Source: Candidatus Gastranaerophilales bacterium (GTDB taxonomy: Bacteria; Cyanobacteriota; Vampirovibrionia; Gastranaerophilales; Gastranaerophilaceae). From it: 64,000 nt of DNA. How positions within the stretch are numbered: position 1 is the first letter of the stretch; each line of letters begins with the position of its first letter. Below are positions 1-64,000 of this stretch, in pieces. The notes below the pieces were generated by a model. That model saw only the letters and a program-made list of their open reading frames with translations. It did no database searches and was not told where the DNA came from. The translations under genes and the position numbers were made by a program. The stretch is taken from the NCBI GenBank assembly GCA_944322855.1, contig CALUQG010000003.1, positions 62,001 through 126,000 of the forward strand, given 5' to 3'.

Positions 1-1
1 A

Positions 2-790
2 ATTCCTGAATTTCCTGAAAATGTAATCAATCTCTTGTTTACAAGAGATGATGTTGCTCAAATGCTTGCTCTTGATAAGTATATTGATCTTATTATTCCA
101 CGTGGAGGAAAATCTCTTGTTAACTATGTAAAAGACAACACAAAAATCCCTGTGATGGGGCATTCTGACGGCATATGCCATATATATATCGATGAATTTG
201 CCGATTTAAAAAATGCTGCAGAAATTTGTGTTGATGCAAAAGTTCAGTATCCAAGTGCCTGCAATGCTGTGGAAACAATTTTAATACATGAAAGTCTTGT
301 TGAAAATTACCTGCCGCAGCTTGTTGAAGAACTTGAAAAAGCCGGTGTTACCGTAAAAGGCTGTGAAAAATGTAAAGAGTCAGTTCCTCATATTGTTCAA
401 GCAACAAAGGAGGATTGGGCAACTGAATACGGAGATAAAATTGTTTCAATTAAATCAGTAAAAGATATTTTTGATGCAATTGCTCATATAAATGTGTATG
501 GTTCTGGGCATACAGATTGTATCTTGTCTGAAAACAAGCAGTGTGTAGAAACATTCATGAATCTAGTTGATTCTGCAGGTGTTTTTGCAAATGCGTCAAC
601 AAGATTTGCTGATGGTTATAGATATGGACTCGGAGCCGAGGTTGGTATTTCTACCTCAAAAACTCATGCAAGAGGCCCAGTCGGTTTGGAGGGGCTTGTT
701 ATATATAAATACAAATTGTTTGGCTCAGGACAAACAGTTGCTCCTTATGCTGACGGTAAAAAGACATTTATACATCAAAGAATTATTTAA
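2..790 (+). CDS. proA: Gamma-glutamyl phosphate reductase, C-terminal part
   Basis: This is the second enzyme of proline synthesis: it reduces gamma-glutamyl phosphate to glutamate 5-semialdehyde with NADPH. The gene is cut by the left edge of the window. The frame stays open from base 2 (reading IPEFPENVINLL) through the first possible TTG at 35, so about 262 of the family's roughly 415 residues are present and the true start lies outside. Family landmarks are clear: IDLIIPRGG, GHSDGICHIYID, the active-site Cys in PSACNAVETILIH, and GPVGLEGLVIYKY near the end. hemW follows after 8 bases, so the two are probably cotranscribed. Confidence 0.95.
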   Translation: MPEFPENVINLLFTRDDVAQMLALDKYIDLIIPRGGKSLVNYVKDNTKIPVMGHSDGICHIYIDEFADLKNAAEICVDAKVQYPSACNAVETILIHESLVENYLPQLVEELEKAGVTVKGCEKCKESVPHIVQATKEDWATEYGDKIVSIKSVKDIFDAIAHINVYGSGHTDCILSENKQCVETFMNLVDSAGVFANASTRFADGYRYGLGAEVGISTSKTHARGPVGLEGLVIYKYKLFGSGQTVAPYADGKKTFIHQRII

Positions 791-798
791 AATATAAA

Positions 799-1890
799 AT
801 GACTCAAAGCGCATATATTCATATACCTTTTTGTAAAAGAAAGTGTTATTACTGTTCTTTTGTTTCGTATGAAAATAAAAGAGATTTGGATTTTGACGAT
901 TATCTTAAAATACTCTTAAAGGAGATTGAATATTTTTACAAAGGTGAAAATCTCAAAACTCTTTATATAGGCGGAGGTACACCGTCTATTGTTGATGCAA
1001 AATATTATAAAAAGATTTTGAAACTTTTTTCTTTTGAAAAAGATGCGGAAATAACTATCGAAATCAATCCTGAAACTGTCGATATAGAATATTTGTCAGC
1101 ATTGAAAGAAATTGGCTTCAATCGTATTTCAATCGGGGTACAATCTTTTGATGACAAAATACTAAATTCAATAGGGAGAGTTCACAATTCAGCGAGAGCA
1201 ATTGAAACTGTAAAAGCTGCTCAAAATGTCGGATTTTACAATATTAGTGTTGATTTTATCTATGGTTTACCGGGGCAGACTCTTGATGGATTTGTTAATG
1301 ATTTGAAAAAAGCTGTTGGTCTTTGTGTATCTCATATTTCGCTATACGGATTGAAGATTGAGAAAGGATGCAAGTTCTTTATTCAAAAACCTGATGCGCT
1401 GCCGGATGATGATATGCAGGCGGATATGTATCTTGCAGCAATAAAATACCTTGGTGAAAATGGCTTTTTACATTATGAAATAAGTAATTTCTGTAAGGCT
1501 GAGAAATATTCGAGACATAATTTGAACTACTGGAATGATGGAGAGTATTATGGTTTTGGTGCTGCAGCACATGGCTATGTAAATAACGTTAGATATTCAA
1601 ATTTTTACGGTCTTGAACAATACCAGAATAATTTTACGCAGAAGCCGTATTCAAAAGTTCTTTCAAAAAAAGAACAACTGGAAGAAACTATATTCCTTGG
1701 ATTTCGAAAAGGCGAAGGAATAAACATACAAGAGATTAACAGTAAATTTGATATTGATTTTGAAAATCTTTTTTCAAAGATTATAGATAAATATGTACAA
1801 AGCGGACATTTAATAAAAACGCAGACAGGATACAGACTTTCTGATGAGGGCTTTTTGCTGTCTAATATTGTGCTTTCAGAGTTTATTTGA
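799..1890 (+). CDS. hemW: HemW-type radical SAM protein (heme chaperone family)
   Basis: Radical SAM protein of the HemW family (coproporphyrinogen III oxidase-like). Members bind heme and are thought to deliver it to target proteins. The 4Fe-4S motif is C12-x3-C16-x2-C19 within HIPFCKRKCYYCSF; the residue two after the third Cys is Phe, as in HemW, whereas HemN has Cys there. GGGTPS (58-63) is the SAM-binding glycine motif, and the last ~80 residues resemble the HemN_C winged domain. 363 residues is normal for HemW. The start lies 8 bases after proA with no good Shine-Dalgarno, which suggests coupled translation. No other heme genes are in the window. Confidence 0.92.
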   Translation: MTQSAYIHIPFCKRKCYYCSFVSYENKRDLDFDDYLKILLKEIEYFYKGENLKTLYIGGGTPSIVDAKYYKKILKLFSFEKDAEITIEINPETVDIEYLSALKEIGFNRISIGVQSFDDKILNSIGRVHNSARAIETVKAAQNVGFYNISVDFIYGLPGQTLDGFVNDLKKAVGLCVSHISLYGLKIEKGCKFFIQKPDALPDDDMQADMYLAAIKYLGENGFLHYEISNFCKAEKYSRHNLNYWNDGEYYGFGAAAHGYVNNVRYSNFYGLEQYQNNFTQKPYSKVLSKKEQLEETIFLGFRKGEGINIQEINSKFDIDFENLFSKIIDKYVQSGHLIKTQTGYRLSDEGFLLSNIVLSEFI

Positions 1891-2005
1891 ATTGTAAAAA
1901 TTCATTAACAATTATGGAAAAAACAGGAAAAATCATTAAAGTTTAAATGAAAATTTTCCGACATACATAATGAAAGTGTAAAGTAATCGTCAAAAGGGAC
2001 AAGCA

Positions 2006-2200
2006 ATGAATTCCAATTTTTTCTCAAACAAAGATCCTGAACTTCCTAATTTGAATTTGAAAACTCTTCCAAAAATCAAAAAAGGTTTACCCAAAATACA
2101 AATGAAAGGTGATTCTGATTTGTTATTTGAAATAGACGGAAAAAATGTACTGCTTGACGATGTTGCAGAAAAATTCAGCAATTTATATTTTAATTCATAA
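2006..2200 (+). CDS. Small hypothetical protein
   Basis: A 64-residue reading frame that I do not recognise. It starts at an ATG with AAGGGA seven bases upstream, its codons look like those of neighbouring genes, and it ends just before a bidirectional terminator, all of which favour a real gene. The N-terminal half is Pro/Lys/Leu-rich (LKTLPKIKKGLPKI); the second half is more acidic and may form a short helix (DVAEKFSNLYF). There is no signal peptide or membrane segment. An opposite-strand frame over the same bases (1990-2181) has no better support. No function is proposed. Confidence 0.5.
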   Translation: MNSNFFSNKDPELPNLNLKTLPKIKKGLPKIQMKGDSDLLFEIDGKNVLLDDVAEKFSNLYFNS

Positions 2201-2232
2201 GTTTTTTATATGATGAAATCAACATAATTTCA

Positions 2233-2265
2233 AAAGACTCCGGTTTTTAAGCCAGAGTCTTTTCT
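2233..2265. terminator. Bidirectional rho-independent terminator
   Basis: The stem AAAGACTCCGG / CCAGAGTCTTT has one mismatch, a short A/T-rich loop, and T-runs on both strands. It closes the small gene ending at 2200 (rightward). It also overlaps the last codons and stop of the convergent gene 2247-2936 (leftward). Confidence 0.7.
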
Positions 2266-2936
2266 TTAGATTTCAACGCAAAATACTCACTTTCATCAAT
2301 ATCGTCGTCTTTCTTTTTTGTTTCTGTTTCGGCTAGTTTTTTATTTTTTTCTGCAATATTATTAAGTTCTTTCCAGTCAAGCTTTTTGTTGCTTACTTTT
2401 TCTTTGTCAGGGAAAAGAGATTTGCCTATTTTATATCCGGCTGTGCTGCCTGCAATTGAACCAATTACAAAGAAAATACCTTCGGCAGCTGATAGTAAAG
2501 CAGATAGTTTTTTGTTTTTGATGTTGTTTCTGATGTTTTTCATTTTTTGAGATTGAAGACCTACTTTCATTAAACCTTCAACTCCAAACATTGCAGACAT
2601 TCCTAAAATTTCTCTTTTCAATGCTGTTTCTTTGTCATCGGAAACAAGGACTCTGTATCCTGCAGCACCTACAAGCAGAGGGTTGACATGTCTGCTGGCC
2701 CAGTCAGCTCCTTTTGCGGCCATTTGCAAAGCTTTATTCTCTTTTGCAATTGCGCCCATTGCGTCAATTGCTGCTTGTGCTCCTTTTCCAAGAGCATTGT
2801 CAAGCTGAGCAGCACTCCTTGCTGCATTTGTAAATTGGCCGACATCAGCAAATATTTTACCTTTGTCTTCGGTATTTATTACTTTGTCAGCATTTCTTAC
2901 ACCGAATAATGTCGATTTTACAAGTACGTCGTACAT
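2247..2936 (-). CDS. Hypothetical Ala/Gly-rich, probably membrane-associated protein
   Basis: A 229-residue protein that I do not recognise. The first ~90 residues are Ala-rich and amphipathic (AARSAAQLDNALGKGAQAA). The middle has two hydrophobic stretches (around NPLLVGAAGYRVLV, and LSAAEGIFFVIGSIAGSTAG at ~145-165), with a glycine-zipper look in the second. The C-terminal ~60 residues are highly charged (KKKDDDIDESEYF) and probably soluble. There is no signal peptide. The segment DDKETALKREILGMSAMFGV resembles segments of the two hypothetical proteins at 12981-14346, so they may be distant relatives. The end of the gene lies inside a terminator. Function unknown. Confidence 0.65.
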   Translation of the reverse strand: MYDVLVKSTLFGVRNADKVINTEDKGKIFADVGQFTNAARSAAQLDNALGKGAQAAIDAMGAIAKENKALQMAAKGADWASRHVNPLLVGAAGYRVLVSDDKETALKREILGMSAMFGVEGLMKVGLQSQKMKNIRNNIKNKKLSALLSAAEGIFFVIGSIAGSTAGYKIGKSLFPDKEKVSNKKLDWKELNNIAEKNKKLAETETKKKDDDIDESEYFALKSKEKTLA

Positions 2937-3064
2937 GCATCCACCTTTACACTAATCACTTCCTGTATATATATAAAAACATTCTGTGAAAAAAAATTGC
3001 CTGAGTATTTTTATTATTTACAATCGTAATAATGTGCTAAAATGTAAGCAGGAGTTGACTTTTA

Positions 3065-3274
3065 ATGCTAAAAAAAATCGCAGTGTTTTTAATAAATTTA
3101 TATCAGAAATTTTCAGCGCTAAAACCGCCTGTATGCAGGTTTTACCCGACTTGCTCTCAATATGCAAAAGAGGCAATTTTGAAATACGGAATAATAAAAG
3201 GCGGATGGCTTAGTGTGAAGCGGATTTGCAGGTGTCATCCTCTCAATCCGGGCGGTTACGATCCTGTACCTTAA
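3065..3274 (+). CDS. yidD: YidD, membrane protein insertion efficiency factor
   Basis: A 69-residue YidD protein. It is a small membrane-associated factor linked to YidC-dependent insertion of inner-membrane proteins. The family signature is complete: an N-terminal amphipathic helix ([14 protein letters not shown]), the Cys pair in [33 protein letters not shown], and the ending [14 protein letters not shown] lies 11 bases before the ATG. The usual partners rnpA, rpmH and yidC are not beside it; the gene stands alone between two hypothetical or metabolic genes. An overlapping frame at 2986-3213 is a shadow. Confidence 0.95.
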
Positions 3275-3365
3275 TACAAAAAAGGCATGCCGTCAAAATT
3301 CTTAATGGCATGGCTTAAAACCATTGTGTTATCTATGATTACAGCTTATTTTGATAAATTCTTGG

Positions 3366-3394
3366 CATGCTTAAATTTTTCGAGCATGTTTTTT
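3366..3394 (+). terminator. Rho-independent terminator after yidD
   Basis: The stem CATGCT (3366-3371) / AGCATG (3383-3388) has an 11-base loop and is followed by six T. The same AGCATG can alternatively pair with CATGCT at 3401-3406. An upstream weak hairpin, CATGCC (3286-3291) / GGCATG (3307-3312), uses the same core sequence. Confidence 0.5.
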
Positions 3395-3420
3395 ATCCGG
3401 CATGCTCTAATTTTGAGGAT

Positions 3421-3981
3421 TTATTGTTGAATTGATTTAATTTCCCGGCAAGGATTGCCTACAGCTACAACATTAGCCGGTATATCTTTTGTAACAACAC
3501 TTCCTGCTCCGATTACTGTATTATCGCCGATTGTGACACCAGGTAATATAACGACATTGCCTCCAATCCAAACATTGTTTCCGATTGTTATCGGCTCCGC
3601 TGTTTCAATCCATTTAATACGTTCTTTGGCTTCTATTGGGTGAATAGCACAATAAATTCCTGTATTAGGGCCAATGGCGACGTTATCTCCTATTTTTACT
3701 TTAGCACAGTCTAAGATGACAAGATTGTGATTTGCGTAAAAATTTTCGCCAAGTTCTATGTTATATCCGTAATCGCAAAAGAAGTTGCTTTCAATTGTAT
3801 AATTCTTTCCTGTTTTTCCGAGAATTTTTTTTAGTATTGCTTTTCTTTTTTCCGGTTCGCTATTTGGCGTATTGTTGTAATCAAAACAGAGTGTTTTTAC
3901 TTTTGTTCTATCATTTTTTAATTCAGCACATTCAGGATTGTAACTTTCCTGTGAAAGCATTTTTTCTTTTTCTGTTTTCAT
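3421..3981 (-). CDS. Sugar O-acetyltransferase (maltose/galactoside acetyltransferase family)
   Basis: A left-handed beta-helix acetyltransferase of the Maa/LacA/NodL family. These enzymes transfer acetyl from acetyl-CoA to the 6-hydroxyl of free sugars or sugar derivatives. The N-terminal maltose-acetyltransferase cap (~1-55, EKMLSQESYNPECAEL) is followed by hexapeptide repeats (IGDNVAIGPNTGIYC, IGNNVWIGGNVVILPGVTIG, IGAGSVVTKDIP). The catalytic His is in AIHPI, as in LacA. Its 186 residues match the family. It converges on yidD across a hairpin-rich gap and is otherwise alone. The exact sugar acceptor cannot be told from sequence. Confidence 0.88.
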   Translation of the reverse strand: MKTEKEKMLSQESYNPECAELKNDRTKVKTLCFDYNNTPNSEPEKRKAILKKILGKTGKNYTIESNFFCDYGYNIELGENFYANHNLVILDCAKVKIGDNVAIGPNTGIYCAIHPIEAKERIKWIETAEPITIGNNVWIGGNVVILPGVTIGDNTVIGAGSVVTKDIPANVVAVGNPCREIKSIQQ

Positions 3982-4106
3982 TATATAGACTCCACATGCT
4001 TTTTTTTATTTATAAGAAATTATATTATATGCAAGAAATTTTCAAAATATGTTATTCTTTGTATATTGTTTCGATTAAATTTTTAATTTTTAAGAAAGGA
4101 TTAATG

Positions 4107-4598
4107 ATGTTTAAGAAATTTTCAATCAAATCTTTTGCTTTAGGAATATGCTTTGTTTTGATTGTCTGTATGTCCGTGCAGGCAGCTTTTGCAAAAGTTT
4201 CTCAAAAAACTTTAAGAAAATATCTTACCGAGCATTCTCTTGTTGTTGTAAAAGACAATAAAACAACATTTTATGAAGGAAGAGGGATTAAACCTTTGAT
4301 AAATTATTTGAAAGAAAATGATTTTGAAAATGCCTATGTCGCTGACAAAAGAATAGGTAAAGCATCAGCATTGCTTCTTGTTTACGGTAAAGCAAGACAG
4401 GTGTACACTCCGGTAATATCAAAGCCGGCAGTAAAAGTTTTTGAAGACAACAATGTAAAATATACCGCAGATGAGGTTGTAGAAAATATCAAAAATCAGT
4501 CAGGAACAGATCTTTGTCCGATGGAAAAAAAGGTAATGAATATAAATAGTCCGCAAGAGGCTTATGAGCTTTTTTCGGAACTATTTAAAGATAAATAA
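4107..4598 (+). CDS. Exported hypothetical protein with signal peptide
   Basis: A 163-residue protein of unknown function. The frame is open far upstream, but the ATG at 4107 is the best start: AGAAAGGA ends six bases before it, and a signal peptide begins there (FKKFSIKSFALGICFVLIVC, then a likely cut after VQAAFA). An ATG three bases earlier is the alternative. The mature part is basic and soluble, has no recognised domain, and mentions a single Cys (DLCPMEKK). It ends directly in a strong terminator shared with alaS. It is probably periplasmic or surface-exposed. Confidence 0.7.
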   Translation: MFKKFSIKSFALGICFVLIVCMSVQAAFAKVSQKTLRKYLTEHSLVVVKDNKTTFYEGRGIKPLINYLKENDFENAYVADKRIGKASALLLVYGKARQVYTPVISKPAVKVFEDNNVKYTADEVVENIKNQSGTDLCPMEKKVMNINSPQEAYELFSELFKDK

Positions 4599-4602
4599 AA
4601 AG

Positions 4603-4627
4603 GGTCAGGTTTAACCTGACCTTTTTT
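4603..4627. terminator. Bidirectional terminator between exported protein gene and alaS
   Basis: A perfect 7-bp stem GGTCAGG (4603-4609) / CCTGACC (4615-4621) has a five-base loop, with A-run before and T-run after. It serves the rightward gene ending at 4598 and the leftward alaS ending at 4641. Confidence 0.9.
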
Positions 4628-4640
4628 ATTTTTTGATAAC

Positions 4641-7313
4641 TTAAATCATCTTGAGTTCTTTTTCTACAGTTTCAAGAATTTTGTCTAAATTTTGAGCATT
4701 GGAGCCTGCTCCCTGGGCAAAATTCGGGCGGCCTCCGCCTTTACCTTCTGTAGCGGCAGCTATCTCACCAACTATTTTGCCTGCATTAACTCCTTTTTGG
4801 ACAAAATTATCTGAAACTTTGACCATAATAAAGACACCGCCGTCTTTTTTTACGGAGCCTACAACAATAATGCTGTTGCCGAGTTTGTCAGAGAGCTTTT
4901 CAACAAACTCTTTTACCATAGGCGGTTCAAAATCTTCTATTTTAGAAATAAATAATTTTCCGTCTTTGATTTCCTGCGTTTTGCTGAGGAATGTAGAAAA
5001 TTTTGCATTGGCTATTTCTTTTTGAAGTTCAACAGTTCTTTTTGTAAGTGTTTTGTTTGTTTCGATGAGCTTGTCAACACGCTCACCTATCTCATTCACC
5101 TGTGATTTAAACAGATGAGCAAGTTTTTCTGCTTCTTTTGCTCTTGTATTCAGAAAATTATAAGCTGCATCGGAAACCACAATTTCTATACGTCTTGAAC
5201 CGGCTGAAATAGCGGATTCTTGTACAACTTTGGCAAGTCTTATTTGTTCTGTGTTGTTTACGTGAGTACCGCCGCAAAGTTCACGTGAGATAAAATTGCC
5301 TTTTTCGTCTTTTATTCCAACAACACGAACTTTATCTCCGTATTTTTCGCCAAACAATGCCATTGCTCCGCATTTTTTTGCTTCTTCAGCATCCATTATA
5401 TCTGTGTGCTGTTTGTATCCTGCTGATATCCAGCTATTCAAGATTTCTTCCACCTGCTCAATTTCAGAAGCTGTCATTGCTCTGTCAAAAGAAAAGTCAA
5501 AACGTGCTTTGTCGGGTTCAACCTGGGAACCGGCCTGTTTTACACCGCTGCCGAGTACTTTTATCAAGGCAGCCTGTAAAAGGTGGGTGCTTGTGTGATG
5601 TGCGGTGATTTGTTTTCTTCTTTCAACATCAATTGCAGCACAGACATTATCATCAGGTTTTACGGAACCCTCTGTAATTTCTGCTCTGTGAGCATAGAGA
5701 TTGTCAACTTTAAAGGTGTTGAGTACTTTTGCTTTAAAGTTTTGTCCCTGTATAATACCTGTGTCGCCTACCTGACCGCCGCATTCTGCATAAAATGGCG
5801 TTGTATCAAGGATGATATCTACAATTTCACCTTCATCAGCGCTGTTTATAATCTTTGCGTCTTTAACAAGGGCGGCTATTTTTGATTCGCTGCAGGTTTC
5901 TTCATATCCTGTAAATTTAGTTTCACCGTGTTTTTTTTCAATATCAATATATATCAAATCATCAGTGAGAATAATTTTTTGTGCAGCTGCTTTAGCCCTT
6001 TCTTTTTGCTCTTTCATGCAGGTTTTAAAGCCATCTTCATCAACTTTCACCCCTTTTTCTGCTGCTATTTCAACAGTCAATTCAAGAGGAAATCCGTATG
6101 TATCATACAGTTTAAATGCATTTTCCCCATTGATTTCTTTAGAACCGTCAGACAGTAATTCATCAAGAAGCTTTTGTCCTCTATCCAGAGTCTGTTTGAA
6201 TTTTTCTTCTTCTTTTTTTATTACGTCTTTGATTTTGCTTCTGTTTTCTTCAAGTTCCGGATAAGCTTTTTTGTAGTTGTCCACAACTGTATCAACAATG
6301 TTATACAAAAACGGCAGTTCTAAACCGAGTATTTTTCCGTGTCTCAGGGCCCTTCTCATAATCATACGAAGAACGTAGTTTCTTCCTTCATTTCCGGGAA
6401 CTATTCCGTCAGAAATCATAAATGATACACATCTTGCGTGGTCTGTTATTATTCTCAATGAAACATCGGTTTTGTCATCTTTTTTGTATTCTTTGCCTGT
6501 CATTTCGCATACTTTGTTCAAAATAGGCATTAACAAATCAGTTTCAAATGTTGAAGTTTTTCCTTGAACTACCATTGCTATTCTTTCCAGCCCCATGCCT
6601 GTATCGACATTTTTCTTTTCAAGAGGAGTGAAATTGCCTTCTTTGTCTTTGAACAGTTCTGTGAATACAAGGTTCCAAATTTCAACCCATCTGTCGCATT
6701 CACATGTTGCAACAGAACAGTTGTCCGAACATTTCAGTTCTTCACCCAAATCGTAGTGGATTTCAGAACAAGGGCCGCAAGAACCAACATCTGAAACAGG
6801 GCCCCAGAAGTTGTCTTTTTTCCCTTTTCTGAATATTTTTTCAGCCGGTATACCGACTTTGTTGTGCCATATGTCAAAGGCTTCGTCATCATCTTTATAG
6901 ATTGTTATGTAGAGTCTTGCAGGGTCAAGATGAAGGTAGTTTGTAACAAAATCCCATGCCCAGGGAATGACTTCTTCTTTGTAATAGTCACCGAAGGAGA
7001 AATTTCCAAGCATTTCAAAAAATGTATGATGTCGTGGAGTTCTTCCTACATTTTCTATGTCAGAATCTTTACCGCCGGCACGTGCGCACTTCTGGCAGGA
7101 GGTAATCCTTGCAGGTGTGTAAGGACATTCTTCATAGCCGAGAAAATATGGTACAAACTGCAGCATACCTGCTGTTGTTAAAAGTACTGTCGGATTGTCC
7201 GGTACGAGAGATGAACTTTTTACAATTGTGGACTGGTGTTTTTCTGCAAAAAACTTTAAGAAAGCCTCTCTTATTTCTGCTCCGGTTAAAATTTTATGTT
7301 GAGTTTCTGACAT
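4641..7313 (-). CDS. alaS: Alanyl-tRNA synthetase
   Basis: It charges tRNA-Ala with alanine. At 890 residues it is full length. It has the class II catalytic domain at the N-terminus (GRTPRHHTFFEMLGNFSFGD), the editing domain with the zinc/substrate motif HHTSTHLLQAAL, the partner motif CGGTHVNNT, and the C-terminal C-Ala domain with the glycine-rich GKGGGRPNFAQGAG. A Cys-rich insertion (CSDNCSVATCECDRW, ~190-205) is of the zinc-binding type found in some bacterial AlaRS. The start has AAAGGAAA seven bases upstream. It is divergent from the helicase gene across 171 bp. No T-box leader was seen. Confidence 0.98.
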   Translation of the reverse strand: MSETQHKILTGAEIREAFLKFFAEKHQSTIVKSSSLVPDNPTVLLTTAGMLQFVPYFLGYEECPYTPARITSCQKCARAGGKDSDIENVGRTPRHHTFFEMLGNFSFGDYYKEEVIPWAWDFVTNYLHLDPARLYITIYKDDDEAFDIWHNKVGIPAEKIFRKGKKDNFWGPVSDVGSCGPCSEIHYDLGEELKCSDNCSVATCECDRWVEIWNLVFTELFKDKEGNFTPLEKKNVDTGMGLERIAMVVQGKTSTFETDLLMPILNKVCEMTGKEYKKDDKTDVSLRIITDHARCVSFMISDGIVPGNEGRNYVLRMIMRRALRHGKILGLELPFLYNIVDTVVDNYKKAYPELEENRSKIKDVIKKEEEKFKQTLDRGQKLLDELLSDGSKEINGENAFKLYDTYGFPLELTVEIAAEKGVKVDEDGFKTCMKEQKERAKAAAQKIILTDDLIYIDIEKKHGETKFTGYEETCSESKIAALVKDAKIINSADEGEIVDIILDTTPFYAECGGQVGDTGIIQGQNFKAKVLNTFKVDNLYAHRAEITEGSVKPDDNVCAAIDVERRKQITAHHTSTHLLQAALIKVLGSGVKQAGSQVEPDKARFDFSFDRAMTASEIEQVEEILNSWISAGYKQHTDIMDAEEAKKCGAMALFGEKYGDKVRVVGIKDEKGNFISRELCGGTHVNNTEQIRLAKVVQESAISAGSRRIEIVVSDAAYNFLNTRAKEAEKLAHLFKSQVNEIGERVDKLIETNKTLTKRTVELQKEIANAKFSTFLSKTQEIKDGKLFISKIEDFEPPMVKEFVEKLSDKLGNSIIVVGSVKKDGGVFIMVKVSDNFVQKGVNAGKIVGEIAAATEGKGGGRPNFAQGAGSNAQNLDKILETVEKELKMI

Positions 7314-7484
7314 ATCATTTTCCTTTTTATTTCTGTTTCATAGTTAAATTTTACTATAAAAATAAGAAAGATAAGCAGTTTCTGTCGATTATGAAATGTT
7401 AGTTTATTAAAATTTGTTAAAGGTTTCTCAGTCCTGTAACAACTATTTTTGTTTTTAAACTTAAAACAAAAAAGGAGCGAGTAT

Positions 7485-10340
7485 ATGTCTATTCAAAAAA
7501 TAAATTTTATTTATCCTGATATTTCATACAAAAAAGATAATTCCAAAGTTAATATAAAAACTTTTGTTTCTTCAAAAAACATATCCGATTTAAAAAATAT
7601 GCCGTATTTTTACCCTGTTTCTTTCGGGGGATTAAAAGGAAAAGAAAAGGCATCTGATTTGAGTTTTGATGATTCTATCAAAAAATATTACAGACTTTCT
7701 CCTGATAAATATCAAATAGAGGCTGCTCAATGTATTTATGACAATGATGATCCTCTTGTGCTTGCTCCGACAGGAACCGGCAAAACTTTGATAGCAGAAT
7801 ATGCTATAAACAAAAATCTTGCAGAAGGAAAAAGAACATTTTATACAACACCGCTAAAAGCTCTTTCTAATGAAAAATATACAGATTTTTCCAGACTGTA
7901 CGGAAAAGAAAATGTCGGTCTTTTGACAGGAGATATCAAAATTAATCCAGATGCTCCCGTAGTTGTAATGACAACGGAAATATACCGCAATATGTTGCTG
8001 GGTGAAGATAAAGAAGATTTGGAAGATAGATTAAAAGATGTTGAGACTGTTGTATATGATGAATTTCATTACATGAACGACCCTGACAGGGGTGAAGTTT
8101 GGGAAACCTCTATAATGTACACTCCTCCTTTTGTTCAGCAGATTTTGTTGTCTGCAACTGCTGACAACGGTGAAGTTATAAATAAATGGATGAACAGGCT
8201 TTTAACGGAAAAAAATTCTCAAAAAGCTGCAAAAGTTATTAATGTCCCTTCCGATGAAAGACATGTTCCTTTAAAATATTATATTTATGATCCCAAAAGA
8301 TCTAATAATTCAATTACTCCTTTGGCAAATGAAAAGTATAATATCAAAAAGCTGGAAAAATCTTTAAATCCTGAAAAGAAAGCAAAACTTACAGATAAAC
8401 AAAAAGATGTGCTCAAAGAAATCAGCAAAGCGGCAAAACTTTCTGAAAGTGTTGAAAACGGAATTCTTGCCCTAAAGCAAATTGCTCCACAATCAGACAA
8501 TTTGTCAGTTCTTGAAGATGCACTTGTTAAAAAATTAAATTTTGAGCGTATTGAAGCTCAAAGAGCTGCTGCCATACTTTCTGATAAGGCTTTAATGACT
8601 TTTAATGAGAAACTTAAAACACCATCCCAGTTTTCCAAAAAGGATAAACAAGATTTTTATTCAAGAATAAGTCAGCAAAAAGTGATAGGTTCAAAAAAAA
8701 TAAAAGAGCTGCAAACAACAAAACAGTATAACCATCGCTTAAAAAGAGCATTAGTTCAATACAGTCGTCTTACAAATGGAAATTCAACACCTGAAGATGC
8801 TTTATTGAAGCTTAATAAAGTAATCAAAAATAAAAATATGTCTGTACAAGAGTTTGAAACCCTGTTAAATAAAATGGGGCTGAATGCCGAATACTCTTCA
8901 GATATAGCAAAGGCTTTGACTGTAATAAAAAAAGAAGGTTATACACCGTTTGAATTTGATTTAATAAATGTGTTGCAAAAAGAAGATAAACTTCCTGCAA
9001 TATTCTTTGTTTTTTCAAAAAATCAATGCAATAAACTGCGCAATGAATTTTTGAAAACGGGAGTTAGTTTGTTAACACCCGAAGAAAAACTAAAAGCAGC
9101 GGAAATTATCAAAAAACATATGGACAAAGATGTGTTTTTAGGTACGGGAGAAACTCCTGAGGCTTTGCTTTCAGGTGTAGCTGTTCATCATGCCGGAAAA
9201 ATGCCTTCTTATAAGGCGCTTGTGGAAGAACTCGCACAAAATAAACTTGTGAAAGTGGTCTTTGCTACATCAACACTCGGTGCTGGCATTAATGTTCCTG
9301 CAAAAACAGTTGTCTTTACGCAATTGACAAGGTATGGCGGACAAAACGGTGCCAAAGGTGATGAAAAATTTGTTTCTCTTACCTCAAATGAATTCCATCA
9401 AATGGCCGGAAGAGCAGGAAGAAGAGGAAAAGACTCTATAGGAAATGTCATAATTATGCCGGATAGAAGCCATGGAGCTTCAAGTATTTATAATCTTGTA
9501 ATATCAAAACCCGATGCTATAAACAGTAATTTCAAGCCTACATATAGCTTTATAAGCCATTTTATTACAAGAGAAGGTTCAACAGAAAAGCTACCTGATG
9601 CTGTAGACAAATCATTTTTAAAAGAAAATCTTGAATCTGTCGGTATAAAACCGTATAAAGTAATGAGTAAAATAAAAAAAGAATTTATTGCGATGTCAAA
9701 AGTTTTAACAGACAAAGAAACAGGCTGCTTTGTTGAACAAAACGGGAAACTCGTACCGACATTAAAAGGTGAAATGGTTTCCAAAACACGGGGTGTTGAC
9801 GGGCTGCTTTTTGCTTCTGTAATTTTAAACGGAGGTCTGGAATACCTTTCCCCTCAAGAGCTTGCTGCAGTTGCTTGTTCTTTGACAGAAAGCAGTGATC
9901 GGGATGAAACTGAACCTGTTTATTTAGATGAAATATTGTCGTATGCGCTTTCAGGAATAGAACAAATTTATTCTAAAATAATAAAAATACAGGATAGAGA
10001 ACATGTTCAGCTTGATGATATAAAATTAAACAGGGTAAATGCGCAATATATTTATCAATGGGTAAATGCAGACGGTGAAGATTCAAGATTAGACTGGGAA
10101 AAAATTATCAGATACAACACCAAAAACTCAAAATCATTTAATGAAGGAGATTTCCTAAAATCTGTTAACCGTACAATTGATATAACAGAGCAGATAAAAG
10201 AACTGACTTCTTTTGCTATACAAAAAGCAAAAGAACAAAATGCAGATGCAGCTTTTATAGAGAAAATGAAAAAAATCAATATAACAGCTTCAAAAGCTCT
10301 CGTTCTTTTGAAAAGAGATCCTGTTAAATATGAATTGTAA
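7485..10340 (+). CDS. Ski2-like DExH-box RNA helicase
   Basis: A 951-residue superfamily 2 helicase of the Ski2/Mtr4-like type. It presumably unwinds RNA, perhaps in RNA decay. The start at 7485 is chosen for AAGGAG eight bases upstream; the frame extends 12 codons further. Motifs in order are: Walker A APTGTGKT, DEFHYMND (DExH), SATADN, then GAGINVP, and HQMAGRAGRRGKD (motif VI). Between the two RecA lobes lies a long Lys/Glu-rich insertion (~residues 275-515) with no recognised domain. The N-terminal ~50 residues are an unusual Lys-rich leader ending in YPVSFGGLKGKE. It is read away from alaS and followed by the separately promoted hldE. Confidence 0.85.
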   Translation: MSIQKINFIYPDISYKKDNSKVNIKTFVSSKNISDLKNMPYFYPVSFGGLKGKEKASDLSFDDSIKKYYRLSPDKYQIEAAQCIYDNDDPLVLAPTGTGKTLIAEYAINKNLAEGKRTFYTTPLKALSNEKYTDFSRLYGKENVGLLTGDIKINPDAPVVVMTTEIYRNMLLGEDKEDLEDRLKDVETVVYDEFHYMNDPDRGEVWETSIMYTPPFVQQILLSATADNGEVINKWMNRLLTEKNSQKAAKVINVPSDERHVPLKYYIYDPKRSNNSITPLANEKYNIKKLEKSLNPEKKAKLTDKQKDVLKEISKAAKLSESVENGILALKQIAPQSDNLSVLEDALVKKLNFERIEAQRAAAILSDKALMTFNEKLKTPSQFSKKDKQDFYSRISQQKVIGSKKIKELQTTKQYNHRLKRALVQYSRLTNGNSTPEDALLKLNKVIKNKNMSVQEFETLLNKMGLNAEYSSDIAKALTVIKKEGYTPFEFDLINVLQKEDKLPAIFFVFSKNQCNKLRNEFLKTGVSLLTPEEKLKAAEIIKKHMDKDVFLGTGETPEALLSGVAVHHAGKMPSYKALVEELAQNKLVKVVFATSTLGAGINVPAKTVVFTQLTRYGGQNGAKGDEKFVSLTSNEFHQMAGRAGRRGKDSIGNVIIMPDRSHGASSIYNLVISKPDAINSNFKPTYSFISHFITREGSTEKLPDAVDKSFLKENLESVGIKPYKVMSKIKKEFIAMSKVLTDKETGCFVEQNGKLVPTLKGEMVSKTRGVDGLLFASVILNGGLEYLSPQELAAVACSLTESSDRDETEPVYLDEILSYALSGIEQIYSKIIKIQDREHVQLDDIKLNRVNAQYIYQWVNADGEDSRLDWEKIIRYNTKNSKSFNEGDFLKSVNRTIDITEQIKELTSFAIQKAKEQNADAAFIEKMKKINITASKALVLLKRDPVKYEL

Positions 10341-10366
10341 ATCCTTAATAGTATTTTGAACGGTAT

Positions 10367-10396
10367 TTGCTTAGTTTCCGGTATTAATGTTAGAAT
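10367..10396 (+). promoter_or_regulatory. Probable promoter of the hldE-gmhAB operon
   Basis: TTGCTT (10367-10372), an 18-base spacer and TAGAAT (10391-10396) make a credible vegetative promoter. The start point would fall near 10403, giving a leader of about 23 bases to the ATG at 10426. The Shine-Dalgarno is GGAAAGAG. Confidence 0.5.
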
Positions 10397-10419
10397 AAAA
10401 AAGTATTTAATACCGGAAA
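10375..10419. promoter_or_regulatory. 13-bp perfect inverted repeat around the hldE -10 box (candidate operator)
   Basis: TTTCCGGTATTAA (10375-10387) and its exact complement TTAATACCGGAAA (10407-10419) are separated by 19 bases that hold the -10 hexamer. A further CGGTATT sits at 10361-10367. The geometry suits a dimeric repressor covering the promoter. The right arm also overlaps the Shine-Dalgarno, but the left arm would not be in the transcript, so RNA folding is less likely. Confidence 0.5.
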
Positions 10420-10425
10420 GAGAAT

Positions 10426-11940
10426 ATGCTGACAAGAAATATAATTGATAAATTTAAAAATATTACAGTTCTATGTGTCGGAGATATAATGCTTGATAAG
10501 TTTTTCTATGGTGAAGTTGAAAGAATTTCACCTGAAGCACCTGTTCCGATTTTTAGAATTACAAAAGAAAAATCTATGCTCGGTGGCACAGGAAACGTGA
10601 TAGCAAACCTTGCCTCGCTCGGGATAAAGACAAAATATGTAGGGGTGTCAGGAGATGATGAGTCCGGTATTTTGCTTGAAAGTTTTCTTCAAAAAACAAA
10701 TTGTGACTATGAACTTTTGAAACCTGAAAATTATCCTACAACAACAAAAATAAGAATGATTGCCGGCAATAATCATCTTCTTCGTGCTGACAAAGAAAAT
10801 ATGCTCAAACTTGACTCAAAACAGGTTCAGCAGTTGAAACAGATGATTGAAAAAGAAATTCAAAATTCTGATATAGTACTTGTTTCAGACTACAAAAAAG
10901 GGCTGCTTACACTTGAAACAACACAGATGATTATTTCTCTTTGCAAAAAATACAGCAAAAAAGTTCTTGTTGACCCTAAGGAAAGAGATTTTTCAAAATA
11001 TTCAGGCGCTGATATTGTAAAGCCTAATTTAAAAGAATTTGAACTTGTCAGCGGCGAAAAATTTGATACACAGGATGAAAATTTCAAACTTGATATCAAA
11101 AAAACAGCTCTTGATGTTATGGAAAAATATAATATAAAAAATCTTCTGATAACATTGAGCAAAGACGGAATGATGTTTGTTCCGTCGGAAAGAACAAAAG
11201 ATGCAGTACATATTAGTGCAGAAGCAAAAGAAGTTTTCGATGTATCAGGTGCCGGTGATACTTCACTTGCTGTTCTTGGGGCTTCTCTTGCGGCAGGTAT
11301 AAACGTTACCGATGCAATGAAACTGGCAAACCTTGCATCAGGAATTGTTGTAGGAAAACTCGGTACAGCGTGTGTTACACCTGACGAACTTGCTGCTGCA
11401 ATAGATAGAGCAAACGGTATACACAAGCTTTCTCAGGCTTCAAAAATTATTAGTGTTGAGGAGGCTCAAAAAATAATAAAAGATTTGAAGACAAAAGGTA
11501 AAACAATCGGATTTACCAACGGATGTTTTGATGTTATGCATCTCGGTCATATACATTCTTTTGCGTCTGCAAAAAATGAGTGTGATGTTTTGTTTGTCGG
11601 AGTAAATTCCGATAAATCCGTAAAACACATAAAAGGCGAAAATTTTCCGCTTCAGAACGAAAAAACAAGATCTTATGTTGTTGCATCTCTCGAATTTGTT
11701 GATTATGTAGTTTTGTTTGATGAAGATACAGCTTTAGGACTAGTTGAAAAACTTAAACCCGATGTTATAGCAAAAGAAGGATATAAAATAGAAAACTGGC
11801 CCGAAGCTCAAAAAGTCATTTCTTATGGCGGCAGAGCAGTGGAATTGGAGAGGATAGAAGATTATTCAACAACTGCGGTATTGAAAAAACTGGATAATAT
11901 GGAGCAGGCTGAAAAAGGAGAAAATGCAATTCATGCTTAA
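10426..11940 (+). CDS. hldE: Bifunctional heptose 7-phosphate kinase / heptose 1-phosphate adenylyltransferase
   Basis: This enzyme makes two steps of ADP-heptose synthesis for the LPS inner core: it phosphorylates D-glycero-beta-D-manno-heptose 7-phosphate at O-1 and later adds AMP. Residues 1-~330 are a ribokinase/PfkB kinase (GGTGNVIANLASLG near the substrate site; catalytic DVSGAGDTSLAVLG). Residues ~350-490 are a nucleotidyltransferase with the HxGH motif in TNGCFDVMHLGHIHS. At 504 residues it is slightly longer than E. coli HldE. The gmhA-gmhB fusion overlaps its 3' end, so the two form one operon. The epimerase HldD is not in the window. Confidence 0.95.
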   Translation: MLTRNIIDKFKNITVLCVGDIMLDKFFYGEVERISPEAPVPIFRITKEKSMLGGTGNVIANLASLGIKTKYVGVSGDDESGILLESFLQKTNCDYELLKPENYPTTTKIRMIAGNNHLLRADKENMLKLDSKQVQQLKQMIEKEIQNSDIVLVSDYKKGLLTLETTQMIISLCKKYSKKVLVDPKERDFSKYSGADIVKPNLKEFELVSGEKFDTQDENFKLDIKKTALDVMEKYNIKNLLITLSKDGMMFVPSERTKDAVHISAEAKEVFDVSGAGDTSLAVLGASLAAGINVTDAMKLANLASGIVVGKLGTACVTPDELAAAIDRANGIHKLSQASKIISVEEAQKIIKDLKTKGKTIGFTNGCFDVMHLGHIHSFASAKNECDVLFVGVNSDKSVKHIKGENFPLQNEKTRSYVVASLEFVDYVVLFDEDTALGLVEKLKPDVIAKEGYKIENWPEAQKVISYGGRAVELERIEDYSTTAVLKKLDNMEQAEKGENAIHA

Positions 11941-12991
11941 TGAAATAAATAAAGATTTTGATACAATATCAAGCAACTTTTTAAAATTGAAAAACCTTAC
12001 ACCGGAAATAGTTAAAGCTTGTGAAGTGTGTATAGATTCATTAAAAACGGGCGGAAAAATCATGTTCTGCGGAAACGGCGGCTCTGCCGCTGACTCCCAG
12101 CATCTGGCGGCAGAACTTGTCGGCAGATACAAAATGAATCGTCCTGCCTTAAATTCTGTTGCTTTGACTACGGATACTTCTATTCTTACCGCAGTAGGCA
12201 ATGATTTCGGCTACGACACAATATTTGAACGTCAGGTTGAAGGTCTCGGGAAAAAAGGTGATGTCTTAATTGGTCTTTCAACAAGCGGTAACAGTAAAAA
12301 TGTACTGCTTGCTATGGCAAAAGCTAAAGAACTCGGTATTACAACAATTGCTCTGACCGGTGAAAAAGGCGGAAAAATGAAAGAGCAGGCTGATATTGCA
12401 TTGAATGTTCCTTCTGATATTACTAACAATATTCAGGAAATGCATATAGCAATAGGGCATATTATCTGCGGATATATAGAAAAAGCTCTTGCGCCTAAAA
12501 TAAAAGCTCTGTTTTTAGACAGAGACGGTACGATAAATGTTGATTACGGATATACTTACGAGCCGGAAAAACTTCATTTTATAGACGGTATTTTGGAACT
12601 GTGTAAAAATGCACAGAATAACGGCTATAAAATATTTGTTATTACTAATCAATCAGGTGTGGACAGAGGATATTACACTATTGAGCAGATGAATAATTTT
12701 AACTCTTATATGAAAAGTGAGTTTGAAAAACACGGTATTGAAATTACTGATATATACTGCTGTCCTTACCTTGAACATCCTGACAGAAAACCGGGCCCCG
12801 GCATGTTTATAAAAGCGCAGCAAAGGTATAATATTGATATGAGTGAATCTGTTGCTGTAGGTGATAAAGAAAGAGATGTTGAGGCGGCTTTTCGTGCAGG
12901 AGTAAAAAAAGCATATCTCTTTGATGAAAAAATGCAGATAAAAGACTCAAAAGGCATAATTGTTTCAAAACTTACAGATATTAAATTTTAA
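11924..12991 (+). CDS. gmhA-gmhB: Fused GmhA isomerase / GmhB phosphatase
   Basis: One 355-residue protein joins two ADP-heptose enzymes. Residues 1-~190 are GmhA (sedoheptulose 7-phosphate isomerase), a SIS domain with GNGGSAADSQHLAAEL, the STSGNSKNV phosphate loop and a late His in HIAIGHIICG. Residues ~192-355 are a GmhB-like HAD phosphatase (FLDRDGTINVDYGY, ITNQSGVDRG, KPGPGM, VGDKERDVEAA) that would remove the 7-phosphate before adenylylation. The segment CCPYLEHPDRKPGPGM is short: canonical GmhB has a longer zinc loop with a second Cys pair here. The start overlaps hldE by 17 bases. AAGGAG is very close to ATG 11924, so ATG 11933 is an alternative. Confidence 0.9.
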   Translation: MQFMLNEINKDFDTISSNFLKLKNLTPEIVKACEVCIDSLKTGGKIMFCGNGGSAADSQHLAAELVGRYKMNRPALNSVALTTDTSILTAVGNDFGYDTIFERQVEGLGKKGDVLIGLSTSGNSKNVLLAMAKAKELGITTIALTGEKGGKMKEQADIALNVPSDITNNIQEMHIAIGHIICGYIEKALAPKIKALFLDRDGTINVDYGYTYEPEKLHFIDGILELCKNAQNNGYKIFVITNQSGVDRGYYTIEQMNNFNSYMKSEFEKHGIEITDIYCCPYLEHPDRKPGPGMFIKAQQRYNIDMSESVAVGDKERDVEAAFRAGVKKAYLFDEKMQIKDSKGIIVSKLTDIKF

Positions 12992-13796
12992 AATTGCTGA
13001 ATGTATTTGAAACAGGGACGCTGTATGGCATAGTTATTTGTGGTCTTTTTAATGTTTCATTGTTGATTGATTTATGTTTGTTTATTGAATTTTTTTGAAA
13101 AGCATTGGCTGTGATGTTTCTTGTTATCGGTGTAATAAGGTTGCAGGCGAGAACAGAGGCACCGACAGCTGCAACAACTCCGACACCGTTTTTAAAACGG
13201 GTATATTCTTTTAAAGCCCTGTTTAAAAGACTCATTGTCTGTTTTTCCTGCCCTGTTTTCCATATTCGTTCAAATGTTTCAGCAAGCACAGGATTTGTTT
13301 TGAACAATTTTTCTATATAAGGTGTATCTTTTTTTGTGAGTATAGAAAGAAATTTTAGCGAACCTGCATAAAAATCGGAAAGCCTTCCAACTGCATTCTT
13401 TTTTTTCACAAATTTTTTGCTGTAAAAAATTTCGCTCATACCTTTTATGTAATCAGCACAAGAAGTTGGGACAGGTTTTAAAGCAAGAATTGTGTCCATT
13501 GATCTTTGTGTAAAAACATGTCCTCTTTCAAGTAATTGTTCACAGCCGTATTTTATTCCCTGACAGATTGTATAATACAGAGCTACATTTATAACTCCGT
13601 CTGCTGTTTCTTGCGGAAGAAGAAATTGTTTTTCTTTTTTATCAATATCCTTGTTTCTGTAAATCATTGTCAGCTGGGCTGCAGCGCTTAAAAACCAGCC
13701 CAGAGCACCGAGGTGGATTAATGATTTTCCTACATCTTGAGCATAATAATTGAAAATTTTTGACAATAAAGTGTTGTATGGATTAACTATTGGCAT
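12981..13796 (-). CDS. Hypothetical protein with hydrophobic segments
   Basis: A 271-residue protein of unknown function with a strong Shine-Dalgarno (GGAGG) before the ATG. Hydrophobic stretches include LGALGWFLSAAAQLTMIY (~30-47) and VGVVAAVGASVLACNLI (~210-226), so membrane association is likely. The region between is basic and helical. The C-terminal ~45 residues are polar and low-complexity. It overlaps the 14-base end of the upstream hypothetical gene, so both are in one operon, and it converges on gmhA-gmhB with an 11-base overlap. The segment LLPQETADGVINVALYYTI resembles parts of the partner protein and of the protein at 2247-2936. Confidence 0.7.
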   Translation of the reverse strand: MPIVNPYNTLLSKIFNYYAQDVGKSLIHLGALGWFLSAAAQLTMIYRNKDIDKKEKQFLLPQETADGVINVALYYTICQGIKYGCEQLLERGHVFTQRSMDTILALKPVPTSCADYIKGMSEIFYSKKFVKKKNAVGRLSDFYAGSLKFLSILTKKDTPYIEKLFKTNPVLAETFERIWKTGQEKQTMSLLNRALKEYTRFKNGVGVVAAVGASVLACNLITPITRNITANAFQKNSINKHKSINNETLKRPQITMPYSVPVSNTFSNFKI

Positions 13797-14346
13797 TTTC
13801 TACCTCCACTTTTGCTTTATCGTCGCTAATTTTTTGTCTTACAGCCGGGGTAAGAAGTTTTGTAATTATTTTTGTCAGCGGTGCATCAATCAAGAAGTTT
13901 GTAAACAGCATTGCAAATGTTGCAAGGAGTGTACCCATTGTTTTTACATAGTTTTCATGCATGTTTTTGAATTCTTTCGGGGTTTTATTTGGTGTTTTGA
14001 ATTCGTAATCAGGCATAAAAATGTCACGTTTCCGTTTGGGACCGACTTTTTTAATATAGCCGCTGACCATTTCTTTATATGCATAAGCGGAAAATTGTTT
14101 TGCGGCATAAATTGCACCATAGCGTACTAAAACTCCGACAAAAGTACCTGCTATTATTTTTCCTATGGTTCTTGCAACAGACACAGCCCTCGTTTCATCA
14201 TCAGCTTTGTGATTGTAATAATCAATTACAGGCTGCATACCAAGTGCCGTAACACCTTGTATCAACCTTTGTTCCGGGGAATTTATATACTGTCCGATTT
14301 TGTCGGCGACAAATCTTCGAACACCATTATTAACAACTATAGTCAT
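13783..14346 (-). CDS. Hypothetical membrane protein
   Basis: A 187-residue protein of unknown function. ATG 14346 (MTIVVNNGVRRF) is preferred over an upstream TTG at 14376, although the upstream AGCGGAA is only a modest ribosome site. Two hydrophobic segments (IIAGTFVGVLVRYGAIYAA, ~60-80; MGTLLATFAMLFTNFLI, ~135-152) flank a basic loop (KKVGPKRKRD). The segment DDETRAVSVARTIGKIIAG matches a pattern also seen in the two other hypothetical proteins at 12981-13796 and 2247-2936. It overlaps the next gene by 14 bases, so the two are probably coupled in translation. Confidence 0.7.
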   Translation of the reverse strand: MTIVVNNGVRRFVADKIGQYINSPEQRLIQGVTALGMQPVIDYYNHKADDETRAVSVARTIGKIIAGTFVGVLVRYGAIYAAKQFSAYAYKEMVSGYIKKVGPKRKRDIFMPDYEFKTPNKTPKEFKNMHENYVKTMGTLLATFAMLFTNFLIDAPLTKIITKLLTPAVRQKISDDKAKVEVENANS

Positions 14347-14439
14347 ATTTATATTCCGCTGTGCCTGTTTGTACAATACGCAAAGTATATTTTTTTTGCT
14401 ATTTTAAAGGCACAAATTTAAGCATTTGTAACATAAAAA

Positions 14440-14742
14440 TTAATATTCTATAACAAACCCCTTAAACAAATTTTTGAAACCATTTTTCTCATTTTCCTGT
14501 TCAGGAAGAGTATTTTTTTGTTCAATTTTTTCTTTGTCCTGATTTTGTTGTTTTTGTTTCATTTCAATTTGTCTTATTGCTTGATTGTTAAAATAGGTGC
14601 GTTCGAGATTTGGCAAAGGTCTTGAACCGTCAGTTGAAAACATTCTTGAATTAACGGCATCAGGCAGGGGCATATAGCTGTCAGCCATAACCGGCATACA
14701 AAAACATAATACAAGTATTATAACGGTTAGAATTTGTTTCAT
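14440..14742 (-). CDS. Small exported protein downstream of tpsB
   Basis: A 100-residue protein. The frame is open further upstream, but ATG 14742 has GGAG six bases before it and starts a clear signal peptide (KQILTVIILVLCFCMPVMA, cut before DSYMPLP). The mature part (~80 residues) is Gln/Glu/Lys-rich (EMKQKQQNQDKEKIEQKN) and probably helical or disordered, ending in FKNLFKGFVIEY. It lies 10 bases after tpsB on the same strand and is almost certainly cotranscribed. A periplasmic accessory role in two-partner secretion is possible, but no family is recognised. Confidence 0.65.
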   Translation of the reverse strand: MKQILTVIILVLCFCMPVMADSYMPLPDAVNSRMFSTDGSRPLPNLERTYFNNQAIRQIEMKQKQQNQDKEKIEQKNTLPEQENEKNGFKNLFKGFVIEY

Positions 14743-14752
14743 AAAAACTCCA

Positions 14753-17017
14753 TTACAAATTTTCTTTGTTATCTTTTTTACGAGGTTTTCTTGATGCAAC
14801 AACTCTTCCGATGTCAGGCGCACAGGTCACTTCGAAATGGAATCTTCCCATTTTTTGATCCATTTCGTATTTGTTGTTTAGTCCAAATCCCCAGTAAAAA
14901 CGTGCAGCCAGATCCTGACTGATATTTACTCTCAGTCCGAGACCCCAGCTCATCAGAAGTTCGCCGCTGTCTATACCGGCACCGTTTGCTTTGTACGGGA
15001 ATATCATACCATTGTCCATAAATACGGCACCTTTTATCATTTCTCTGGGATAAATATAACCGAGTCTGTCTGAGCCTATTCTTTTAGGAAGGAAAGGAAG
15101 AGGAGTTATGACTTCTGCACTTGCAAAATATCCGCTTTTTCCGAGTAAAAGACCCTCTGAATATCCCCTGACTGTAGAAAGACCGCCTATCTGGAACTGT
15201 TCCATCCAAGGTAAATCGTCATTTGGTGAATATTGTCCGGAGAGCCGGAATTGACCTATTATACCTTTTCCAAAATCGTGTAATCTTGTGATATTTCCTT
15301 CGTATTTAAAGAAATCAGTATCTCCTCCGAGTCCTTTAAATCCGACAGAACCGTAATGACCGGTAAACCATATACCTTTTTCTGTATCTTTTCTTGCAGT
15401 GAAGCCTTGAGTCAGAGAAAATGTGCTTTTGTCATAAAATTCAAATCCGGCAATATCAGAGGTTGAACGTCTGATATTTGCTGCGGTGTAGGAACTTATG
15501 TTGGCATCTTGCCTGTCAAACCAGGGATGAGTAGCATAAACAGAATATACCTGAGATGTACCGCCGACACCAAAAGCTCTCATCGGGCCGTTTACGACTG
15601 AAATATTGCCTGCTGAAACAGATGCACCGAGTCTTGTCCCGTATTTGCCTATAGGAATGTTGTAATCGGCAAATCCTACCCTGTTGCCTCTACCTAGATA
15701 TCCGCCGAGTGATAGTCTGTCTCTGAAACCAAACAAGCTGTCAGCAGACAACAAAGCTCCGTATCTTGCCACACCTACAGCCTGTCTTCCCTGATTATCA
15801 GACATAAATGCTATTCTGAACGGGAACGGTTCTTCTGTATTTAATGTAATATCAGTTTCGCCCTGTTCTTCACCTGCATTAAGCCCGACTTTTATTTTAG
15901 CTGTATTGTTGTTGTTGAACTTGATTACGTCTTTTTCAATATCGCTCAGGCGCAAAACTTCGCCTTCTTTCGGGTCAATTCTGTTTTTGATATATGAAGT
16001 CCTTGTCCAGCGGTTCCCTTCAACTTTGACGTTTCCGACAGTACCTTCCATCAATCCGATTTTTAAAACACCGTCACTCAAATCCTGCGGCGGAAGATAT
16101 GCTTTTGATGTTACATAATCTCCGAGAATGTAGCATCTTGTTATACCGTTTACAACTTTTTTAATATCGTTAATAGTAACAGGCTGGCTCAACAATGGAG
16201 CAGCAAGCTGCTGGAGTTCATCCTGTGTGAAAATTTTTGATTCAGGAAATTCAACTTTTATGATTTTTGCTCTTAGTTCATTTGAGTCAGCAGGATTTGA
16301 GAGATTTTTTTCAACAATAATCGGAGGTTTTCCTGATTGCTTTTGTCTGTACTGTGCCCACATATTCAGCTTTTTTACACCTGTCGGAACCGGCACAGGA
16401 TTAATTGCTTCCTGGAGTTTTTCATCCTCGTAAAATTTGTATTTTTGTTCGTCGGCAATAGTCTGTGTATACTCATGTCTCACCTGCTCAAGTGATTTTG
16501 GAACGGGAACATGAGAGGCATTGTTGGTTTTTGAATGCTTTTGTTCATTTTTGTCCCTGTTGGAGGATGCATTTAACAAAGGAACAGCAGGCTTTTGAAT
16601 CTCTGTTTTTTTCTCTGCTTTTTCAGGCATGTTTTCAGAGTTATCCTGTTGTATGACAGGAGGCTGCTTTAAACCCGGTAAATCTATTTTGGGCTTTTCT
16701 ATGTTTGATGAAATGTAGGAATTTATTGCGGAGTCTATATAAGAATTTACATTTATGCCTTCCTGAGAAACAGTTTGTTCCTGTGAAACAGGGATAGGAA
16801 TTTTTGCGGAAGATATAGATTTTTCAAAAACCGGTGGGTTTGAAGATACTGAAGGAACAGGTGCACTCTGAACTACTGCGGCCGTTACCGCCGTATTCGG
16901 GTTTGTTGTTTCCGGAACCGGTGCTGCCCCTCTATAACCACTCCCAACTGCTTGTGCAGATATTGTTATATTTTGACTTAATAAACAAAGGCTTATTAAG
17001 AATAATAATCTCTTCAT
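14753..17017 (-). CDS. TpsB outer-membrane transporter (FhaC/ShlB family)
   Basis: The outer-membrane half of a two-partner secretion system; it recognises the TPS domain of the partner exoprotein and passes it through a 16-strand barrel. At 754 residues it is long for the family (usually ~550-600). Residues 1-~22 are a signal peptide. About 200 residues of Pro/Ser/Gln-rich linker follow. Two POTRA domains lie at ~255-400 (VEFPESKIFTQDELQQ; VEGNRWTRTSYIKNRI), then the barrel, with the conserved VRGY loop at ~617 (GLSTVRGYSEG). After the final strand (FHFEVTCAPD) comes a basic tail, ASRKPRKKDNKENL, which is unusual. It is divergent from the giant exoprotein gene. Confidence 0.92.
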   Translation of the reverse strand: MKRLLFLISLCLLSQNITISAQAVGSGYRGAAPVPETTNPNTAVTAAVVQSAPVPSVSSNPPVFEKSISSAKIPIPVSQEQTVSQEGINVNSYIDSAINSYISSNIEKPKIDLPGLKQPPVIQQDNSENMPEKAEKKTEIQKPAVPLLNASSNRDKNEQKHSKTNNASHVPVPKSLEQVRHEYTQTIADEQKYKFYEDEKLQEAINPVPVPTGVKKLNMWAQYRQKQSGKPPIIVEKNLSNPADSNELRAKIIKVEFPESKIFTQDELQQLAAPLLSQPVTINDIKKVVNGITRCYILGDYVTSKAYLPPQDLSDGVLKIGLMEGTVGNVKVEGNRWTRTSYIKNRIDPKEGEVLRLSDIEKDVIKFNNNNTAKIKVGLNAGEEQGETDITLNTEEPFPFRIAFMSDNQGRQAVGVARYGALLSADSLFGFRDRLSLGGYLGRGNRVGFADYNIPIGKYGTRLGASVSAGNISVVNGPMRAFGVGGTSQVYSVYATHPWFDRQDANISSYTAANIRRSTSDIAGFEFYDKSTFSLTQGFTARKDTEKGIWFTGHYGSVGFKGLGGDTDFFKYEGNITRLHDFGKGIIGQFRLSGQYSPNDDLPWMEQFQIGGLSTVRGYSEGLLLGKSGYFASAEVITPLPFLPKRIGSDRLGYIYPREMIKGAVFMDNGMIFPYKANGAGIDSGELLMSWGLGLRVNISQDLAARFYWGFGLNNKYEMDQKMGRFHFEVTCAPDIGRVVASRKPRKKDNKENL

Positions 17018-17168
17018 CCTAATCTAACTTCCTACAAGTAATATAAATATATCTTATTTTTGATTTCAAAGTCAATAAACTTGAAAAAAGTATTAATACG
17101 TATAAATTATTTACTGAGAAAAATTCTTAAGTTATGATAGAATAGATTAGGTAGTTACGGGATATTTT
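17018..17168. promoter_or_regulatory. Divergent tpsB/tpsA control region
   Basis: This 151-bp AT-rich gap separates the divergent tps genes. The 9-base sequence TAGATTAGG occurs once on each strand (complement at 17018-17026, touching the tpsB start; forward at 17143-17151), so both leaders carry it in the sense direction. For tpsA a possible promoter is TTACTG (17110-17115), 17 bases, TATGAT (17133-17138). The ribosome site before ATG 17169 is weak (ACGGGA). Confidence 0.4.
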
Positions 17169-20100
17169 ATGAAAAAGATTGGCAAGAAAAAATTTAACAC
17201 AAGCTACTTAAAATTATTTAAACAATCTTTAGCATTGTCATTTTCTCTGGCCGTTTTTGGTGTGGGTGCTTCATCTTCTTATGCAACAACAATTACTCCT
17301 GATGCAAATTTTTCTACAAATGTGAGTACATCAGGAAATACAACCAGTATTTCAGGAGGTATAGAAGCCGGCAGCAGTACAAATATATTGCATTTTTATG
17401 ATTTTAACCTTTCACAGGGAGATATTGCCAATTTTATTATGGGGTTTGGAGTCAACAAATATGTAGGACTTGTTGATAAACAGATTGTAATAAACGGTAT
17501 ATTAAATTCTTTTAAAAACGGAACAATCGGCGGAGATGTAATGTTTGTTTCTCCTGAGGGCATGCTTGTCGGGCAATCGGGTATACTGAATGTCGGCAGT
17601 CTTCAGCTTGTGACTCCGAATCAAACCTCTTATGACAGTGTAATTGCTCAGGGTCGTAGAGTTAGCCTGTCATCGATAAACAGATTGAAGTCAGACAGTG
17701 ATACTTCTTCAACAGAAATATACGGAAAAATATTTTCTTCCGGTGCTATAAATCTTGAAGATGCCAACAAAATTACCCTCGGTATGGAATCTGATATAGT
17801 TTCAGGGTTTAATGCAAACGGTTTTGCTAAAACAAGAACAGGTGATTTATCCGGTATTGTAAATGATGAAGGTATAGTTGATGCTCAATATATGAGCGGA
17901 AATTCAGGAAATATCAAAATTGTATCAAAAAGTATAGCTGCGGAAGATACTTTTTCAAGAGAAAGTCTTATTCAGTCAACAGGCGATGTTACGATAAATA
18001 CCCCTAGTACCAGCGCAACACAAATTTCGCTTACTTCAAAAGTCGAAGCAGGCGGCGATGTTACAATAGGGAACTTTAACGAAACAAGCCCTACAGAGTC
18101 TACAACAACAGTAAATCTTTATAATACCGTTAATTCCAAAGGGAATATATCTGTCAACGGCGATACCGCATACATAGGAAGTGATGCGGACTTAAATGCA
18201 TCTTCTCCTGGCGGAACAATAGAAACAAATACGAGATTAAGATTAACTCTTAATTCTGATATGACAGCTGATTCAGGTATAAAGATTAATTCAATTGCCA
18301 ATTTTGAGCAGGGCGCAAATTCTTCAATTAAAAATTTGTCTACAGGTAATATCAATATAAACTCCGTAAACCTGAATCAAAATGAAGGTGCGGTTATTAC
18401 TAACGAAGGGCAGGGTGATATAATAATTGACTCTCCCGGTATAGTCAGTTTGCAAAAAATAGATGCACAAAACGGAAGCATCGATATTTCTACTGACAAT
18501 TTAAGCCTTAACAATGAAATATCTTCTACCGGTGATATAGATTTGACAGCAAGTTCGATAGAACAAACATCGGATGATTTTACCGCACTCAATTCCGGTA
18601 ATAATATTACAATCAATACAACATCCGGGAATATAGGCTCTGCTTCCCAGTCTATCAATCTTTCAGCGGCAGGCACCGTGTCACTGGATGCAACTACAGC
18701 ACCTGAAGGCAGTGCTGCTTATATAAAAGGACAGGGCGAAAATGATTTAAATCTTGCCCAGGGAACAAACCTTGTGTCTTTGGATGCAACAAGTGAAAAC
18801 GGAATAAAAATCTCAGGAAATATATCCGCTAACAGAGATGTTAACCTTACTGCATCAACGGGAATTACGCAGGATTCTGGCACTACTGTTTCCAGCAGAG
18901 TCGGTGATGTAAATCTTACAAATACAACCTCCGGTGACATAACTACCGGTAATCTGACGAGCAGAAATGAAAGTGTGAATGTAACCAATGAAGCAGCAGA
19001 CGGCTCTGTAACAATAGGTGGAGTCATAAATGCTTCAAACGGCGGAGTGAATATTTCTGCAGACAACAGTATTACTCAATCCGTTCCTACTCCTTCAATT
19101 AATGCAGGACAGGATGTTAATTTGACTGCGACAAAAGGCGATGTCGGTTCGGATGAACAAAGAATTGTGGTTACAACAGACGGTGCTGTCAATGTCAACG
19201 CAGGCCAGGCTGCTAATATAGAAGGTCAGGATACGGATATTGATTTGTCTAAAATCCATGCCGGTACTGATTACAATCTTGCTGCTAAAGGTGAAGGTTC
19301 AATTATTCTTGGAGAAGGCCCTTTCCATAATGAACATGGCGGTATAGAGCTTGAAACTGACAAAGTTTTAAATATAACAGATGATATCACAGCGGTTGGT
19401 GATATTACTCTTATTTCCGGAAACGGAATAACTCAAAGCGATGGGACAAGAATAGAAAGCGGTCTGGGTGATGCTCAAAGCGGTAATATAGAAATTACGA
19501 ATACAGGAGAGGGCGGAATTACAATCACGTCGGCAACATCAAATAAAGGCGGCATTACTATTTCTAACAGTGATACTGCAACAGGTGATGTTTCTGTCGG
19601 GGGAATTATTGCCAACGGTGGAGATATAAGTGTAACTAACAGCGCAGAATCAGGCAGTGTTCTTATAAATAATACAATTTCATCTGATTCAAATATAGAA
19701 ATTACGTCAAATAAAGATATTACACAAAGTGCGGATATTCAGGGAGTTGCTATAGATGCACAGAACAATGTCAGCCTCACTGCAGCAGGAACAGTCGGAA
19801 CACAGGATAATGCAATAATACTGAATGCAGGAAATGTTGTGAACGGCGCTGGAGTTGACATTTATCTGGAAAGTCCTGATGAAGACTTGACTCTAGGGGC
19901 TATTGCCGCTCAGAATAATTTAAACTTAAAAACAACAGGTTCAAGTCCTAAAGATATTACACTTACAGATGCGATTTCAGGTGTTAATATTAACATTGAT
20001 GCAACAGGAAGCATTTATCAAGAAACAGAAGATGCTGCAGAAAAAACCATAACAGCCGGAAACAGCTTGAATTTGACTGCTCAACAGGGTAGTATTGGTG

Positions 20101-23100
20101 ATTCATCAGGAGATACTCTGAAAACAATCGGGTTTTCACTCGGTGAAAACGGAACTTTGAGTGCAAATGCTCAAAACGGTTCTGTTGCAATAAACGGTAT
20201 TGAAACAGACATAGATACTGCATCTGTAAACGCAGGTAATAATATCGATATTATTACAACTACCTCAGGGAATATCACTGTTTCAAATGAACAAAATGTA
20301 ACCGGTCATATAAATCTTGATTCTGCTGAAAATATTGCACTGAATAAAGCAATATCAGCTTCGGAAGATATTACCGTCAATGCAAAAGGCGATTTGACCC
20401 AGAGTGCCGATTTGACAGGAACAGCTCTTACTTCTCAAAAAGATATAACAATAACGGCAGCTAATGCAGGTTCTGAAGAAAAAGCTGTAATTGTTGATGC
20501 ACAGGGTGTTGTTAATGTCGGAAATGAAGAAAATCATGCCGGAAACCTCTATCTTGAAGACAATACCGGTGATTTTACAATCGGTCAGATGTTTGCTGAC
20601 GAAAATCTGTCATTGAAAGCTCAAGGAAATATAATACAGGCGGATGACAGTGTTGTCGGAATTACATCATCCGGAACGGTTACTGTTGAAAGTGATACAG
20701 GCAGTATCGGAAGTGAAAATTCTTCATTAAAACTCAATATTGCAGGAGATGAGTCTTCCTTTAATGTTGTAAAATCTGAAAATGTCTATGTTGAAAGTTT
20801 GGATAGCGACTTAAATACAGGAAATATAAATGCCCAAAATACTGTGGATATAAAAACAACAGGCTCAGGCGGCGTAAACCTCAACGGTGTTATTACAGCC
20901 AATGATGTCACAATTGCAGCGGTTGACAGTATAATACAAAACCCTGAGCTTGAATCTATTGTAATAGACGCTCAAGGCAATCTTGTTTTGTCTTCTCAAC
21001 AGGGAAATATCGGTGCAACAGGAGAAAATGGTTCTTCAATCAATTTTTCCAGCTCTGCACTCAGTGCAAATGCTCAGGAAGGTTCTGTGTACCTGAATGG
21101 TATTGAAACAACTATAAACACTAATGATATTATTGCAAGACAGGACATAGACCTTACAACAACAGGCTCAGGTGATATAAATGTTGAGGATGCAATCACA
21201 GCAGAGGGGCATATAACTCTTAATGCGGCTGATGAATTGAATCTTAACGGTGCTTTGACAGCGAATGAGTATATCGATATAGCTGCAAACGGCGGAAATA
21301 TAGTGCTTAATTCAGCCCTTAGCGCAGGAACTGACATCGGTGTTACAGCAAGCGGCAGTATTACTCAGGCGGATACTTTTAATGATACGGTTTTGAATGC
21401 AGGAAAAGATATAAATCTTTCTGCCGGCGCTGATATCGGCTCTGAAGGTAAATCTATTCTTGTCAGTGCACAGGGTGTTGTGAATGCGGAAGCCGGAGCA
21501 GCTGACGTGCCTGTACCCGGAAGTGTTTATATCCAGAGTCCGCAGCAGTCACTTACACTCGGTAAAATTACTGCTTCCAATAACGTAAATCTTGCTGCTG
21601 CAGGTTCAAACAGTGATGTTATACTGACAGACAAAGTCACAGGCGGAAATGTTTCGATAAAAGCCGATAATAATATTTTGCAGAATTTGGCATCAGAAGA
21701 AACCGATCGTTCAATAGAAACATCAGGAAATCTCAATCTTGAAGCTGTTAACGGAAACATCGGCGAAACTGATAATGCAATTGATTTTTCATCACAGGGC
21801 AGCTTATCCGCTTCTGCGGCAAATGGCTCTGTAGTTTTGAACGGTATAGATACGGATATTAATACAAGTTCTATAACTGCTCAAAAAGATATCGACCTTT
21901 CGACACAAAACACAGGAAAAATTACTGTTTCAGATAATATTACAACAGCAGACGGCTATATAAGATTGAATTCTGCGGAATCTCTTGAACTGAACAAAAA
22001 TCTTTCCGCCGGCAGATATGTTGAACTTAGCGCCAATGGCGGTGTTATACAGGATAGTACAACCTCTATTACAAGCGGTACAAATTCCTCTTCATCTGCA
22101 GATGATTCTTATGTCTCTGTTTCCAATGCTCAGGGCGGAAATATTACACTTGAAAATATTGTGTCCAAAGGAGATGTAACTGTTAATAATGCTGCTTTAG
22201 AGGAAGGTTCTGCATCCGGAAATATTACGCTTGGCAGTATTACAGCTTCTGACGGAGCAATAACCGTAAATAATGAGATTGGTAATATTTCTCATAGCGG
22301 AAATGGAATGCTTTCTTCGTCCGGAAATATCAAATTTGATGCTGCAGGTGATGTAGGCTCTTTACAAAACAGTATGCTTCTTGCTTCTCAGGGAACTGTT
22401 GAAGCAAACGGAAACAATGTCTTTTTGGAAAGCAGCGGACAGGATTTGAAAATTGCAGGTATAAACAGTTCAAAAGAGGCTGCAAACGGTACTGTGAACC
22501 TTAAGACCACCGGCTCCGGGGATATCCATTTTGAAGGACTTGTCAAAGGCGGCAATATTTCTGTTGATTCAGCTCAAAGTATTACACAGAGTGTACCTTT
22601 GCCAAAAGCAATTGAAGCATCTTCTGATTTAACATTGAAAGCTAACGGCGGAAGCATTGGTTCTGCTGATAATGCGTTGAGATTTTCTTCCGCAGGAAAT
22701 CTTGAGGCTCAGGCATCAGAGGCTGTTGTGCTAAACGGCATTGATACGGATATTATAACAAGTGCTATCTCTGCCGGTACGGATATTGACCTTACAACCA
22801 CAATAGATCAGGATGATACAAAGGGTAATATTATTGTCAACAATACTTTGAATGCTGAAAGAGGCTATGTAACACTGGATTCTGCGAAAGGTCTGAATAT
22901 TAATAACGACATATCCGCATTGTATGATGTGACGCTGAATGCTCAAAACGGTGATATAAACCTGAATTCTCAAATTACCCCTGCTGGCGCATTGATAATG
23001 GAGGCGAACGGGAATATCACTCAAACCGGAGGAAAACTTCTTTCAACAGGCGATATGTATATAACATCAAACGGTGGAAATATCACACTGACAGATATTT

Positions 23101-26100
23101 CTTCGGATGGGGCCGGTATTGATATTACGGCTAACGAAGTTACTGACCCGGAAGGAGGCACTGTTGTCTCAGGAGATATTACATTAGGAACCTTATCTGC
23201 GCGAGAGGATATTAATATAACCAATAACGCTACAGGAAAAGATGTTACCCTTAATGGTAATATAGATGGTACAGATGGCAATTCAGCAGGAAAACTTACT
23301 ATTGCATCCAAAGGCGATACAACTGTTAACGGTTCAGTCTATGCCGACGGTGTAGATATAGATTCAGAAAATAATATTGAAATTAACAATAATATTAATG
23401 CAAATAGTGGCAGTGTAGATTTTGTTACCCACGACGGTGATATTATAGTTAATGGTGAAATAGAAGGGGCTGGAATTACTTTAAACTCGGCTTTAAATAT
23501 AGAAGTTAATAAATCTATCGCTGATTCTAGCGGTACTGTTTTATTAACAACACAAAACGGTGATATTGATATTGCTGCTGATGTATATGGCTCTAATACT
23601 GCAAAAATTATAGCAAACGGAAATATCACTCAAACCGGCGGAACAATAGAGGCAGACGGCTCTGGTGATTCTGTTAATGTTATTTCAAACGGCGGAAATA
23701 TTACACTCAATGGTGTTGATGCCTATGGTTATCTAACAATTACGGCAAACGAAATATCTTTAGACGACGGAACTGTAAAATCCGGTGACATTACTCTTGG
23801 CGGAACTATATCCAGCGGAGAAGAAACAACTATAACAAACAAAGGTGCAGGTAGAGATGTTATTATTAACGGTTCTATAGTCGCCAACGGTCTGGATTAT
23901 TCACCATACGGACTTCAGATTACTTCAAAAGGGGATATTGTTCAAAATTCTTCTGATGCATCAATAAAAAGTGATTACAATATTATACTTGACGCTCAGG
24001 GAAATATCGGTTCTGACGGCCAGTATGTAAAAATAGATACTCCTGCTGATAAAGCGAGTGTTGTTGAAGCAAACGGCCAAAATGTCTACCTTCAAGGAAA
24101 CAAGCTGGATATTGCAGGTATAAACAAAGACTCGGCTGAAGTATCCGGAGTTGTTGACATATATGCTCCTGAAGAAGTAAATATTTCAGGACTTATTAAA
24201 GGCGGAGATGTTTCTATTTACGGATATCATGGCATCAGTCAATCAGAAACTCTTGATCTTGCTGTTGATGCCGGAAATCTTTCACTTTCTTCCGGCGGAA
24301 ATATTGGCTCAGCCTCAAATGCTCTTGATATAAAAGTTGCAGAAGACGGAAATGTTGAAGCGCAATCTGTTAATGATATTTATTTAAACAGTCCCCAAGG
24401 TAATCTTTCAACAGGTACAATCACAAGTACCAACGGCACTGTTGATATAAATTCATCTTCCTCATTGAACATGAACGGGTTAATATCGGGCAGCAACGTA
24501 AATTTAACGGCTGTTAACGATATTACTCAAAACAAGGATATAGATAAATCAATCCAAGTCCAAAATGCACTGAACATCACAAGTACGAATGGAAGTATCG
24601 GCCAGGCTGCAACAGATACAGAACCGGCTAACGCAATTGATTTTTCGGCAGGGTCATTGTCTGCATCCGCACAAAACGGGTCTGTTGTACTTAACGGTGT
24701 AGATACAAGCATTGAAACTAATGATGTTGTTGCCGGCGGCAGTATTGATATATCTACAACAGGTGCCGGAAGCAGTATCACTGTCACAGAAGCTTTAAAC
24801 TCCGGCGGATATGTAAACCTTGATTCTGCGGCAGGACTTGTTTTAAACGGAGATATTACGGCTGTTGATTCTGTTTCTCTCGGGGCGCAGACTGATATAT
24901 TGCTGAACCACATAATAACTGCCGGTACTGATATTAATGTTGATGCAGCAGGGAATATTACTCAAGATACTGCAAGCAGCAATGTAGTGCTGAATGCAGG
25001 AAACAATATCGCTTTAAATGCAGGGCTGGATATAGGCCAGCAGAATAAAGCAATAGCGCTTAATGCTGACGGAAATGTATCGGCAGCAGGGCAGAATATT
25101 TATCTTACAAGTCCGAATAAAAACTTTACAATAGCCTCCGTAACATCAACAAATAACGGAAATGTTAATCTTTCAACAACAGGTTCAGGAAATATTCATT
25201 TTGACGGATTAGTTAAGGGTGGAAACATTAATATTAATTCTGCAGGAGGCATAACCCAGAATACTTCTCTTGATAAATCTATAGAAGCATCAGAAGATTT
25301 GATTTTAACGGCAAATGACGGCGATATCGGAGAAGCTCAAAACGGCAATTTACCTGCTAATGCTATAGACTTTTCAGCCGGCAGTGTTGAAGCTCACGCT
25401 GACAGAGGTTCTGTTGTATTAAACGGTGTTGACAGTGATATCAACACAGGTGATATTACTGCTTTGAATAATATAGATTTGACAACAACAAACTCCGGTC
25501 AGATTACTGTTGCATCTGAGCTTTCTACGGAAACAGGATATATAAATCTTGATTCGGCAGAGGGGCTTGTTTTAAATGAAAATGTTACATCAAAAAACAG
25601 TTATGTATCGCTAGGGTCGCAAAACGGTGATGTGATTTTGAATGCAATAGTTACTGCTGCTCAGGATATTAATATAGACACAAACGGAGATATTATCCAG
25701 CAAACAACTGATACTGCTTTGAATGCCGGTCAGGATATTAATATTATTTCTGCACAAAATGCAGGCTCTTCTTCAAATTCACTGCTGGTTAATGCCGGAA
25801 ATGAAGTTAATGCAAACGGTCAAAATCTGTATCTTGAAGATAATACAGGTGATTTTGTTCTGGGTGAAATAAATGCTCAAAACTATGCGCAATTGACAGC
25901 CGAAGGAAATATTAAGCAGTCTGATACTTCTCAAACTTCCGTGACTTCTGGCGGAAATGTTTCATTGATAAGCAAAAACGGAAATATCGGGTTGTCTGCC
26001 GATGAGGCCGTAAAAACAAATGTTGCAGGTAATGTAAATGCTCAGGCTGAAAAAGGCAGTGTTTATTTTAACTCTGACGGAAACTTTAATGCAGGAAATA

Positions 26101-29100
26101 TTACAGCATTAAATACCGCACAGATAAACTCTGCAGATAATATAAATCTTAACGGCTTAATCAAAGCTAATGAGACTAATATTACAGCACAAAATAATAT
26201 TATACAGTCAACTGAAAACCGTTCAATCGAGTCAACAGGCGGTAATATTAATCTTGTCAGCAAACAGGGTAATATCGGAACTCCAAACGGAAATGCAATA
26301 GGGTTTTCTCTTGCTGGCAGCGGAGTTGTCAATGCGGATGCAAGCGCTAACGGTTCTGTTGTATTAAAAGGTATTGACAGTGATATCAACACAAGCACTA
26401 TTAAAGCTAAAAATGATATTGACCTTACGACAACAGGTTTAGGAAATATTACTGTATCAGATGCTTTGAATGCAGGCGGATATATAAAACTGAATTCTTC
26501 AAACGCTCTTACACTGGACAAAAACCTTACCGCTGCTGAAAATATTGATTTGATAGCAGGAAATGGCGATATCACAATCAGTTCGATTTTAGATGCAGGT
26601 ACTGACATAAATCTTGATGCCTCAGGCAGTGTATCACAGACGCTGAATGATACAGTATTGAACGCTCAAGATAACATCAATATATCTGCAGGTCAAAATA
26701 TCGGCTCCGAAACAAATTCTATACTTCTTAATGCAGGTGGAACTGTTTTAGCAGACGGCAATAATATTTATCTGACAAGTCCTGATGCTGATTTGACAAC
26801 AGGTACGATTACTGCTCAAGGTATTGCTGATATTAACACAACCGGTTCAGGTTCAATTACTGCAGATGGCTCTATCTCTGCTGACAGCGCAAATATTCAA
26901 TCAGCAGAGGATATTAATGTTAATCAAAATATTACTGTTCAAAACGGTTTAAATCTTAACGCTCAAAGTGGAATTTCTCAAAGCGGTGAATCAACCATTT
27001 CTTCTCAAAACGGAGATTTGAATATAACAGCAAACAACGGAAATCTTAATCTTTCGGGTACTGTTTCAAACCAGAACGGAGCTGTATCTGTTGTTAACGA
27101 AAGTACTGGCAATGCCGAATTAAATATAAACAGACTTTCCGCAGGTTCCAATTTTAATATCAGGCATGAAGGCAACGGAATGCTGAACGTAAACGGAACT
27201 TTGACTAATAATGGAAATTCCTCTGTAGCGTCAAATAATACAGGCGCAAATGCCGGTCTTTCTTTGAAAGGAGCAATAAACAATAATAGAGGCACTCTCA
27301 ATATCACCTCTCAAGGTCAGAAGGGTATGCAAATCAGCGGTGCTGTAAACAACGATATTCTGTCAGGAACCGGTTCAAGTCATTCTGATATAACAATACA
27401 TAACCAAAATGGTGCGCTGAGTATTACATCATCAAAAATTGATAACGGACAGGCAAACGGTTCTCAAAATTCTATATCTATCACAAATGACGGATCAGGC
27501 GGTTTGAGTATTAATTCTGATATTACAAACTACGGAAATTTCTCGGTTACAAACAATTCCGGTGAGATGAATATCGATGGTTCTTATGATGCTCAATTCG
27601 GTTCGGAAAATACCTTCACAAACGCTTCAGATAGCGATTTTGTTGTGAATTCCGAGATTACCAACAGAGGTAATGAACTTGTGTTAAACAATACCGGTGC
27701 CGGCAGTCTTGTTATCGGAGAGAATGCTCTGCTTACTGTATATAGCGTTCTTGATAACGGAAATACATACACCGGTACTTTGAGCTTAAAAAATTCAGGT
27801 ACCGGCGGCAATATTCAAATTAACGGGAAAATCGCAGGATTGGAGTCATCTCCGATAGGACATATTATAATTGAAAATACTGCAACAGGTAATGACAGCG
27901 GAATTGCTTTCGGTGAAGGTGCATCTATTGATGCTCAAAACAATTCGGTTTCTGTTACAAACAATGGTTTGGCAGGAATCACTGCTGCTGATAATGTGGC
28001 TATATCTTCGTCTGATGAAGTTTTGATACAAAATACGTCTTCGTCTGATATAGTTTTTGGCAATAATTCTAATATTTCAGGCAATAATGTCATAATATCA
28101 TCTGCAGGTAATAATTCCGGAGTTTCTTTTGGTAATAATGCCGTAATTTCTTCTGATAATGATTTGAATATTTCTTCACATGGGGGAAATGGAATTGAAT
28201 TTGGTTCTGGTGCTGAGATTGGTTCAAATAGCTTATCTTTAGTCAATTCAGGAAACACAGGCGGAATTTCTTTCAATGATAATGCAGTTTTGACTGTTCA
28301 AAACGGTATAGCAATTGAAAATACAGGAGCTGAAGGCATTTCTTTTGAAGATAATGCAAGTCTTTCAGCTTCAAATATTAATATTAACAATCTCAATACA
28401 TCAAACAGCGGTGTAAGATTTGGAAATGATGTAAGCCTTGTATCTCAGGGCGGTTTGACTGTAACAAATTCAGGAGCAAATGGTATAAGTTTTGGAGAAA
28501 GAGCCGGCATTTCATCAGCTTTAGATGCTTTAATCTCAAATAGCGGGGCACAGGGAATTATATTTGGTAATTCGTCCGTTATTAAATCACAGGGCAAGCT
28601 TGATTTAATTAATACCGGCGGAAATTCGATTGTCTTTGGAAATAATTCTAATTTCTCTTCCGGATCTGATATGACTGTTCATAATGATGGTGAAAACGGA
28701 TTAATAGTCGATGATGGCACTGTTTTAGCTTCTGACACAAGTCTTAATATTCAAAATACAGGTGCTGCAGATGTTACTGTAAACGGAACTTTAAAAGGAC
28801 AAAACATTTCTGTAGAGAATGAAAATTCTAATCTCAATATTGCACATAACAATGCTGACGGAAATATAATTGCGAATAACGAAGTTACAATAACTCTTGA
28901 TAAGGGGAATGTTATAAACACATCTTCCAATCCTGAAAATACAGGAAATAAAGGTATTTCTGCCGGAGGTAATGTAAAAATTATAGCGAGTGAAGGAAGT
29001 ATCGGCTTACTCGATTCTACATTGAACAATATAATTCAAGATGGTTTTGTACTTGATAGAAACAATTCGGTCCATATAAATTCTGGCGGTGATGTTACGG

Positions 29101-30704
29101 CTGTAGCCGGCGGCGATGTCAATATTACTTCTGATTTCTCCATAAATTTTGAAGAATTATCCGCTCAGGATGCTTTAGTCTCGACTGTTAACGGTGCAAT
29201 CAATGCTGATGAAGTTAATACTGAAAATCTTTATCTGCTGGCGCAAGGCGCAAACGGCTCAATTAATATTCAAAATCTAAACAATACTCAAAATCTGACT
29301 TCTGAGTCTACGCTGGATACGGTAATAAACAGCAATGCGGCTTTAAACATTGATTCAATGCTCAGTCATAAAGGATCAGTGAATATTAATTCGGAAGGTA
29401 ATACATATATCAATGAAATAGCTGCTGCTAATGATATTACTGTTAGTGTGGAGGATGAAAAACTTACAATAAATAATCTCGGACGTGTACAAAGAGACAC
29501 TTCTGTTGTACCAAAAACAGTTAACCTAACCGTAAAAGATGCCAAAAGACCTGTTTCCGGAGACAATTACAGACCGGGTATGTCTTATGAAGAAATTAAC
29601 CAAGTTGCTCCAAATAGCAAACTGGATATCTATAATGCCTATGTTCAAGACAAGGTTACTTTAAAAGCTGATACTATCACCGCTCAGGTTTATGATATCT
29701 CTGACGGTGCTCAAAAAGGAGATATTCGTGTAGATCAAAACGGTAATCAGGCTACAGGCTTCCATAATGCCAACAAAAATGGAGAACTCCTCGAGTTTGA
29801 TATTCAGGGGGCAAATTATAGACAGGAAAATGCCGGCTCTGATCCGCATAATCCGTATTACACTCCTGATGCAGGCGACAAACATGCATTAAATGTTCAT
29901 CTGACAATAGGTGATTCTGTTGATGATGCTCTGCTTGGTGCAAATTTCAAAAAATTGTATTCTGACTATGCGTTTATTGATACAGTAGTTTCTGATGAGT
30001 CTTTGTTTTCAAATATTACCCTTGAAAGCGGAATAATTGGTGAAAAAGCTATTTTCAGAAATAACAAGTTCAGAGTAGATGTGGATAATACCTCTATCTC
30101 TCAAGATTATCCGATTAATATTCATTATGATGACGAACCGGATAAAATTATGAATAATAAAACATCTTTCAATCTGAAAATGTTTGATACAATTGAAATA
30201 GATGTTAAACCTGAACCACCTTCACCTACTCCTGTAATACCTGTGGATCCTGACTATTTTGAAAAGAATGATCCGAATAAAATTATCAAAGTACCGAATT
30301 TGAATATTTTAACTCAGGAACCGGATACCAAAGCTGATGAAAATAATAAAATAACAGACGATACAAAAGCTGTCCAGGTAAACAATATCAGCTGGGTTGT
30401 AAGAAATGATAAAAAAGATATAATAGGTGCTTCTGAACAAATACATGATCCTATAGTTAAGCAGCTTATAGGAATTTCTCAAAAAGGAATTCTTGTTGTT
30501 GCTGATACAAACCCTGATACAGGTCTTAAATTAAATGATATTGTTCATATTCATATGAAAAAAGGTGATGCTTCATTTAATATTGACGGAAAAGTATCTG
30601 ATATAAATAAAAATATGGTAGAAATAGGCTTTGTCAATATAGACAAACTCACAAAGAACATACTGATGTTCTGGTGTATGGAAGCAAAAGAAGAAAGTCT
30701 GTAA
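17169..30704 (+). CDS. Giant filamentous-haemagglutinin-like TpsA exoprotein
   Basis: A 4511-residue exoprotein predicted to cross the outer membrane through the divergent TpsB and form a long beta-helical fibre at the cell surface (adhesion, biofilm or contact; family knowledge). A long signal peptide (1-~39, ending SSSYA) is followed by a TPS secretion domain (~45-260, with GGDVMFVSPEGMLVGQSG). About 3800 residues of Asn/Ser/Thr/Gly-rich beta-helix repeats then form two zones: long modules (to ~27.0 kb) and ~30-residue modules (27.9-28.8 kb). A non-repetitive region (~4100-4350), a Pro linker (PEPPSPTPVIPVDP) and a C-terminal ~120-residue PilZ-like domain close the protein. I found one Cys only, near the end (MFWCMEA). 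No toxin domain was recognised. Confidence 0.92.
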   Translation: MKKIGKKKFNTSYLKLFKQSLALSFSLAVFGVGASSSYATTITPDANFSTNVSTSGNTTSISGGIEAGSSTNILHFYDFNLSQGDIANFIMGFGVNKYVGLVDKQIVINGILNSFKNGTIGGDVMFVSPEGMLVGQSGILNVGSLQLVTPNQTSYDSVIAQGRRVSLSSINRLKSDSDTSSTEIYGKIFSSGAINLEDANKITLGMESDIVSGFNANGFAKTRTGDLSGIVNDEGIVDAQYMSGNSGNIKIVSKSIAAEDTFSRESLIQSTGDVTINTPSTSATQISLTSKVEAGGDVTIGNFNETSPTESTTTVNLYNTVNSKGNISVNGDTAYIGSDADLNASSPGGTIETNTRLRLTLNSDMTADSGIKINSIANFEQGANSSIKNLSTGNININSVNLNQNEGAVITNEGQGDIIIDSPGIVSLQKIDAQNGSIDISTDNLSLNNEISSTGDIDLTASSIEQTSDDFTALNSGNNITINTTSGNIGSASQSINLSAAGTVSLDATTAPEGSAAYIKGQGENDLNLAQGTNLVSLDATSENGIKISGNISANRDVNLTASTGITQDSGTTVSSRVGDVNLTNTTSGDITTGNLTSRNESVNVTNEAADGSVTIGGVINASNGGVNISADNSITQSVPTPSINAGQDVNLTATKGDVGSDEQRIVVTTDGAVNVNAGQAANIEGQDTDIDLSKIHAGTDYNLAAKGEGSIILGEGPFHNEHGGIELETDKVLNITDDITAVGDITLISGNGITQSDGTRIESGLGDAQSGNIEITNTGEGGITITSATSNKGGITISNSDTATGDVSVGGIIANGGDISVTNSAESGSVLINNTISSDSNIEITSNKDITQSADIQGVAIDAQNNVSLTAAGTVGTQDNAIILNAGNVVNGAGVDIYLESPDEDLTLGAIAAQNNLNLKTTGSSPKDITLTDAISGVNINIDATGSIYQETEDAAEKTITAGNSLNLTAQQGSIGDSSGDTLKTIGFSLGENGTLSANAQNGSVAINGIETDIDTASVNAGNNIDIITTTSGNITVSNEQNVTGHINLDSAENIALNKAISASEDITVNAKGDLTQSADLTGTALTSQKDITITAANAGSEEKAVIVDAQGVVNVGNEENHAGNLYLEDNTGDFTIGQMFADENLSLKAQGNIIQADDSVVGITSSGTVTVESDTGSIGSENSSLKLNIAGDESSFNVVKSENVYVESLDSDLNTGNINAQNTVDIKTTGSGGVNLNGVITANDVTIAAVDSIIQNPELESIVIDAQGNLVLSSQQGNIGATGENGSSINFSSSALSANAQEGSVYLNGIETTINTNDIIARQDIDLTTTGSGDINVEDAITAEGHITLNAADELNLNGALTANEYIDIAANGGNIVLNSALSAGTDIGVTASGSITQADTFNDTVLNAGKDINLSAGADIGSEGKSILVSAQGVVNAEAGAADVPVPGSVYIQSPQQSLTLGKITASNNVNLAAAGSNSDVILTDKVTGGNVSIKADNNILQNLASEETDRSIETSGNLNLEAVNGNIGETDNAIDFSSQGSLSASAANGSVVLNGIDTDINTSSITAQKDIDLSTQNTGKITVSDNITTADGYIRLNSAESLELNKNLSAGRYVELSANGGVIQDSTTSITSGTNSSSSADDSYVSVSNAQGGNITLENIVSKGDVTVNNAALEEGSASGNITLGSITASDGAITVNNEIGNISHSGNGMLSSSGNIKFDAAGDVGSLQNSMLLASQGTVEANGNNVFLESSGQDLKIAGINSSKEAANGTVNLKTTGSGDIHFEGLVKGGNISVDSAQSITQSVPLPKAIEASSDLTLKANGGSIGSADNALRFSSAGNLEAQASEAVVLNGIDTDIITSAISAGTDIDLTTTIDQDDTKGNIIVNNTLNAERGYVTLDSAKGLNINNDISALYDVTLNAQNGDINLNSQITPAGALIMEANGNITQTGGKLLSTGDMYITSNGGNITLTDISSDGAGIDITANEVTDPEGGTVVSGDITLGTLSAREDINITNNATGKDVTLNGNIDGTDGNSAGKLTIASKGDTTVNGSVYADGVDIDSENNIEINNNINANSGSVDFVTHDGDIIVNGEIEGAGITLNSALNIEVNKSIADSSGTVLLTTQNGDIDIAADVYGSNTAKIIANGNITQTGGTIEADGSGDSVNVISNGGNITLNGVDAYGYLTITANEISLDDGTVKSGDITLGGTISSGEETTITNKGAGRDVIINGSIVANGLDYSPYGLQITSKGDIVQNSSDASIKSDYNIILDAQGNIGSDGQYVKIDTPADKASVVEANGQNVYLQGNKLDIAGINKDSAEVSGVVDIYAPEEVNISGLIKGGDVSIYGYHGISQSETLDLAVDAGNLSLSSGGNIGSASNALDIKVAEDGNVEAQSVNDIYLNSPQGNLSTGTITSTNGTVDINSSSSLNMNGLISGSNVNLTAVNDITQNKDIDKSIQVQNALNITSTNGSIGQAATDTEPANAIDFSAGSLSASAQNGSVVLNGVDTSIETNDVVAGGSIDISTTGAGSSITVTEALNSGGYVNLDSAAGLVLNGDITAVDSVSLGAQTDILLNHIITAGTDINVDAAGNITQDTASSNVVLNAGNNIALNAGLDIGQQNKAIALNADGNVSAAGQNIYLTSPNKNFTIASVTSTNNGNVNLSTTGSGNIHFDGLVKGGNININSAGGITQNTSLDKSIEASEDLILTANDGDIGEAQNGNLPANAIDFSAGSVEAHADRGSVVLNGVDSDINTGDITALNNIDLTTTNSGQITVASELSTETGYINLDSAEGLVLNENVTSKNSYVSLGSQNGDVILNAIVTAAQDINIDTNGDIIQQTTDTALNAGQDINIISAQNAGSSSNSLLVNAGNEVNANGQNLYLEDNTGDFVLGEINAQNYAQLTAEGNIKQSDTSQTSVTSGGNVSLISKNGNIGLSADEAVKTNVAGNVNAQAEKGSVYFNSDGNFNAGNITALNTAQINSADNINLNGLIKANETNITAQNNIIQSTENRSIESTGGNINLVSKQGNIGTPNGNAIGFSLAGSGVVNADASANGSVVLKGIDSDINTSTIKAKNDIDLTTTGLGNITVSDALNAGGYIKLNSSNALTLDKNLTAAENIDLIAGNGDITISSILDAGTDINLDASGSVSQTLNDTVLNAQDNINISAGQNIGSETNSILLNAGGTVLADGNNIYLTSPDADLTTGTITAQGIADINTTGSGSITADGSISADSANIQSAEDINVNQNITVQNGLNLNAQSGISQSGESTISSQNGDLNITANNGNLNLSGTVSNQNGAVSVVNESTGNAELNINRLSAGSNFNIRHEGNGMLNVNGTLTNNGNSSVASNNTGANAGLSLKGAINNNRGTLNITSQGQKGMQISGAVNNDILSGTGSSHSDITIHNQNGALSITSSKIDNGQANGSQNSISITNDGSGGLSINSDITNYGNFSVTNNSGEMNIDGSYDAQFGSENTFTNASDSDFVVNSEITNRGNELVLNNTGAGSLVIGENALLTVYSVLDNGNTYTGTLSLKNSGTGGNIQINGKIAGLESSPIGHIIIENTATGNDSGIAFGEGASIDAQNNSVSVTNNGLAGITAADNVAISSSDEVLIQNTSSSDIVFGNNSNISGNNVIISSAGNNSGVSFGNNAVISSDNDLNISSHGGNGIEFGSGAEIGSNSLSLVNSGNTGGISFNDNAVLTVQNGIAIENTGAEGISFEDNASLSASNININNLNTSNSGVRFGNDVSLVSQGGLTVTNSGANGISFGERAGISSALDALISNSGAQGIIFGNSSVIKSQGKLDLINTGGNSIVFGNNSNFSSGSDMTVHNDGENGLIVDDGTVLASDTSLNIQNTGAADVTVNGTLKGQNISVENENSNLNIAHNNADGNIIANNEVTITLDKGNVINTSSNPENTGNKGISAGGNVKIIASEGSIGLLDSTLNNIIQDGFVLDRNNSVHINSGGDVTAVAGGDVNITSDFSINFEELSAQDALVSTVNGAINADEVNTENLYLLAQGANGSINIQNLNNTQNLTSESTLDTVINSNAALNIDSMLSHKGSVNINSEGNTYINEIAAANDITVSVEDEKLTINNLGRVQRDTSVVPKTVNLTVKDAKRPVSGDNYRPGMSYEEINQVAPNSKLDIYNAYVQDKVTLKADTITAQVYDISDGAQKGDIRVDQNGNQATGFHNANKNGELLEFDIQGANYRQENAGSDPHNPYYTPDAGDKHALNVHLTIGDSVDDALLGANFKKLYSDYAFIDTVVSDESLFSNITLESGIIGEKAIFRNNKFRVDVDNTSISQDYPINIHYDDEPDKIMNNKTSFNLKMFDTIEIDVKPEPPSPTPVIPVDPDYFEKNDPNKIIKVPNLNILTQEPDTKADENNKITDDTKAVQVNNISWVVRNDKKDIIGASEQIHDPIVKQLIGISQKGILVVADTNPDTGLKLNDIVHIHMKKGDASFNIDGKVSDINKNMVEIGFVNIDKLTKNILMFWCMEAKEESL
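19840..27000 (+). repeat. Long degenerate modules in the TpsA shaft
   Basis: Modules of roughly 240-310 residues recur in the same internal order: a YLxSP-type strand, TTGSG, GG(N/D)I, ITQ, IG, AIDFS, then GSVVLNG(I/V)D(T/S)DINT, DIDLTTT, LDSAEGL and NAGxDI. The GSVVLNG-type anchor lies near 20180, 21080, 21820, 22720, 24680, 25410 and 26350. Spacing is about 730-940 bases, with one gap of about 1950. Some DNA blocks are almost identical, for example around 25408 and 26352. Confidence 0.75.
27895..28790 (+). repeat. ~30-residue FGNN-type repeats in TpsA
   Basis: About ten tandem units of 28-31 residues share the pattern NSGxxGIxFGxNAxISSxxx (examples DIVFGNNSNIS, GVSFGNNAVIS, GISFEDNASLS, GISFGERAGIS, SIVFGNNSNFS). 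They differ clearly from the longer modules upstream and probably form a second, regular beta-helix segment near the distal or anchoring end. Confidence 0.75.
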
Positions 30705-30743
30705 TAATGTGTATGCAGAAATTGAATTTTAAATAAAATTAAT

Positions 30744-30793
30744 AATAACAGAAATATTTTATACCAATTGATAAAATATTTCTGTTATTTTCA
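30744..30793 (+). terminator. 19-bp perfect hairpin after tpsA, just before feoAB
   Basis: AATAACAGAAATATTTTAT (30744-30762) and its exact complement (30771-30789) flank an 8-base loop. Four T occur at 30787-30791 around the end of the right arm. The simplest role is termination of the tpsA transcript. It ends only 19 bases before the feoAB start codon, so it must also sit in or beside the feo promoter and leader. Confidence 0.7.
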
Positions 30794-30808
30794 TATAGTG
30801 GAGAATTT

Positions 30809-33181
30809 ATGACAGATTTGATAAGTATAACAACTCTTGATAAGTTGGAAAAAGGCAAAGATGCGATAGTTAAGTCGATTGAGTGTGAGGATATTGCTCT
30901 TCGAAAACATATCATTGATATGGGGCTTACCCCGGGAGTTGAAGTTACATTGATAAAAACAGCCCCGATGGGTGATCCTCTGGAAATCCGTTTAAGAGGA
31001 TATGAGCTTACATTAAGAAAATCAGATGCCGCAAAAATTACAATAACTGATGTTCATGATGCTCACAATTGTCCGAGAAAAAATGCTGTATTTTCAGACA
31101 TTGAGCATTCTCAGCTGGGAGAAGAGGCAAAATATAAGCTTAGAAAGTTTTCAAATATTGCACAAAAAAGCAAAATCAGGCTGGCCCTTGCCGGTAATCA
31201 AAATAGCGGAAAAACAACACTTTTCAACAAGTTAACAGGCTCAAACCAGCATGTAGGAAATTTCCCGGGAGTAACCGTAGACAGGACAGAAGGGCTTGTC
31301 AGAGGTAATAAAAATGTCACAATTACGGATTTACCGGGAATTTATTCGCTCTCTCCATACAGCAGTGAAGAGATTGTTACAAGAAACTATATTTTACAGG
31401 AAAAACCTGATGGGCTTATAAATATTGTAGATGCTACTAATATCGAACGAAATTTGTTGTTGACTATGCAGCTTATAGAACTTGATGTTCCTATGGTGAT
31501 TGCATTAAATATGATGGATGAAATTGAAAAATCAGGCGGAGCTATTGATATTAACGGACTGGAAGCTACACTGGGGGTGCCTGTTGTTCCTATTTCAGCT
31601 TCAAAAAATCAAGGTCTGGATGAACTTGTTGAACATGCTATAAATGTTGCAAAATTCAATGAGCATCCCGGAAGGTTAGATTTTTGTGATGCTGAAATTG
31701 AAAATGAAAAGAGTATCCATAAATGTATCCATTCTATTATTCACCTTATCGAAGATGAAACTACGGCGAATAATATTCCTGTTAGATTTGCTGCGGCCAA
31801 GCTTACTGAAGACGATGATTTGATAAAAAAGGCTTTGAATTTGGATGAAGACAAACAAGCTATGATAAATCAAATTATTTCTGAAATGGAAAAAGAAAGA
31901 GGAATGGATAGGCAGTCTGCTCTTGCAGATGCAAGATTTTCATTTATAGAACGTTTATGTGCAAGATTTGTTCAAAAAGAAGAAGAGTCTTTATCCAGAA
32001 AAATGTCGAATAACATAGATAGAGTCTTAACAGGCAAATATACTGCTTTTCTTGCTTTTTTAGCAATAATGTCTATAATTTTTTATTTGACGTTCGGGCC
32101 TGTCGGAACTTTTCTGTCTGATTTAATGGAAGCAGGAATTGATTATGTTACAAAAATTTTTGATTTATTTTTAACAAATTACGGGCTAAATCCTGTTGTT
32201 CATTCATTGATTATTGATGGAATTTTTGCTGGTGTTGGAAGTGTTTTGAGCTTTTTGCCCGTAATTGTGGTTTTGTTTTTCTTTCTGTCTATACTTGAAG
32301 ATACGGGTTATATGGCAAGAGTTGCTTTTGTTATGGATAAACTTTTAAGAAAAATAGGTCTTTCCGGTCGTAGTTTTGTTCCTATGCTGATTGGTTTCGG
32401 CTGTTCTGTTCCTGCGATAATGGCAACAAGAACACTGCCTTCTGAAAGAGATAGGAAAATGACTATTTTTCTGACACCTTTTATGAGCTGTTCTGCAAAG
32501 CTTCCTATTTATGCCCTTTTTACAGCTGCATTTTTTACGGAAAATCAAGTGGCAGTCGTTTTAAGTTTGTATTTGATTGGTATAATCGTTGGAATAATTT
32601 TTGCTTTTATTCTGAAATTATTTATCTTTAAAGGAGAGCCTGTTCCTTTTGTAATGGAACTTCCTAATTACAGGTTTCCAAGCCCTGTAAATGTTTACAG
32701 ATTAATTATGGTTAAGGCAAAAGACTTTGCTACAAAGGCTTTTACAATAATATTCTGGGCTACGATTGCTGTGTGGTTTTTACAAAATTTTGATATCAGG
32801 CTAAATCTTGTACACAACTCTGCGGATAGTATGCTTTCTTTGCTTGGTAATATGCTTGTTCCGGTTTTTGAGCCTCTGGGTATTTCTGATTGGCGAGTTA
32901 CAACAGCATTTATAACAGGGTTTATGGCTAAAGAAAGTGTTGTCAGCACTTTGAGTGTATTGTTAGGTGGCGAGATAGAAAAACTGCCAATGCTGTTTAC
33001 AAAGCTCACGGCATTTGTATTTCTCGTATTTTCGCTTTTGTACACTCCATGTGTGGCCACGATTGCTATGGTAAAACGTGAGCTCGGAAGAGTATATGCG
33101 CTTCTTGTTATTCTTACACAGTGCTCAATTGCGTGGCTGGTCGCTTTTCTTGTTTACAATATAGCAAAAATCTTTGTCTGA
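30809..33181 (+). CDS. feoAB: Fused FeoA-FeoB ferrous iron transporter
   Basis: It imports Fe(II) across the inner membrane, a typical route for anaerobes. Residues 1-~80 are a FeoA SH3-like domain (IIDMGLTPGVEVTLIKTAPMG). The FeoB part starts at ~125 with a G-protein domain: G1 GNQNSGKTTLFN (Gln where Pro is usual), G3 DLPGIYSLSPYS, G4 NMMDE. A helical spacer follows, then the membrane permease with the duplicated Gate motifs (GFGCSVPAIMATRTL and its partner region) and TPFMSCSAKLPIYALF. At 790 residues it is full length. A GTGGAG site precedes the ATG, and a 19-bp hairpin lies directly upstream. It converges on the glycan operon with six bases between stops. Confidence 0.95.
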   Translation: MTDLISITTLDKLEKGKDAIVKSIECEDIALRKHIIDMGLTPGVEVTLIKTAPMGDPLEIRLRGYELTLRKSDAAKITITDVHDAHNCPRKNAVFSDIEHSQLGEEAKYKLRKFSNIAQKSKIRLALAGNQNSGKTTLFNKLTGSNQHVGNFPGVTVDRTEGLVRGNKNVTITDLPGIYSLSPYSSEEIVTRNYILQEKPDGLINIVDATNIERNLLLTMQLIELDVPMVIALNMMDEIEKSGGAIDINGLEATLGVPVVPISASKNQGLDELVEHAINVAKFNEHPGRLDFCDAEIENEKSIHKCIHSIIHLIEDETTANNIPVRFAAAKLTEDDDLIKKALNLDEDKQAMINQIISEMEKERGMDRQSALADARFSFIERLCARFVQKEEESLSRKMSNNIDRVLTGKYTAFLAFLAIMSIIFYLTFGPVGTFLSDLMEAGIDYVTKIFDLFLTNYGLNPVVHSLIIDGIFAGVGSVLSFLPVIVVLFFFLSILEDTGYMARVAFVMDKLLRKIGLSGRSFVPMLIGFGCSVPAIMATRTLPSERDRKMTIFLTPFMSCSAKLPIYALFTAAFFTENQVAVVLSLYLIGIIVGIIFAFILKLFIFKGEPVPFVMELPNYRFPSPVNVYRLIMVKAKDFATKAFTIIFWATIAVWFLQNFDIRLNLVHNSADSMLSLLGNMLVPVFEPLGISDWRVTTAFITGFMAKESVVSTLSVLLGGEIEKLPMLFTKLTAFVFLVFSLLYTPCVATIAMVKRELGRVYALLVILTQCSIAWLVAFLVYNIAKIFV

Positions 33182-33186
33182 TATTT

Positions 33187-34284
33187 TTAAAATTTAGATT
33201 TAGCAAGTAAAATCAAATATTTTATTATTGAAGCAGGTATTCCAAAAAACATCTGCTCTAGTCTTGTATGTAACGGAAGTGATTTATCAAAAGACTTGTA
33301 AAAATGTTTGTATATTTTTAAATATTGATATGAAAGCTTTTCATTTTCAAAAAGTTGTTTGTCTGATGTAATTATATAGTCGTTATCACAATATTTTTTG
33401 TATTCGGATTCATATCTGTAAAAATTATACAAGTCCATATACTGATCACCTGTCATGATTTCATTTTTGCTGTAAGGGTATTTGTTTAAGTATATCCCCG
33501 AGTGTTTAAACTCCAGAATAACAAAGTTGTTTACAAGACATTGTCTTGCCTTTTCACATAGTTCATCATTAAAATCAGCAGAATCTTGCATATAAATGTC
33601 TTTGAAATTTCTGGAAAAACATGAATATCCAAAATACTGCTCAGGCGCAAATTTTATTTTTACTTTACCGTAAGGGTTTGGTTTGTTTTTGTTTTCTTCA
33701 AATGAAAAATATGTTGAAAAATCCGGCTCTTTAACCGGCTCTGTCTCAAGAAAATATTTGTCAATATCTTCTTTCAAACCAAAAAACCACCAGTCCGAGA
33801 TGTGAAACGGTATAAGAATTTTTTTGTCAATAGCACTGCAATAAATATAAAATCTGGTAAATAGTGAGCAGGTAAGAATTTTGTGTTTGAAAAGTACATA
33901 ATTTTCAGAATGTTTTTGAAACCTGTCAAAGCTATTCAAAAATCTGTCATCAGCCAGTATCATGTCGCTTCTTAGTTTCATAGCATACTTTCTGGAAGCT
34001 TTTTTTAGCCCTTCCTGTGTGCTTAAAAGTTGCCTATTTAGATTGTTGTATAATTTTTTGCCTGCATTCTCTCGCAATAGTGCATTTCCGGGATCTTTAT
34101 TTTCAACTAAAATATCGTAAAGCCCATCAAACGATGAAATATCAGAACCTTCCCAGGTCGAGAGAATAATCTCAGCCTCCGGCAGATGTCGTCTGACGCT
34201 TTTTAGACACTTCAGAGTCTCTGTTTCGCTGACGGGCCCCTGAACAATAACTGATATTTCGTTTGAGTTTATTTTATTTCCCAT
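33187..34284 (-). CDS. WavE-family polysaccharide synthesis protein
   Basis: A 365-residue protein matching the WavE lipopolysaccharide-synthesis family, glycosyltransferase-like proteins first named from Vibrio cholerae LPS core. The N-terminal signature is clear: EISVIVQGPVSETETLKCLKS, RHLPEAEIILSTWEGSD, then ENKDPG and a KLRSDMIL segment that probably holds the metal/nucleotide-sugar Asp. FHISDWWFFG is another family-type motif. There is a short hydrophobic C-terminal segment (IIKYLILLAKS). It is the last gene of the leftward glycan operon, 22 bases after the acyltransferase gene. The sugar it transfers is unknown. Confidence 0.8.
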   Translation of the reverse strand: MGNKINSNEISVIVQGPVSETETLKCLKSVRRHLPEAEIILSTWEGSDISSFDGLYDILVENKDPGNALLRENAGKKLYNNLNRQLLSTQEGLKKASRKYAMKLRSDMILADDRFLNSFDRFQKHSENYVLFKHKILTCSLFTRFYIYCSAIDKKILIPFHISDWWFFGLKEDIDKYFLETEPVKEPDFSTYFSFEENKNKPNPYGKVKIKFAPEQYFGYSCFSRNFKDIYMQDSADFNDELCEKARQCLVNNFVILEFKHSGIYLNKYPYSKNEIMTGDQYMDLYNFYRYESEYKKYCDNDYIITSDKQLFENEKLSYQYLKIYKHFYKSFDKSLPLHTRLEQMFFGIPASIIKYLILLAKSKF

Positions 34285-34306
34285 AACAAATTTATACCTA
34301 ATTTTT

Positions 34307-35446
34307 TTATAAATATCTTTCCTTTAAAATTTTAGTAACTGGTTTTTCAATAATGTAATAGACTATAATCCCAAATAAAACAGCAATGAGTATAGGCAAT
34401 CCAAAATACATAATTTCTATTAATGGATGCTTAATAGGTAGAGTTTTTACCAAATTCCATATCTCTTTGGTAAAATAATATTTTTGAGATATATCAATCC
34501 AAAGACTATGAGTACAGAATATAGCAAAAGAGTATTTACCTAATGTAACGGCCCAGTTTTGTGAAAACAATTTTGATAAATAGCCGGCATTGAGAAGCAA
34601 TAGCAAAAATAAGAAAATAAAAAGAAGTATTAAATCACCTTCAACAAGTCTATCCATGTCAGATAGAAAAAGTCCGAACATTAGGTAAGCAAATATGCCT
34701 ATTTCAGCAAGACTAATAAAAATTTTTTTCCACAGCGAAGTTGATATTACTTCTTTCCATTTTATAAAATTCTCTTTGAAATTTATATAAAAACAAGCCA
34801 GTGCACAGCCTATTCCTATGCCGTATATTGCTCTTATTATTCCAATACTGCCAAAAATTTGAATATTAAAACTATGTATATGCATACATAGAGGAATTAG
34901 TATTATAAGAAGCAAATAAAAATTTTTAAGACCATAGTTTTTTATAATATAGCGATAAAAAACTGAGACATATATTAAACAGGAGACAAACCAGAGCGGA
35001 TGCAAATTCCCTAAACCACTATGTTCTGTAATATGATTTGAAATATTTAATCCGTTTAAGAATAATAGTGTAAATATATCTTCCATAAAATATAAATGAA
35101 CTATTTTGAATAGTGAACAAATTGCAAACAATAATATTGTAAAAATCATTACAGGCCATAATCTAATAATTTTGGCTTTAAAGAAATCTAACCAGCTTTG
35201 TTTAGGTTTATAAGTATATATAAAGAAAAATCCTGAAATAATAAAAAACAACTCAACACTCATCCATAGATGTAAAGAATTGTTATATATAAATTTAAAG
35301 TTATTATAAACTAAAAAATTTTTTGTTGATATGCCTAATATATGACATGCAACAATACTGCAGGCGAATATAAATCTAAAAACTTCAATGTTATTTATAT
35401 ATTCTTTTTTGTCGGTGGTATTAATATATTCTTCAATTTTATCCAT
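34307..35446 (-). CDS. Acyltransferase 3 family membrane protein
   Basis: A 379-residue integral membrane acyltransferase of the OafA/acyltransferase-3 type. It probably adds acetyl or another acyl group to surface polysaccharide from the cytoplasmic donor side. About ten hydrophobic segments run the whole length. The N-terminal RFIFACSIVACHI carries the family His, and MSVELFFIISGFFFIYTY is the conserved second segment. It is separated from the previous operon gene by 47 bases and from the next by 22. Together with the hexapeptide acetyltransferase upstream it gives the locus two independent acyl modifications. Confidence 0.88.
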   Translation of the reverse strand: MDKIEEYINTTDKKEYINNIEVFRFIFACSIVACHILGISTKNFLVYNNFKFIYNNSLHLWMSVELFFIISGFFFIYTYKPKQSWLDFFKAKIIRLWPVMIFTILLFAICSLFKIVHLYFMEDIFTLLFLNGLNISNHITEHSGLGNLHPLWFVSCLIYVSVFYRYIIKNYGLKNFYLLLIILIPLCMHIHSFNIQIFGSIGIIRAIYGIGIGCALACFYINFKENFIKWKEVISTSLWKKIFISLAEIGIFAYLMFGLFLSDMDRLVEGDLILLFIFLFLLLLLNAGYLSKLFSQNWAVTLGKYSFAIFCTHSLWIDISQKYYFTKEIWNLVKTLPIKHPLIEIMYFGLPILIAVLFGIIVYYIIEKPVTKILKERYL

Positions 35447-35493
35447 TATAAATTTTCTCCGTATGTGTTTATATGAAGCAAGAGAAATATCTT

Positions 35494-36687
35494 CTAACTT
35501 TGATAATATTTTTTATATATTTTTTTATTTTTGTTTGAGAGTATAATCCATTTCAAAAAATATTTTATTACTGCGAATGGCTCTATGAATAAATAAAAAG
35601 AAAATTTATATGGATGTATCAACTGAGTAAAATGTTTAAGCAATTTGTAATAGTATTTATTTTTGTTACATAAAATATCAATTTTATTGCTTATACCAAA
35701 AGCATGTTCTTGTGATGCGGCAAGAATATTTGGCTGAACAATTTCAATAAATCTTTTTTGCAGATTAAAATTTTCAATATCAGATTTTTCACATCTGATT
35801 ATATTCAAACCAGCGGCTTTAAACATATTGGCAAGAGCTTCGATATTATTTTCACTTAGAAGCATTAAGCAGTGTTCAGTTATTCCACTTGTACTTTTGA
35901 ATTTTTTGTAAAAATTATATTTGTAATCCTCTAATAAATTTTCATCCAGATATTTTTTTAGTAATTCATCAATACTAATTTCTTTATAGCCATATTTTTC
36001 TTTATTCATATCCAAGTATGCATAATATAAAACTATTTCAAAAATTCCTGTTTTCCTGTCTATATTTTTCTGGTTAGTATTTTGTTTTTTTAGTTTTTCT
36101 ATGAGACTGTTTAAATCTCCGAGTTCTAAAAACATATTTTTTAGAATTTGTTTGTCGTAATACCACATAAAATGTTCTATATACCATTTCTTTTCACACC
36201 CTGAAAGATATACGATGTTTTCAAGCATTTGATTGAAAAATTCGTCTTTTCTGTTTTCATTTTCTATTTCAGATGTTACAAAGAATGGATTTTTGAAATA
36301 ATCATTGAAAAGCTGTGTCATATTAGTTGGCTTTATCCACATACTTTCGCAATCCAGGACAAGAAATTTTTCAGCATCCGCATGCAGCATTGAATAAAAC
36401 TTTTTTGCTGTCTGGAATGTGAAACGTCCGAACTGTTTTAGATATTCATCAGGTGTAAGTGAAATATTGTTTTCTTTAAACAAGTCTTCAATAAATAAAA
36501 CATGAATATTTAAATCTTCTTTATAGTTTTTTATGATTTTTTCAAATTCACTGTTTTCAGTTTGTGAAATTGTGAAAAAAATTGGAATTTCTTTTTTGTC
36601 TTCAACAAATTTATCAAAACTTTCCAAATACTTTGGAATGAATTGAAAATGGTTTTTGTATGTGGGTGTAATTATTGCATATTTCAT
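35494..36687 (-). CDS. Glycosyltransferase-like protein, glycan operon
   Basis: A 397-residue protein without a confident family name. The N-terminus MKYAIITPTYKNHFQFIPKY and the acidic motif FLVLDCESMWIKPTNM look like a GT-A glycosyltransferase core with a DxD-like site. The phrase FTFQTAKKFYSMLHAD is of a type seen in DUF6492-like proteins. The last ~50 residues are basic with hydrophobic patches, which may hold it at the inner membrane. It overlaps the upstream gene by four bases (ATGA). Its base composition is even more AT-rich than the housekeeping genes, as for its neighbours. Confidence 0.6.
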   Translation of the reverse strand: MKYAIITPTYKNHFQFIPKYLESFDKFVEDKKEIPIFFTISQTENSEFEKIIKNYKEDLNIHVLFIEDLFKENNISLTPDEYLKQFGRFTFQTAKKFYSMLHADAEKFLVLDCESMWIKPTNMTQLFNDYFKNPFFVTSEIENENRKDEFFNQMLENIVYLSGCEKKWYIEHFMWYYDKQILKNMFLELGDLNSLIEKLKKQNTNQKNIDRKTGIFEIVLYYAYLDMNKEKYGYKEISIDELLKKYLDENLLEDYKYNFYKKFKSTSGITEHCLMLLSENNIEALANMFKAAGLNIIRCEKSDIENFNLQKRFIEIVQPNILAASQEHAFGISNKIDILCNKNKYYYKLLKHFTQLIHPYKFSFYLFIEPFAVIKYFLKWIILSNKNKKIYKKYYQS

Positions 36688-37670
36688 TGATTTTTACCTT
36701 TCACTATCAAATATTTTATAAAGTTGAGTGAAATACTAAATAAAGATTTCATACCATTTTTTATATTTTGCAGGTCATTTATTATTTTATTTTTATATTT
36801 GATTTTTTTATTTATTTTTCTATTCGTATTTTCTACAGTAAATTCATTTTCTTTAGATATGAAATTGTTTCTGAGTATTTCATATCTGATATCATTTGTC
36901 TGTATATCTAAATTTTGTTTGTATCCAATGTGGTAATAAAGAACAGTTTCCGGATGACAAACAGGAAGACCTTGTTTTTCGTATTCTTTCAGATTTTCAT
37001 ATAAACAATCCAGACATTTAAGATTTTGGGCTTTTGATATGATTAATTGATCCGAAAATATAATCTTGTGAAATGGAATATATTCCATTTTTTCCACATT
37101 TTTGTAATAGCAGCAATAGTATGCTTCATTTTCTCCTTTCGGGTTAATATTTCCTCCATATGAAGCAATATTTAATTTATTCATATCAAAATTTGATAAA
37201 TTAATTTGCGAATAAAATTGTAGATCAGGTCTTGCTATAATTATGTTGTCGTAAATTATTCCAGTTTCTTGTTCATATTCAATAAGTAATTTTATAGCAC
37301 CTGATATGTTGAAATATAAAGAAAAGAAACGATCTATTGGAAAGATAGGACTATATACCCCACTACTATCGTTTTTGAATTTTTTAGTGTAGTCAGAATA
37401 AGATTGTAATGAGACTTTTTTTAATGCATCTCCATAAATTTTTTTTAAAGTGCATATATCAATAATGTCTCCTTCCAAATCTTGTTTGGCTGCGTTTATT
37501 GCTTTTTGCTTATTAATATTTACTCCTGACTCAATTCTTGAGACACCTGTATTATCATAAGCAAAGACGAAAATATCTGCATTATTAGGTTTAACTATAT
37601 TTTTAAGCAGTGAAGCTGCTGTAATTTCAAATGTTCTTAAAAAACCATATAATAAAACTGCTGTTTTCAT
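36684..37670 (-). CDS. Glycosyltransferase-like protein, glycan operon
   Basis: A 328-residue protein that I cannot place in a named family. MKTAVLLYGFLRTFEITAAS, followed by NADIFVFAYD, and the later YDNIIIARPDLQFYS resemble a class of putative polysaccharide glycosyltransferases with an RPD motif. There is a Cys pair in AYYCCYY. The C-terminal ~70 residues are Lys/Asn-rich and probably not part of the fold. It lies 68 bases after the methyltransferase gene and overlaps the following gene by four bases, so it belongs to the glycan operon. Acceptor and donor are unknown. Confidence 0.55.
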   Translation of the reverse strand: MKTAVLLYGFLRTFEITAASLLKNIVKPNNADIFVFAYDNTGVSRIESGVNINKQKAINAAKQDLEGDIIDICTLKKIYGDALKKVSLQSYSDYTKKFKNDSSGVYSPIFPIDRFFSLYFNISGAIKLLIEYEQETGIIYDNIIIARPDLQFYSQINLSNFDMNKLNIASYGGNINPKGENEAYYCCYYKNVEKMEYIPFHKIIFSDQLIISKAQNLKCLDCLYENLKEYEKQGLPVCHPETVLYYHIGYKQNLDIQTNDIRYEILRNNFISKENEFTVENTNRKINKKIKYKNKIINDLQNIKNGMKSLFSISLNFIKYLIVKGKNQ

Positions 37671-37738
37671 TTTAACTATTATCCATATTACTAAAATAAT
37701 TTGTAGGTCTGTTAATATTTATATTTAATGCTAATTAT

Positions 37739-39475
37739 TTATTCATAAATTTTTTCAGTTGTTTGAAAAACTTCTTGAAGCCCACTTTTTTTCGCAATTC
37801 TGTAATTGGGGTAACAAATAGCTCTGATAAATTTACTTCTGTATTGGCGTCTTTGTTTTTTGAATGGAGGAGGAAATATAATATTGGCAGCCATTTTGCA
37901 AAGGAATTTTGAGCATTTTAGATATAAGCTGTTATTGTATATTTTCCAGCTATTTCCTGAGTACATATTACATTCAAAAGAGCCAAAAACATTGTTATAA
38001 TATTTACACCATGCTAATTTCTTTTGTAGACAAAATTTTTCGGAAAAATAGTCATAATATTGATCTAATTTTTCCTGCATGTCTGTATACATTATTAAAT
38101 AGCAGATGTTTTTATATAAAATAAATTCTTTTTCAATCCCGGCAGGTATTTCGAATTCAAAATCAAAGAAATGATATTTCCCATCAGGCAACCTTAAAGC
38201 ATTTATCGGACAAATATCATAACTTTCAGGTTTTAATAGTCCGGTTTTATAATTAAATTGCCTAAATATTTCAGATATAAATATTTCGAATTCATCAAGA
38301 AGCTTTTTCTCATCATTTTTTATTGAATTAAAGAAATCTATAGCCAGTGTTGCATCTTTTATGTATTCTCTTTTTTTGTCTTTTAGTGTCAGTTTGTAAC
38401 TGCAGCCCTTGCAATTATCCTTAGTCCCTATAATCTTCTTTATAATATAAATTTTACTGTTTTCTTCTTTATAAATAGCACGAACAATCCTACCTGCTTT
38501 AAAGCTGTATATTATACCAAGGATGTGTTTTTTTAGATATTTTTTGTTGTTTTTATAAATATAGCTATTGGGTAATAAATTATATTTTTCAAAAGGATAA
38601 TCGAGAGTTGATTTTGCTTCTATATCAAAATTGGCAGCAAAGTTAAAATTTTTCAAATGCCCTGTTACAAGATCAGGATATTTTGTCAGTAATTCTTTTT
38701 TTAGTATCATTGATTTACCGGGAGTATCAAAGTACAAAAAATCACTCATTAATGATTTATCAACTTCTGCAATAAGTTCATTGTTTTTTATCGAAAAGTT
38801 ATTGCTTGCAAAAATTACAGGTCTATATATTTTTTGATTTACATTGTTAATATATTGATATCTTATTTCATCAAAAAAACTGTAGTCTTTTAACCAATCT
38901 CTATAATTCGAAGGCAAGTACATATTCCAGGCAATATTTTCTCCAGACGTAGCAAGTGAACCAATCAAGATTTTTGTTTTTTGTGATAAAGCTTTCATTA
39001 CCTTTTGTGCATATTTCAATCCGTTTGTGTTATATCCGTAACTTACACCACAAGCTACATGATGTATAACATTAAAAAGAAATACAAAATCAAAACCTTC
39101 ACTATCAATGTTTTCAACGAAATTTAAATCGAAAAATTCTTTTCTAAAATCAATATTAAAACCATTTTCAGAATTCAGATATTGACAAATCTGGACATTT
39201 TTTTCCTCAAGATCTATTCCAACAACATCGCATCCGAGTTCGGCAGCTTTTAAAGAATAATAACCTTGAGCACATCCTATATCCAGGACTTTTACTTTTG
39301 TTTTGCCTGTAATTTTTTTGTATTGATTAATAATATCAGCAATCAGTTCCCCGTTTTTAATTGTATCAATGCCTTCTGTTTTAGAATCAAATTCAGGATG
39401 ATTGTATATATTTTGATACTGACAAGGCAGATTCTCTATGAGTTCTAATATATTTGTTTTATTTTCTGTATTCAT
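37739..39475 (-). CDS. SAM methyltransferase with large C-terminal domain
   Basis: A 578-residue protein. Residues ~60-210 are a class I SAM methyltransferase (motif I VLDIGCAQGYYSLKAAELG, acidic VVGIDLEEKN, and FVFLFNVIHHVACGV). The remaining ~350 residues are a separate part with a Cys-rich bit (GTKDNCKGCSYKLTLKDKK) and YHFFDFEFEIPAG, which resembles the Asp-Phe-Glu metal loop of kinase-like folds. In E. coli WbdD, a methyltransferase joined to a kinase caps O-antigen chains; this protein could have a similar capping role, but that comparison is inference. It starts six bases after the hexapeptide transferase gene. Confidence 0.7.
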   Translation of the reverse strand: MNTENKTNILELIENLPCQYQNIYNHPEFDSKTEGIDTIKNGELIADIINQYKKITGKTKVKVLDIGCAQGYYSLKAAELGCDVVGIDLEEKNVQICQYLNSENGFNIDFRKEFFDLNFVENIDSEGFDFVFLFNVIHHVACGVSYGYNTNGLKYAQKVMKALSQKTKILIGSLATSGENIAWNMYLPSNYRDWLKDYSFFDEIRYQYINNVNQKIYRPVIFASNNFSIKNNELIAEVDKSLMSDFLYFDTPGKSMILKKELLTKYPDLVTGHLKNFNFAANFDIEAKSTLDYPFEKYNLLPNSYIYKNNKKYLKKHILGIIYSFKAGRIVRAIYKEENSKIYIIKKIIGTKDNCKGCSYKLTLKDKKREYIKDATLAIDFFNSIKNDEKKLLDEFEIFISEIFRQFNYKTGLLKPESYDICPINALRLPDGKYHFFDFEFEIPAGIEKEFILYKNICYLIMYTDMQEKLDQYYDYFSEKFCLQKKLAWCKYYNNVFGSFECNMYSGNSWKIYNNSLYLKCSKFLCKMAANIIFPPPFKKQRRQYRSKFIRAICYPNYRIAKKSGLQEVFQTTEKIYE

Positions 39476-39481
39476 GTTTCT

Positions 39482-40249
39482 CTATCCTTTATTTTTTGTA
39501 TAGAATTCTTTTTCCCAGCAAATATCCCTTGCCCAACTCACACCCTGTTTAACAAGCCTGACAGGCATTCCGGCAAATACCCCCCCCGAAATCCGCTCAG
39601 CGATTGTGTTTTGGGCTCTAGTCCAGATTGAACAAGCTCCTATAATCGAATTATTAGGGATAATACTGCCTTTTAATATATTAACACTTGCCCCAATCCA
39701 GCAGTTGTCACCAACTATAATATCTTGAGGTTTGTTTAGAATTTTTTTTGTGATTGTATCATACATGGTATGTGCATCAGTTGGTCTAAAAAATATATCA
39801 TAAGATAACATACAATTATTTCCGATTTTTAAAGTAATATTTGGTGAGTCTACGCAGCGAATCAATATACCTCCAAAAGAGCAGTCATTGCCGATTATTA
39901 TTTTAGAATTGTCACCAGTAAGGAAAAGAGGGTATTTAAACACTAACTGAAATTTTGTTTTTCCACATTCAAAATAACAATTGTTAGCCATGTGTATTTC
40001 AATACCGTTAGGAAAAAATGTAGACTTGTACAATTTTACTGTCGAGTTGTTACCCTTGAAAAAAACTTTTAATCCGGGCATAAAAGTTGAGTCCAGTTCA
40101 TTTCCGTCATCATCAAGGAGAATGAGTTTGTTATTTTCTCCTGAATTTTCCATGATACTTGTTTTTGGGATGTATTTGTCTCTAAATCTGTGTCTGAGCT
40201 TTTTGGAAGGTATAAAACAGCTCAGTAGTTTTATTATTTTCTCGTTCAT
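39482..40249 (-). CDS. Hexapeptide-repeat O-acetyltransferase with a G8 tract
   Basis: A 255-residue left-handed beta-helix acyltransferase of the type that O-acetylates surface polysaccharides. An N-terminal beta region is followed by hexapeptide coils (GNDCSFGGILIRC, IGNNCMLSYDIFFR), the catalytic-type His in PTDAHTMYD, WIGASVNILKGSIIPNNSIIG and the closing GGVFAGMPVRLVKQG. The start codon shares one base with the upstream stop (TAATG). Eight consecutive G (39580-39587 on the complementary strand) encode part of Ser-Gly-Gly-Val at codons ~221-224. Gain or loss of one G would replace the last ~33 residues, including the final coil. Confidence 0.85.
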   Translation of the reverse strand: MNEKIIKLLSCFIPSKKLRHRFRDKYIPKTSIMENSGENNKLILLDDDGNELDSTFMPGLKVFFKGNNSTVKLYKSTFFPNGIEIHMANNCYFECGKTKFQLVFKYPLFLTGDNSKIIIGNDCSFGGILIRCVDSPNITLKIGNNCMLSYDIFFRPTDAHTMYDTITKKILNKPQDIIVGDNCWIGASVNILKGSIIPNNSIIGACSIWTRAQNTIAERISGGVFAGMPVRLVKQGVSWARDICWEKEFYTKNKG

Positions 40250-40626
40250 TATCTTTCCTTTGCTTGTTTTATAACTTCGGATTTATCAATTTTGTTCCAG
40301 CCTGAAAATTTCATCACCCTGTCATCGATTGTGATGTCGGCATTTGGTTTGCCAAAGAAAATTTCATCGTACTGAATGCCGTTTTCTTCCAGCCAGTCCA
40401 GAGTTATTTTCCCGACATTCTTCAGGACTTTACCTACGTTATGCCCCTGTGTCTGCATGTTACGTGCCGTGTTTATAATAATCGTATGTCCGTCTGCTTT
40501 CAGGCTGTCTATAAACTCTTTTGCTCCAGGCATGACTTTTACATCGGCGTATGTTTCATTAGGCTTTTTTATTGTGCAGATTGTGCCGTCTAAGTCAATG
40601 CATATTCTGAGCTTTTTTTCTTCCAT
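40249..40626 (-). CDS. HAD-family capsule biosynthesis phosphatase
   Basis: A 125-residue HAD hydrolase of the EcbF/BcbF capsule-biosynthesis phosphatase type (TIGR01689-like). The HAD nucleophile motif is in ICIDLDGTICTIKKPNETYA, motif II lies in TIIINTARNMQTQGHNVGK, and the later DEIFFGKPNADITIDDRVM gives the Lys and acidic motif. The start at 40626 has AGAGGA directly upstream and overlaps the nucleotidyltransferase-kinase gene by 37 bases. It probably dephosphorylates a sugar phosphate feeding the nucleotidyltransferases of the same operon. Confidence 0.8.
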   Translation of the reverse strand: MEEKKLRICIDLDGTICTIKKPNETYADVKVMPGAKEFIDSLKADGHTIIINTARNMQTQGHNVGKVLKNVGKITLDWLEENGIQYDEIFFGKPNADITIDDRVMKFSGWNKIDKSEVIKQAKER

Positions 40627-42275
40627 TCCTCTTTTCCCTTATTACTGTCTTTTCCTAATTTTACTGTTTCGTTTAGCAATTCAACCGCTTTTAGATAAAA
40701 TACTTTCTGTCTGTCAAAGTTATCTTTGTGAAGCGGTATCATTGACAAAAATAACAATCCCTCTATAAACTTTATTTCATTAATATTAAATCCGTTTTTG
40801 CTTGCATAATTGTCAAAAATCTTTTCCAGTATTGAATAATCAGGGGAAACAATCTTATATTCAAAACCTGTTTGTGTCTCTTTGAGTTTGAACAATCCGT
40901 GTACCACAAAATCATACAACCCGACGACGCTGTGACGTAGTTTTGCGATATCATATCTCGGGTCTCCATAGATGGTTGCATCACTGTTCAGCCTTCCTCT
41001 CGGATCAATCAGTTTGAAAATATAGTTGCTTGAATCAAACAGGATGTTTGAAAAACAATAATCGCCGTGTATTATTGTCTCACATCCGTTTTGACTCAGT
41101 TTCTGTGCAAATTTTTCAATACCCTCTTTTAGAGCGGCAATACCGCAAAACTTTTTGCCGTTTATGTACTCATTTTGTTTGCTTAAAATTTCATTCCAGT
41201 ATAAATTTGAGTTTTTTAACTCCTGCAAGCGTTCTTTTGTTTTATCAAAATATAGCCATTTCAAAGCATTTTTATTTGTTTCGGTTTTGTAGTTTTCAAA
41301 CTTTTTGTGCAGATTGAAAAGTTTTTCTATAATATACTGCCAGTCTTCGATATTGACTTCTCCGGAAAGATAAAGCTCTTGCAATGATGCGTAGCCGTAG
41401 AGCTCTTGAGTCAGCTGAGCAAAGTTTTCATTCTTGCTAAAACTTACAAATCTCGGTGTATGGATTTTTAGTTCCTCAGGCAGATTTTGATACCACAGTG
41501 CTTCGTCTTCAAGCTTCTGGATTTTTGTGCTCTGTTTTGTGAGCAGTCCTGAGTCTGTGTCGACAGAAATTGAATTGAAGCATCGTGCATTGAACAAAAG
41601 ATTCTTCGCTTTAATAAGTCCTGATGTGTGTCCGAGGTCATACCAGTCATTAATCAGTTTTGTTTTTAATTTGTATTTTTCCTGATACATAACAAGCGCT
41701 GTAGAAATCTCTTTTTTCAGCATTAATCTTGCTTTTATGCAGCAGTTGAGCAAATATCTTGTGTCAGAAAATGCATAATATCCGACAAGAGCCTCTTTGT
41801 CTGTCATATTAACATTTTTTTGTTTATCATAAAAAATATTTTTTTTATCTATCAAACACCAGTTTTCTGAAATTGTGACATCTTTTGATGTATAAACAAT
41901 GTCTGTCTCATCATTTATACTTTCCGGCAGAAGTGTATCGCCCAGAATAACCCTTGTCGGAATATTTACATCAGCTTTTTGAAGAGCATATTTTAAAGAA
42001 CTCAATATATTCTTTTTACTGTTTACAAGAACAAGTTTTACTTTGAATGTCTCATTTAAAACATTTTTTGTGTAATCAATGAGCTTTGTGTTATCACTGC
42101 ATACGACAATAATGAATTCATCAATTCCGTATGAATTTTTAAGTATTTCTAACTGGCGGAATATAACAGGTTTGCCTCTCAGCGGTAAAAGTGCAAGCGA
42201 GGAATAGAAACCTACAGGCATGTTTTCATTTTTTGTTTCTCCGCCAAAAAGCAGAATGTTGTTAAATTTTTGCAC
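40590..42275 (-). CDS. Nucleotidyltransferase-like / choline-kinase-like fusion
   Basis: A 561-residue two-part protein. Residues 1-~230 look like a sugar-phosphate or choline-phosphate nucleotidyltransferase with a weakened glycine-rich loop (LLFGGETKNENMPVGF, PLRGKPVIFRQLEIL, RVILGDTLLP). Residues ~290-545 are an aminoglycoside-phosphotransferase/choline-kinase fold with TIIHGDYCFSNILFD at ~398 and KLIDPRGR as the metal-binding segment. Such pairs appear in capsule loci that attach a phosphorylated side group. It overlaps both flanking genes (37 and 14 bases), so it is tightly coupled with the HAD phosphatase and the separate nucleotidyltransferase. Confidence 0.75.
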   Translation of the reverse strand: MQKFNNILLFGGETKNENMPVGFYSSLALLPLRGKPVIFRQLEILKNSYGIDEFIIVVCSDNTKLIDYTKNVLNETFKVKLVLVNSKKNILSSLKYALQKADVNIPTRVILGDTLLPESINDETDIVYTSKDVTISENWCLIDKKNIFYDKQKNVNMTDKEALVGYYAFSDTRYLLNCCIKARLMLKKEISTALVMYQEKYKLKTKLINDWYDLGHTSGLIKAKNLLFNARCFNSISVDTDSGLLTKQSTKIQKLEDEALWYQNLPEELKIHTPRFVSFSKNENFAQLTQELYGYASLQELYLSGEVNIEDWQYIIEKLFNLHKKFENYKTETNKNALKWLYFDKTKERLQELKNSNLYWNEILSKQNEYINGKKFCGIAALKEGIEKFAQKLSQNGCETIIHGDYCFSNILFDSSNYIFKLIDPRGRLNSDATIYGDPRYDIAKLRHSVVGLYDFVVHGLFKLKETQTGFEYKIVSPDYSILEKIFDNYASKNGFNINEIKFIEGLLFLSMIPLHKDNFDRQKVFYLKAVELLNETVKLGKDSNKGKEEWKKKSSEYALT

Positions 42276-43017
42276 AGTCTGCTCCTTTTATATAGCGTTC
42301 AAGCTGTTCAGGTGTACCTACACAATCAAAGTGCTCTATATCAAATATTCCGATTTTGTCAGTGAATTTTTTCAAATGATTGTAAACATTCGACATATAA
42401 AACTCACCTTTTGACAGGTCATTACACACAATAAGATCTATAACCGCATCTTTGAAATCTTTTAGAGTTTTAAAATAATACATTCCGCATATTGCGTGGT
42501 CAGAAATTACTTCTTTTTCTTTTGTTTCCACCAATTTGCCGCTGTCGTCAATTTTTGCATACGAAAAACAAGGGTTGTCTGAGTTAAAAGTTAACAAAGC
42601 GGCTGAAAGGTTTCTTATTCTTACATCGGATATAAAATTTTTAACATCTTTTTTATTAAAAATGTTATCCGAATCAGCAAAAATGATATCAAAATCAGGA
42701 TTTATTGCTCTGTGAGCAGCCAGAGCAGTGACAGCCGCTCCCATTGTCAGTTTGGGAACCGTGACTATTTCTACCGGAAAATGCTTTTTTAATATTTCTA
42801 TTTGAGAAGATTGTTCAGACAAAAATTTTTCTTGTAAAACAAGAATAAAATTTGCATTAAGTTCATTGAATGAGGAAAGTACGTGTTCAATCATCATTTT
42901 TCCGTCAAATTCAATAAATGGCTTTGGAACATCATAACCTGCAACAGCAAATCTGCTGCCGGCACCGGCCATTGGAATAACAATATTGATTGGGTTTTGT
43001 AAATATTCTTTTTCCAT
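42262..43017 (-). CDS. Sugar-phosphate nucleotidyltransferase
   Basis: A 251-residue GT-A-fold nucleotidyltransferase, probably making an NDP-sugar or similar activated group for the glycan operon. The signature loop is NIVIPMAGAGSRF, then PKPFIEFDGKMMIEHVL, with the metal-binding Asp in IIFADSDNIF. The later FDCVGTPEQLERYI is also typical. It starts 18 bases after the recombinase-like gene and overlaps the next gene by 14 bases. The nucleotide and substrate cannot be inferred with confidence. Confidence 0.85.
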   Translation of the reverse strand: MEKEYLQNPINIVIPMAGAGSRFAVAGYDVPKPFIEFDGKMMIEHVLSSFNELNANFILVLQEKFLSEQSSQIEILKKHFPVEIVTVPKLTMGAAVTALAAHRAINPDFDIIFADSDNIFNKKDVKNFISDVRIRNLSAALLTFNSDNPCFSYAKIDDSGKLVETKEKEVISDHAICGMYYFKTLKDFKDAVIDLIVCNDLSKGEFYMSNVYNHLKKFTDKIGIFDIEHFDCVGTPEQLERYIKGADCAKI

Positions 43018-43035
43018 TCTATCCTTGATAACCTC

Positions 43036-43566
43036 TTATAAACACACTCCCTGCTGATATCTCAAATTCATGTTTTCTTTCACATCAATAAATTTTAAAG
43101 TCATGTTTACTGATGTTTGGTTAAAGAGCCATTGAAGATAAGATAAATCTTTGTATTTTTGATAATGATGATATGCAAATGTCTTTCGCCATGATGCTAC
43201 AGTAATATCTTTTGAGAGCCCGAGTTCTTCGCAAATGCTTTTGAAGGAATAAAAGACAAATACTCTGTCCAGTCTGTTGCCTTTAGCGGTTTTGAATAAA
43301 GGCTCAGATGCAGAACGGTTTTCAGTCATTTTTGCAATAAGCTTTTTTGTATCTTCTGTCAAAGGAAAACTTTTTTGGCTGTTAACAACGAGATAATGTT
43401 TGTTGACAACATTTTTTACATCAAGCTGGAGCAGGTCTTTTAAATTTGCACCGGTGTTAATTGCAAGTTCAAACAATAGCAAATCACGTGTCATATTTTT
43501 CTTTTTGTATAATTCTTTTATTTTTTCAATTGTTTGAATGTCTTTTATTGGAGAGCTTACTGTCAC
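43036..43566 (-). CDS. Degenerate tyrosine-recombinase-like protein
   Basis: A 176-residue single-domain relative of phage integrases/FimB-like recombinases, without the N-terminal core-binding domain. The fold signature is clear (LLLFELAINTGANLKDLLQL; ASWRKTFAYHHYQKYKDL; NQTSVNMTLKFIDV), but the active site is mostly gone. The first Arg is Asn/Leu (INTGANLKD for TGLRISD), the box II His is Ala with Arg kept (ASWRK), the third His is Gln (FNQTS), and the nucleophilic Tyr is Phe (LKFIDV). It may bind DNA without cutting. It starts at GTG with AGGGA upstream, heads the glycan operon, and lies 41 bases from a 19-bp inverted repeat. Confidence 0.75.
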   Translation of the reverse strand: MTVSSPIKDIQTIEKIKELYKKKNMTRDLLLFELAINTGANLKDLLQLDVKNVVNKHYLVVNSQKSFPLTEDTKKLIAKMTENRSASEPLFKTAKGNRLDRVFVFYSFKSICEELGLSKDITVASWRKTFAYHHYQKYKDLSYLQWLFNQTSVNMTLKFIDVKENMNLRYQQGVCL

Positions 43567-43606
43567 AGTCGTTTCCCTATTATGCCTATGTGCAAATTAC
43601 ATTACA

Positions 43607-43625
43607 TTTATACAAAAATGTGATG
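43607..43625 (+). repeat. Left 19-bp inverted repeat of a candidate invertible segment
   Basis: TTTATACAAAAATGTGATG. It is an exact reverse complement of 43763-43781, with 137 bases between. It lies just upstream of the recombinase-like gene that heads the glycan operon. Confidence 0.85.
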
Positions 43626-43634
43626 TTGCACTGA

Positions 43635-43658
43635 AAAACCGCATTATTAGCGGCTTTT
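43635..43658. terminator. Terminator-like hairpin inside the candidate invertible segment
   Basis: CCGC (43639-43642) / GCGG (43650-43653) with flanking A4 and T4 gives a short bidirectional terminator-like hairpin. No annotated gene ends here on either strand. Confidence 0.45.
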
Positions 43659-43753
43659 CAAATTCAAATTATTATAAAAATTTTAAACATAACAAAAGTT
43701 AATAATATAAACAATCCGTTTTGTTTATGATAATATTGAGTTTAGGTTATACT

Positions 43754-43799
43754 AAAAAATCTCATCACATTTTTGTATAAAGTTGATGAGATTTTTTTT
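43754..43799 (+). terminator. Strong terminator overlapping the right inverted repeat
   Basis: AAAAAATCTCATC (43754-43766) pairs perfectly with GATGAGATTTTTT (43785-43797), and a T-run follows. The right 19-bp repeat fills most of the loop plus four bases of the left arm. The hairpin lies between divergent genes, so it ends no annotated gene. It could stop an unannotated rightward RNA or attenuate transcription towards adhE. Confidence 0.75.
43763..43781 (-). repeat. Right 19-bp inverted repeat of a candidate invertible segment
   Basis: CATCACATTTTTGTATAAA, an exact reverse complement of 43607-43625. Positions 43606/43782 and 43626/43762 no longer pair, so the repeat is bounded at exactly 19 bp. 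Confidence 0.85.
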
Positions 43800-43825
43800 G
43801 TAAAAATTGCAGATAAAAAAAATAA

Positions 43826-43843
43826 TTGTGAAAAAAATCACAT
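43826..43843. promoter_or_regulatory. CRP/Rex-type operator upstream of adhE
   Basis: TTGTGAAAAAAATCACAT holds TGTGA-N6-TCACA, the exact CRP-family consensus. It also matches the Rex operator form TTGTGA-N6-TCACAA except for the last base. adhE is a classic Rex target, so an NADH-responsive repressor is as likely as a CRP/FNR-type activator. Confidence 0.55.
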
Positions 43844-44019
43844 TTGATTTTTTCTCTCTTGATGTCTTGCTAATATAATAAATATATATCTATAAATCTT
43901 ATAGCAGTGTAATTTAAGATGTTTATTATTATTAATAATTGTAAAAATAACACTTGCTTTTTTTTATTTGTTGAGTTATATTAATAGTGAATAATTTCAC
44001 GATAAAGGAGACATTACAC

Positions 44020-46662
44020 ATGGCAACTAAAAAACAAGCCGAAACTGAAAAGCTCGAAAAAGCTTTCAACAAATCAAATGAAGTAAAAACTCATGACGAT
44101 TTGAAATTAATCATTGAAAGAGCTAAAAAAGCTCAAAAAATCTATGCTACTTTTTCTCAAGAACAGGTAGACAAGATATTCAAAGCAGCAGCGACTGCAG
44201 CTGACAAAATGAGAATTCCTCTTGCTAAAATGGCTGTTGAAGAAACAGGCATGGGTGTTATGGAAGATAAAATTATCAAAAACCATTTTGCTGCTGAATA
44301 TATTTATAACAAATACAAAAATATGAAAACAGCCGGTGTTATTTCAGAAGACAAAGCAAACGGTATCAAAAAAGTGGCAGAACCTATCGGTGTTATTGCA
44401 GGTGTTATTCCTACAACAAACCCGACATCAACTGCTATTTTTAAATCATTAATAGCTTTGAAAACTCGTAACGCTCTTGTATTCTCACCACACCCGAGAG
44501 CTAAAAAATGTACAATTGCAGCTGCAAAAGTAGTTTTGGATGCTGCCGTAAAAGCAGGTGCTCCGGACGGACTTATTGCCTGGATTGATGAGCCTTCAGT
44601 TGAATTGTCAGGCGCATTGATGCACCACGAAGATATCGATATGATTCTTGCTACAGGCGGCCCTGGAATGGTTAAAGCAGCTTATTCATCTGGTAAACCT
44701 GCATTGGGTGTAGGCCCCGGCAACACTCCTGCTGTTATTGATGAAACTGCTGATATCAAAATGGCTGTTTCTTCTATTCTTTTATCAAAAACATTTGATA
44801 ACGGTATGATTTGTGCATCCGAACAATCAGTTATTATTGTTAAAGATGTATATGAAGAAGTTAAAAAAGAATTCCTCTTGAGAGGTGCTTATATTCTTAA
44901 CAACAAAGAAAGAGAAAAAGTAGGAGCTCTTGTTATTCAAAACGGCAGAGTAAATCCTGCAATTGTTGGTCAGCCTGCAGCAAAGATTGCTGAAATGGCT
45001 GGTATCACTGTTGAACCTGATACAAAAGTTCTTATCGGTGAAGTTACTGACATTTGTGAAGAAGAACCGTTCGCTCACGAAAAACTTTCTCCGGTACTTG
45101 CTATGTATAAGGCAAAAGATTTTGATGACGCTGTACAAAAAGCCTATGATCTGGTAGACTTTGGTGGTGCAGGTCACACATCTGTTCTTTATACAGACGA
45201 AAGATTTCCTGAAAGAATTGAAGCATTCGGCTTGAAACTTCACACAAGCAGAATTTTAATCAATTCACCTTCTTCACAGGGTGGTATCGGTGATTTGTAC
45301 AACTTCAGACTCAATCCTTCATTGACATTGGGCTGTGGTTCTTGGGGCGGAAACGCTGTAAGCGAAAACGTAGGCCCTCAACATTTGTTAAACATCAAAA
45401 CAGTTGCTGAAAGGAGAGAAAATATGCTCTGGTACAAAGTTCCTGCAAAAATATATTTCAAAAGAGGAGCTTTGGATTTGGCTCTCAGAGAATTGCAGGG
45501 TAAAAAACGTGCATTTATCGTTACAGACAGATTCCTGTTCAATTCCGGTATGACAAATGCTATTACAACTACTCTTGATGATATCGGTGTTGATTATCAA
45601 ATCTTCTTTGATGTTAAACCTGATCCGACATTGTCTACAATCAACGATGCTATGATGATGGTTAAAGCTTATGAACCGGATGTGTTCATTGCTCTTGGCG
45701 GCGGTTCTTCAATGGATGCTGCTAAGATATTGTGGTTGATGTATGAACAGCCTGATACAGTATTCGAAGATATCGCAATGAGATTTATGGATATCAGAAA
45801 GAGAATCTGTATGATACCTGAACTCGGTAAAAAAGCAGAAATGGTTTGTGTTCCTACTACTTCAGGTACAGGTTCAGAAGTTACTCCGTTCGCTATCATC
45901 ACTGATGATCAAACAGGTGTTAAATACGCAATTGCTGATTACGCATTGACTCCGAATGTTGCAATTGTTGACCCGAACCTTGTTGATACAATGCCTAAGG
46001 GCTTGACAGCAGTTTCCGGTTACGATGCAATTACTCACGCAATCGAAGCGTATGTTTCAGCTATGGCTACAAACTTCACAAATTCAAATTCTCTTGAAGC
46101 TTTGAAACTGTTGTTTAGATATTTGAAACGTTCTTATGACAACGGTGCAAAAGATCCTCAGGCTAGAGAAAAAGTTCACTACGCTTCAACAATTGCCGGT
46201 ATGGCTTTTGCTAATGCATTCCTCGGTGTTTGCCACTCTATGGCTCACAAGCTGGGTGCTATGTTCCATGTACCTCACGGTATGGCTAATGCATTGTTAA
46301 TCAATCAGGTTGTTAAGTTCAATGCTACTGACAAACCGGTTAAACAAACTGCATTCCCTCAGTACAAATTCCCGAATGCAAAAGCAAAATACGGTCAAAT
46401 TGCCGATGAACTCGGACTTGGCGGTAAAAATGACGATGAAAAAGTTGAATTGTTGCAGCAGGCATTGATTCAAATGAAGAAAGATCTTGGATTGCCGATG
46501 TCTATTAAAGAATTCGGTATCGATGAGCAAGAATTCCTTTCAAAACTTGATGAAATGGTTGAACTCGCATTCGACGATCAATGTACAGGTGCAAACCCGA
46601 GATATCCGTTGTTTGAGGAAATCAAACAAATGTATCTGGATGCATACTACGGAAGAATATAA
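44020..46662 (+). CDS. adhE: Bifunctional acetaldehyde-CoA / alcohol dehydrogenase
   Basis: This is the fermentative enzyme that reduces acetyl-CoA to acetaldehyde and then to ethanol, regenerating two NAD+. ATG 44020 is chosen for AAAGGAG nine bases upstream, giving 880 residues, a normal length. The N-terminal half is an aldehyde dehydrogenase with catalytic Cys265 ([10 protein letters not shown]). The C-terminal half is an iron-dependent alcohol dehydrogenase ([23 protein letters not shown], metal His in [13 protein letters not shown] and [16 protein letters not shown]). AdhE proteins form long filaments (spirosomes). Codon use is more optimised than in neighbours, suggesting high expression. 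An operator-like site lies 177 bases upstream and a strong terminator follows. Confidence 0.97.
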
Positions 46663-46693
46663 TCTTGTAATCAGATTGGTTATAGAATCCTCA

Positions 46694-46730
46694 AAAAGCC
46701 CTGCAGACATTATGTTTGCAGGGCTTTTAA
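46694..46730. terminator. Bidirectional terminator between adhE and the SMR gene
   Basis: A perfect 12-bp stem AAAAGCCCTGCA (46694-46705) / TGCAGGGCTTTT (46717-46728), with A/T runs on both sides. Confidence 0.93.
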
Positions 46731-46747
46731 TTTTGAACTTATTAAAT

Positions 46748-47071
46748 TTAGCTGCATTTAGAAAATAGTTTTATTACCAGTACACCTGCAAGAATTAGTA
46801 AAATGCCTGCAATTGCCGGCCAGTCAAGAACCTGCTTGTGTATAATCCATCCAAGAACCGCAATTCCTATAATGCCGAAACCTGACCAGAGTGCGTAAAT
46901 TATTCCTGTTGGTATTGATTGAACACAAATGCTGAGCATATAAAAGGCAATTATATACCCCAAAATTGTAAAAACGGTCGGCAAAATAATCGTAAAGCCG
47001 TTTGTGTCTTTGAGCATTGTTGTTGCAAATATTTCTGCGATTATTGCTATTGCAAGATAAAGATAAGCCAT
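46748..47071 (-). CDS. SMR-family small multidrug exporter
   Basis: A 107-residue protein with four membrane helices of the EmrE/SugE family, which exchange protons for cationic drugs or guanidinium. The essential Glu is E13 (AIIAEIFATTML), and the helix 2-3 signature IPTGIIYALWSGFGIIGI is intact. It probably works as a homodimer, as no second SMR gene is adjacent. It lies 68 bases after the MATE gene on the same strand. Whether it exports quaternary ammonium compounds or guanidinium cannot be decided here; no guanidine riboswitch was recognised. Confidence 0.92.
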   Translation of the reverse strand: MAYLYLAIAIIAEIFATTMLKDTNGFTIILPTVFTILGYIIAFYMLSICVQSIPTGIIYALWSGFGIIGIAVLGWIIHKQVLDWPAIAGILLILAGVLVIKLFSKCS

Positions 47072-47139
47072 TATAAGTTCTCCCGTCAGTTTATCTGATG
47101 GATTTTATCGTCTTAAATTTTGAAAGTCAATATTAGTTT

Positions 47140-48549
47140 TTAAGACATGCTGACAGGCAGGAATTCTTCTTTTAACCTTCTTTGCAGGCGGTAATTGTGG
47201 TGTGCTTTTTTTACAATATTCATAAGATTCAGGTAATAACCTGCGGCCATAATTGTTGATGCAGCAATCCATGCTATAGGGCCTGCATAAAATACACCGT
47301 AGTATCCAAATTTTACTGCAAGATAGACTGCTGCAAACGATCTCATCAGTAATTCTCCAATGCTTGCCATGAGCGGAAGAGTGGCTTCGCCCATACCTTG
47401 CAAAGCATTTCTGAATATAAAGATTTGACCTAAGAAAAAGTAGAACATTGTGCTGATTAGAAGATAGCTTCTTGCTATTTCTATGATGTGGTGCTGGTTT
47501 CTGCCGATAAACAATCCGACAATATCACTTCCTAAATAATGCATAAGAAATGTCATAACAACGCTTAACCCGAGATTAATGAGAGAGCTTCTGTTGACTC
47601 CGTATCTTATTCTAGAAAAGTTATTAGCGCCGAAATTTTGTGCTGTATAAGCTGCTATTGCGACACCGAAAGACACCATCGGTAAAGTTGCAATTTGTTC
47701 TATTCGAAGAGCGGCTGTCAATGCCGCAATTACATCAGGCCCGAATGAGTTTGCAACGCTCTGAATTATCAGTATGCTTATACCGAGTATTGAAAACTGC
47801 AGAGCCATCGGGACTCCTACTTTCAAATGTTCAATTGCAAACGGGATGCTTTCTCTTTTTAGTGCAAAAGTCCAGTCTGAAAGTTTTAAATGCAAAATAG
47901 GAAAACGCTTTTTTACATATATAACGCATAGAATAGCAGATACTGCCTGTGAAAGAACTACGGCAACAGCTGAACCCGGAACTCCCCAGTGGAATTTTAA
48001 AATGAAAAGTAGTGCGAGAAAAATATTCAATATTGAAGAGAATATTAAAAAGTATAGAGGAGTTTTGCTGTCTCCGAGCGCTCTTACAACGCTTGCGAGA
48101 ATATTGTATGCGTTTACAATAATGAGTCCGCCGATTACTATTTGAATGTACCAGAAGGCATCGTTATATATTACTTTCGGAACATTCATTATTCCAAGAA
48201 TAAAGTCCATGAAAACAGCAAGTATAACGGAAAACAAAATAGTAAAACCGCTGCTCCATACTGTGGACACTGTTACTGACTTTCTGACTCCTTCAGGGTC
48301 TTTTGCTCCGAATCTTTGTCCTGTAATAACTGCAAAACCGTTCGTCAGTCCTACCACAACAAACATCAGCAGAAAAAATATTGGTGATATTGCCCCAACT
48401 GCTGCAAGAGCATTCATCCCGAGAGTCCTTCCGACAATCACTATGTCTGCTATGTTGTATAACTGTTGAAATATGTTTCCTATAAGCAAAGGAACCGAAA
48501 ATAGTACAATCAGTTTTAGCGGTTCACCTTTTGTCATATCGTTTATCAT
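47140..48549 (-). CDS. MATE-family efflux transporter
   Basis: A 469-residue, 12-helix exporter of the multidrug and toxic compound extrusion family, driven by a sodium or proton gradient. The N-terminus (MTKGEPLKLIVLFSVPLLIG NIFQQLYNI) and MNALAAVGAISPIFFLLMF are typical of the MepA/DinF-like branch. The two pseudo-symmetric halves are visible, with the second beginning near GVPMALQFSILG. It probably forms a drug-efflux pair with the SMR gene. The upstream gap is shared with a divergent HAD phosphatase gene. Confidence 0.93.
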   Translation of the reverse strand: MINDMTKGEPLKLIVLFSVPLLIGNIFQQLYNIADIVIVGRTLGMNALAAVGAISPIFFLLMFVVVGLTNGFAVITGQRFGAKDPEGVRKSVTVSTVWSSGFTILFSVILAVFMDFILGIMNVPKVIYNDAFWYIQIVIGGLIIVNAYNILASVVRALGDSKTPLYFLIFSSILNIFLALLFILKFHWGVPGSAVAVVLSQAVSAILCVIYVKKRFPILHLKLSDWTFALKRESIPFAIEHLKVGVPMALQFSILGISILIIQSVANSFGPDVIAALTAALRIEQIATLPMVSFGVAIAAYTAQNFGANNFSRIRYGVNRSSLINLGLSVVMTFLMHYLGSDIVGLFIGRNQHHIIEIARSYLLISTMFYFFLGQIFIFRNALQGMGEATLPLMASIGELLMRSFAAVYLAVKFGYYGVFYAGPIAWIAASTIMAAGYYLNLMNIVKKAHHNYRLQRRLKEEFLPVSMS

Positions 48550-48651
48550 ATTTTTAACCCGGAGTAAAAAACCTTATTGTTATTAACGTAATTTTACTAT
48601 AAAAATATTATATAGCATATTATTATATAATTACAAAATCGGGTATAAAAA

Positions 48652-49455
48652 ATGATAAAATTAATAGTTTCTGATATAGACGGTACATTGTTAAATGATG
48701 CAAAGGAATTTGCACCGGATTTCTTTGAAAATTTAGAAAAGCTGCAAAAAGAGAATGTAAAATTTGTGGCTGCTAGCGGCAGAAGCCAGTATACCCTTGA
48801 AAAAGTTTTTCATCCGTTTGAAAGAGATATCATTTATATTTCTGACAACGGCGGTTATATCAAAGGCAATAATTTTGAAAAAGTTATTATGCCTATGACT
48901 GAGGCCCAGGTACATTCTACAGTAGAAACTTGTTTGAATGTGAACGGGTTACAGGTTATTATGTGTGCAAAAGACAGAGCTTATTTTGTGTGTCCTGATA
49001 TGGAATATATTCCTGTAATAAGTCATTATTATATAAATTATGAAATTATTGATGATTATAGAAAAGTAAACGAGGAAATATTAAAAGTTGCAGTACACGA
49101 TCCTTTTGGTTCGGCAAAAAATGGTTATCCTTCAATTAAAGATAAACTGGACGAACATTTGAGCGCAGTCGTTTCAGCTTATGACTGGCTTGATGTAATG
49201 AACAAAGATTTGAATAAAGGAGTTGCTGTTAAATTTTTGCAGGATTATTTTAATATTACTAAAGAAGAAACAATGGCATTTGGTGATTTTAATAATGATA
49301 TAGAAATGTTAAAATGTGCAAAATATTCTTTTGCTATGGACAATGCCTCTGATACAGTAAAAGAAGCTGCAAATTATATTGCACCGTCGAACAATGATTT
49401 TGGAGTTTCTAAAGTCATTAAGGAATATGTTTTGGAAAAATATTTGAAAATATAA
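48652..49455 (+). CDS. Cof-type HAD-IIB phosphatase
   Basis: A 267-residue HAD hydrolase of the Cof subfamily, which dephosphorylates sugar phosphates and cofactors such as PLP or FMN. The nucleophile motif is SDIDGTLLNDAKEF at the N-terminus. ASGRSQYTLEKVF gives motif II, with motif III Lys in LNKGVAVKFL, and motif IV GDFNNDIEML is near the end. The C2-type cap lies between. It is followed 17 bases later by the LUD gene. The specific substrate is not predictable from sequence. Confidence 0.92.
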   Translation: MIKLIVSDIDGTLLNDAKEFAPDFFENLEKLQKENVKFVAASGRSQYTLEKVFHPFERDIIYISDNGGYIKGNNFEKVIMPMTEAQVHSTVETCLNVNGLQVIMCAKDRAYFVCPDMEYIPVISHYYINYEIIDDYRKVNEEILKVAVHDPFGSAKNGYPSIKDKLDEHLSAVVSAYDWLDVMNKDLNKGVAVKFLQDYFNITKEETMAFGDFNNDIEMLKCAKYSFAMDNASDTVKEAANYIAPSNNDFGVSKVIKEYVLEKYLKI

Positions 49456-49472
49456 ACTATAGGAGTTTTGTT

Positions 49473-50132
49473 ATGACGCAAAATGCATTTGTAAAACAAA
49501 GAAATAAAAAATTAGCTGATAAAGTTGTTAATGCTTTAAAAAAGAGACATTTTGATGCTTGGTTTTGTGAAGATAAATCTGAAGTATTGAAAAAGCTATC
49601 TGAACTTATTTCTAAAGATGCATTTATTTCAACCGGAGGTTCAACAACCCTTAATGAACTCGGTGTAATAGATTATTTTGTTGAAAACGGATACAATATT
49701 ACCTCCAGAGACAGGGCAAAAACTCTTGAAGAAAAAGATAATATTTCAAGAAAAGCTATGTTATGCGATGTGTTCTTAATGAGTACAAATGCGTTAAGCG
49801 AAGATGGTGAGCTCGTAAATATCGATGGTCTTGGAAACAGAGTTGCTGCACTGGCATATGGTCCCAAAAATGTAATTGTAATTGCAGGAATGAATAAAGT
49901 GGCAAAAAATCTTCAAGAAGCTTATGTGCGTGCAAGAAATACAGCTGCACCTATTAACCTGCAGAGAATTGCATCTGTAAATCCAGCTACGGAAACACCA
50001 TGTTTGTATACCGGATGCTGCGCAGATTGTAAAAGCGAGACTTCTATTTGCGCCCAAATTGTAACTACAAGACTTTGTCGTCCGGCAGGCAGAATAAAAG
50101 TTATTCTTGTTAATGAGGAGCTTGGGTATTGA
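49473..50132 (+). CDS. LUD-domain protein (LutC/YkgG-like, DUF162)
   Basis: A 219-residue LUD-domain protein. In other bacteria LutC works with LutA and LutB to oxidise lactate, but neither partner is here, so a lactate role is uncertain. Family motifs are ISTGGSTTLNELGV, DVFLMSTNALSEDGELVNID, NRVAALAYGPKNVIVIAG and a C-terminal Cys cluster (PCLYTGCCADCKSETSICAQ) that could bind metal or an iron-sulfur cluster. This longer Cys-containing form is common as a stand-alone gene in anaerobes. It is probably cotranscribed with the preceding phosphatase gene. Confidence 0.85.
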   Translation: MTQNAFVKQRNKKLADKVVNALKKRHFDAWFCEDKSEVLKKLSELISKDAFISTGGSTTLNELGVIDYFVENGYNITSRDRAKTLEEKDNISRKAMLCDVFLMSTNALSEDGELVNIDGLGNRVAALAYGPKNVIVIAGMNKVAKNLQEAYVRARNTAAPINLQRIASVNPATETPCLYTGCCADCKSETSICAQIVTTRLCRPAGRIKVILVNEELGY

Positions 50133-50209
50133 TTACAAGAGTGTATTTTCGACAAAAATTAGGATATAATATATTCTGTTAATTGGCAGGAATTAATTGG
50201 AGATTCAAA

Positions 50210-50617
50210 TTGAATAATTTTGAGTGGGATAAGAAATATGATGTTGGCATAAAGCAGTTTGATGAGCAACATAAGCAGCTTCTCACTGCTTTAAAAGATA
50301 TTTATAAAGCTATGCAGGATAAGCGTGACCGGCTGGCTCTTGCTCAAATAATTAATAATCTTAAACAATATGCCGATGAACATTTGTCAATAGAAGAAGC
50401 TTGTCTTCTTGAAAATTCTTATCCCGAATACGAGGAACATGTTAGGCAACACGAAATTTTTAAAGAAAAACTTGAAAAATTTTGCGAAGACTTTAATTCT
50501 GACAAATTTCTTCTCCATTTTGAACTTGCTGTTTTTTTGAAAAATTGGATAGTAAACCATATAATGCTGGTTGACAGAAAATATACAGACTTTTTGAATT
50601 CTAAAGGCTTATATTAG
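50210..50617 (+). CDS. Bacteriohemerythrin
   Basis: A 135-residue four-helix oxygen-binding protein with a di-iron centre. It may store, sense or scavenge O2 in an anaerobe. TTG 50210 is chosen because TTGGAG ends seven bases before it and the protein then begins LNNFEWDKKYDVGIKQFDEQ as in the family. All usual iron ligands are present: His in the DEQHKQLL motif, His and Glu in DEHLSIEEA, two His in EEHVRQHEIF, and His plus Asp in VNHIMLVDRKY. It is a single domain with no fused sensor or methyl-accepting part. Confidence 0.93.
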   Translation: MNNFEWDKKYDVGIKQFDEQHKQLLTALKDIYKAMQDKRDRLALAQIINNLKQYADEHLSIEEACLLENSYPEYEEHVRQHEIFKEKLEKFCEDFNSDKFLLHFELAVFLKNWIVNHIMLVDRKYTDFLNSKGLY

Positions 50618-50642
50618 TTGAAGAAAGGTATATAAAACTCTT

Positions 50643-51146
50643 ATGCCGGACAAAATAAGCAATATCCCAAATTACAAAAATTCTTTTAAAGGAAGAGTAT
50701 ATTTTGTCAACAAGGAAGCAAGAAAACAATCAGAAAAATACAGAAATTTAATTCATGAACTAAAGTATCATACGGTTAACAAAAATCTGTCTCATCATAT
50801 ATATCTTGATTATATAGGCAATGATAAAAAGATAGGAACTCATTTTAGAGTTTATACTCAATATAATCGATACCCCGAAAATCTTGACGTATATGATATT
50901 CATAATTTTTCTTTAGAAGTTGTGGCTGAACATCTTCAAGATGCGGTTGAATATGTTATGAAAAATATAAAGAAAATAAACAGCTGGTATAATCAAATTA
51001 ATCTTACCTCCGGATATGGAGCTTTTAATATGGCTTATGAAAATAATAAACCGGCAAAATCTACTACGTTTAAACAAAAAATAAAAAGTTTTCTTCAAAA
51101 ATTAGGTAAAAAAATAAAAGATTTTAATAGCTTAAAATTTGAATAA
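50643..51146 (+). CDS. Hypothetical basic protein
   Basis: A 167-residue protein of unknown function. The N-terminal ~20 residues (NIPNYKNSFKGRVYFV) look like a short separate leader containing SFKG, which recalls PVSFGG in the leader of the helicase at 7485. The centre has a beta-rich, His-rich stretch (LSHHIYLDYIGNDKKIGTHF), and the C-terminal ~40 residues are very basic (KQKIKSFLQKLGKKIKDF). There is no signal peptide or membrane helix. The nearest ribosome site (GAAAGG) lies about 15 bases before the ATG. It ends six bases before the convergent GT9 gene. Confidence 0.65.
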   Translation: MPDKISNIPNYKNSFKGRVYFVNKEARKQSEKYRNLIHELKYHTVNKNLSHHIYLDYIGNDKKIGTHFRVYTQYNRYPENLDVYDIHNFSLEVVAEHLQDAVEYVMKNIKKINSWYNQINLTSGYGAFNMAYENNKPAKSTTFKQKIKSFLQKLGKKIKDFNSLKFE

Positions 51147-51151
51147 TATCC

Positions 51152-52153
51152 TTAAATATTTGTTTTCTCAGGAATTTCACAAAGGTTTTTTAGAACTTCT
51201 TCATCTGAGATATTTTGGGATTTTTGGTTGACTATTAATCTGTTTATATCAAAATTCCTCGGCCCCCATTTTTCATATATATCAGAAAAAAATAAGCAGA
51301 CACAAGGGGTTTTCATTGCAAAGGCAAGATGCATTTGCGATGTGTCTATGGATATAAATTTTGAGCATTTGTCAATGATGCAAGCTGATTCACAGAAAGA
51401 AGTTTTTCCTACCAGATTTACAAAACCTTTATCTGTTTTTTCTTCTAGTTTTTTCACATAGCTTTCTGTATCTTTTCCTCCAAGAATCAAAATTTGATAG
51501 TCTGTTTTTTGGTTCAAAAAATTAATCAGAGAGACGGCATCGTCTATATTAATAGATTTTTCTTCATCATAAGTTACCGGACAAAAGCCGAGAATTTTTT
51601 TATCTGATAAATTATTTTCTTTAAGAATTTTTTCGGCATTTCGTTTGTCCTCATCAGAATATACGAAATAGGGCTCAAGATCTTTTTCATATAATCCAAG
51701 CGGTTTTAAACATCTTAAATAGTGCTCTTTTACAGGAATATGAGCCTGCTTTTCTTCTTCTGTGTATTTTACAGTGTCGGTTAGTAATATTTTTTTCAAA
51801 TCACCTTCTCTTCCGACTCTTTTAGGAGTTCTGGAGAGAAAAGATATCAATCCTGCATGAAGAGTGTTATCCAGCACTACCATTAAATCAAATTTATTTC
51901 TCAATGACAGACCGAACTTAAATATACCTGCTGCTCTTTGAAAAATATTGTTATCAACAGGTTCATATTTGTATATATTGTCGACTTCAGGTATTCCTTT
52001 TAATGATGGAATACCTGCCGGTACGGCAATTGCTGAAATTTTAGCATCAGGATAAGCTTTTTTTAGCTGTGAAAAAACGCATGAAGAATTTATAATGTCA
52101 CCCAGCGGTCCAAGCAGCATAACAGCTATTCTCTTGTATTGTTCATTCTTCAT
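51152..52153 (-). CDS. GT9 family glycosyltransferase (heptosyltransferase-like)
   Basis: A 333-residue glycosyltransferase of family 9, whose best-known members add ADP-heptose to the LPS inner core. The N-terminal acceptor-side motif is LLGPLGDIINSSCVFSQL. The donor-binding half has KILGFCPVTYDEEKSI, LILGGKDTE and the signature DTSQMHLAFAMKTPCVCLFF. The ADP-heptose genes at 10.4-13 kb supply a suitable donor, so a heptosyltransferase role is likely but not proven. It lies downstream of glnA but is separated by a terminator, so it has its own promoter. Confidence 0.85.
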   Translation of the reverse strand: MKNEQYKRIAVMLLGPLGDIINSSCVFSQLKKAYPDAKISAIAVPAGIPSLKGIPEVDNIYKYEPVDNNIFQRAAGIFKFGLSLRNKFDLMVVLDNTLHAGLISFLSRTPKRVGREGDLKKILLTDTVKYTEEEKQAHIPVKEHYLRCLKPLGLYEKDLEPYFVYSDEDKRNAEKILKENNLSDKKILGFCPVTYDEEKSINIDDAVSLINFLNQKTDYQILILGGKDTESYVKKLEEKTDKGFVNLVGKTSFCESACIIDKCSKFISIDTSQMHLAFAMKTPCVCLFFSDIYEKWGPRNFDINRLIVNQKSQNISDEEVLKNLCEIPEKTNI

Positions 52154-52213
52154 GTATTACTCCCGAGTACTACATTACATTTTATAGAAAATATATTTTT
52201 TTGTATAGTATTA

Positions 52214-52242
52214 AAAAAGAACCTGTTTAAGACAGGTTCTTT
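52214..52242 (-). terminator. Terminator after glnA
   Basis: A perfect 11-bp stem AAAGAACCTGT (52216-52226) / ACAGGTTCTTT (52232-52242). Read leftward from glnA it is followed by a run of T. Confidence 0.9.
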
Positions 52243-52259
52243 AAGTTTTAAAATTAATA

Positions 52260-53627
52260 CTAATATTTTTCCAGATATTCACTAATTTCCCAAGGAGAAA
52301 CGTCAGTCCTGTATCTATCCCATTCAATTTCTTTTGCCGTAACAAATTCATTGAATATATGTTCCCCAAGAGCCTTTTTAACAAGCTTGCTTTTTTTCAT
52401 TAATGCCAGTGCTTCATTCAAACTTCCGGGTAATGAATCAATATGATTTCTTTTTCTTTCTTTTGCACTCATATCATATATGTTTTCTTCAGTTTGAAGA
52501 GGTGGTTTTATTTGATTTTTTATACCTTCCATAGCTACAGTCAAAAGTACCGCCATTACAAGATATGGATTACATGAGGCATCAGGAGAACGAAGTTCAA
52601 CTCTTGTTGCATTACCTCTTTTTGCCGGTACACGTATGAGCGCACTTCTGTTAGCAAGAGACCAGGCAATGTATACAGGTGCTTCGTATCCGGGAACAAG
52701 CCTTTTGTAGCTGTTTACTGTTGGATTTGTTATTGCTGTAAAATCTTTTACATTTTCAAGAATAGCTCCTATTGTATATAAAGCTTCTTTTGATAACTGA
52801 TATGCTGAGTCTTCATTATAGAAAGCATTTTTTTGTTTTTTAATATCAAACAAAGAAATATTACAATGCATGCCGGAACCGTTTATTCCAAAAATCGGTT
52901 TAGGCATAAACGTTGCATGAAGACCAAATCTGTCTGCGGAAGATTTGACTGCATATTTAAAAGTGACGATATTGTCAGCAGCAGTCAGTGCATCTGCATA
53001 TTTGAAATCAACTTCATGTTGTCCTCTTGCAACTTCGTGGTGGCTTGCTTCAATTTCAAACCCGAGCTGTTCCAGTGAATCAACGATTTGTGCACGAATG
53101 TCTTCCCCTTTGTCATCCGGGCCAACGTCATAATAGCCTGCAGCGTCATGAGTAAGGGTTGTCGGATATCCGTTTTCATCTTTTTTAAATAAAAAGAATT
53201 CAGCTTCCGGCCCGACATTCATGACAAAGCCCATTTCTTCAGCTTCTTTGATTACTCTTTTTAGATTACATCTTGGGCAGCCTTCAAATGGTGTACCATC
53301 AGCATTATGTATGTCACAGATAATTCTTGCTACATTCCATTTTCCCTCTTTTTCTCTCCAAGGAAGAATTGCAAATGTGGATCTGTCTGGATAAAAGTAC
53401 ATGTCTGAGGTTTCTATACTTCTAAAACCTTTAATGGAAGATCCGTCAAGCATAAGTTCATTATTTAAAATCTTATCAATTTGTTTTGCCGGTACTGCCA
53501 TATTTTTAACCATTCCGTTTATATCGACAAATTGGAGTCGTATAAATTTTACGTGGTTCTCTTCAATAAGTTTTTTTATTTGCTCTTTTGACAGCTCTTT
53601 CCCCTGCTGAGGTACATAGTTAATCAT
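52260..53627 (-). CDS. glnA: Glutamine synthetase, type I (GSI-alpha-like)
   Basis: It makes glutamine from glutamate, ammonia and ATP; the enzyme is a dodecamer. At 455 residues, with the ending EWDRYRTDVSPWEISEYLEKY, it matches the GSI-alpha branch of Firmicutes and thermophiles. The adenylylation motif NLYDLPP of GSI-beta is replaced by NIYDMSAKE, so control by adenylylation is unlikely. Active-site motifs include GSSIKGF, FLFKKDENG, GQHEVDFKYADALTAADN and NPTVNSYKRLVPGYEAPVYI. The start has AAAGGAG upstream. Typical cyanobacterial GlnA is GSI-beta, so this type is notable if the lineage assignment is right. Confidence 0.96.
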   Translation of the reverse strand: MINYVPQQGKELSKEQIKKLIEENHVKFIRLQFVDINGMVKNMAVPAKQIDKILNNELMLDGSSIKGFRSIETSDMYFYPDRSTFAILPWREKEGKWNVARIICDIHNADGTPFEGCPRCNLKRVIKEAEEMGFVMNVGPEAEFFLFKKDENGYPTTLTHDAAGYYDVGPDDKGEDIRAQIVDSLEQLGFEIEASHHEVARGQHEVDFKYADALTAADNIVTFKYAVKSSADRFGLHATFMPKPIFGINGSGMHCNISLFDIKKQKNAFYNEDSAYQLSKEALYTIGAILENVKDFTAITNPTVNSYKRLVPGYEAPVYIAWSLANRSALIRVPAKRGNATRVELRSPDASCNPYLVMAVLLTVAMEGIKNQIKPPLQTEENIYDMSAKERKRNHIDSLPGSLNEALALMKKSKLVKKALGEHIFNEFVTAKEIEWDRYRTDVSPWEISEYLEKY

Positions 53628-53654
53628 GACTTTCTCCTTTTTATTAATCTATTT

Positions 53655-53684
53655 ATTATAGCTTATTGTCGTTCTTTTATACAA
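53655..53684 (-). promoter_or_regulatory. Probable glnA promoter
   Basis: On the complementary strand TTGTAT (53679-53684), an 18-base spacer and a perfect TATAAT (53655-53660) lie about 30-55 bases before the glnA start. Confidence 0.55.
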
Positions 53685-54180
53685 TTTATATTTTGGGATT
53701 TGTTGCTTTTATAAAGCTTTTTTATATTCATTTTTATAATTAAAATAAATACCTTCTAAATACTTATCCTGTGATATTTGTAATATGTATTTTCATCAGA
53801 TAACTAATTTGGCAATAATTAAAAATTAAAGTATCAGCTCTTTTTCATAAAACCTTTTTGTAAATAACCTGTGTAACAGATTTTATTATGATAAATTTGA
53901 TATGTAAGTGCAATGTTTTTTTGAAAATTAAGTGTATTAAGAATTATAAACAGTTGTATTTATATATGTATCTTTATTTAAGTATAAAAAATAGTTTATA
54001 TTATTTGTATAAATTTACGGTAAATTTTTTTTATGTGTGTATTTTTTTTATAAAAATAGAAATGTTTTGTGTATGTAAAAATAGTTAAAATAATTTAATA
54101 TTGATAACGATAATTTTTTTTACTTTACAATCGTATCAATATAAATTGCAACGAAAAAGAATATTAATTATAATAACCCT
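53685..54180. other. AT-rich intergenic region between glnA and the cyclase-like gene
   Basis: About 500 bases of very AT-rich DNA. Short reading frames here (for example 53888-54088) consist of Tyr/Leu/Phe/Lys codons, as expected from base composition, and lack ribosome sites. I saw no tRNA, strong hairpin or NtcA-type GTA-N8-TAC site. The cyclase-like gene at 54181 has no obvious Shine-Dalgarno. Confidence 0.5.
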
Positions 54181-56301
54181 ATGAATTTTAAAATTGAGTA
54201 CATAAATAGATTAAAAATATTTATAACAATACTTCTGCTTATTTTAATTTCTGCATTTGCGTATTTTTTTCAGGATGTTTTTAAATATTTTGAAAATATT
54301 TCAATAGATGCAAGAAGTTACCTCAGCGTAGACGGAGGTTTGTTTTCTTCAAAATTTGAACCGGCTGATTCTGATATTGTGATTGTATCAATCAATGATT
54401 TGACCCAGTATGAAGCAGCAAGATCGTCAGAATTGAATTTGATAAAATGGCCCTGGTCGAGAGAAGTTTGGGCAAAGGTAATAAATTTTCTTGAAAAGCA
54501 AAACCCCAGAGTTTTAATTGTTGATTTGAATTTTTCGAACTATGAAGATTTATCCAGAAATTATACTTCTCCTGATATGATGCTGGCTGATGCTATAGGC
54601 TATTATAATAATACAGTTCTATCAACAGCACTCAGAACCCCGTATAATGAAACAGAAAATTACGATTCTTCTAAAATCCTGGAAAATTTTGAAAATCCTT
54701 ATGTTCCATCAAGCGACCCTTTGAATTTAACTATTGATAACCCTGTTATAGCACAGAATATTTCATATTATTCTCATACACCGATACCGAATATTTTTAC
54801 CAATAGTACTACAATGGCTGTAACTAATCTTATTACGGGAAAGAATAAAGATGAAAATATAAGATATTCCCAGCCTGTTTTCAAACTTATTAAAGGTAAT
54901 AGTGAGTATTATATTCCGTCAATTGGTCTTGCTGCATTAATTAAAAATGAAAAAATAGGCCGGCTTGCCGAGAATATTCCTGTAGAAAATAATATCCTTA
55001 AAATCGGCAAACACAGGATAAGAATAAATGATAACGGACAAACACTTATTAACTGGCACGCACATGGAAATGTTTATACAGATATACCGATAAATTCAAT
55101 TCTGTTGAGTATGGTCAGAGGTACAAAGTATTTTGAATATGAAAACCAAAAATATCCTCTTGACTTCTTTAATGACAAAATTGTTCTTATCACTCAGACC
55201 TATATTAATACTGAAACTCATAATACACCTGTTGCAAAAGAATTAACAGATGCTCAGATTAAGGCAACAATTATAGACAACTATATCAATGATTCCGATA
55301 TAACCAATAAATATAAAAGATCATTTTTAAAACATATTACTCCTTATAAAGGTATTATTCTTACAGTATGTTTTTGTCTTTCTGTAATATTTGTAATAGT
55401 TATTGCAACCAATTTGCCACTGGCATTTTTTAATGGTGTGTTAATAACATTAATTTATATTATTTTGAGCATTTTATTATTTTGCCATCCCAAATTCAGG
55501 ATAATCATCGATGTAGCAATGCCTTTGTATTTTATGATTTCTGTTTTTCTAATTTCTTTTATTTTGAAAGCTCATCATGAAATAAAGAAGAAGAGAAAAA
55601 TTGAGAAAATATTCGGTAATCTTGTTTCTGAAAATGTATTGAAACAGCTTGTCACAAAACCTCACCGTCTGAACTTAAAGTCGTCAGTTCAAAAAGTTGC
55701 TGTTATGTCGTGCAATATTTCCAACAATTTGCAAATCTCCAAAGATATGCCTCCTGAAAAATATGTGCAGCTTATAAATAATATGTTTAATGAAATAGAA
55801 AAAATTATTTTTAAGTATAACGGAACAATAAACAGGTTTGTCGGAAATTCTGTTTTGGTATACTGGGGATATCCCATACATTCCAGAAAAGACAGTGAAA
55901 ATGCTGTAAAAGCTGCTGTTGAAATTGAACAAAAAATTGAAGAATACAATTTAAGTTTGAACGAAATTAATTTTGAAGAATATGATGAACAAAATTTTGA
56001 AGAAAAACATCCCGGAAAATATTCTTTTAGTGTAAAGATAGCAATAAATTCAGGTGAAGCGTTAATCGGGCAAATCGGTTCATCTAATGTCTCTGACTTC
56101 ACTGTACTTGGCGAAACAGTGGATGCGGTGGAAAGAATAAAAGATATATGTGAAGAGTTTCAGAAAACTATTATACTTACGCAAAATACAATAGATTTGA
56201 TTGATGAAAATCTCCCTGTTGAGTATCTGGGGCAGGTTCGTTTGAAAAACAGTACGGACAAAATCAAGATTTTTGAGTTAAAATTAGCACAAGACGAATG
56301 A
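54181..56301 (+). CDS. CHASE2 sensor with degenerate class III adenylate cyclase domain
   Basis: A 706-residue membrane protein. One N-terminal helix (~12-30), a large extracytoplasmic CHASE2 sensor (~40-370; PADSDIVIVSINDLTQYE, KWPWSREVWAKVINFL), three hydrophobic helices (~385-465), then a cytoplasmic class III nucleotidyl cyclase fold (~500-700). Both metal-binding Asp are missing: VAVMSCNISNNL has Asn for the Asp of FxDI, and RFVGNSVLVYWG has Asn for the Asp of GD. In FTVLGETVDAVERI the transition-state Asn is Asp, while the Arg is kept. It therefore looks like a pseudo-cyclase that may bind nucleotide or signal by shape. A 25-residue Glu-rich insertion follows AVEIEQKIEEY. Confidence 0.85.
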   Translation: MNFKIEYINRLKIFITILLLILISAFAYFFQDVFKYFENISIDARSYLSVDGGLFSSKFEPADSDIVIVSINDLTQYEAARSSELNLIKWPWSREVWAKVINFLEKQNPRVLIVDLNFSNYEDLSRNYTSPDMMLADAIGYYNNTVLSTALRTPYNETENYDSSKILENFENPYVPSSDPLNLTIDNPVIAQNISYYSHTPIPNIFTNSTTMAVTNLITGKNKDENIRYSQPVFKLIKGNSEYYIPSIGLAALIKNEKIGRLAENIPVENNILKIGKHRIRINDNGQTLINWHAHGNVYTDIPINSILLSMVRGTKYFEYENQKYPLDFFNDKIVLITQTYINTETHNTPVAKELTDAQIKATIIDNYINDSDITNKYKRSFLKHITPYKGIILTVCFCLSVIFVIVIATNLPLAFFNGVLITLIYIILSILLFCHPKFRIIIDVAMPLYFMISVFLISFILKAHHEIKKKRKIEKIFGNLVSENVLKQLVTKPHRLNLKSSVQKVAVMSCNISNNLQISKDMPPEKYVQLINNMFNEIEKIIFKYNGTINRFVGNSVLVYWGYPIHSRKDSENAVKAAVEIEQKIEEYNLSLNEINFEEYDEQNFEEKHPGKYSFSVKIAINSGEALIGQIGSSNVSDFTVLGETVDAVERIKDICEEFQKTIILTQNTIDLIDENLPVEYLGQVRLKNSTDKIKIFELKLAQDE

Positions 56302-56328
56302 CTATTATTTAGAACAGGAATTTATTAA

Positions 56329-58017
56329 ATGCTGAATATCGATTCTTTGCTTCTTGATGCTTTTTATAAAGAGAACAAAGATTTTTTTGAAAATGCAAGG
56401 GTACAAAAAATTCAACAGCCAACCAGACGGGAAATAATCCTTCATTTGAGAAATAAATCTGAATCCAGAAAACTTTATATAAACATAAATCCCAATTTTT
56501 ATCATTTATGTTTTATGTCAAAGGAAAATGAGCAGCGAAGGAATATATCTATACCCAAACAGCCTCCGATGTTTTGCATGCTTTTAAGAAAGCATATGGA
56601 AGGGGCAAAAATTCTGAAAGTCCAAAAACCTGATTTTGAAAGAATACTTGAACTGACTTTTGAAAATTATAATGAGTTAGGAGACAGAATCGAAGAGTGT
56701 TTGAGCATAGAGCTTATGGGCAAACACAGTAATATTGTTCTTTACAATACCGACAATAACATAATTCTCGGTTGCGCGCATAATATTGGTGAAGAAAAAA
56801 GCAGAGAACGTGAACTGGCTGGCGGTCTTCCATATATATACCCACCAAAACAAAATAAAAGAAACCTTTTAAAAACCAGATTTGAGCTTTTTGAAAAATG
56901 TCTTCTAAAATCATCTGATAACATAAAAAAGACTATTTCATCAAATTATTTTTCACTTTCTCAAGCTGTTATTGAAGAAATTTGTTCGCTAAAAGAAATT
57001 TCTCCAGAGAAGAGCGCAAATCAAACGACTGAAAAAGAAAGACAAATATTGTTTATAGAGCTGCATGAGCTTCTTTCAAACACACATTATTCCTATACCG
57101 TGTCTTCAGATTACAAAAAGTTTTCCTGTATTTCTAAACTTGATATAAAATACAGCAATATTAATGAAATGATAGATGATTATTTTTCTTTTCATATTGA
57201 ACAAAGTTCGGTAAAAAGCTTAAAAAATCTTTTGAAAGCAAAAATAGACAAAGAACTTAAAAAACTAAAAAATACTTATTCAAATCAAAAAAAACAGCTT
57301 GAAAAATCTGATAAACTTGAAATTTATAAATTGAAAGGAAATCTCTTGACTGCAAATGCTTATATGTTGAAATCAGGTGAGAAAACGGTTTCTTTGAAAG
57401 ATTTTGAAACAGGCAGTCTTGTTGATATTGAGCTAGATGAAAATAAAACACCTATAGAAAATGCTCAGAGATATTTTACTCTATATAACAAATATAAAAA
57501 GGCAATTCAAATTGCGCTTGAAATGTCTGAAAAGACAAAAGTGGAAATAGATTACTATAACCAGCTGTTGTACGACGTAGAAATAAGCACTTCTGTTGAT
57601 GAATTAGAACAGATAAAGTTTGAAATTGTTCAGGAAGACGAAGTTGCCTCTAAAAAGAAAAAAGATGAAACTATGAAAATAACAAAGCTGGAAGTTGACG
57701 GTTCTTTAGTTTATATAGGAAAAAACAACAAGCAAAATGATTATCTTTATTCTAAAATATCATCACCCGAGGATATCTGGTTTCATACGTTAAATACCCC
57801 CGGTTCTCATATTATAGTAAAGCCGCAAAATTATTCTCAAAAGTTTCATGATGAAACAATACTCAAGATAGCCAGACTTGCAAAACAGTATTCTACAGCA
57901 AAAAATGCGCTAAAAGCTGCTGTTGTTTATACCAAAAGAAAATATGTAAAAAGGCCTAATAATACAAAATCAGGATTTGTGGTTTATAAAAATGAAACAG
58001 AAATTATGGTTGATTAA
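56329..58017 (+). CDS. rqcH: RqcH/NFACT-family protein (Rqc2 homologue)
   Basis: A 562-residue NFACT protein. Family members bind stalled 50S subunits carrying peptidyl-tRNA and direct alanine tailing in ribosome quality control; they were once annotated as fibronectin-binding proteins. The N-terminal NFACT-N domain (to ~230, with SIELMGKHSNIVLYN), a long coiled-coil arm (~270-400; LLKAKIDKELKKLKNTYSNQ), and the NFACT-R domain near the end (DIWFHTLNTPGSHIIVKP) are all visible. The ending is KSGFVVYKNETEIMVD. It begins 27 bases after the cyclase-like gene and may be cotranscribed with it. Confidence 0.92.
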   Translation: MLNIDSLLLDAFYKENKDFFENARVQKIQQPTRREIILHLRNKSESRKLYININPNFYHLCFMSKENEQRRNISIPKQPPMFCMLLRKHMEGAKILKVQKPDFERILELTFENYNELGDRIEECLSIELMGKHSNIVLYNTDNNIILGCAHNIGEEKSRERELAGGLPYIYPPKQNKRNLLKTRFELFEKCLLKSSDNIKKTISSNYFSLSQAVIEEICSLKEISPEKSANQTTEKERQILFIELHELLSNTHYSYTVSSDYKKFSCISKLDIKYSNINEMIDDYFSFHIEQSSVKSLKNLLKAKIDKELKKLKNTYSNQKKQLEKSDKLEIYKLKGNLLTANAYMLKSGEKTVSLKDFETGSLVDIELDENKTPIENAQRYFTLYNKYKKAIQIALEMSEKTKVEIDYYNQLLYDVEISTSVDELEQIKFEIVQEDEVASKKKKDETMKITKLEVDGSLVYIGKNNKQNDYLYSKISSPEDIWFHTLNTPGSHIIVKPQNYSQKFHDETILKIARLAKQYSTAKNALKAAVVYTKRKYVKRPNNTKSGFVVYKNETEIMVD

Positions 58018-58020
58018 TTG

Positions 58021-58482
58021 TTAAATCTCTTTGTTAACAAATATCCCCGGAACTCTTGTAAAACTGTGAAAAACTTTGGAAGCATCATCAACAGTGATTT
58101 TTTTTAAGATAACATTTTTTTGAGTATCCCATACTTCAATCATTCCTTCATCATCGATTTTGAAATGATAATCACCGGCTGTATCATCACTGTCATCATC
58201 GTTATAATCTTCGACAGATTGATTATTTTGATCCTCTTGTTGTTCTTGCTGTGAAGTTTCTTTGTTTTCATTTTTGTCATCGGGAATGAACGGAATAGTT
58301 CCGTTAAAAGCGGCATCTTCATCTTTTTTACCGACTTTTTCTCTTTTTCCTACTCCGTCTACATCAGCAATCTGGTTTTCAAGACTTTGTCGGGCAGTTG
58401 CATCAACTTCATTTGCAAGCTGTGCAGATGTAAGATTTTTGTTTAACCCTAAATTCGAAAGCGAAAATCCGTCTAAACCCAC
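58021..58482 (-). CDS. Acidic hypothetical protein with FlaG-like C-terminus
   Basis: A 153-residue protein. The first ~60 residues are polar (MGLDGFSLSNLGLNKNLTS), and the next ~45 are a low-complexity acidic linker (QQEQQEDQNNQSVEDYNDDD). The last ~50 residues (YHFKIDDEGMIEVWDTQKN, VILKKITVDDASKV) have the beta-strand pattern of the FlaG domain found next to flagellin genes. No flagellar genes are in the window, so a flagellar role is only a possibility. It converges on rqcH with three bases between stops and is divergent from the next gene. Confidence 0.5.
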   Translation of the reverse strand: MGLDGFSLSNLGLNKNLTSAQLANEVDATARQSLENQIADVDGVGKREKVGKKDEDAAFNGTIPFIPDDKNENKETSQQEQQEDQNNQSVEDYNDDDSDDTAGDYHFKIDDEGMIEVWDTQKNVILKKITVDDASKVFHSFTRVPGIFVNKEI

Positions 58483-58583
58483 TAAAACCTCTTTTAATCA
58501 TTTGATTAATTACCAATATATGATATTATAATACACATCTGGCAGATAAGAAATAGTAGAAACAACGGAGATTTTGGCGTTTC

Positions 58584-59342
58584 ATGATAAAAAATTATTT
58601 GAGTAATATTACAGGAGTGATTTTTAATGCACCGGTGTGGGTTCAGGAAGTTATTTTTCTTGATATAAAAGCTAATCTTGAAGATAAACTTCCCGGTTCG
58701 ACTTCTATTACAAATGAAATTGATATATATCCTGTTTTTGTTCCGGAACTGACATTCAAGGGTAAAAAAGAGATGGAATCCAGAGATCATAATCTTGACT
58801 TTAACGTATACAGACTCCTTGATTGTATAAATAACGGAATGAGAATTGCGGATATTACTTTGAATAACTTTTGGACTCTAGGGCAAACGTCAACATATCT
58901 TGCCGCCTGTATAAAATTGGAACTTGTTAAAAATCCTGTGAATCCAATAATTAGTGCCAGTATTTTTTATCTTGGGAATGAAATACGACTCGGTGAATAT
59001 GTTAAAAGAATTGATAAAATCGATGTAAAAGGTCTCGATGATGCATTACGTCAGCAAAAAGTGCATAATGATGAAAATCCTGATGCAAAAATGAAAATTG
59101 GTGAACTCCTTATTCGTATGGGATATGTTGCCAATAAGGATATTGATAAAATATTAAATATGAAAGAAGAAGCACAGAAAAGATTTATTGTGTCTAATGA
59201 TATAAAAACACCTGCTCAAGCTGAAAATATTGATTACACCGAACTTCAGCAGAAAATACAGAAGTTAACGGCAGAAAATAATTTGTTGAAAGATAAGTTG
59301 AGAGCTATATTCAATATACAGAATAAAAATAAAAACGGATAA
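58584..59342 (+). CDS. Hypothetical regulator-like protein (winged-helix and MshEN-like segments)
   Basis: A 252-residue protein without a firm family. Residues ~70-120 (NVYRLLDCINNGMRIADITL, then a YLAACIKLELV helix) look like the winged-helix end of DUF4388-type proteins. Residues ~135-195 (LGEYVKRIDKIDVKGLDDAL, KIGELLIRMGYVANKDIDKI) repeat the LGELLxxxGxIxxxxLxxAL pattern of the N-terminal MshEN/GspE-II domain, which in some type IV pilus ATPases binds c-di-GMP. The C-terminus is a short coiled coil (LQQKIQKLTAENNLLKDKL). Signal integration is a reasonable guess, no more. It is followed after five bases by the asparaginase gene. Confidence 0.55.
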   Translation: MIKNYLSNITGVIFNAPVWVQEVIFLDIKANLEDKLPGSTSITNEIDIYPVFVPELTFKGKKEMESRDHNLDFNVYRLLDCINNGMRIADITLNNFWTLGQTSTYLAACIKLELVKNPVNPIISASIFYLGNEIRLGEYVKRIDKIDVKGLDDALRQQKVHNDENPDAKMKIGELLIRMGYVANKDIDKILNMKEEAQKRFIVSNDIKTPAQAENIDYTELQQKIQKLTAENNLLKDKLRAIFNIQNKNKNG

Positions 59343-59347
59343 CGTTT

Positions 59348-60346
59348 ATGCAAAAATTAAATTCAAAACTTCTGGTTCAAGAATTCAGAAGTAATCTTCT
59401 GGAGCTTGAATTTTACGGATACGTTATTTTTTGTGATAAAAACAAAAATATAAAAACATATGGAAATACGGAAAATCATTTGTTTTTCCATCGTTCGTGC
59501 TCAAAACCTCTGCAAGCAAGCTTGATGTGTTTGTTCAACACGGACAAATATTTTGATTTTACGGATGAAGAGATAGCTGTCTGCTGCGCATCTCATACCG
59601 GCACACCTGTTCATACAGAACTTGTGAATAATATTCTCAGAAAAATTAATTTAAGCGTTGATGACTTGCAGTGTCCTGCTATAGAGCCTTTGAGCAGTGA
59701 AGAACAAAAAAAATTTGATACCTATTCCAAATTGCACAATAACTGTTCCGGAAAACACGCTTTGATGCTTGCAATATGCAGGCAAAACAGCTGGGATATA
59801 AAAAATTACCTTGATAAAAACCATCCTCTTCAGATAGCAGTTTATGAACAAATTAAGAGTTTATGTGAAACAAAATATGATATGCCGTATACTCCGGATG
59901 GCTGTGGAGCACCGAATTGGGCAACAACGCTTGAAGATTTTTCAAAAGGCTTTTACAATTTATTTTTTGATGAAAAATATAGCAGACTTAAACATGCATA
60001 TATGAAAAATCCTTTTGTTTCAGGAGGAGATAACCGTCTGGACAGCCAGATTATGCAGCTTAATACAAAGCTTGCAGTAAAAGTAGGCGCCGGTGGATTA
60101 TGTTATGTTTCAAATACAGAAACGAATGAGGTTTTGGGTTTTAAAATAGTTGATGCTAATATGCAGGCAAGAAGTATTGCTGTTATTGAAACACTTATGC
60201 TTGCCGGTTGGATAGATAAAAACTCCATTGATAAAAAACTCCTTAATAACTCAATAAACAATTTTGTAAAGACTGAAACAGGGGAAATAGTCGGAAAATA
60301 CGAACTTTGTGAAGAAGCAAAAAAACAAATTAGCCAAATGTTTTGA
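59348..60346 (+). CDS. L-asparaginase II family protein
   Basis: A 332-residue member of the asparaginase II family (Rhizobium etli type), which hydrolyses asparagine to aspartate and ammonia. It is unrelated in fold to E. coli AnsA/AnsB. Key motifs are HRSCSKPLQASLM, CCASHTGTPVHTELV, LHNNCSGKHALMLAICR (the catalytic Ser/Lys/Cys region of this family), TPDGCGAPNWATTL and KVGAGGLCYVS. Length is typical. It is probably cotranscribed with the preceding hypothetical gene and overlaps the convergent downstream gene by 17 bases. Confidence 0.9.
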   Translation: MQKLNSKLLVQEFRSNLLELEFYGYVIFCDKNKNIKTYGNTENHLFFHRSCSKPLQASLMCLFNTDKYFDFTDEEIAVCCASHTGTPVHTELVNNILRKINLSVDDLQCPAIEPLSSEEQKKFDTYSKLHNNCSGKHALMLAICRQNSWDIKNYLDKNHPLQIAVYEQIKSLCETKYDMPYTPDGCGAPNWATTLEDFSKGFYNLFFDEKYSRLKHAYMKNPFVSGGDNRLDSQIMQLNTKLAVKVGAGGLCYVSNTETNEVLGFKIVDANMQARSIAVIETLMLAGWIDKNSIDKKLLNNSINNFVKTETGEIVGKYELCEEAKKQISQMF

Positions 60347-61001
60347 ATGTTTCTTCGATGTTTTTGTCGATAACTTTTTTCACTGAATCCATTTCGTTTT
60401 CAATAGCTTTTTGTTCGGTAGATAGCTGCTGAATTCGCATATCATACTGCTTGTCGATTCTTTGTAATTTTTCTACCTTTGCATCGTATTCTGCGTTGGC
60501 AATAGCATAGTCGCCAGAATCAACACCCGTGTATATAAAACTTGCACCATCAACAGTCTGGTCTGTCCAGCCTGCCGGTGTCATTTTTTGAATAGTCCAG
60601 TTGCCTGTTTTCAGATTGTTTTCAAAGTAATCAGCCTGTCCGCAATAAGGCTCAACAGCATAATCTTTTACAGTCTTTCCTTCCGGCATAGGATCAGGAA
60701 GCTCTGATACAACAAGTCTGCCGTAAGAATCTCTTACCTGCATGCCCAGACCTCCGTCATCAGTAGATGCAGTGACGATTTGATAAGTTAGCCTTTGCAT
60801 ATCTTGAGTGCTGGAACCGTTTCCGTCAGGCGAATAATATAAATGCTGAATATTCATGCCATTGCTCCACAGCAGTGCCTCTGTATCTATTTCTTGTGCC
60901 AGAAGCATTTTGGCCTGAGTTGTCTGTTGTATTTCGAACTCAAGGTTGTTTTTTCTTGCTGTAAGACATAAATATCTTGCCTGAGAGGCGGACATTCCCA
61001 T
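60330..61001 (-). CDS. Hypothetical coiled-coil protein, SASQAR/LTARK family
   Basis: A 223-residue protein of unknown function. The N-terminus MGMSASQARYLCLTARKNNL followed by FEIQQTTQAKMLL is a recognisable conserved start seen in hypothetical proteins of gut bacteria, predicted to be helical. The middle (~65-160) is a less regular, possibly beta-rich insertion (VRDSYGRLVVSELPDPMP). The C-terminal ~60 residues form a coiled coil ending in EMDSVKKVIDKNIEETFKTF. The helix-insert-helix layout is reminiscent of secreted or filament-forming proteins, but no signal peptide is visible. Function unknown. Confidence 0.7.
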   Translation of the reverse strand: MGMSASQARYLCLTARKNNLEFEIQQTTQAKMLLAQEIDTEALLWSNGMNIQHLYYSPDGNGSSTQDMQRLTYQIVTASTDDGGLGMQVRDSYGRLVVSELPDPMPEGKTVKDYAVEPYCGQADYFENNLKTGNWTIQKMTPAGWTDQTVDGASFIYTGVDSGDYAIANAEYDAKVEKLQRIDKQYDMRIQQLSTEQKAIENEMDSVKKVIDKNIEETFKTFG

Positions 61002-61298
61002 AATCTGATACTCCTTTTTACGTTTTAGTTATCGACTTTTTTATATAGGTACTTTAGTATTTGAAGAAAAGTTTTAACAAATATTTACATTTGTATATTT
61101 TTATGACAGATTATTTAATTCTTCAAGCATCCTCCTGCTAGATGCAGCCTGCGTCAGCTTAGCTTTTTAAACTTTTATGCAGAAAAAATTGTTTTTGTTA
61201 GTTTGTTTTTATCAAAAAATTTTTTTGAACATATTAAACACTAACTCATTTTTAGATTATAATGATTTACAGACAGAAGTAATTAGTATGGGAGAAGT
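61002..61298. other. Intergenic region upstream of gatA
   Basis: 297 bases, mostly AT-rich. A GC-richer patch at about 61126-61162 stands out and can form small alternative hairpins (GCATC/GATGC; GATGC/GCGTC), followed by T5. It may be part of a small RNA or a decayed sequence; nothing firm can be said. GGGAGAAGT precedes the gatA ATG. Confidence 0.35.
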
Positions 61299-62762
61299 AT
61301 GAACGAATTATTGAAAATGACAGCTTCAAAACAAAGAGAAGCTCTTTTAAATAAAGAAATTTCCGCAGTTGAACTTGTAAATGCCGAATATTCAAGGATT
61401 GCAGCTGTTGATGAAAAACTTGGTGCTTTCAATTCTCTTTGCAAAGAACAGGCTTTAGAAACAGCAAAAGAAGTTGATAAAAAAATTGCTGCTGGTGAAG
61501 TATTGCCTCCTCTGGCAGGTATACCGCTGGCATTGAAAGATAATATAAATTTAAAAGGAACAAAGACTACGGCTTCCAGTAAAATTCTTGAAAATTTTGT
61601 CTCGCCTTACGATGCTACTGTTTCTGTTAAATTAAAAGAAAATTTGATACCGGTACTTGGAAAAGTTAATCTTGATGAATTTGCAATGGGTTCTTCAACA
61701 GAAAACTCAGCATTTAAAATTACGAGAAACCCATGGGATACAAACAAAGTTCCCGGAGGCAGCTCAGGCGGCTCAGCAGCAGCTGTTGCCGGTTTTGAGG
61801 CTACCCTGGCTCTCGGATCTGACACCGGCGGCAGTATTCGTCTCCCTGCAAGTTTTTGCGGTATTGTAGGAATGAAACCTACATACGGAAGAGTTTCTCG
61901 TTACGGTTTAATAGCATTTGCATCATCTCTTGATCAAATAGGGCCTTTTGCAAGAAATGTTGAAGATACTGCATTGTTGTTGGAAGCAATAAGCGGACAT
62001 GACCCTCATGATTCAACTTCTCTTAACCTTCCAGTCCCTGCTTTTTCAAAAGCTTTGAATAAAGATATAAAAGGTTCTAAAGTTGGTGTAATCAAAGAAC
62101 TGCTTGCCGAAGGTGTTTCCGAGGATGTGAAAAAGGCCGTAGAAAAAGCTGTTGAAACATACAAGAGCCTTGGTGCAGAGATTGTGGAGATATCTTTGCC
62201 GCTTTTGGAACATTCAATAGGTGTTTATTATATTCTGGCTACAGCAGAAGCAAGTTCCAATCTGGCAAGGTTTGACGGTGTTAAATACGGTCACAGAACT
62301 AAAGATGCAAAAAATCTTCTTGAAATGTATACAAAAACAAGGGCTGAAGGCTTTGGTGATGAAGTCAAAAGAAGAATTATGCTCGGTACATATGCTTTGA
62401 GTGCAGGTTATTATGATGCATATTACAAAAAAGCACAACAAATCAGACGTTTGATTAAGGAAGATTTCGATAAAGCTTTTGAAAAGGCAGATATATTGAT
62501 TTCTCCGACATGTCCTAATACAGCATTTGAAATCGGTTCAAAAATTTCTGATCCTTTGAGCATGTATTTGACAGATATTGGTACAATCAGCGCAAACCTC
62601 GCAGGTATTCCGGGAATGAGCCTTCCTTGCGGTCTTGACAGGAACGGTATGCCTATTGGGCTTCAGATACTTGCACCGGTTTTAGGTGAGGAAAAATTAT
62701 TTAACATGGCTTATAATTTTGAACAGGCTACTGATTTTCACAATTTGAAGCCTGCTATCTAG
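61299..62762 (+). CDS. gatA: Asp/Glu-tRNA amidotransferase subunit A
   Basis: The glutaminase subunit of GatCAB, which converts Glu-tRNA(Gln) and/or Asp-tRNA(Asn) to the correct amide form. At 487 residues it is full length. The amidase signature is intact: the catalytic Lys in [11 protein letters not shown], the Ser-rich loop [12 protein letters not shown], and the nucleophilic Ser region [36 protein letters not shown] is the strongly conserved segment after it. gatB and gatC are not adjacent. It has its own upstream region and a good ribosome site. Confidence 0.97.
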
Positions 62763-62799
62763 ATTGATATAGATTACAAAAAAGATAATTGGAGTGAAC

Positions 62800-63645
62800 A
62801 TGAAAAAGTTATTTATTGTTTTAGGGTTAGCTTTATTGTTAGGTTCAAGTTTTGCATCTACTGCAAATGCGTATTCTACGGAAGGTGCAATGTATTACAA
62901 TGAGGGACTTGATTACTATTCCAAGGGCGAATATTCAAAAGCTATTCAGTCTTTTAAAACAGCAACTCAAAAAGATCCTGATTTTATAGATGCATATTAT
63001 AACCTCGGGTCTTTATTTGAATATTTGAAAAGCTATCAGTCAGCAATAGCTTGTTTTTCTAAGATAAATCAGCTTGATCCTTCTGATACTGAAACAGTAA
63101 TTAAGTTAGCTGAACTTTATTATAGAATAGGAAATTATGAAAGAGCATTGTTCTATGTAACTAAAGTTCAGGATAATGATGATATGTACGGCAAAGCAAA
63201 AAGCTTGAAAAACCAGATAATAGTAGCTGAACAGAAAAAAGCTGCAAAAAGCTCACTTGCTAACGTAAACCAGGCTATAGAATCAAACAAAAAAGTTATA
63301 GACAAATTTTCAGGCCCGACAGGTCTTGCTATAAATTCGCAGGGTGTATTATTTGTTGCAAGCTATACTGACAACAGCATTTATAAAATTATGCCAAACG
63401 GTCAGACTCAGTTGTTCTCAAAAAGCAGTATGCTCGGCGGTCCTATCGGTCTTGCTTTTGACTCTATGGATAATTTGTATGTTGCAAACTATGCAAAAAA
63501 TAACATTCTTAAAATAAATAAAGCCGGTCAAATTTTTACATTTATGTCTAACATAACAAATCCTTATTATCTGATAATAAAAGGAAATGATATGTATATT
63601 ACAGAACAGGGCAACAATACTGTTTTGAGATATAAATTGTATTAA
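62800..63645 (+). CDS. Exported TPR and NHL/beta-propeller-like protein
   Basis: A 281-residue exported protein. ATG 62800 is chosen over GTG 62794 because GGAG lies five bases before it. A signal peptide (KKLFIVLGLALLLGSSFAST, cut near ANA-YST) is followed by three to four TPR units (~28-130; YNEGLDYYSKGEYSKAIQSF). The second half (~160-281) has NHL-type strands (PTGLAINSQGVLFVASYTDN, GGPIGLAFDSMDNLYVANYA) in too few copies for a full propeller, so it may pair or act as an arc. It is probably periplasmic or lipid-free at the envelope. It starts 37 bases after gatA and is closed by a perfect terminator. Confidence 0.8.
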   Translation: MKKLFIVLGLALLLGSSFASTANAYSTEGAMYYNEGLDYYSKGEYSKAIQSFKTATQKDPDFIDAYYNLGSLFEYLKSYQSAIACFSKINQLDPSDTETVIKLAELYYRIGNYERALFYVTKVQDNDDMYGKAKSLKNQIIVAEQKKAAKSSLANVNQAIESNKKVIDKFSGPTGLAINSQGVLFVASYTDNSIYKIMPNGQTQLFSKSSMLGGPIGLAFDSMDNLYVANYAKNNILKINKAGQIFTFMSNITNPYYLIIKGNDMYITEQGNNTVLRYKLY

Positions 63646-63668
63646 TACATTTAAGTTTTTTACAAAAT

Positions 63669-63704
63669 AAAAAGAGGATAAATTAATTTATCCTCTTTTT
63701 AACA
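63669..63704. terminator. Perfect palindromic terminator
   Basis: A 32-base perfect palindrome (63669-63700) with centre AATT and arms AAAAAGAGGATAAATT / AATTTATCCTCTTTTT. It terminates the TPR/NHL gene. Confidence 0.88.
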
Positions 63705-63810
63705 TTATTATCAAATATTGATAAATTATAGTTATAAAAATTTGATTTTTAATTATTCTGGTTGATATAATAAAAACAAGAAAATGAATAGTTTTAACAG
63801 GGGAAGTTCA

Positions 63811-64000
63811 ATGAATCAGGAAAAATCTGATGTGAAAGTAGCTGTTTTGGGCGCAGGTTTATGGGGAAAAAATCTGGTCAGAAATTTTTATAATCTGAAT
63901 TATCTGCACACTGTTTGTGATATGGATCCTGATAACAGAAAAAAAGTTCAGGATGAGTATCCTGGTGTGAATTTGACTTCTGATTTTTCAGAGGTTCTTA
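63811..64000 (+). CDS. Gfo/Idh/MocA family oxidoreductase, N-terminal part
   Basis: Only the first 63 residues are inside the window. KVAVLGAGLWGKNLVRNFYN is the Rossmann NAD(P)-binding start of the Gfo/Idh/MocA dehydrogenases, many of which act on nucleotide sugars (WlbA-like) or inositols. TVCDMDPDN gives the acidic residue after strand 2. ATG 63811 is preferred, with AGGGGAAG upstream; an in-frame ATG at 63784 lacks a ribosome site. The gene runs off the right edge. Confidence 0.85.
   Translation, partial: MNQEKSDVKVAVLGAGLWGKNLVRNFYNLNYLHTVCDMDPDNRKKVQDEYPGVNLTSDFSEVL

Follow-up and report, generated by a model that had tools for sequence, protein, structure and literature searches.

A probable invertible promoter segment ahead of a glycan operon in Candidatus Gastranaerophilales, led by a catalytically dead recombinase paralogue

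The segment at 43607–43781 is probably a real, live invertible promoter. We put the probability at roughly 75% that it is a site-specific invertible promoter segment which controls the leftward glycan operon by the steps proposed in the Discussion. In the window (the whole 64-kb stretch of DNA analysed here), it lies between that operon, whose first gene (43036–43566) encodes a catalytically dead recombinase paralogue, and the rightward gene adhE (Table 1). Cassettes of the same layout occur across Candidatus Gastranaerophilales, and the interiors of some homologous cassettes lie in opposite orientations. The species of the window is represented by one genome, in one orientation, and we infer inversion of its own segment from these relatives.

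Table 1. Positions and strands of the segment, its predicted elements and its neighbours in the window
Feature	Position	Strand	Remark
Left (operon-side) arm, TTTATACAAAAATGTGATG	43607..43625	+	19 bp, perfect inverted match to right arm
Interior, predicted to flip	43626..43762	.	137 bp; similar to L118, L151 and L099 interiors in reverse only
Right (adhE-side) arm	43763..43781	-	19 bp, perfect inverted match to left arm
Dyad TCTCATCA-N16-TGATGAGA (43760-43791), then T run	43754..43798	+	Includes right arm
Terminator-like hairpin GCCGC-TAATAAT-GCGGTTTTT	43631..43661	-	GC hairpin between interior and operon in present orientation
Outward extended -10 promoter motif TTTATGATAATAT	43724..43736	+	Motif in 16/46 interiors; predicted by comparison
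Short tyrosine-recombinase paralogue, catalytically dead, first operon gene	43036..43566	-	PF00589
Glycan operon	33187..43017	-	Behind first gene 43036..43566
adhE, divergent neighbour	43987..46662	+	Likely start 44020

Results

Inverted repeats bounding a short interior, the arrangement by which invertons are recognised, are present as two perfect 19-bp arms 137 bp apart, just as an earlier sequence-only reading of this DNA had described. The segment is the sole exact inverted pair of at least 16 bases at a spacing of 70–450 bp in the window, and second-order Markov copies of the window contained on average 0.075 such 16-mer pairs and, in 40 trials, no 19-mer pair, which bears out the view that a chance match is unlikely. 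Further copies of the repeat, which that reading had suggested looking for, are lacking, as the whole 2.01-Mb genome holds only the two arms with up to two mismatches allowed. An exact arm search of viral contigs gave 0 matches, and an Rfam search gave no match. The right arm is part of a larger dyad, a candidate recombinase site and/or terminator-like hairpin, and the predicted inversion breakpoint would split the dyad around this arm. The outer half-site of the left arm, ATTACATTT, is more degenerate than that of the right arm.

Short tyrosine recombinases of the FimB/FimE type have about 200 aa. In the cassettes of Candidatus Gastranaerophilales, the recurrent order is a short intact tyrosine recombinase, an arm, about 100–250 bp, a second arm, the dead paralogue and a glycan operon. 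Of the dead genes, 19/28 have an arm pair upstream and 0/29 have one downstream; of the intact genes, 20/44 have one downstream and 0/46 have one upstream. The frequency in random windows taken from these loci is 8/1952, and at 9/28 dead genes no arm pair was detected. The gene just behind the dead paralogue encodes a nucleotidyltransferase, glycosyltransferase, UDP-galactopyranose mutase, sugar transferase or similar protein in most loci examined. Arms and a dead gene with no intact recombinase alongside, in the sequenced DNA around the locus, are found in the window and in L085, L091, L097, L098, L100, L101 and L106. L083, which holds the nearest dead relative, offers just 117 bp of upstream sequence, with a different dyad, and is thus not comparable for orientation. 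A third arm copy seemingly occurs in the cassettes of L042, L074 and L080, with which more than two states would be possible. In L066 (7339–15009, genome G039), prophage-like genes, with names guessed from sequence only, adjoin a cassette with intact and dead recombinases. An intact member of the short recombinase family is also found outside the phylum, in Helicobacter sp. 13S00401-1 (L132), where it was possibly acquired by horizontal transfer.

For locus pairs with alignable flanks, the interiors were compared in both directions. The flanks of L197 and L198, from two genomes of the family, are colinear (137/147 and 114/150), and their interiors are identical at 117/128 positions with one reversed. 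In the inner arm halves, a T/A difference travelled with the interior, which points to an exchange in or beside the TATACAAAA core, and this core is also found in the window. The interiors of L098 and L100 are likewise reversed relative to L101 (136/183 identical for L098/L101) between colinear flanks, despite the absence of a local intact recombinase; the pairs L094/L102, L154/L157 and L098/L100 share one orientation. Reversed interiors between colinear flanks, here in homologous cassettes, indicate that such segments have inverted; the sequence-only reading had proposed a search of related genomes for the reversed interior. On these comparisons between species, inversion can be taken as demonstrated for the cassette family, rather than for the window's own strain. 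Between the window interior and those of L118, L151 and L099, similarity is found only when one of the two is reversed (0/1000 shuffles each).

The 46 non-redundant interiors contain the motif TTT[AG]TG[AT]TANTAT, an extended -10 element preceded by a TTAATAA box, 16 times (0.13 expected), an enrichment that is partly circular because the motif was selected after being seen in several loci; a genome-wide count showed no enrichment. Nine copies point towards the operon and seven away from it, mostly 31–50 bp before the segment end that they face. The one copy in the 64 kb of the window, at 43724–43736 with its TTAATAA box at 43699–43705, points away from the operon; in L118, L151 and L099 the motif points to the operon in all three. 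The -10-like hexamers named in the earlier reading are present, but the comparison favours TTTATGATAATAT at 43724–43736. That reading had also expected a flip to remake or break the flanking hairpins, and the junction energies do change with orientation: the operon-side junction RNA has -28.9 kcal/mol now and -13.7 after virtual inversion, and the right-junction hairpin with its T run has -18.2 now and -10.0 afterwards. The latter hairpin could stop outward transcription before adhE. Since the motif points away from the operon while a terminator-like hairpin faces it, the assembled orientation is predicted to be OFF, an assignment that the earlier reading could not make. Generic sigma-70 and terminator scans gave no signal above chance, and a crude test of promoter and hairpin agreement across all interiors had 2 in agreement and 3 in disagreement.

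The strong terminator-like hairpin formed by the right arm and the second hairpin inside the segment would also be expected of static regulatory DNA, that is, paired operators or bidirectional terminators between divergent genes that were never invertible. We regard this as very improbable, since hairpins do not need identical arms 137 bp apart, and since the cassette layout, the promoter motif and the reversed interiors of the homologous cassettes would be left unexplained.

The product of 43036–43566 has a predicted fold like the Xer/Cre catalytic domain (pLDDT 90). Its named relatives place the genome, that of an uncultured gut relative of cyanobacteria, with Candidatus Gastranaerophilales. 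Active tyrosine recombinases have six catalytic residues, and RKHRHY is found at these positions in 49/80 relatives; at the positions of Arg, Lys, His, Arg, His/Trp and Tyr, the window protein has N, a gap, A, R, Q and F. We rejected it as the invertase because the catalytic residues, including the nucleophile (Tyr to Phe), are gone; the gene is the first of the regulated operon, not the flipping enzyme. The sequence-only reading was correct in calling this gene tyrosine-recombinase-like, in keeping with Pfam family and fold, and its invertible regulatory segment finds support in a family of invertible promoter segments before glycan operons with inversion in homologous cassettes, but the flipping agent that it implied does not stand.

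Together with 29 other non-canonical proteins, the window protein forms one clade (100/100) on a long stem. The whole clade is without Lys (at the aligned position) and without the first His, and part of it retains the first Arg, the second His or Tyr. Nei–Gojobori estimates of dN/dS for the dead genes are about 0.03–0.2 where synonymous divergence could be estimated, several pairs being saturated (for example, 0.08/2.38 for L098/L101 and 0.04/1.07 for L097/L099). The lost catalytic residues, the low dN/dS and the single clade suggest that the dead gene appears to be under purifying selection and maintained, but not as a recombinase.

The same data bear on a possible mobile-element remnant, in which the arms would derive from attachment sites or element ends and the recombinase-like gene would be an integrase in decay. 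Such an origin would fit the occurrence of a close dead-gene relative (E <= 1e-40) in this species only within the genus, and the prophage-like genes beside the cassette in G039. However, attachment remnants are flanking direct repeats, not inverted repeats around 137 bp, the gene shows no decay (open frames, one clade, low dN/dS), and orthologous loci of the same layout were found in many species. We give this origin hardly any credence.

As the segment has no intact copy next to it, the invertase of our preferred reading would probably be supplied in trans. Intact short recombinases are encoded in the own genome on contigs C9 and C25, the latter more distant. The arms closest to those of the window are found in L151 (score 25), followed by L118, L089 and L085 (17 each). 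The intact protein on C9 falls into one group with the L151 and L118 recombinases (95/80; 76–78% identity), and since these relatives own similar arms, the C9 orphan is the best candidate for the trans-acting invertase. Outside close pairs, arm similarity is weakly linked to recombinase relatedness (Mantel r 0.68, falling to 0.30 once pairs over 85% identical are removed), and the arms of L089 and L085 tie with those of L118. A cognate recombinase in unassembled DNA is possible, as the genome consists of 33 contigs. Arm-like sites near the C9 and C25 recombinases were not convincing, no arm pair was found beside the C9 gene, and an arm pair is absent from all four loci in viral contigs that encode a relative of this recombinase. 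Near the end of contig C9 (L063, 9287–9448), there are three copies of CTACCAATTTCATCACAA, two in the same direction and one inverted. On contig C25 (L064, 665–4107), the intact short recombinase lies near genes that appear by eye to be HipA-like and HTH-like, and its close relatives recur in many genomes.

A once-invertible cassette could also have become fixed after loss of its local invertase, leaving arms that would now serve the dead paralogue as operators and form hairpins on either side of a promoter that no longer moves. This would agree with a locus without an intact recombinase, the degenerate left outer half-site and the fold kept by the dead paralogue. We nevertheless consider it unlikely: the 19-bp arms are still perfect where drift would erode them, the genome still encodes an intact recombinase of the right subfamily, and reversed interiors occur in cassettes that have no local intact gene (L098/L100 versus L101).

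Discussion

For the live switch that we favour, we propose the following multistep mechanism, in which (i) a short tyrosine recombinase, probably the intact orphan encoded on C9 and acting in trans, would act on both arms (core TATACAAAAA between inverted half-sites); (ii) this action would flip the 137-bp interior; (iii) in the assembled state, the sole outward promoter would fire towards adhE into the right-junction hairpin, and the terminator-like hairpin would face the operon, keeping it OFF; (iv) after inversion, the promoter would face the operon with no strong hairpin between them, turning it ON; (v) in the ON state, the first gene transcribed would be the dead recombinase paralogue; and (vi) its product would probably bind the same kind of DNA site and regulate the switch or the operon.

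Promoter inversion as such has well-known counterparts. The fimS switch of Escherichia coli, served by FimB/FimE, is a 314-bp element (PMC5763102). As in fimS, the promoter lies on the invertible segment and a surface structure is controlled; short tyrosine recombinases are encoded beside fimS, and a recombinase-like gene adjoins the window segment. In contrast to fimS, the window has a glycan operon, an interior of about 137 bp and longer arms, and the recombinase-like gene next to the segment is a dead one that forms part of the regulated operon. A parallel in target is offered by the Bacteroides capsule operons, where promoters invert before glycan operons, and where UpxZ inhibits the antiterminator UpxY (PMC7315117). 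Both systems combine promoter inversion before a glycan operon with regulatory genes at the operon start, and the dead paralogue occupies the position where Bacteroides places UpxY/UpxZ. Where Bacteroides has UpxY, a NusG-like antiterminator, the operon of the window has a recombinase paralogue (PF00589) as its leader gene, and it belongs to a different lineage, Gastranaerophilales. In a defined gut community, invertons are inverted-repeat-bounded segments near surface genes and invertases, and the invertase genes are generally oriented beyond the inverton's regulation (PMC11892184), whereas here a dead family member sits in the regulated position.

MrpR, the master repressor of the Bacillus subtilis prophage SPbeta, is an example of a recombinase fold turned repressor, with recombinase function lost (PMC10516654). 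MrpR is a full-length two-domain protein in which the residues at the Arg and His positions are replaced and Lys and Tyr are kept (PMC10516654). The product of 43036–43566 likewise has a recombinase fold without the recombinase residues, with replacements at Arg and His positions, a likeness of kind that does not imply family identity. It differs in consisting of the catalytic domain only, in the mostly Tyr to Phe exchange, in being tied to an invertible promoter, and in that its DNA binding is predicted. By this analogy, we infer that the dead protein is probably a DNA-binding regulator. As its gene is the first behind the switch, the protein should be made mainly in the ON state. We favour feedback on inversion as its role, with regulation of its own operon or of other glycan loci as alternatives. 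More tentatively, and with rather less confidence than even odds would express, we hypothesise a widespread Gastranaerophilales glycan switch whose invertible promoter first yields a domesticated dead invertase. By sitting on recombination sites or by joining the active enzyme in mixed complexes, this protein would feed back on inversion, either at its own locus or at other glycan loci, and the ON state would thereby bias its own persistence.

Our literature searches found no report of such switches in Gastranaerophilales or Melainabacteria. Relative to known invertible promoters, two things are new: the regulated position is taken by a dead paralogue, and the lineage is one for which no such report was found. 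The segment suggests that gut Melainabacteria, in which genetics has scarcely been developed, vary their surface glycans by phase variation. The cassette layout and motif offer a means to find such switches and to read their state from assemblies. The conserved dead recombinase in a regulated position can be tested as an example of an enzyme that has become a regulator, perhaps one acting on its own reaction.

The operon behind the dead gene encodes a nucleotidyltransferase, an NTP-transferase/APH-like kinase, a HAD-like protein, a hexapeptide acetyltransferase, a methyltransferase, putative glycosyltransferase-type proteins, an acyltransferase and a WavE-like protein. On the other side, the region upstream of adhE is conserved within the genus only from about 43824. 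Two loci of the same genus (L004 and L006) have glycosyltransferase-like genes at the same place, upstream of adhE, which suggests that this position may be a variable glycan site within the genus. Elsewhere in the window, a 4511-aa open reading frame with no Pfam match (17169–30704, + strand) lies divergent from a gene for a ShlB/FhaC-type outer-membrane transporter (14753–17017, - strand; POTRA_2, ShlB, Omp85), and this adjoining transporter suggests that the frame encodes a giant two-partner-secretion exoprotein.
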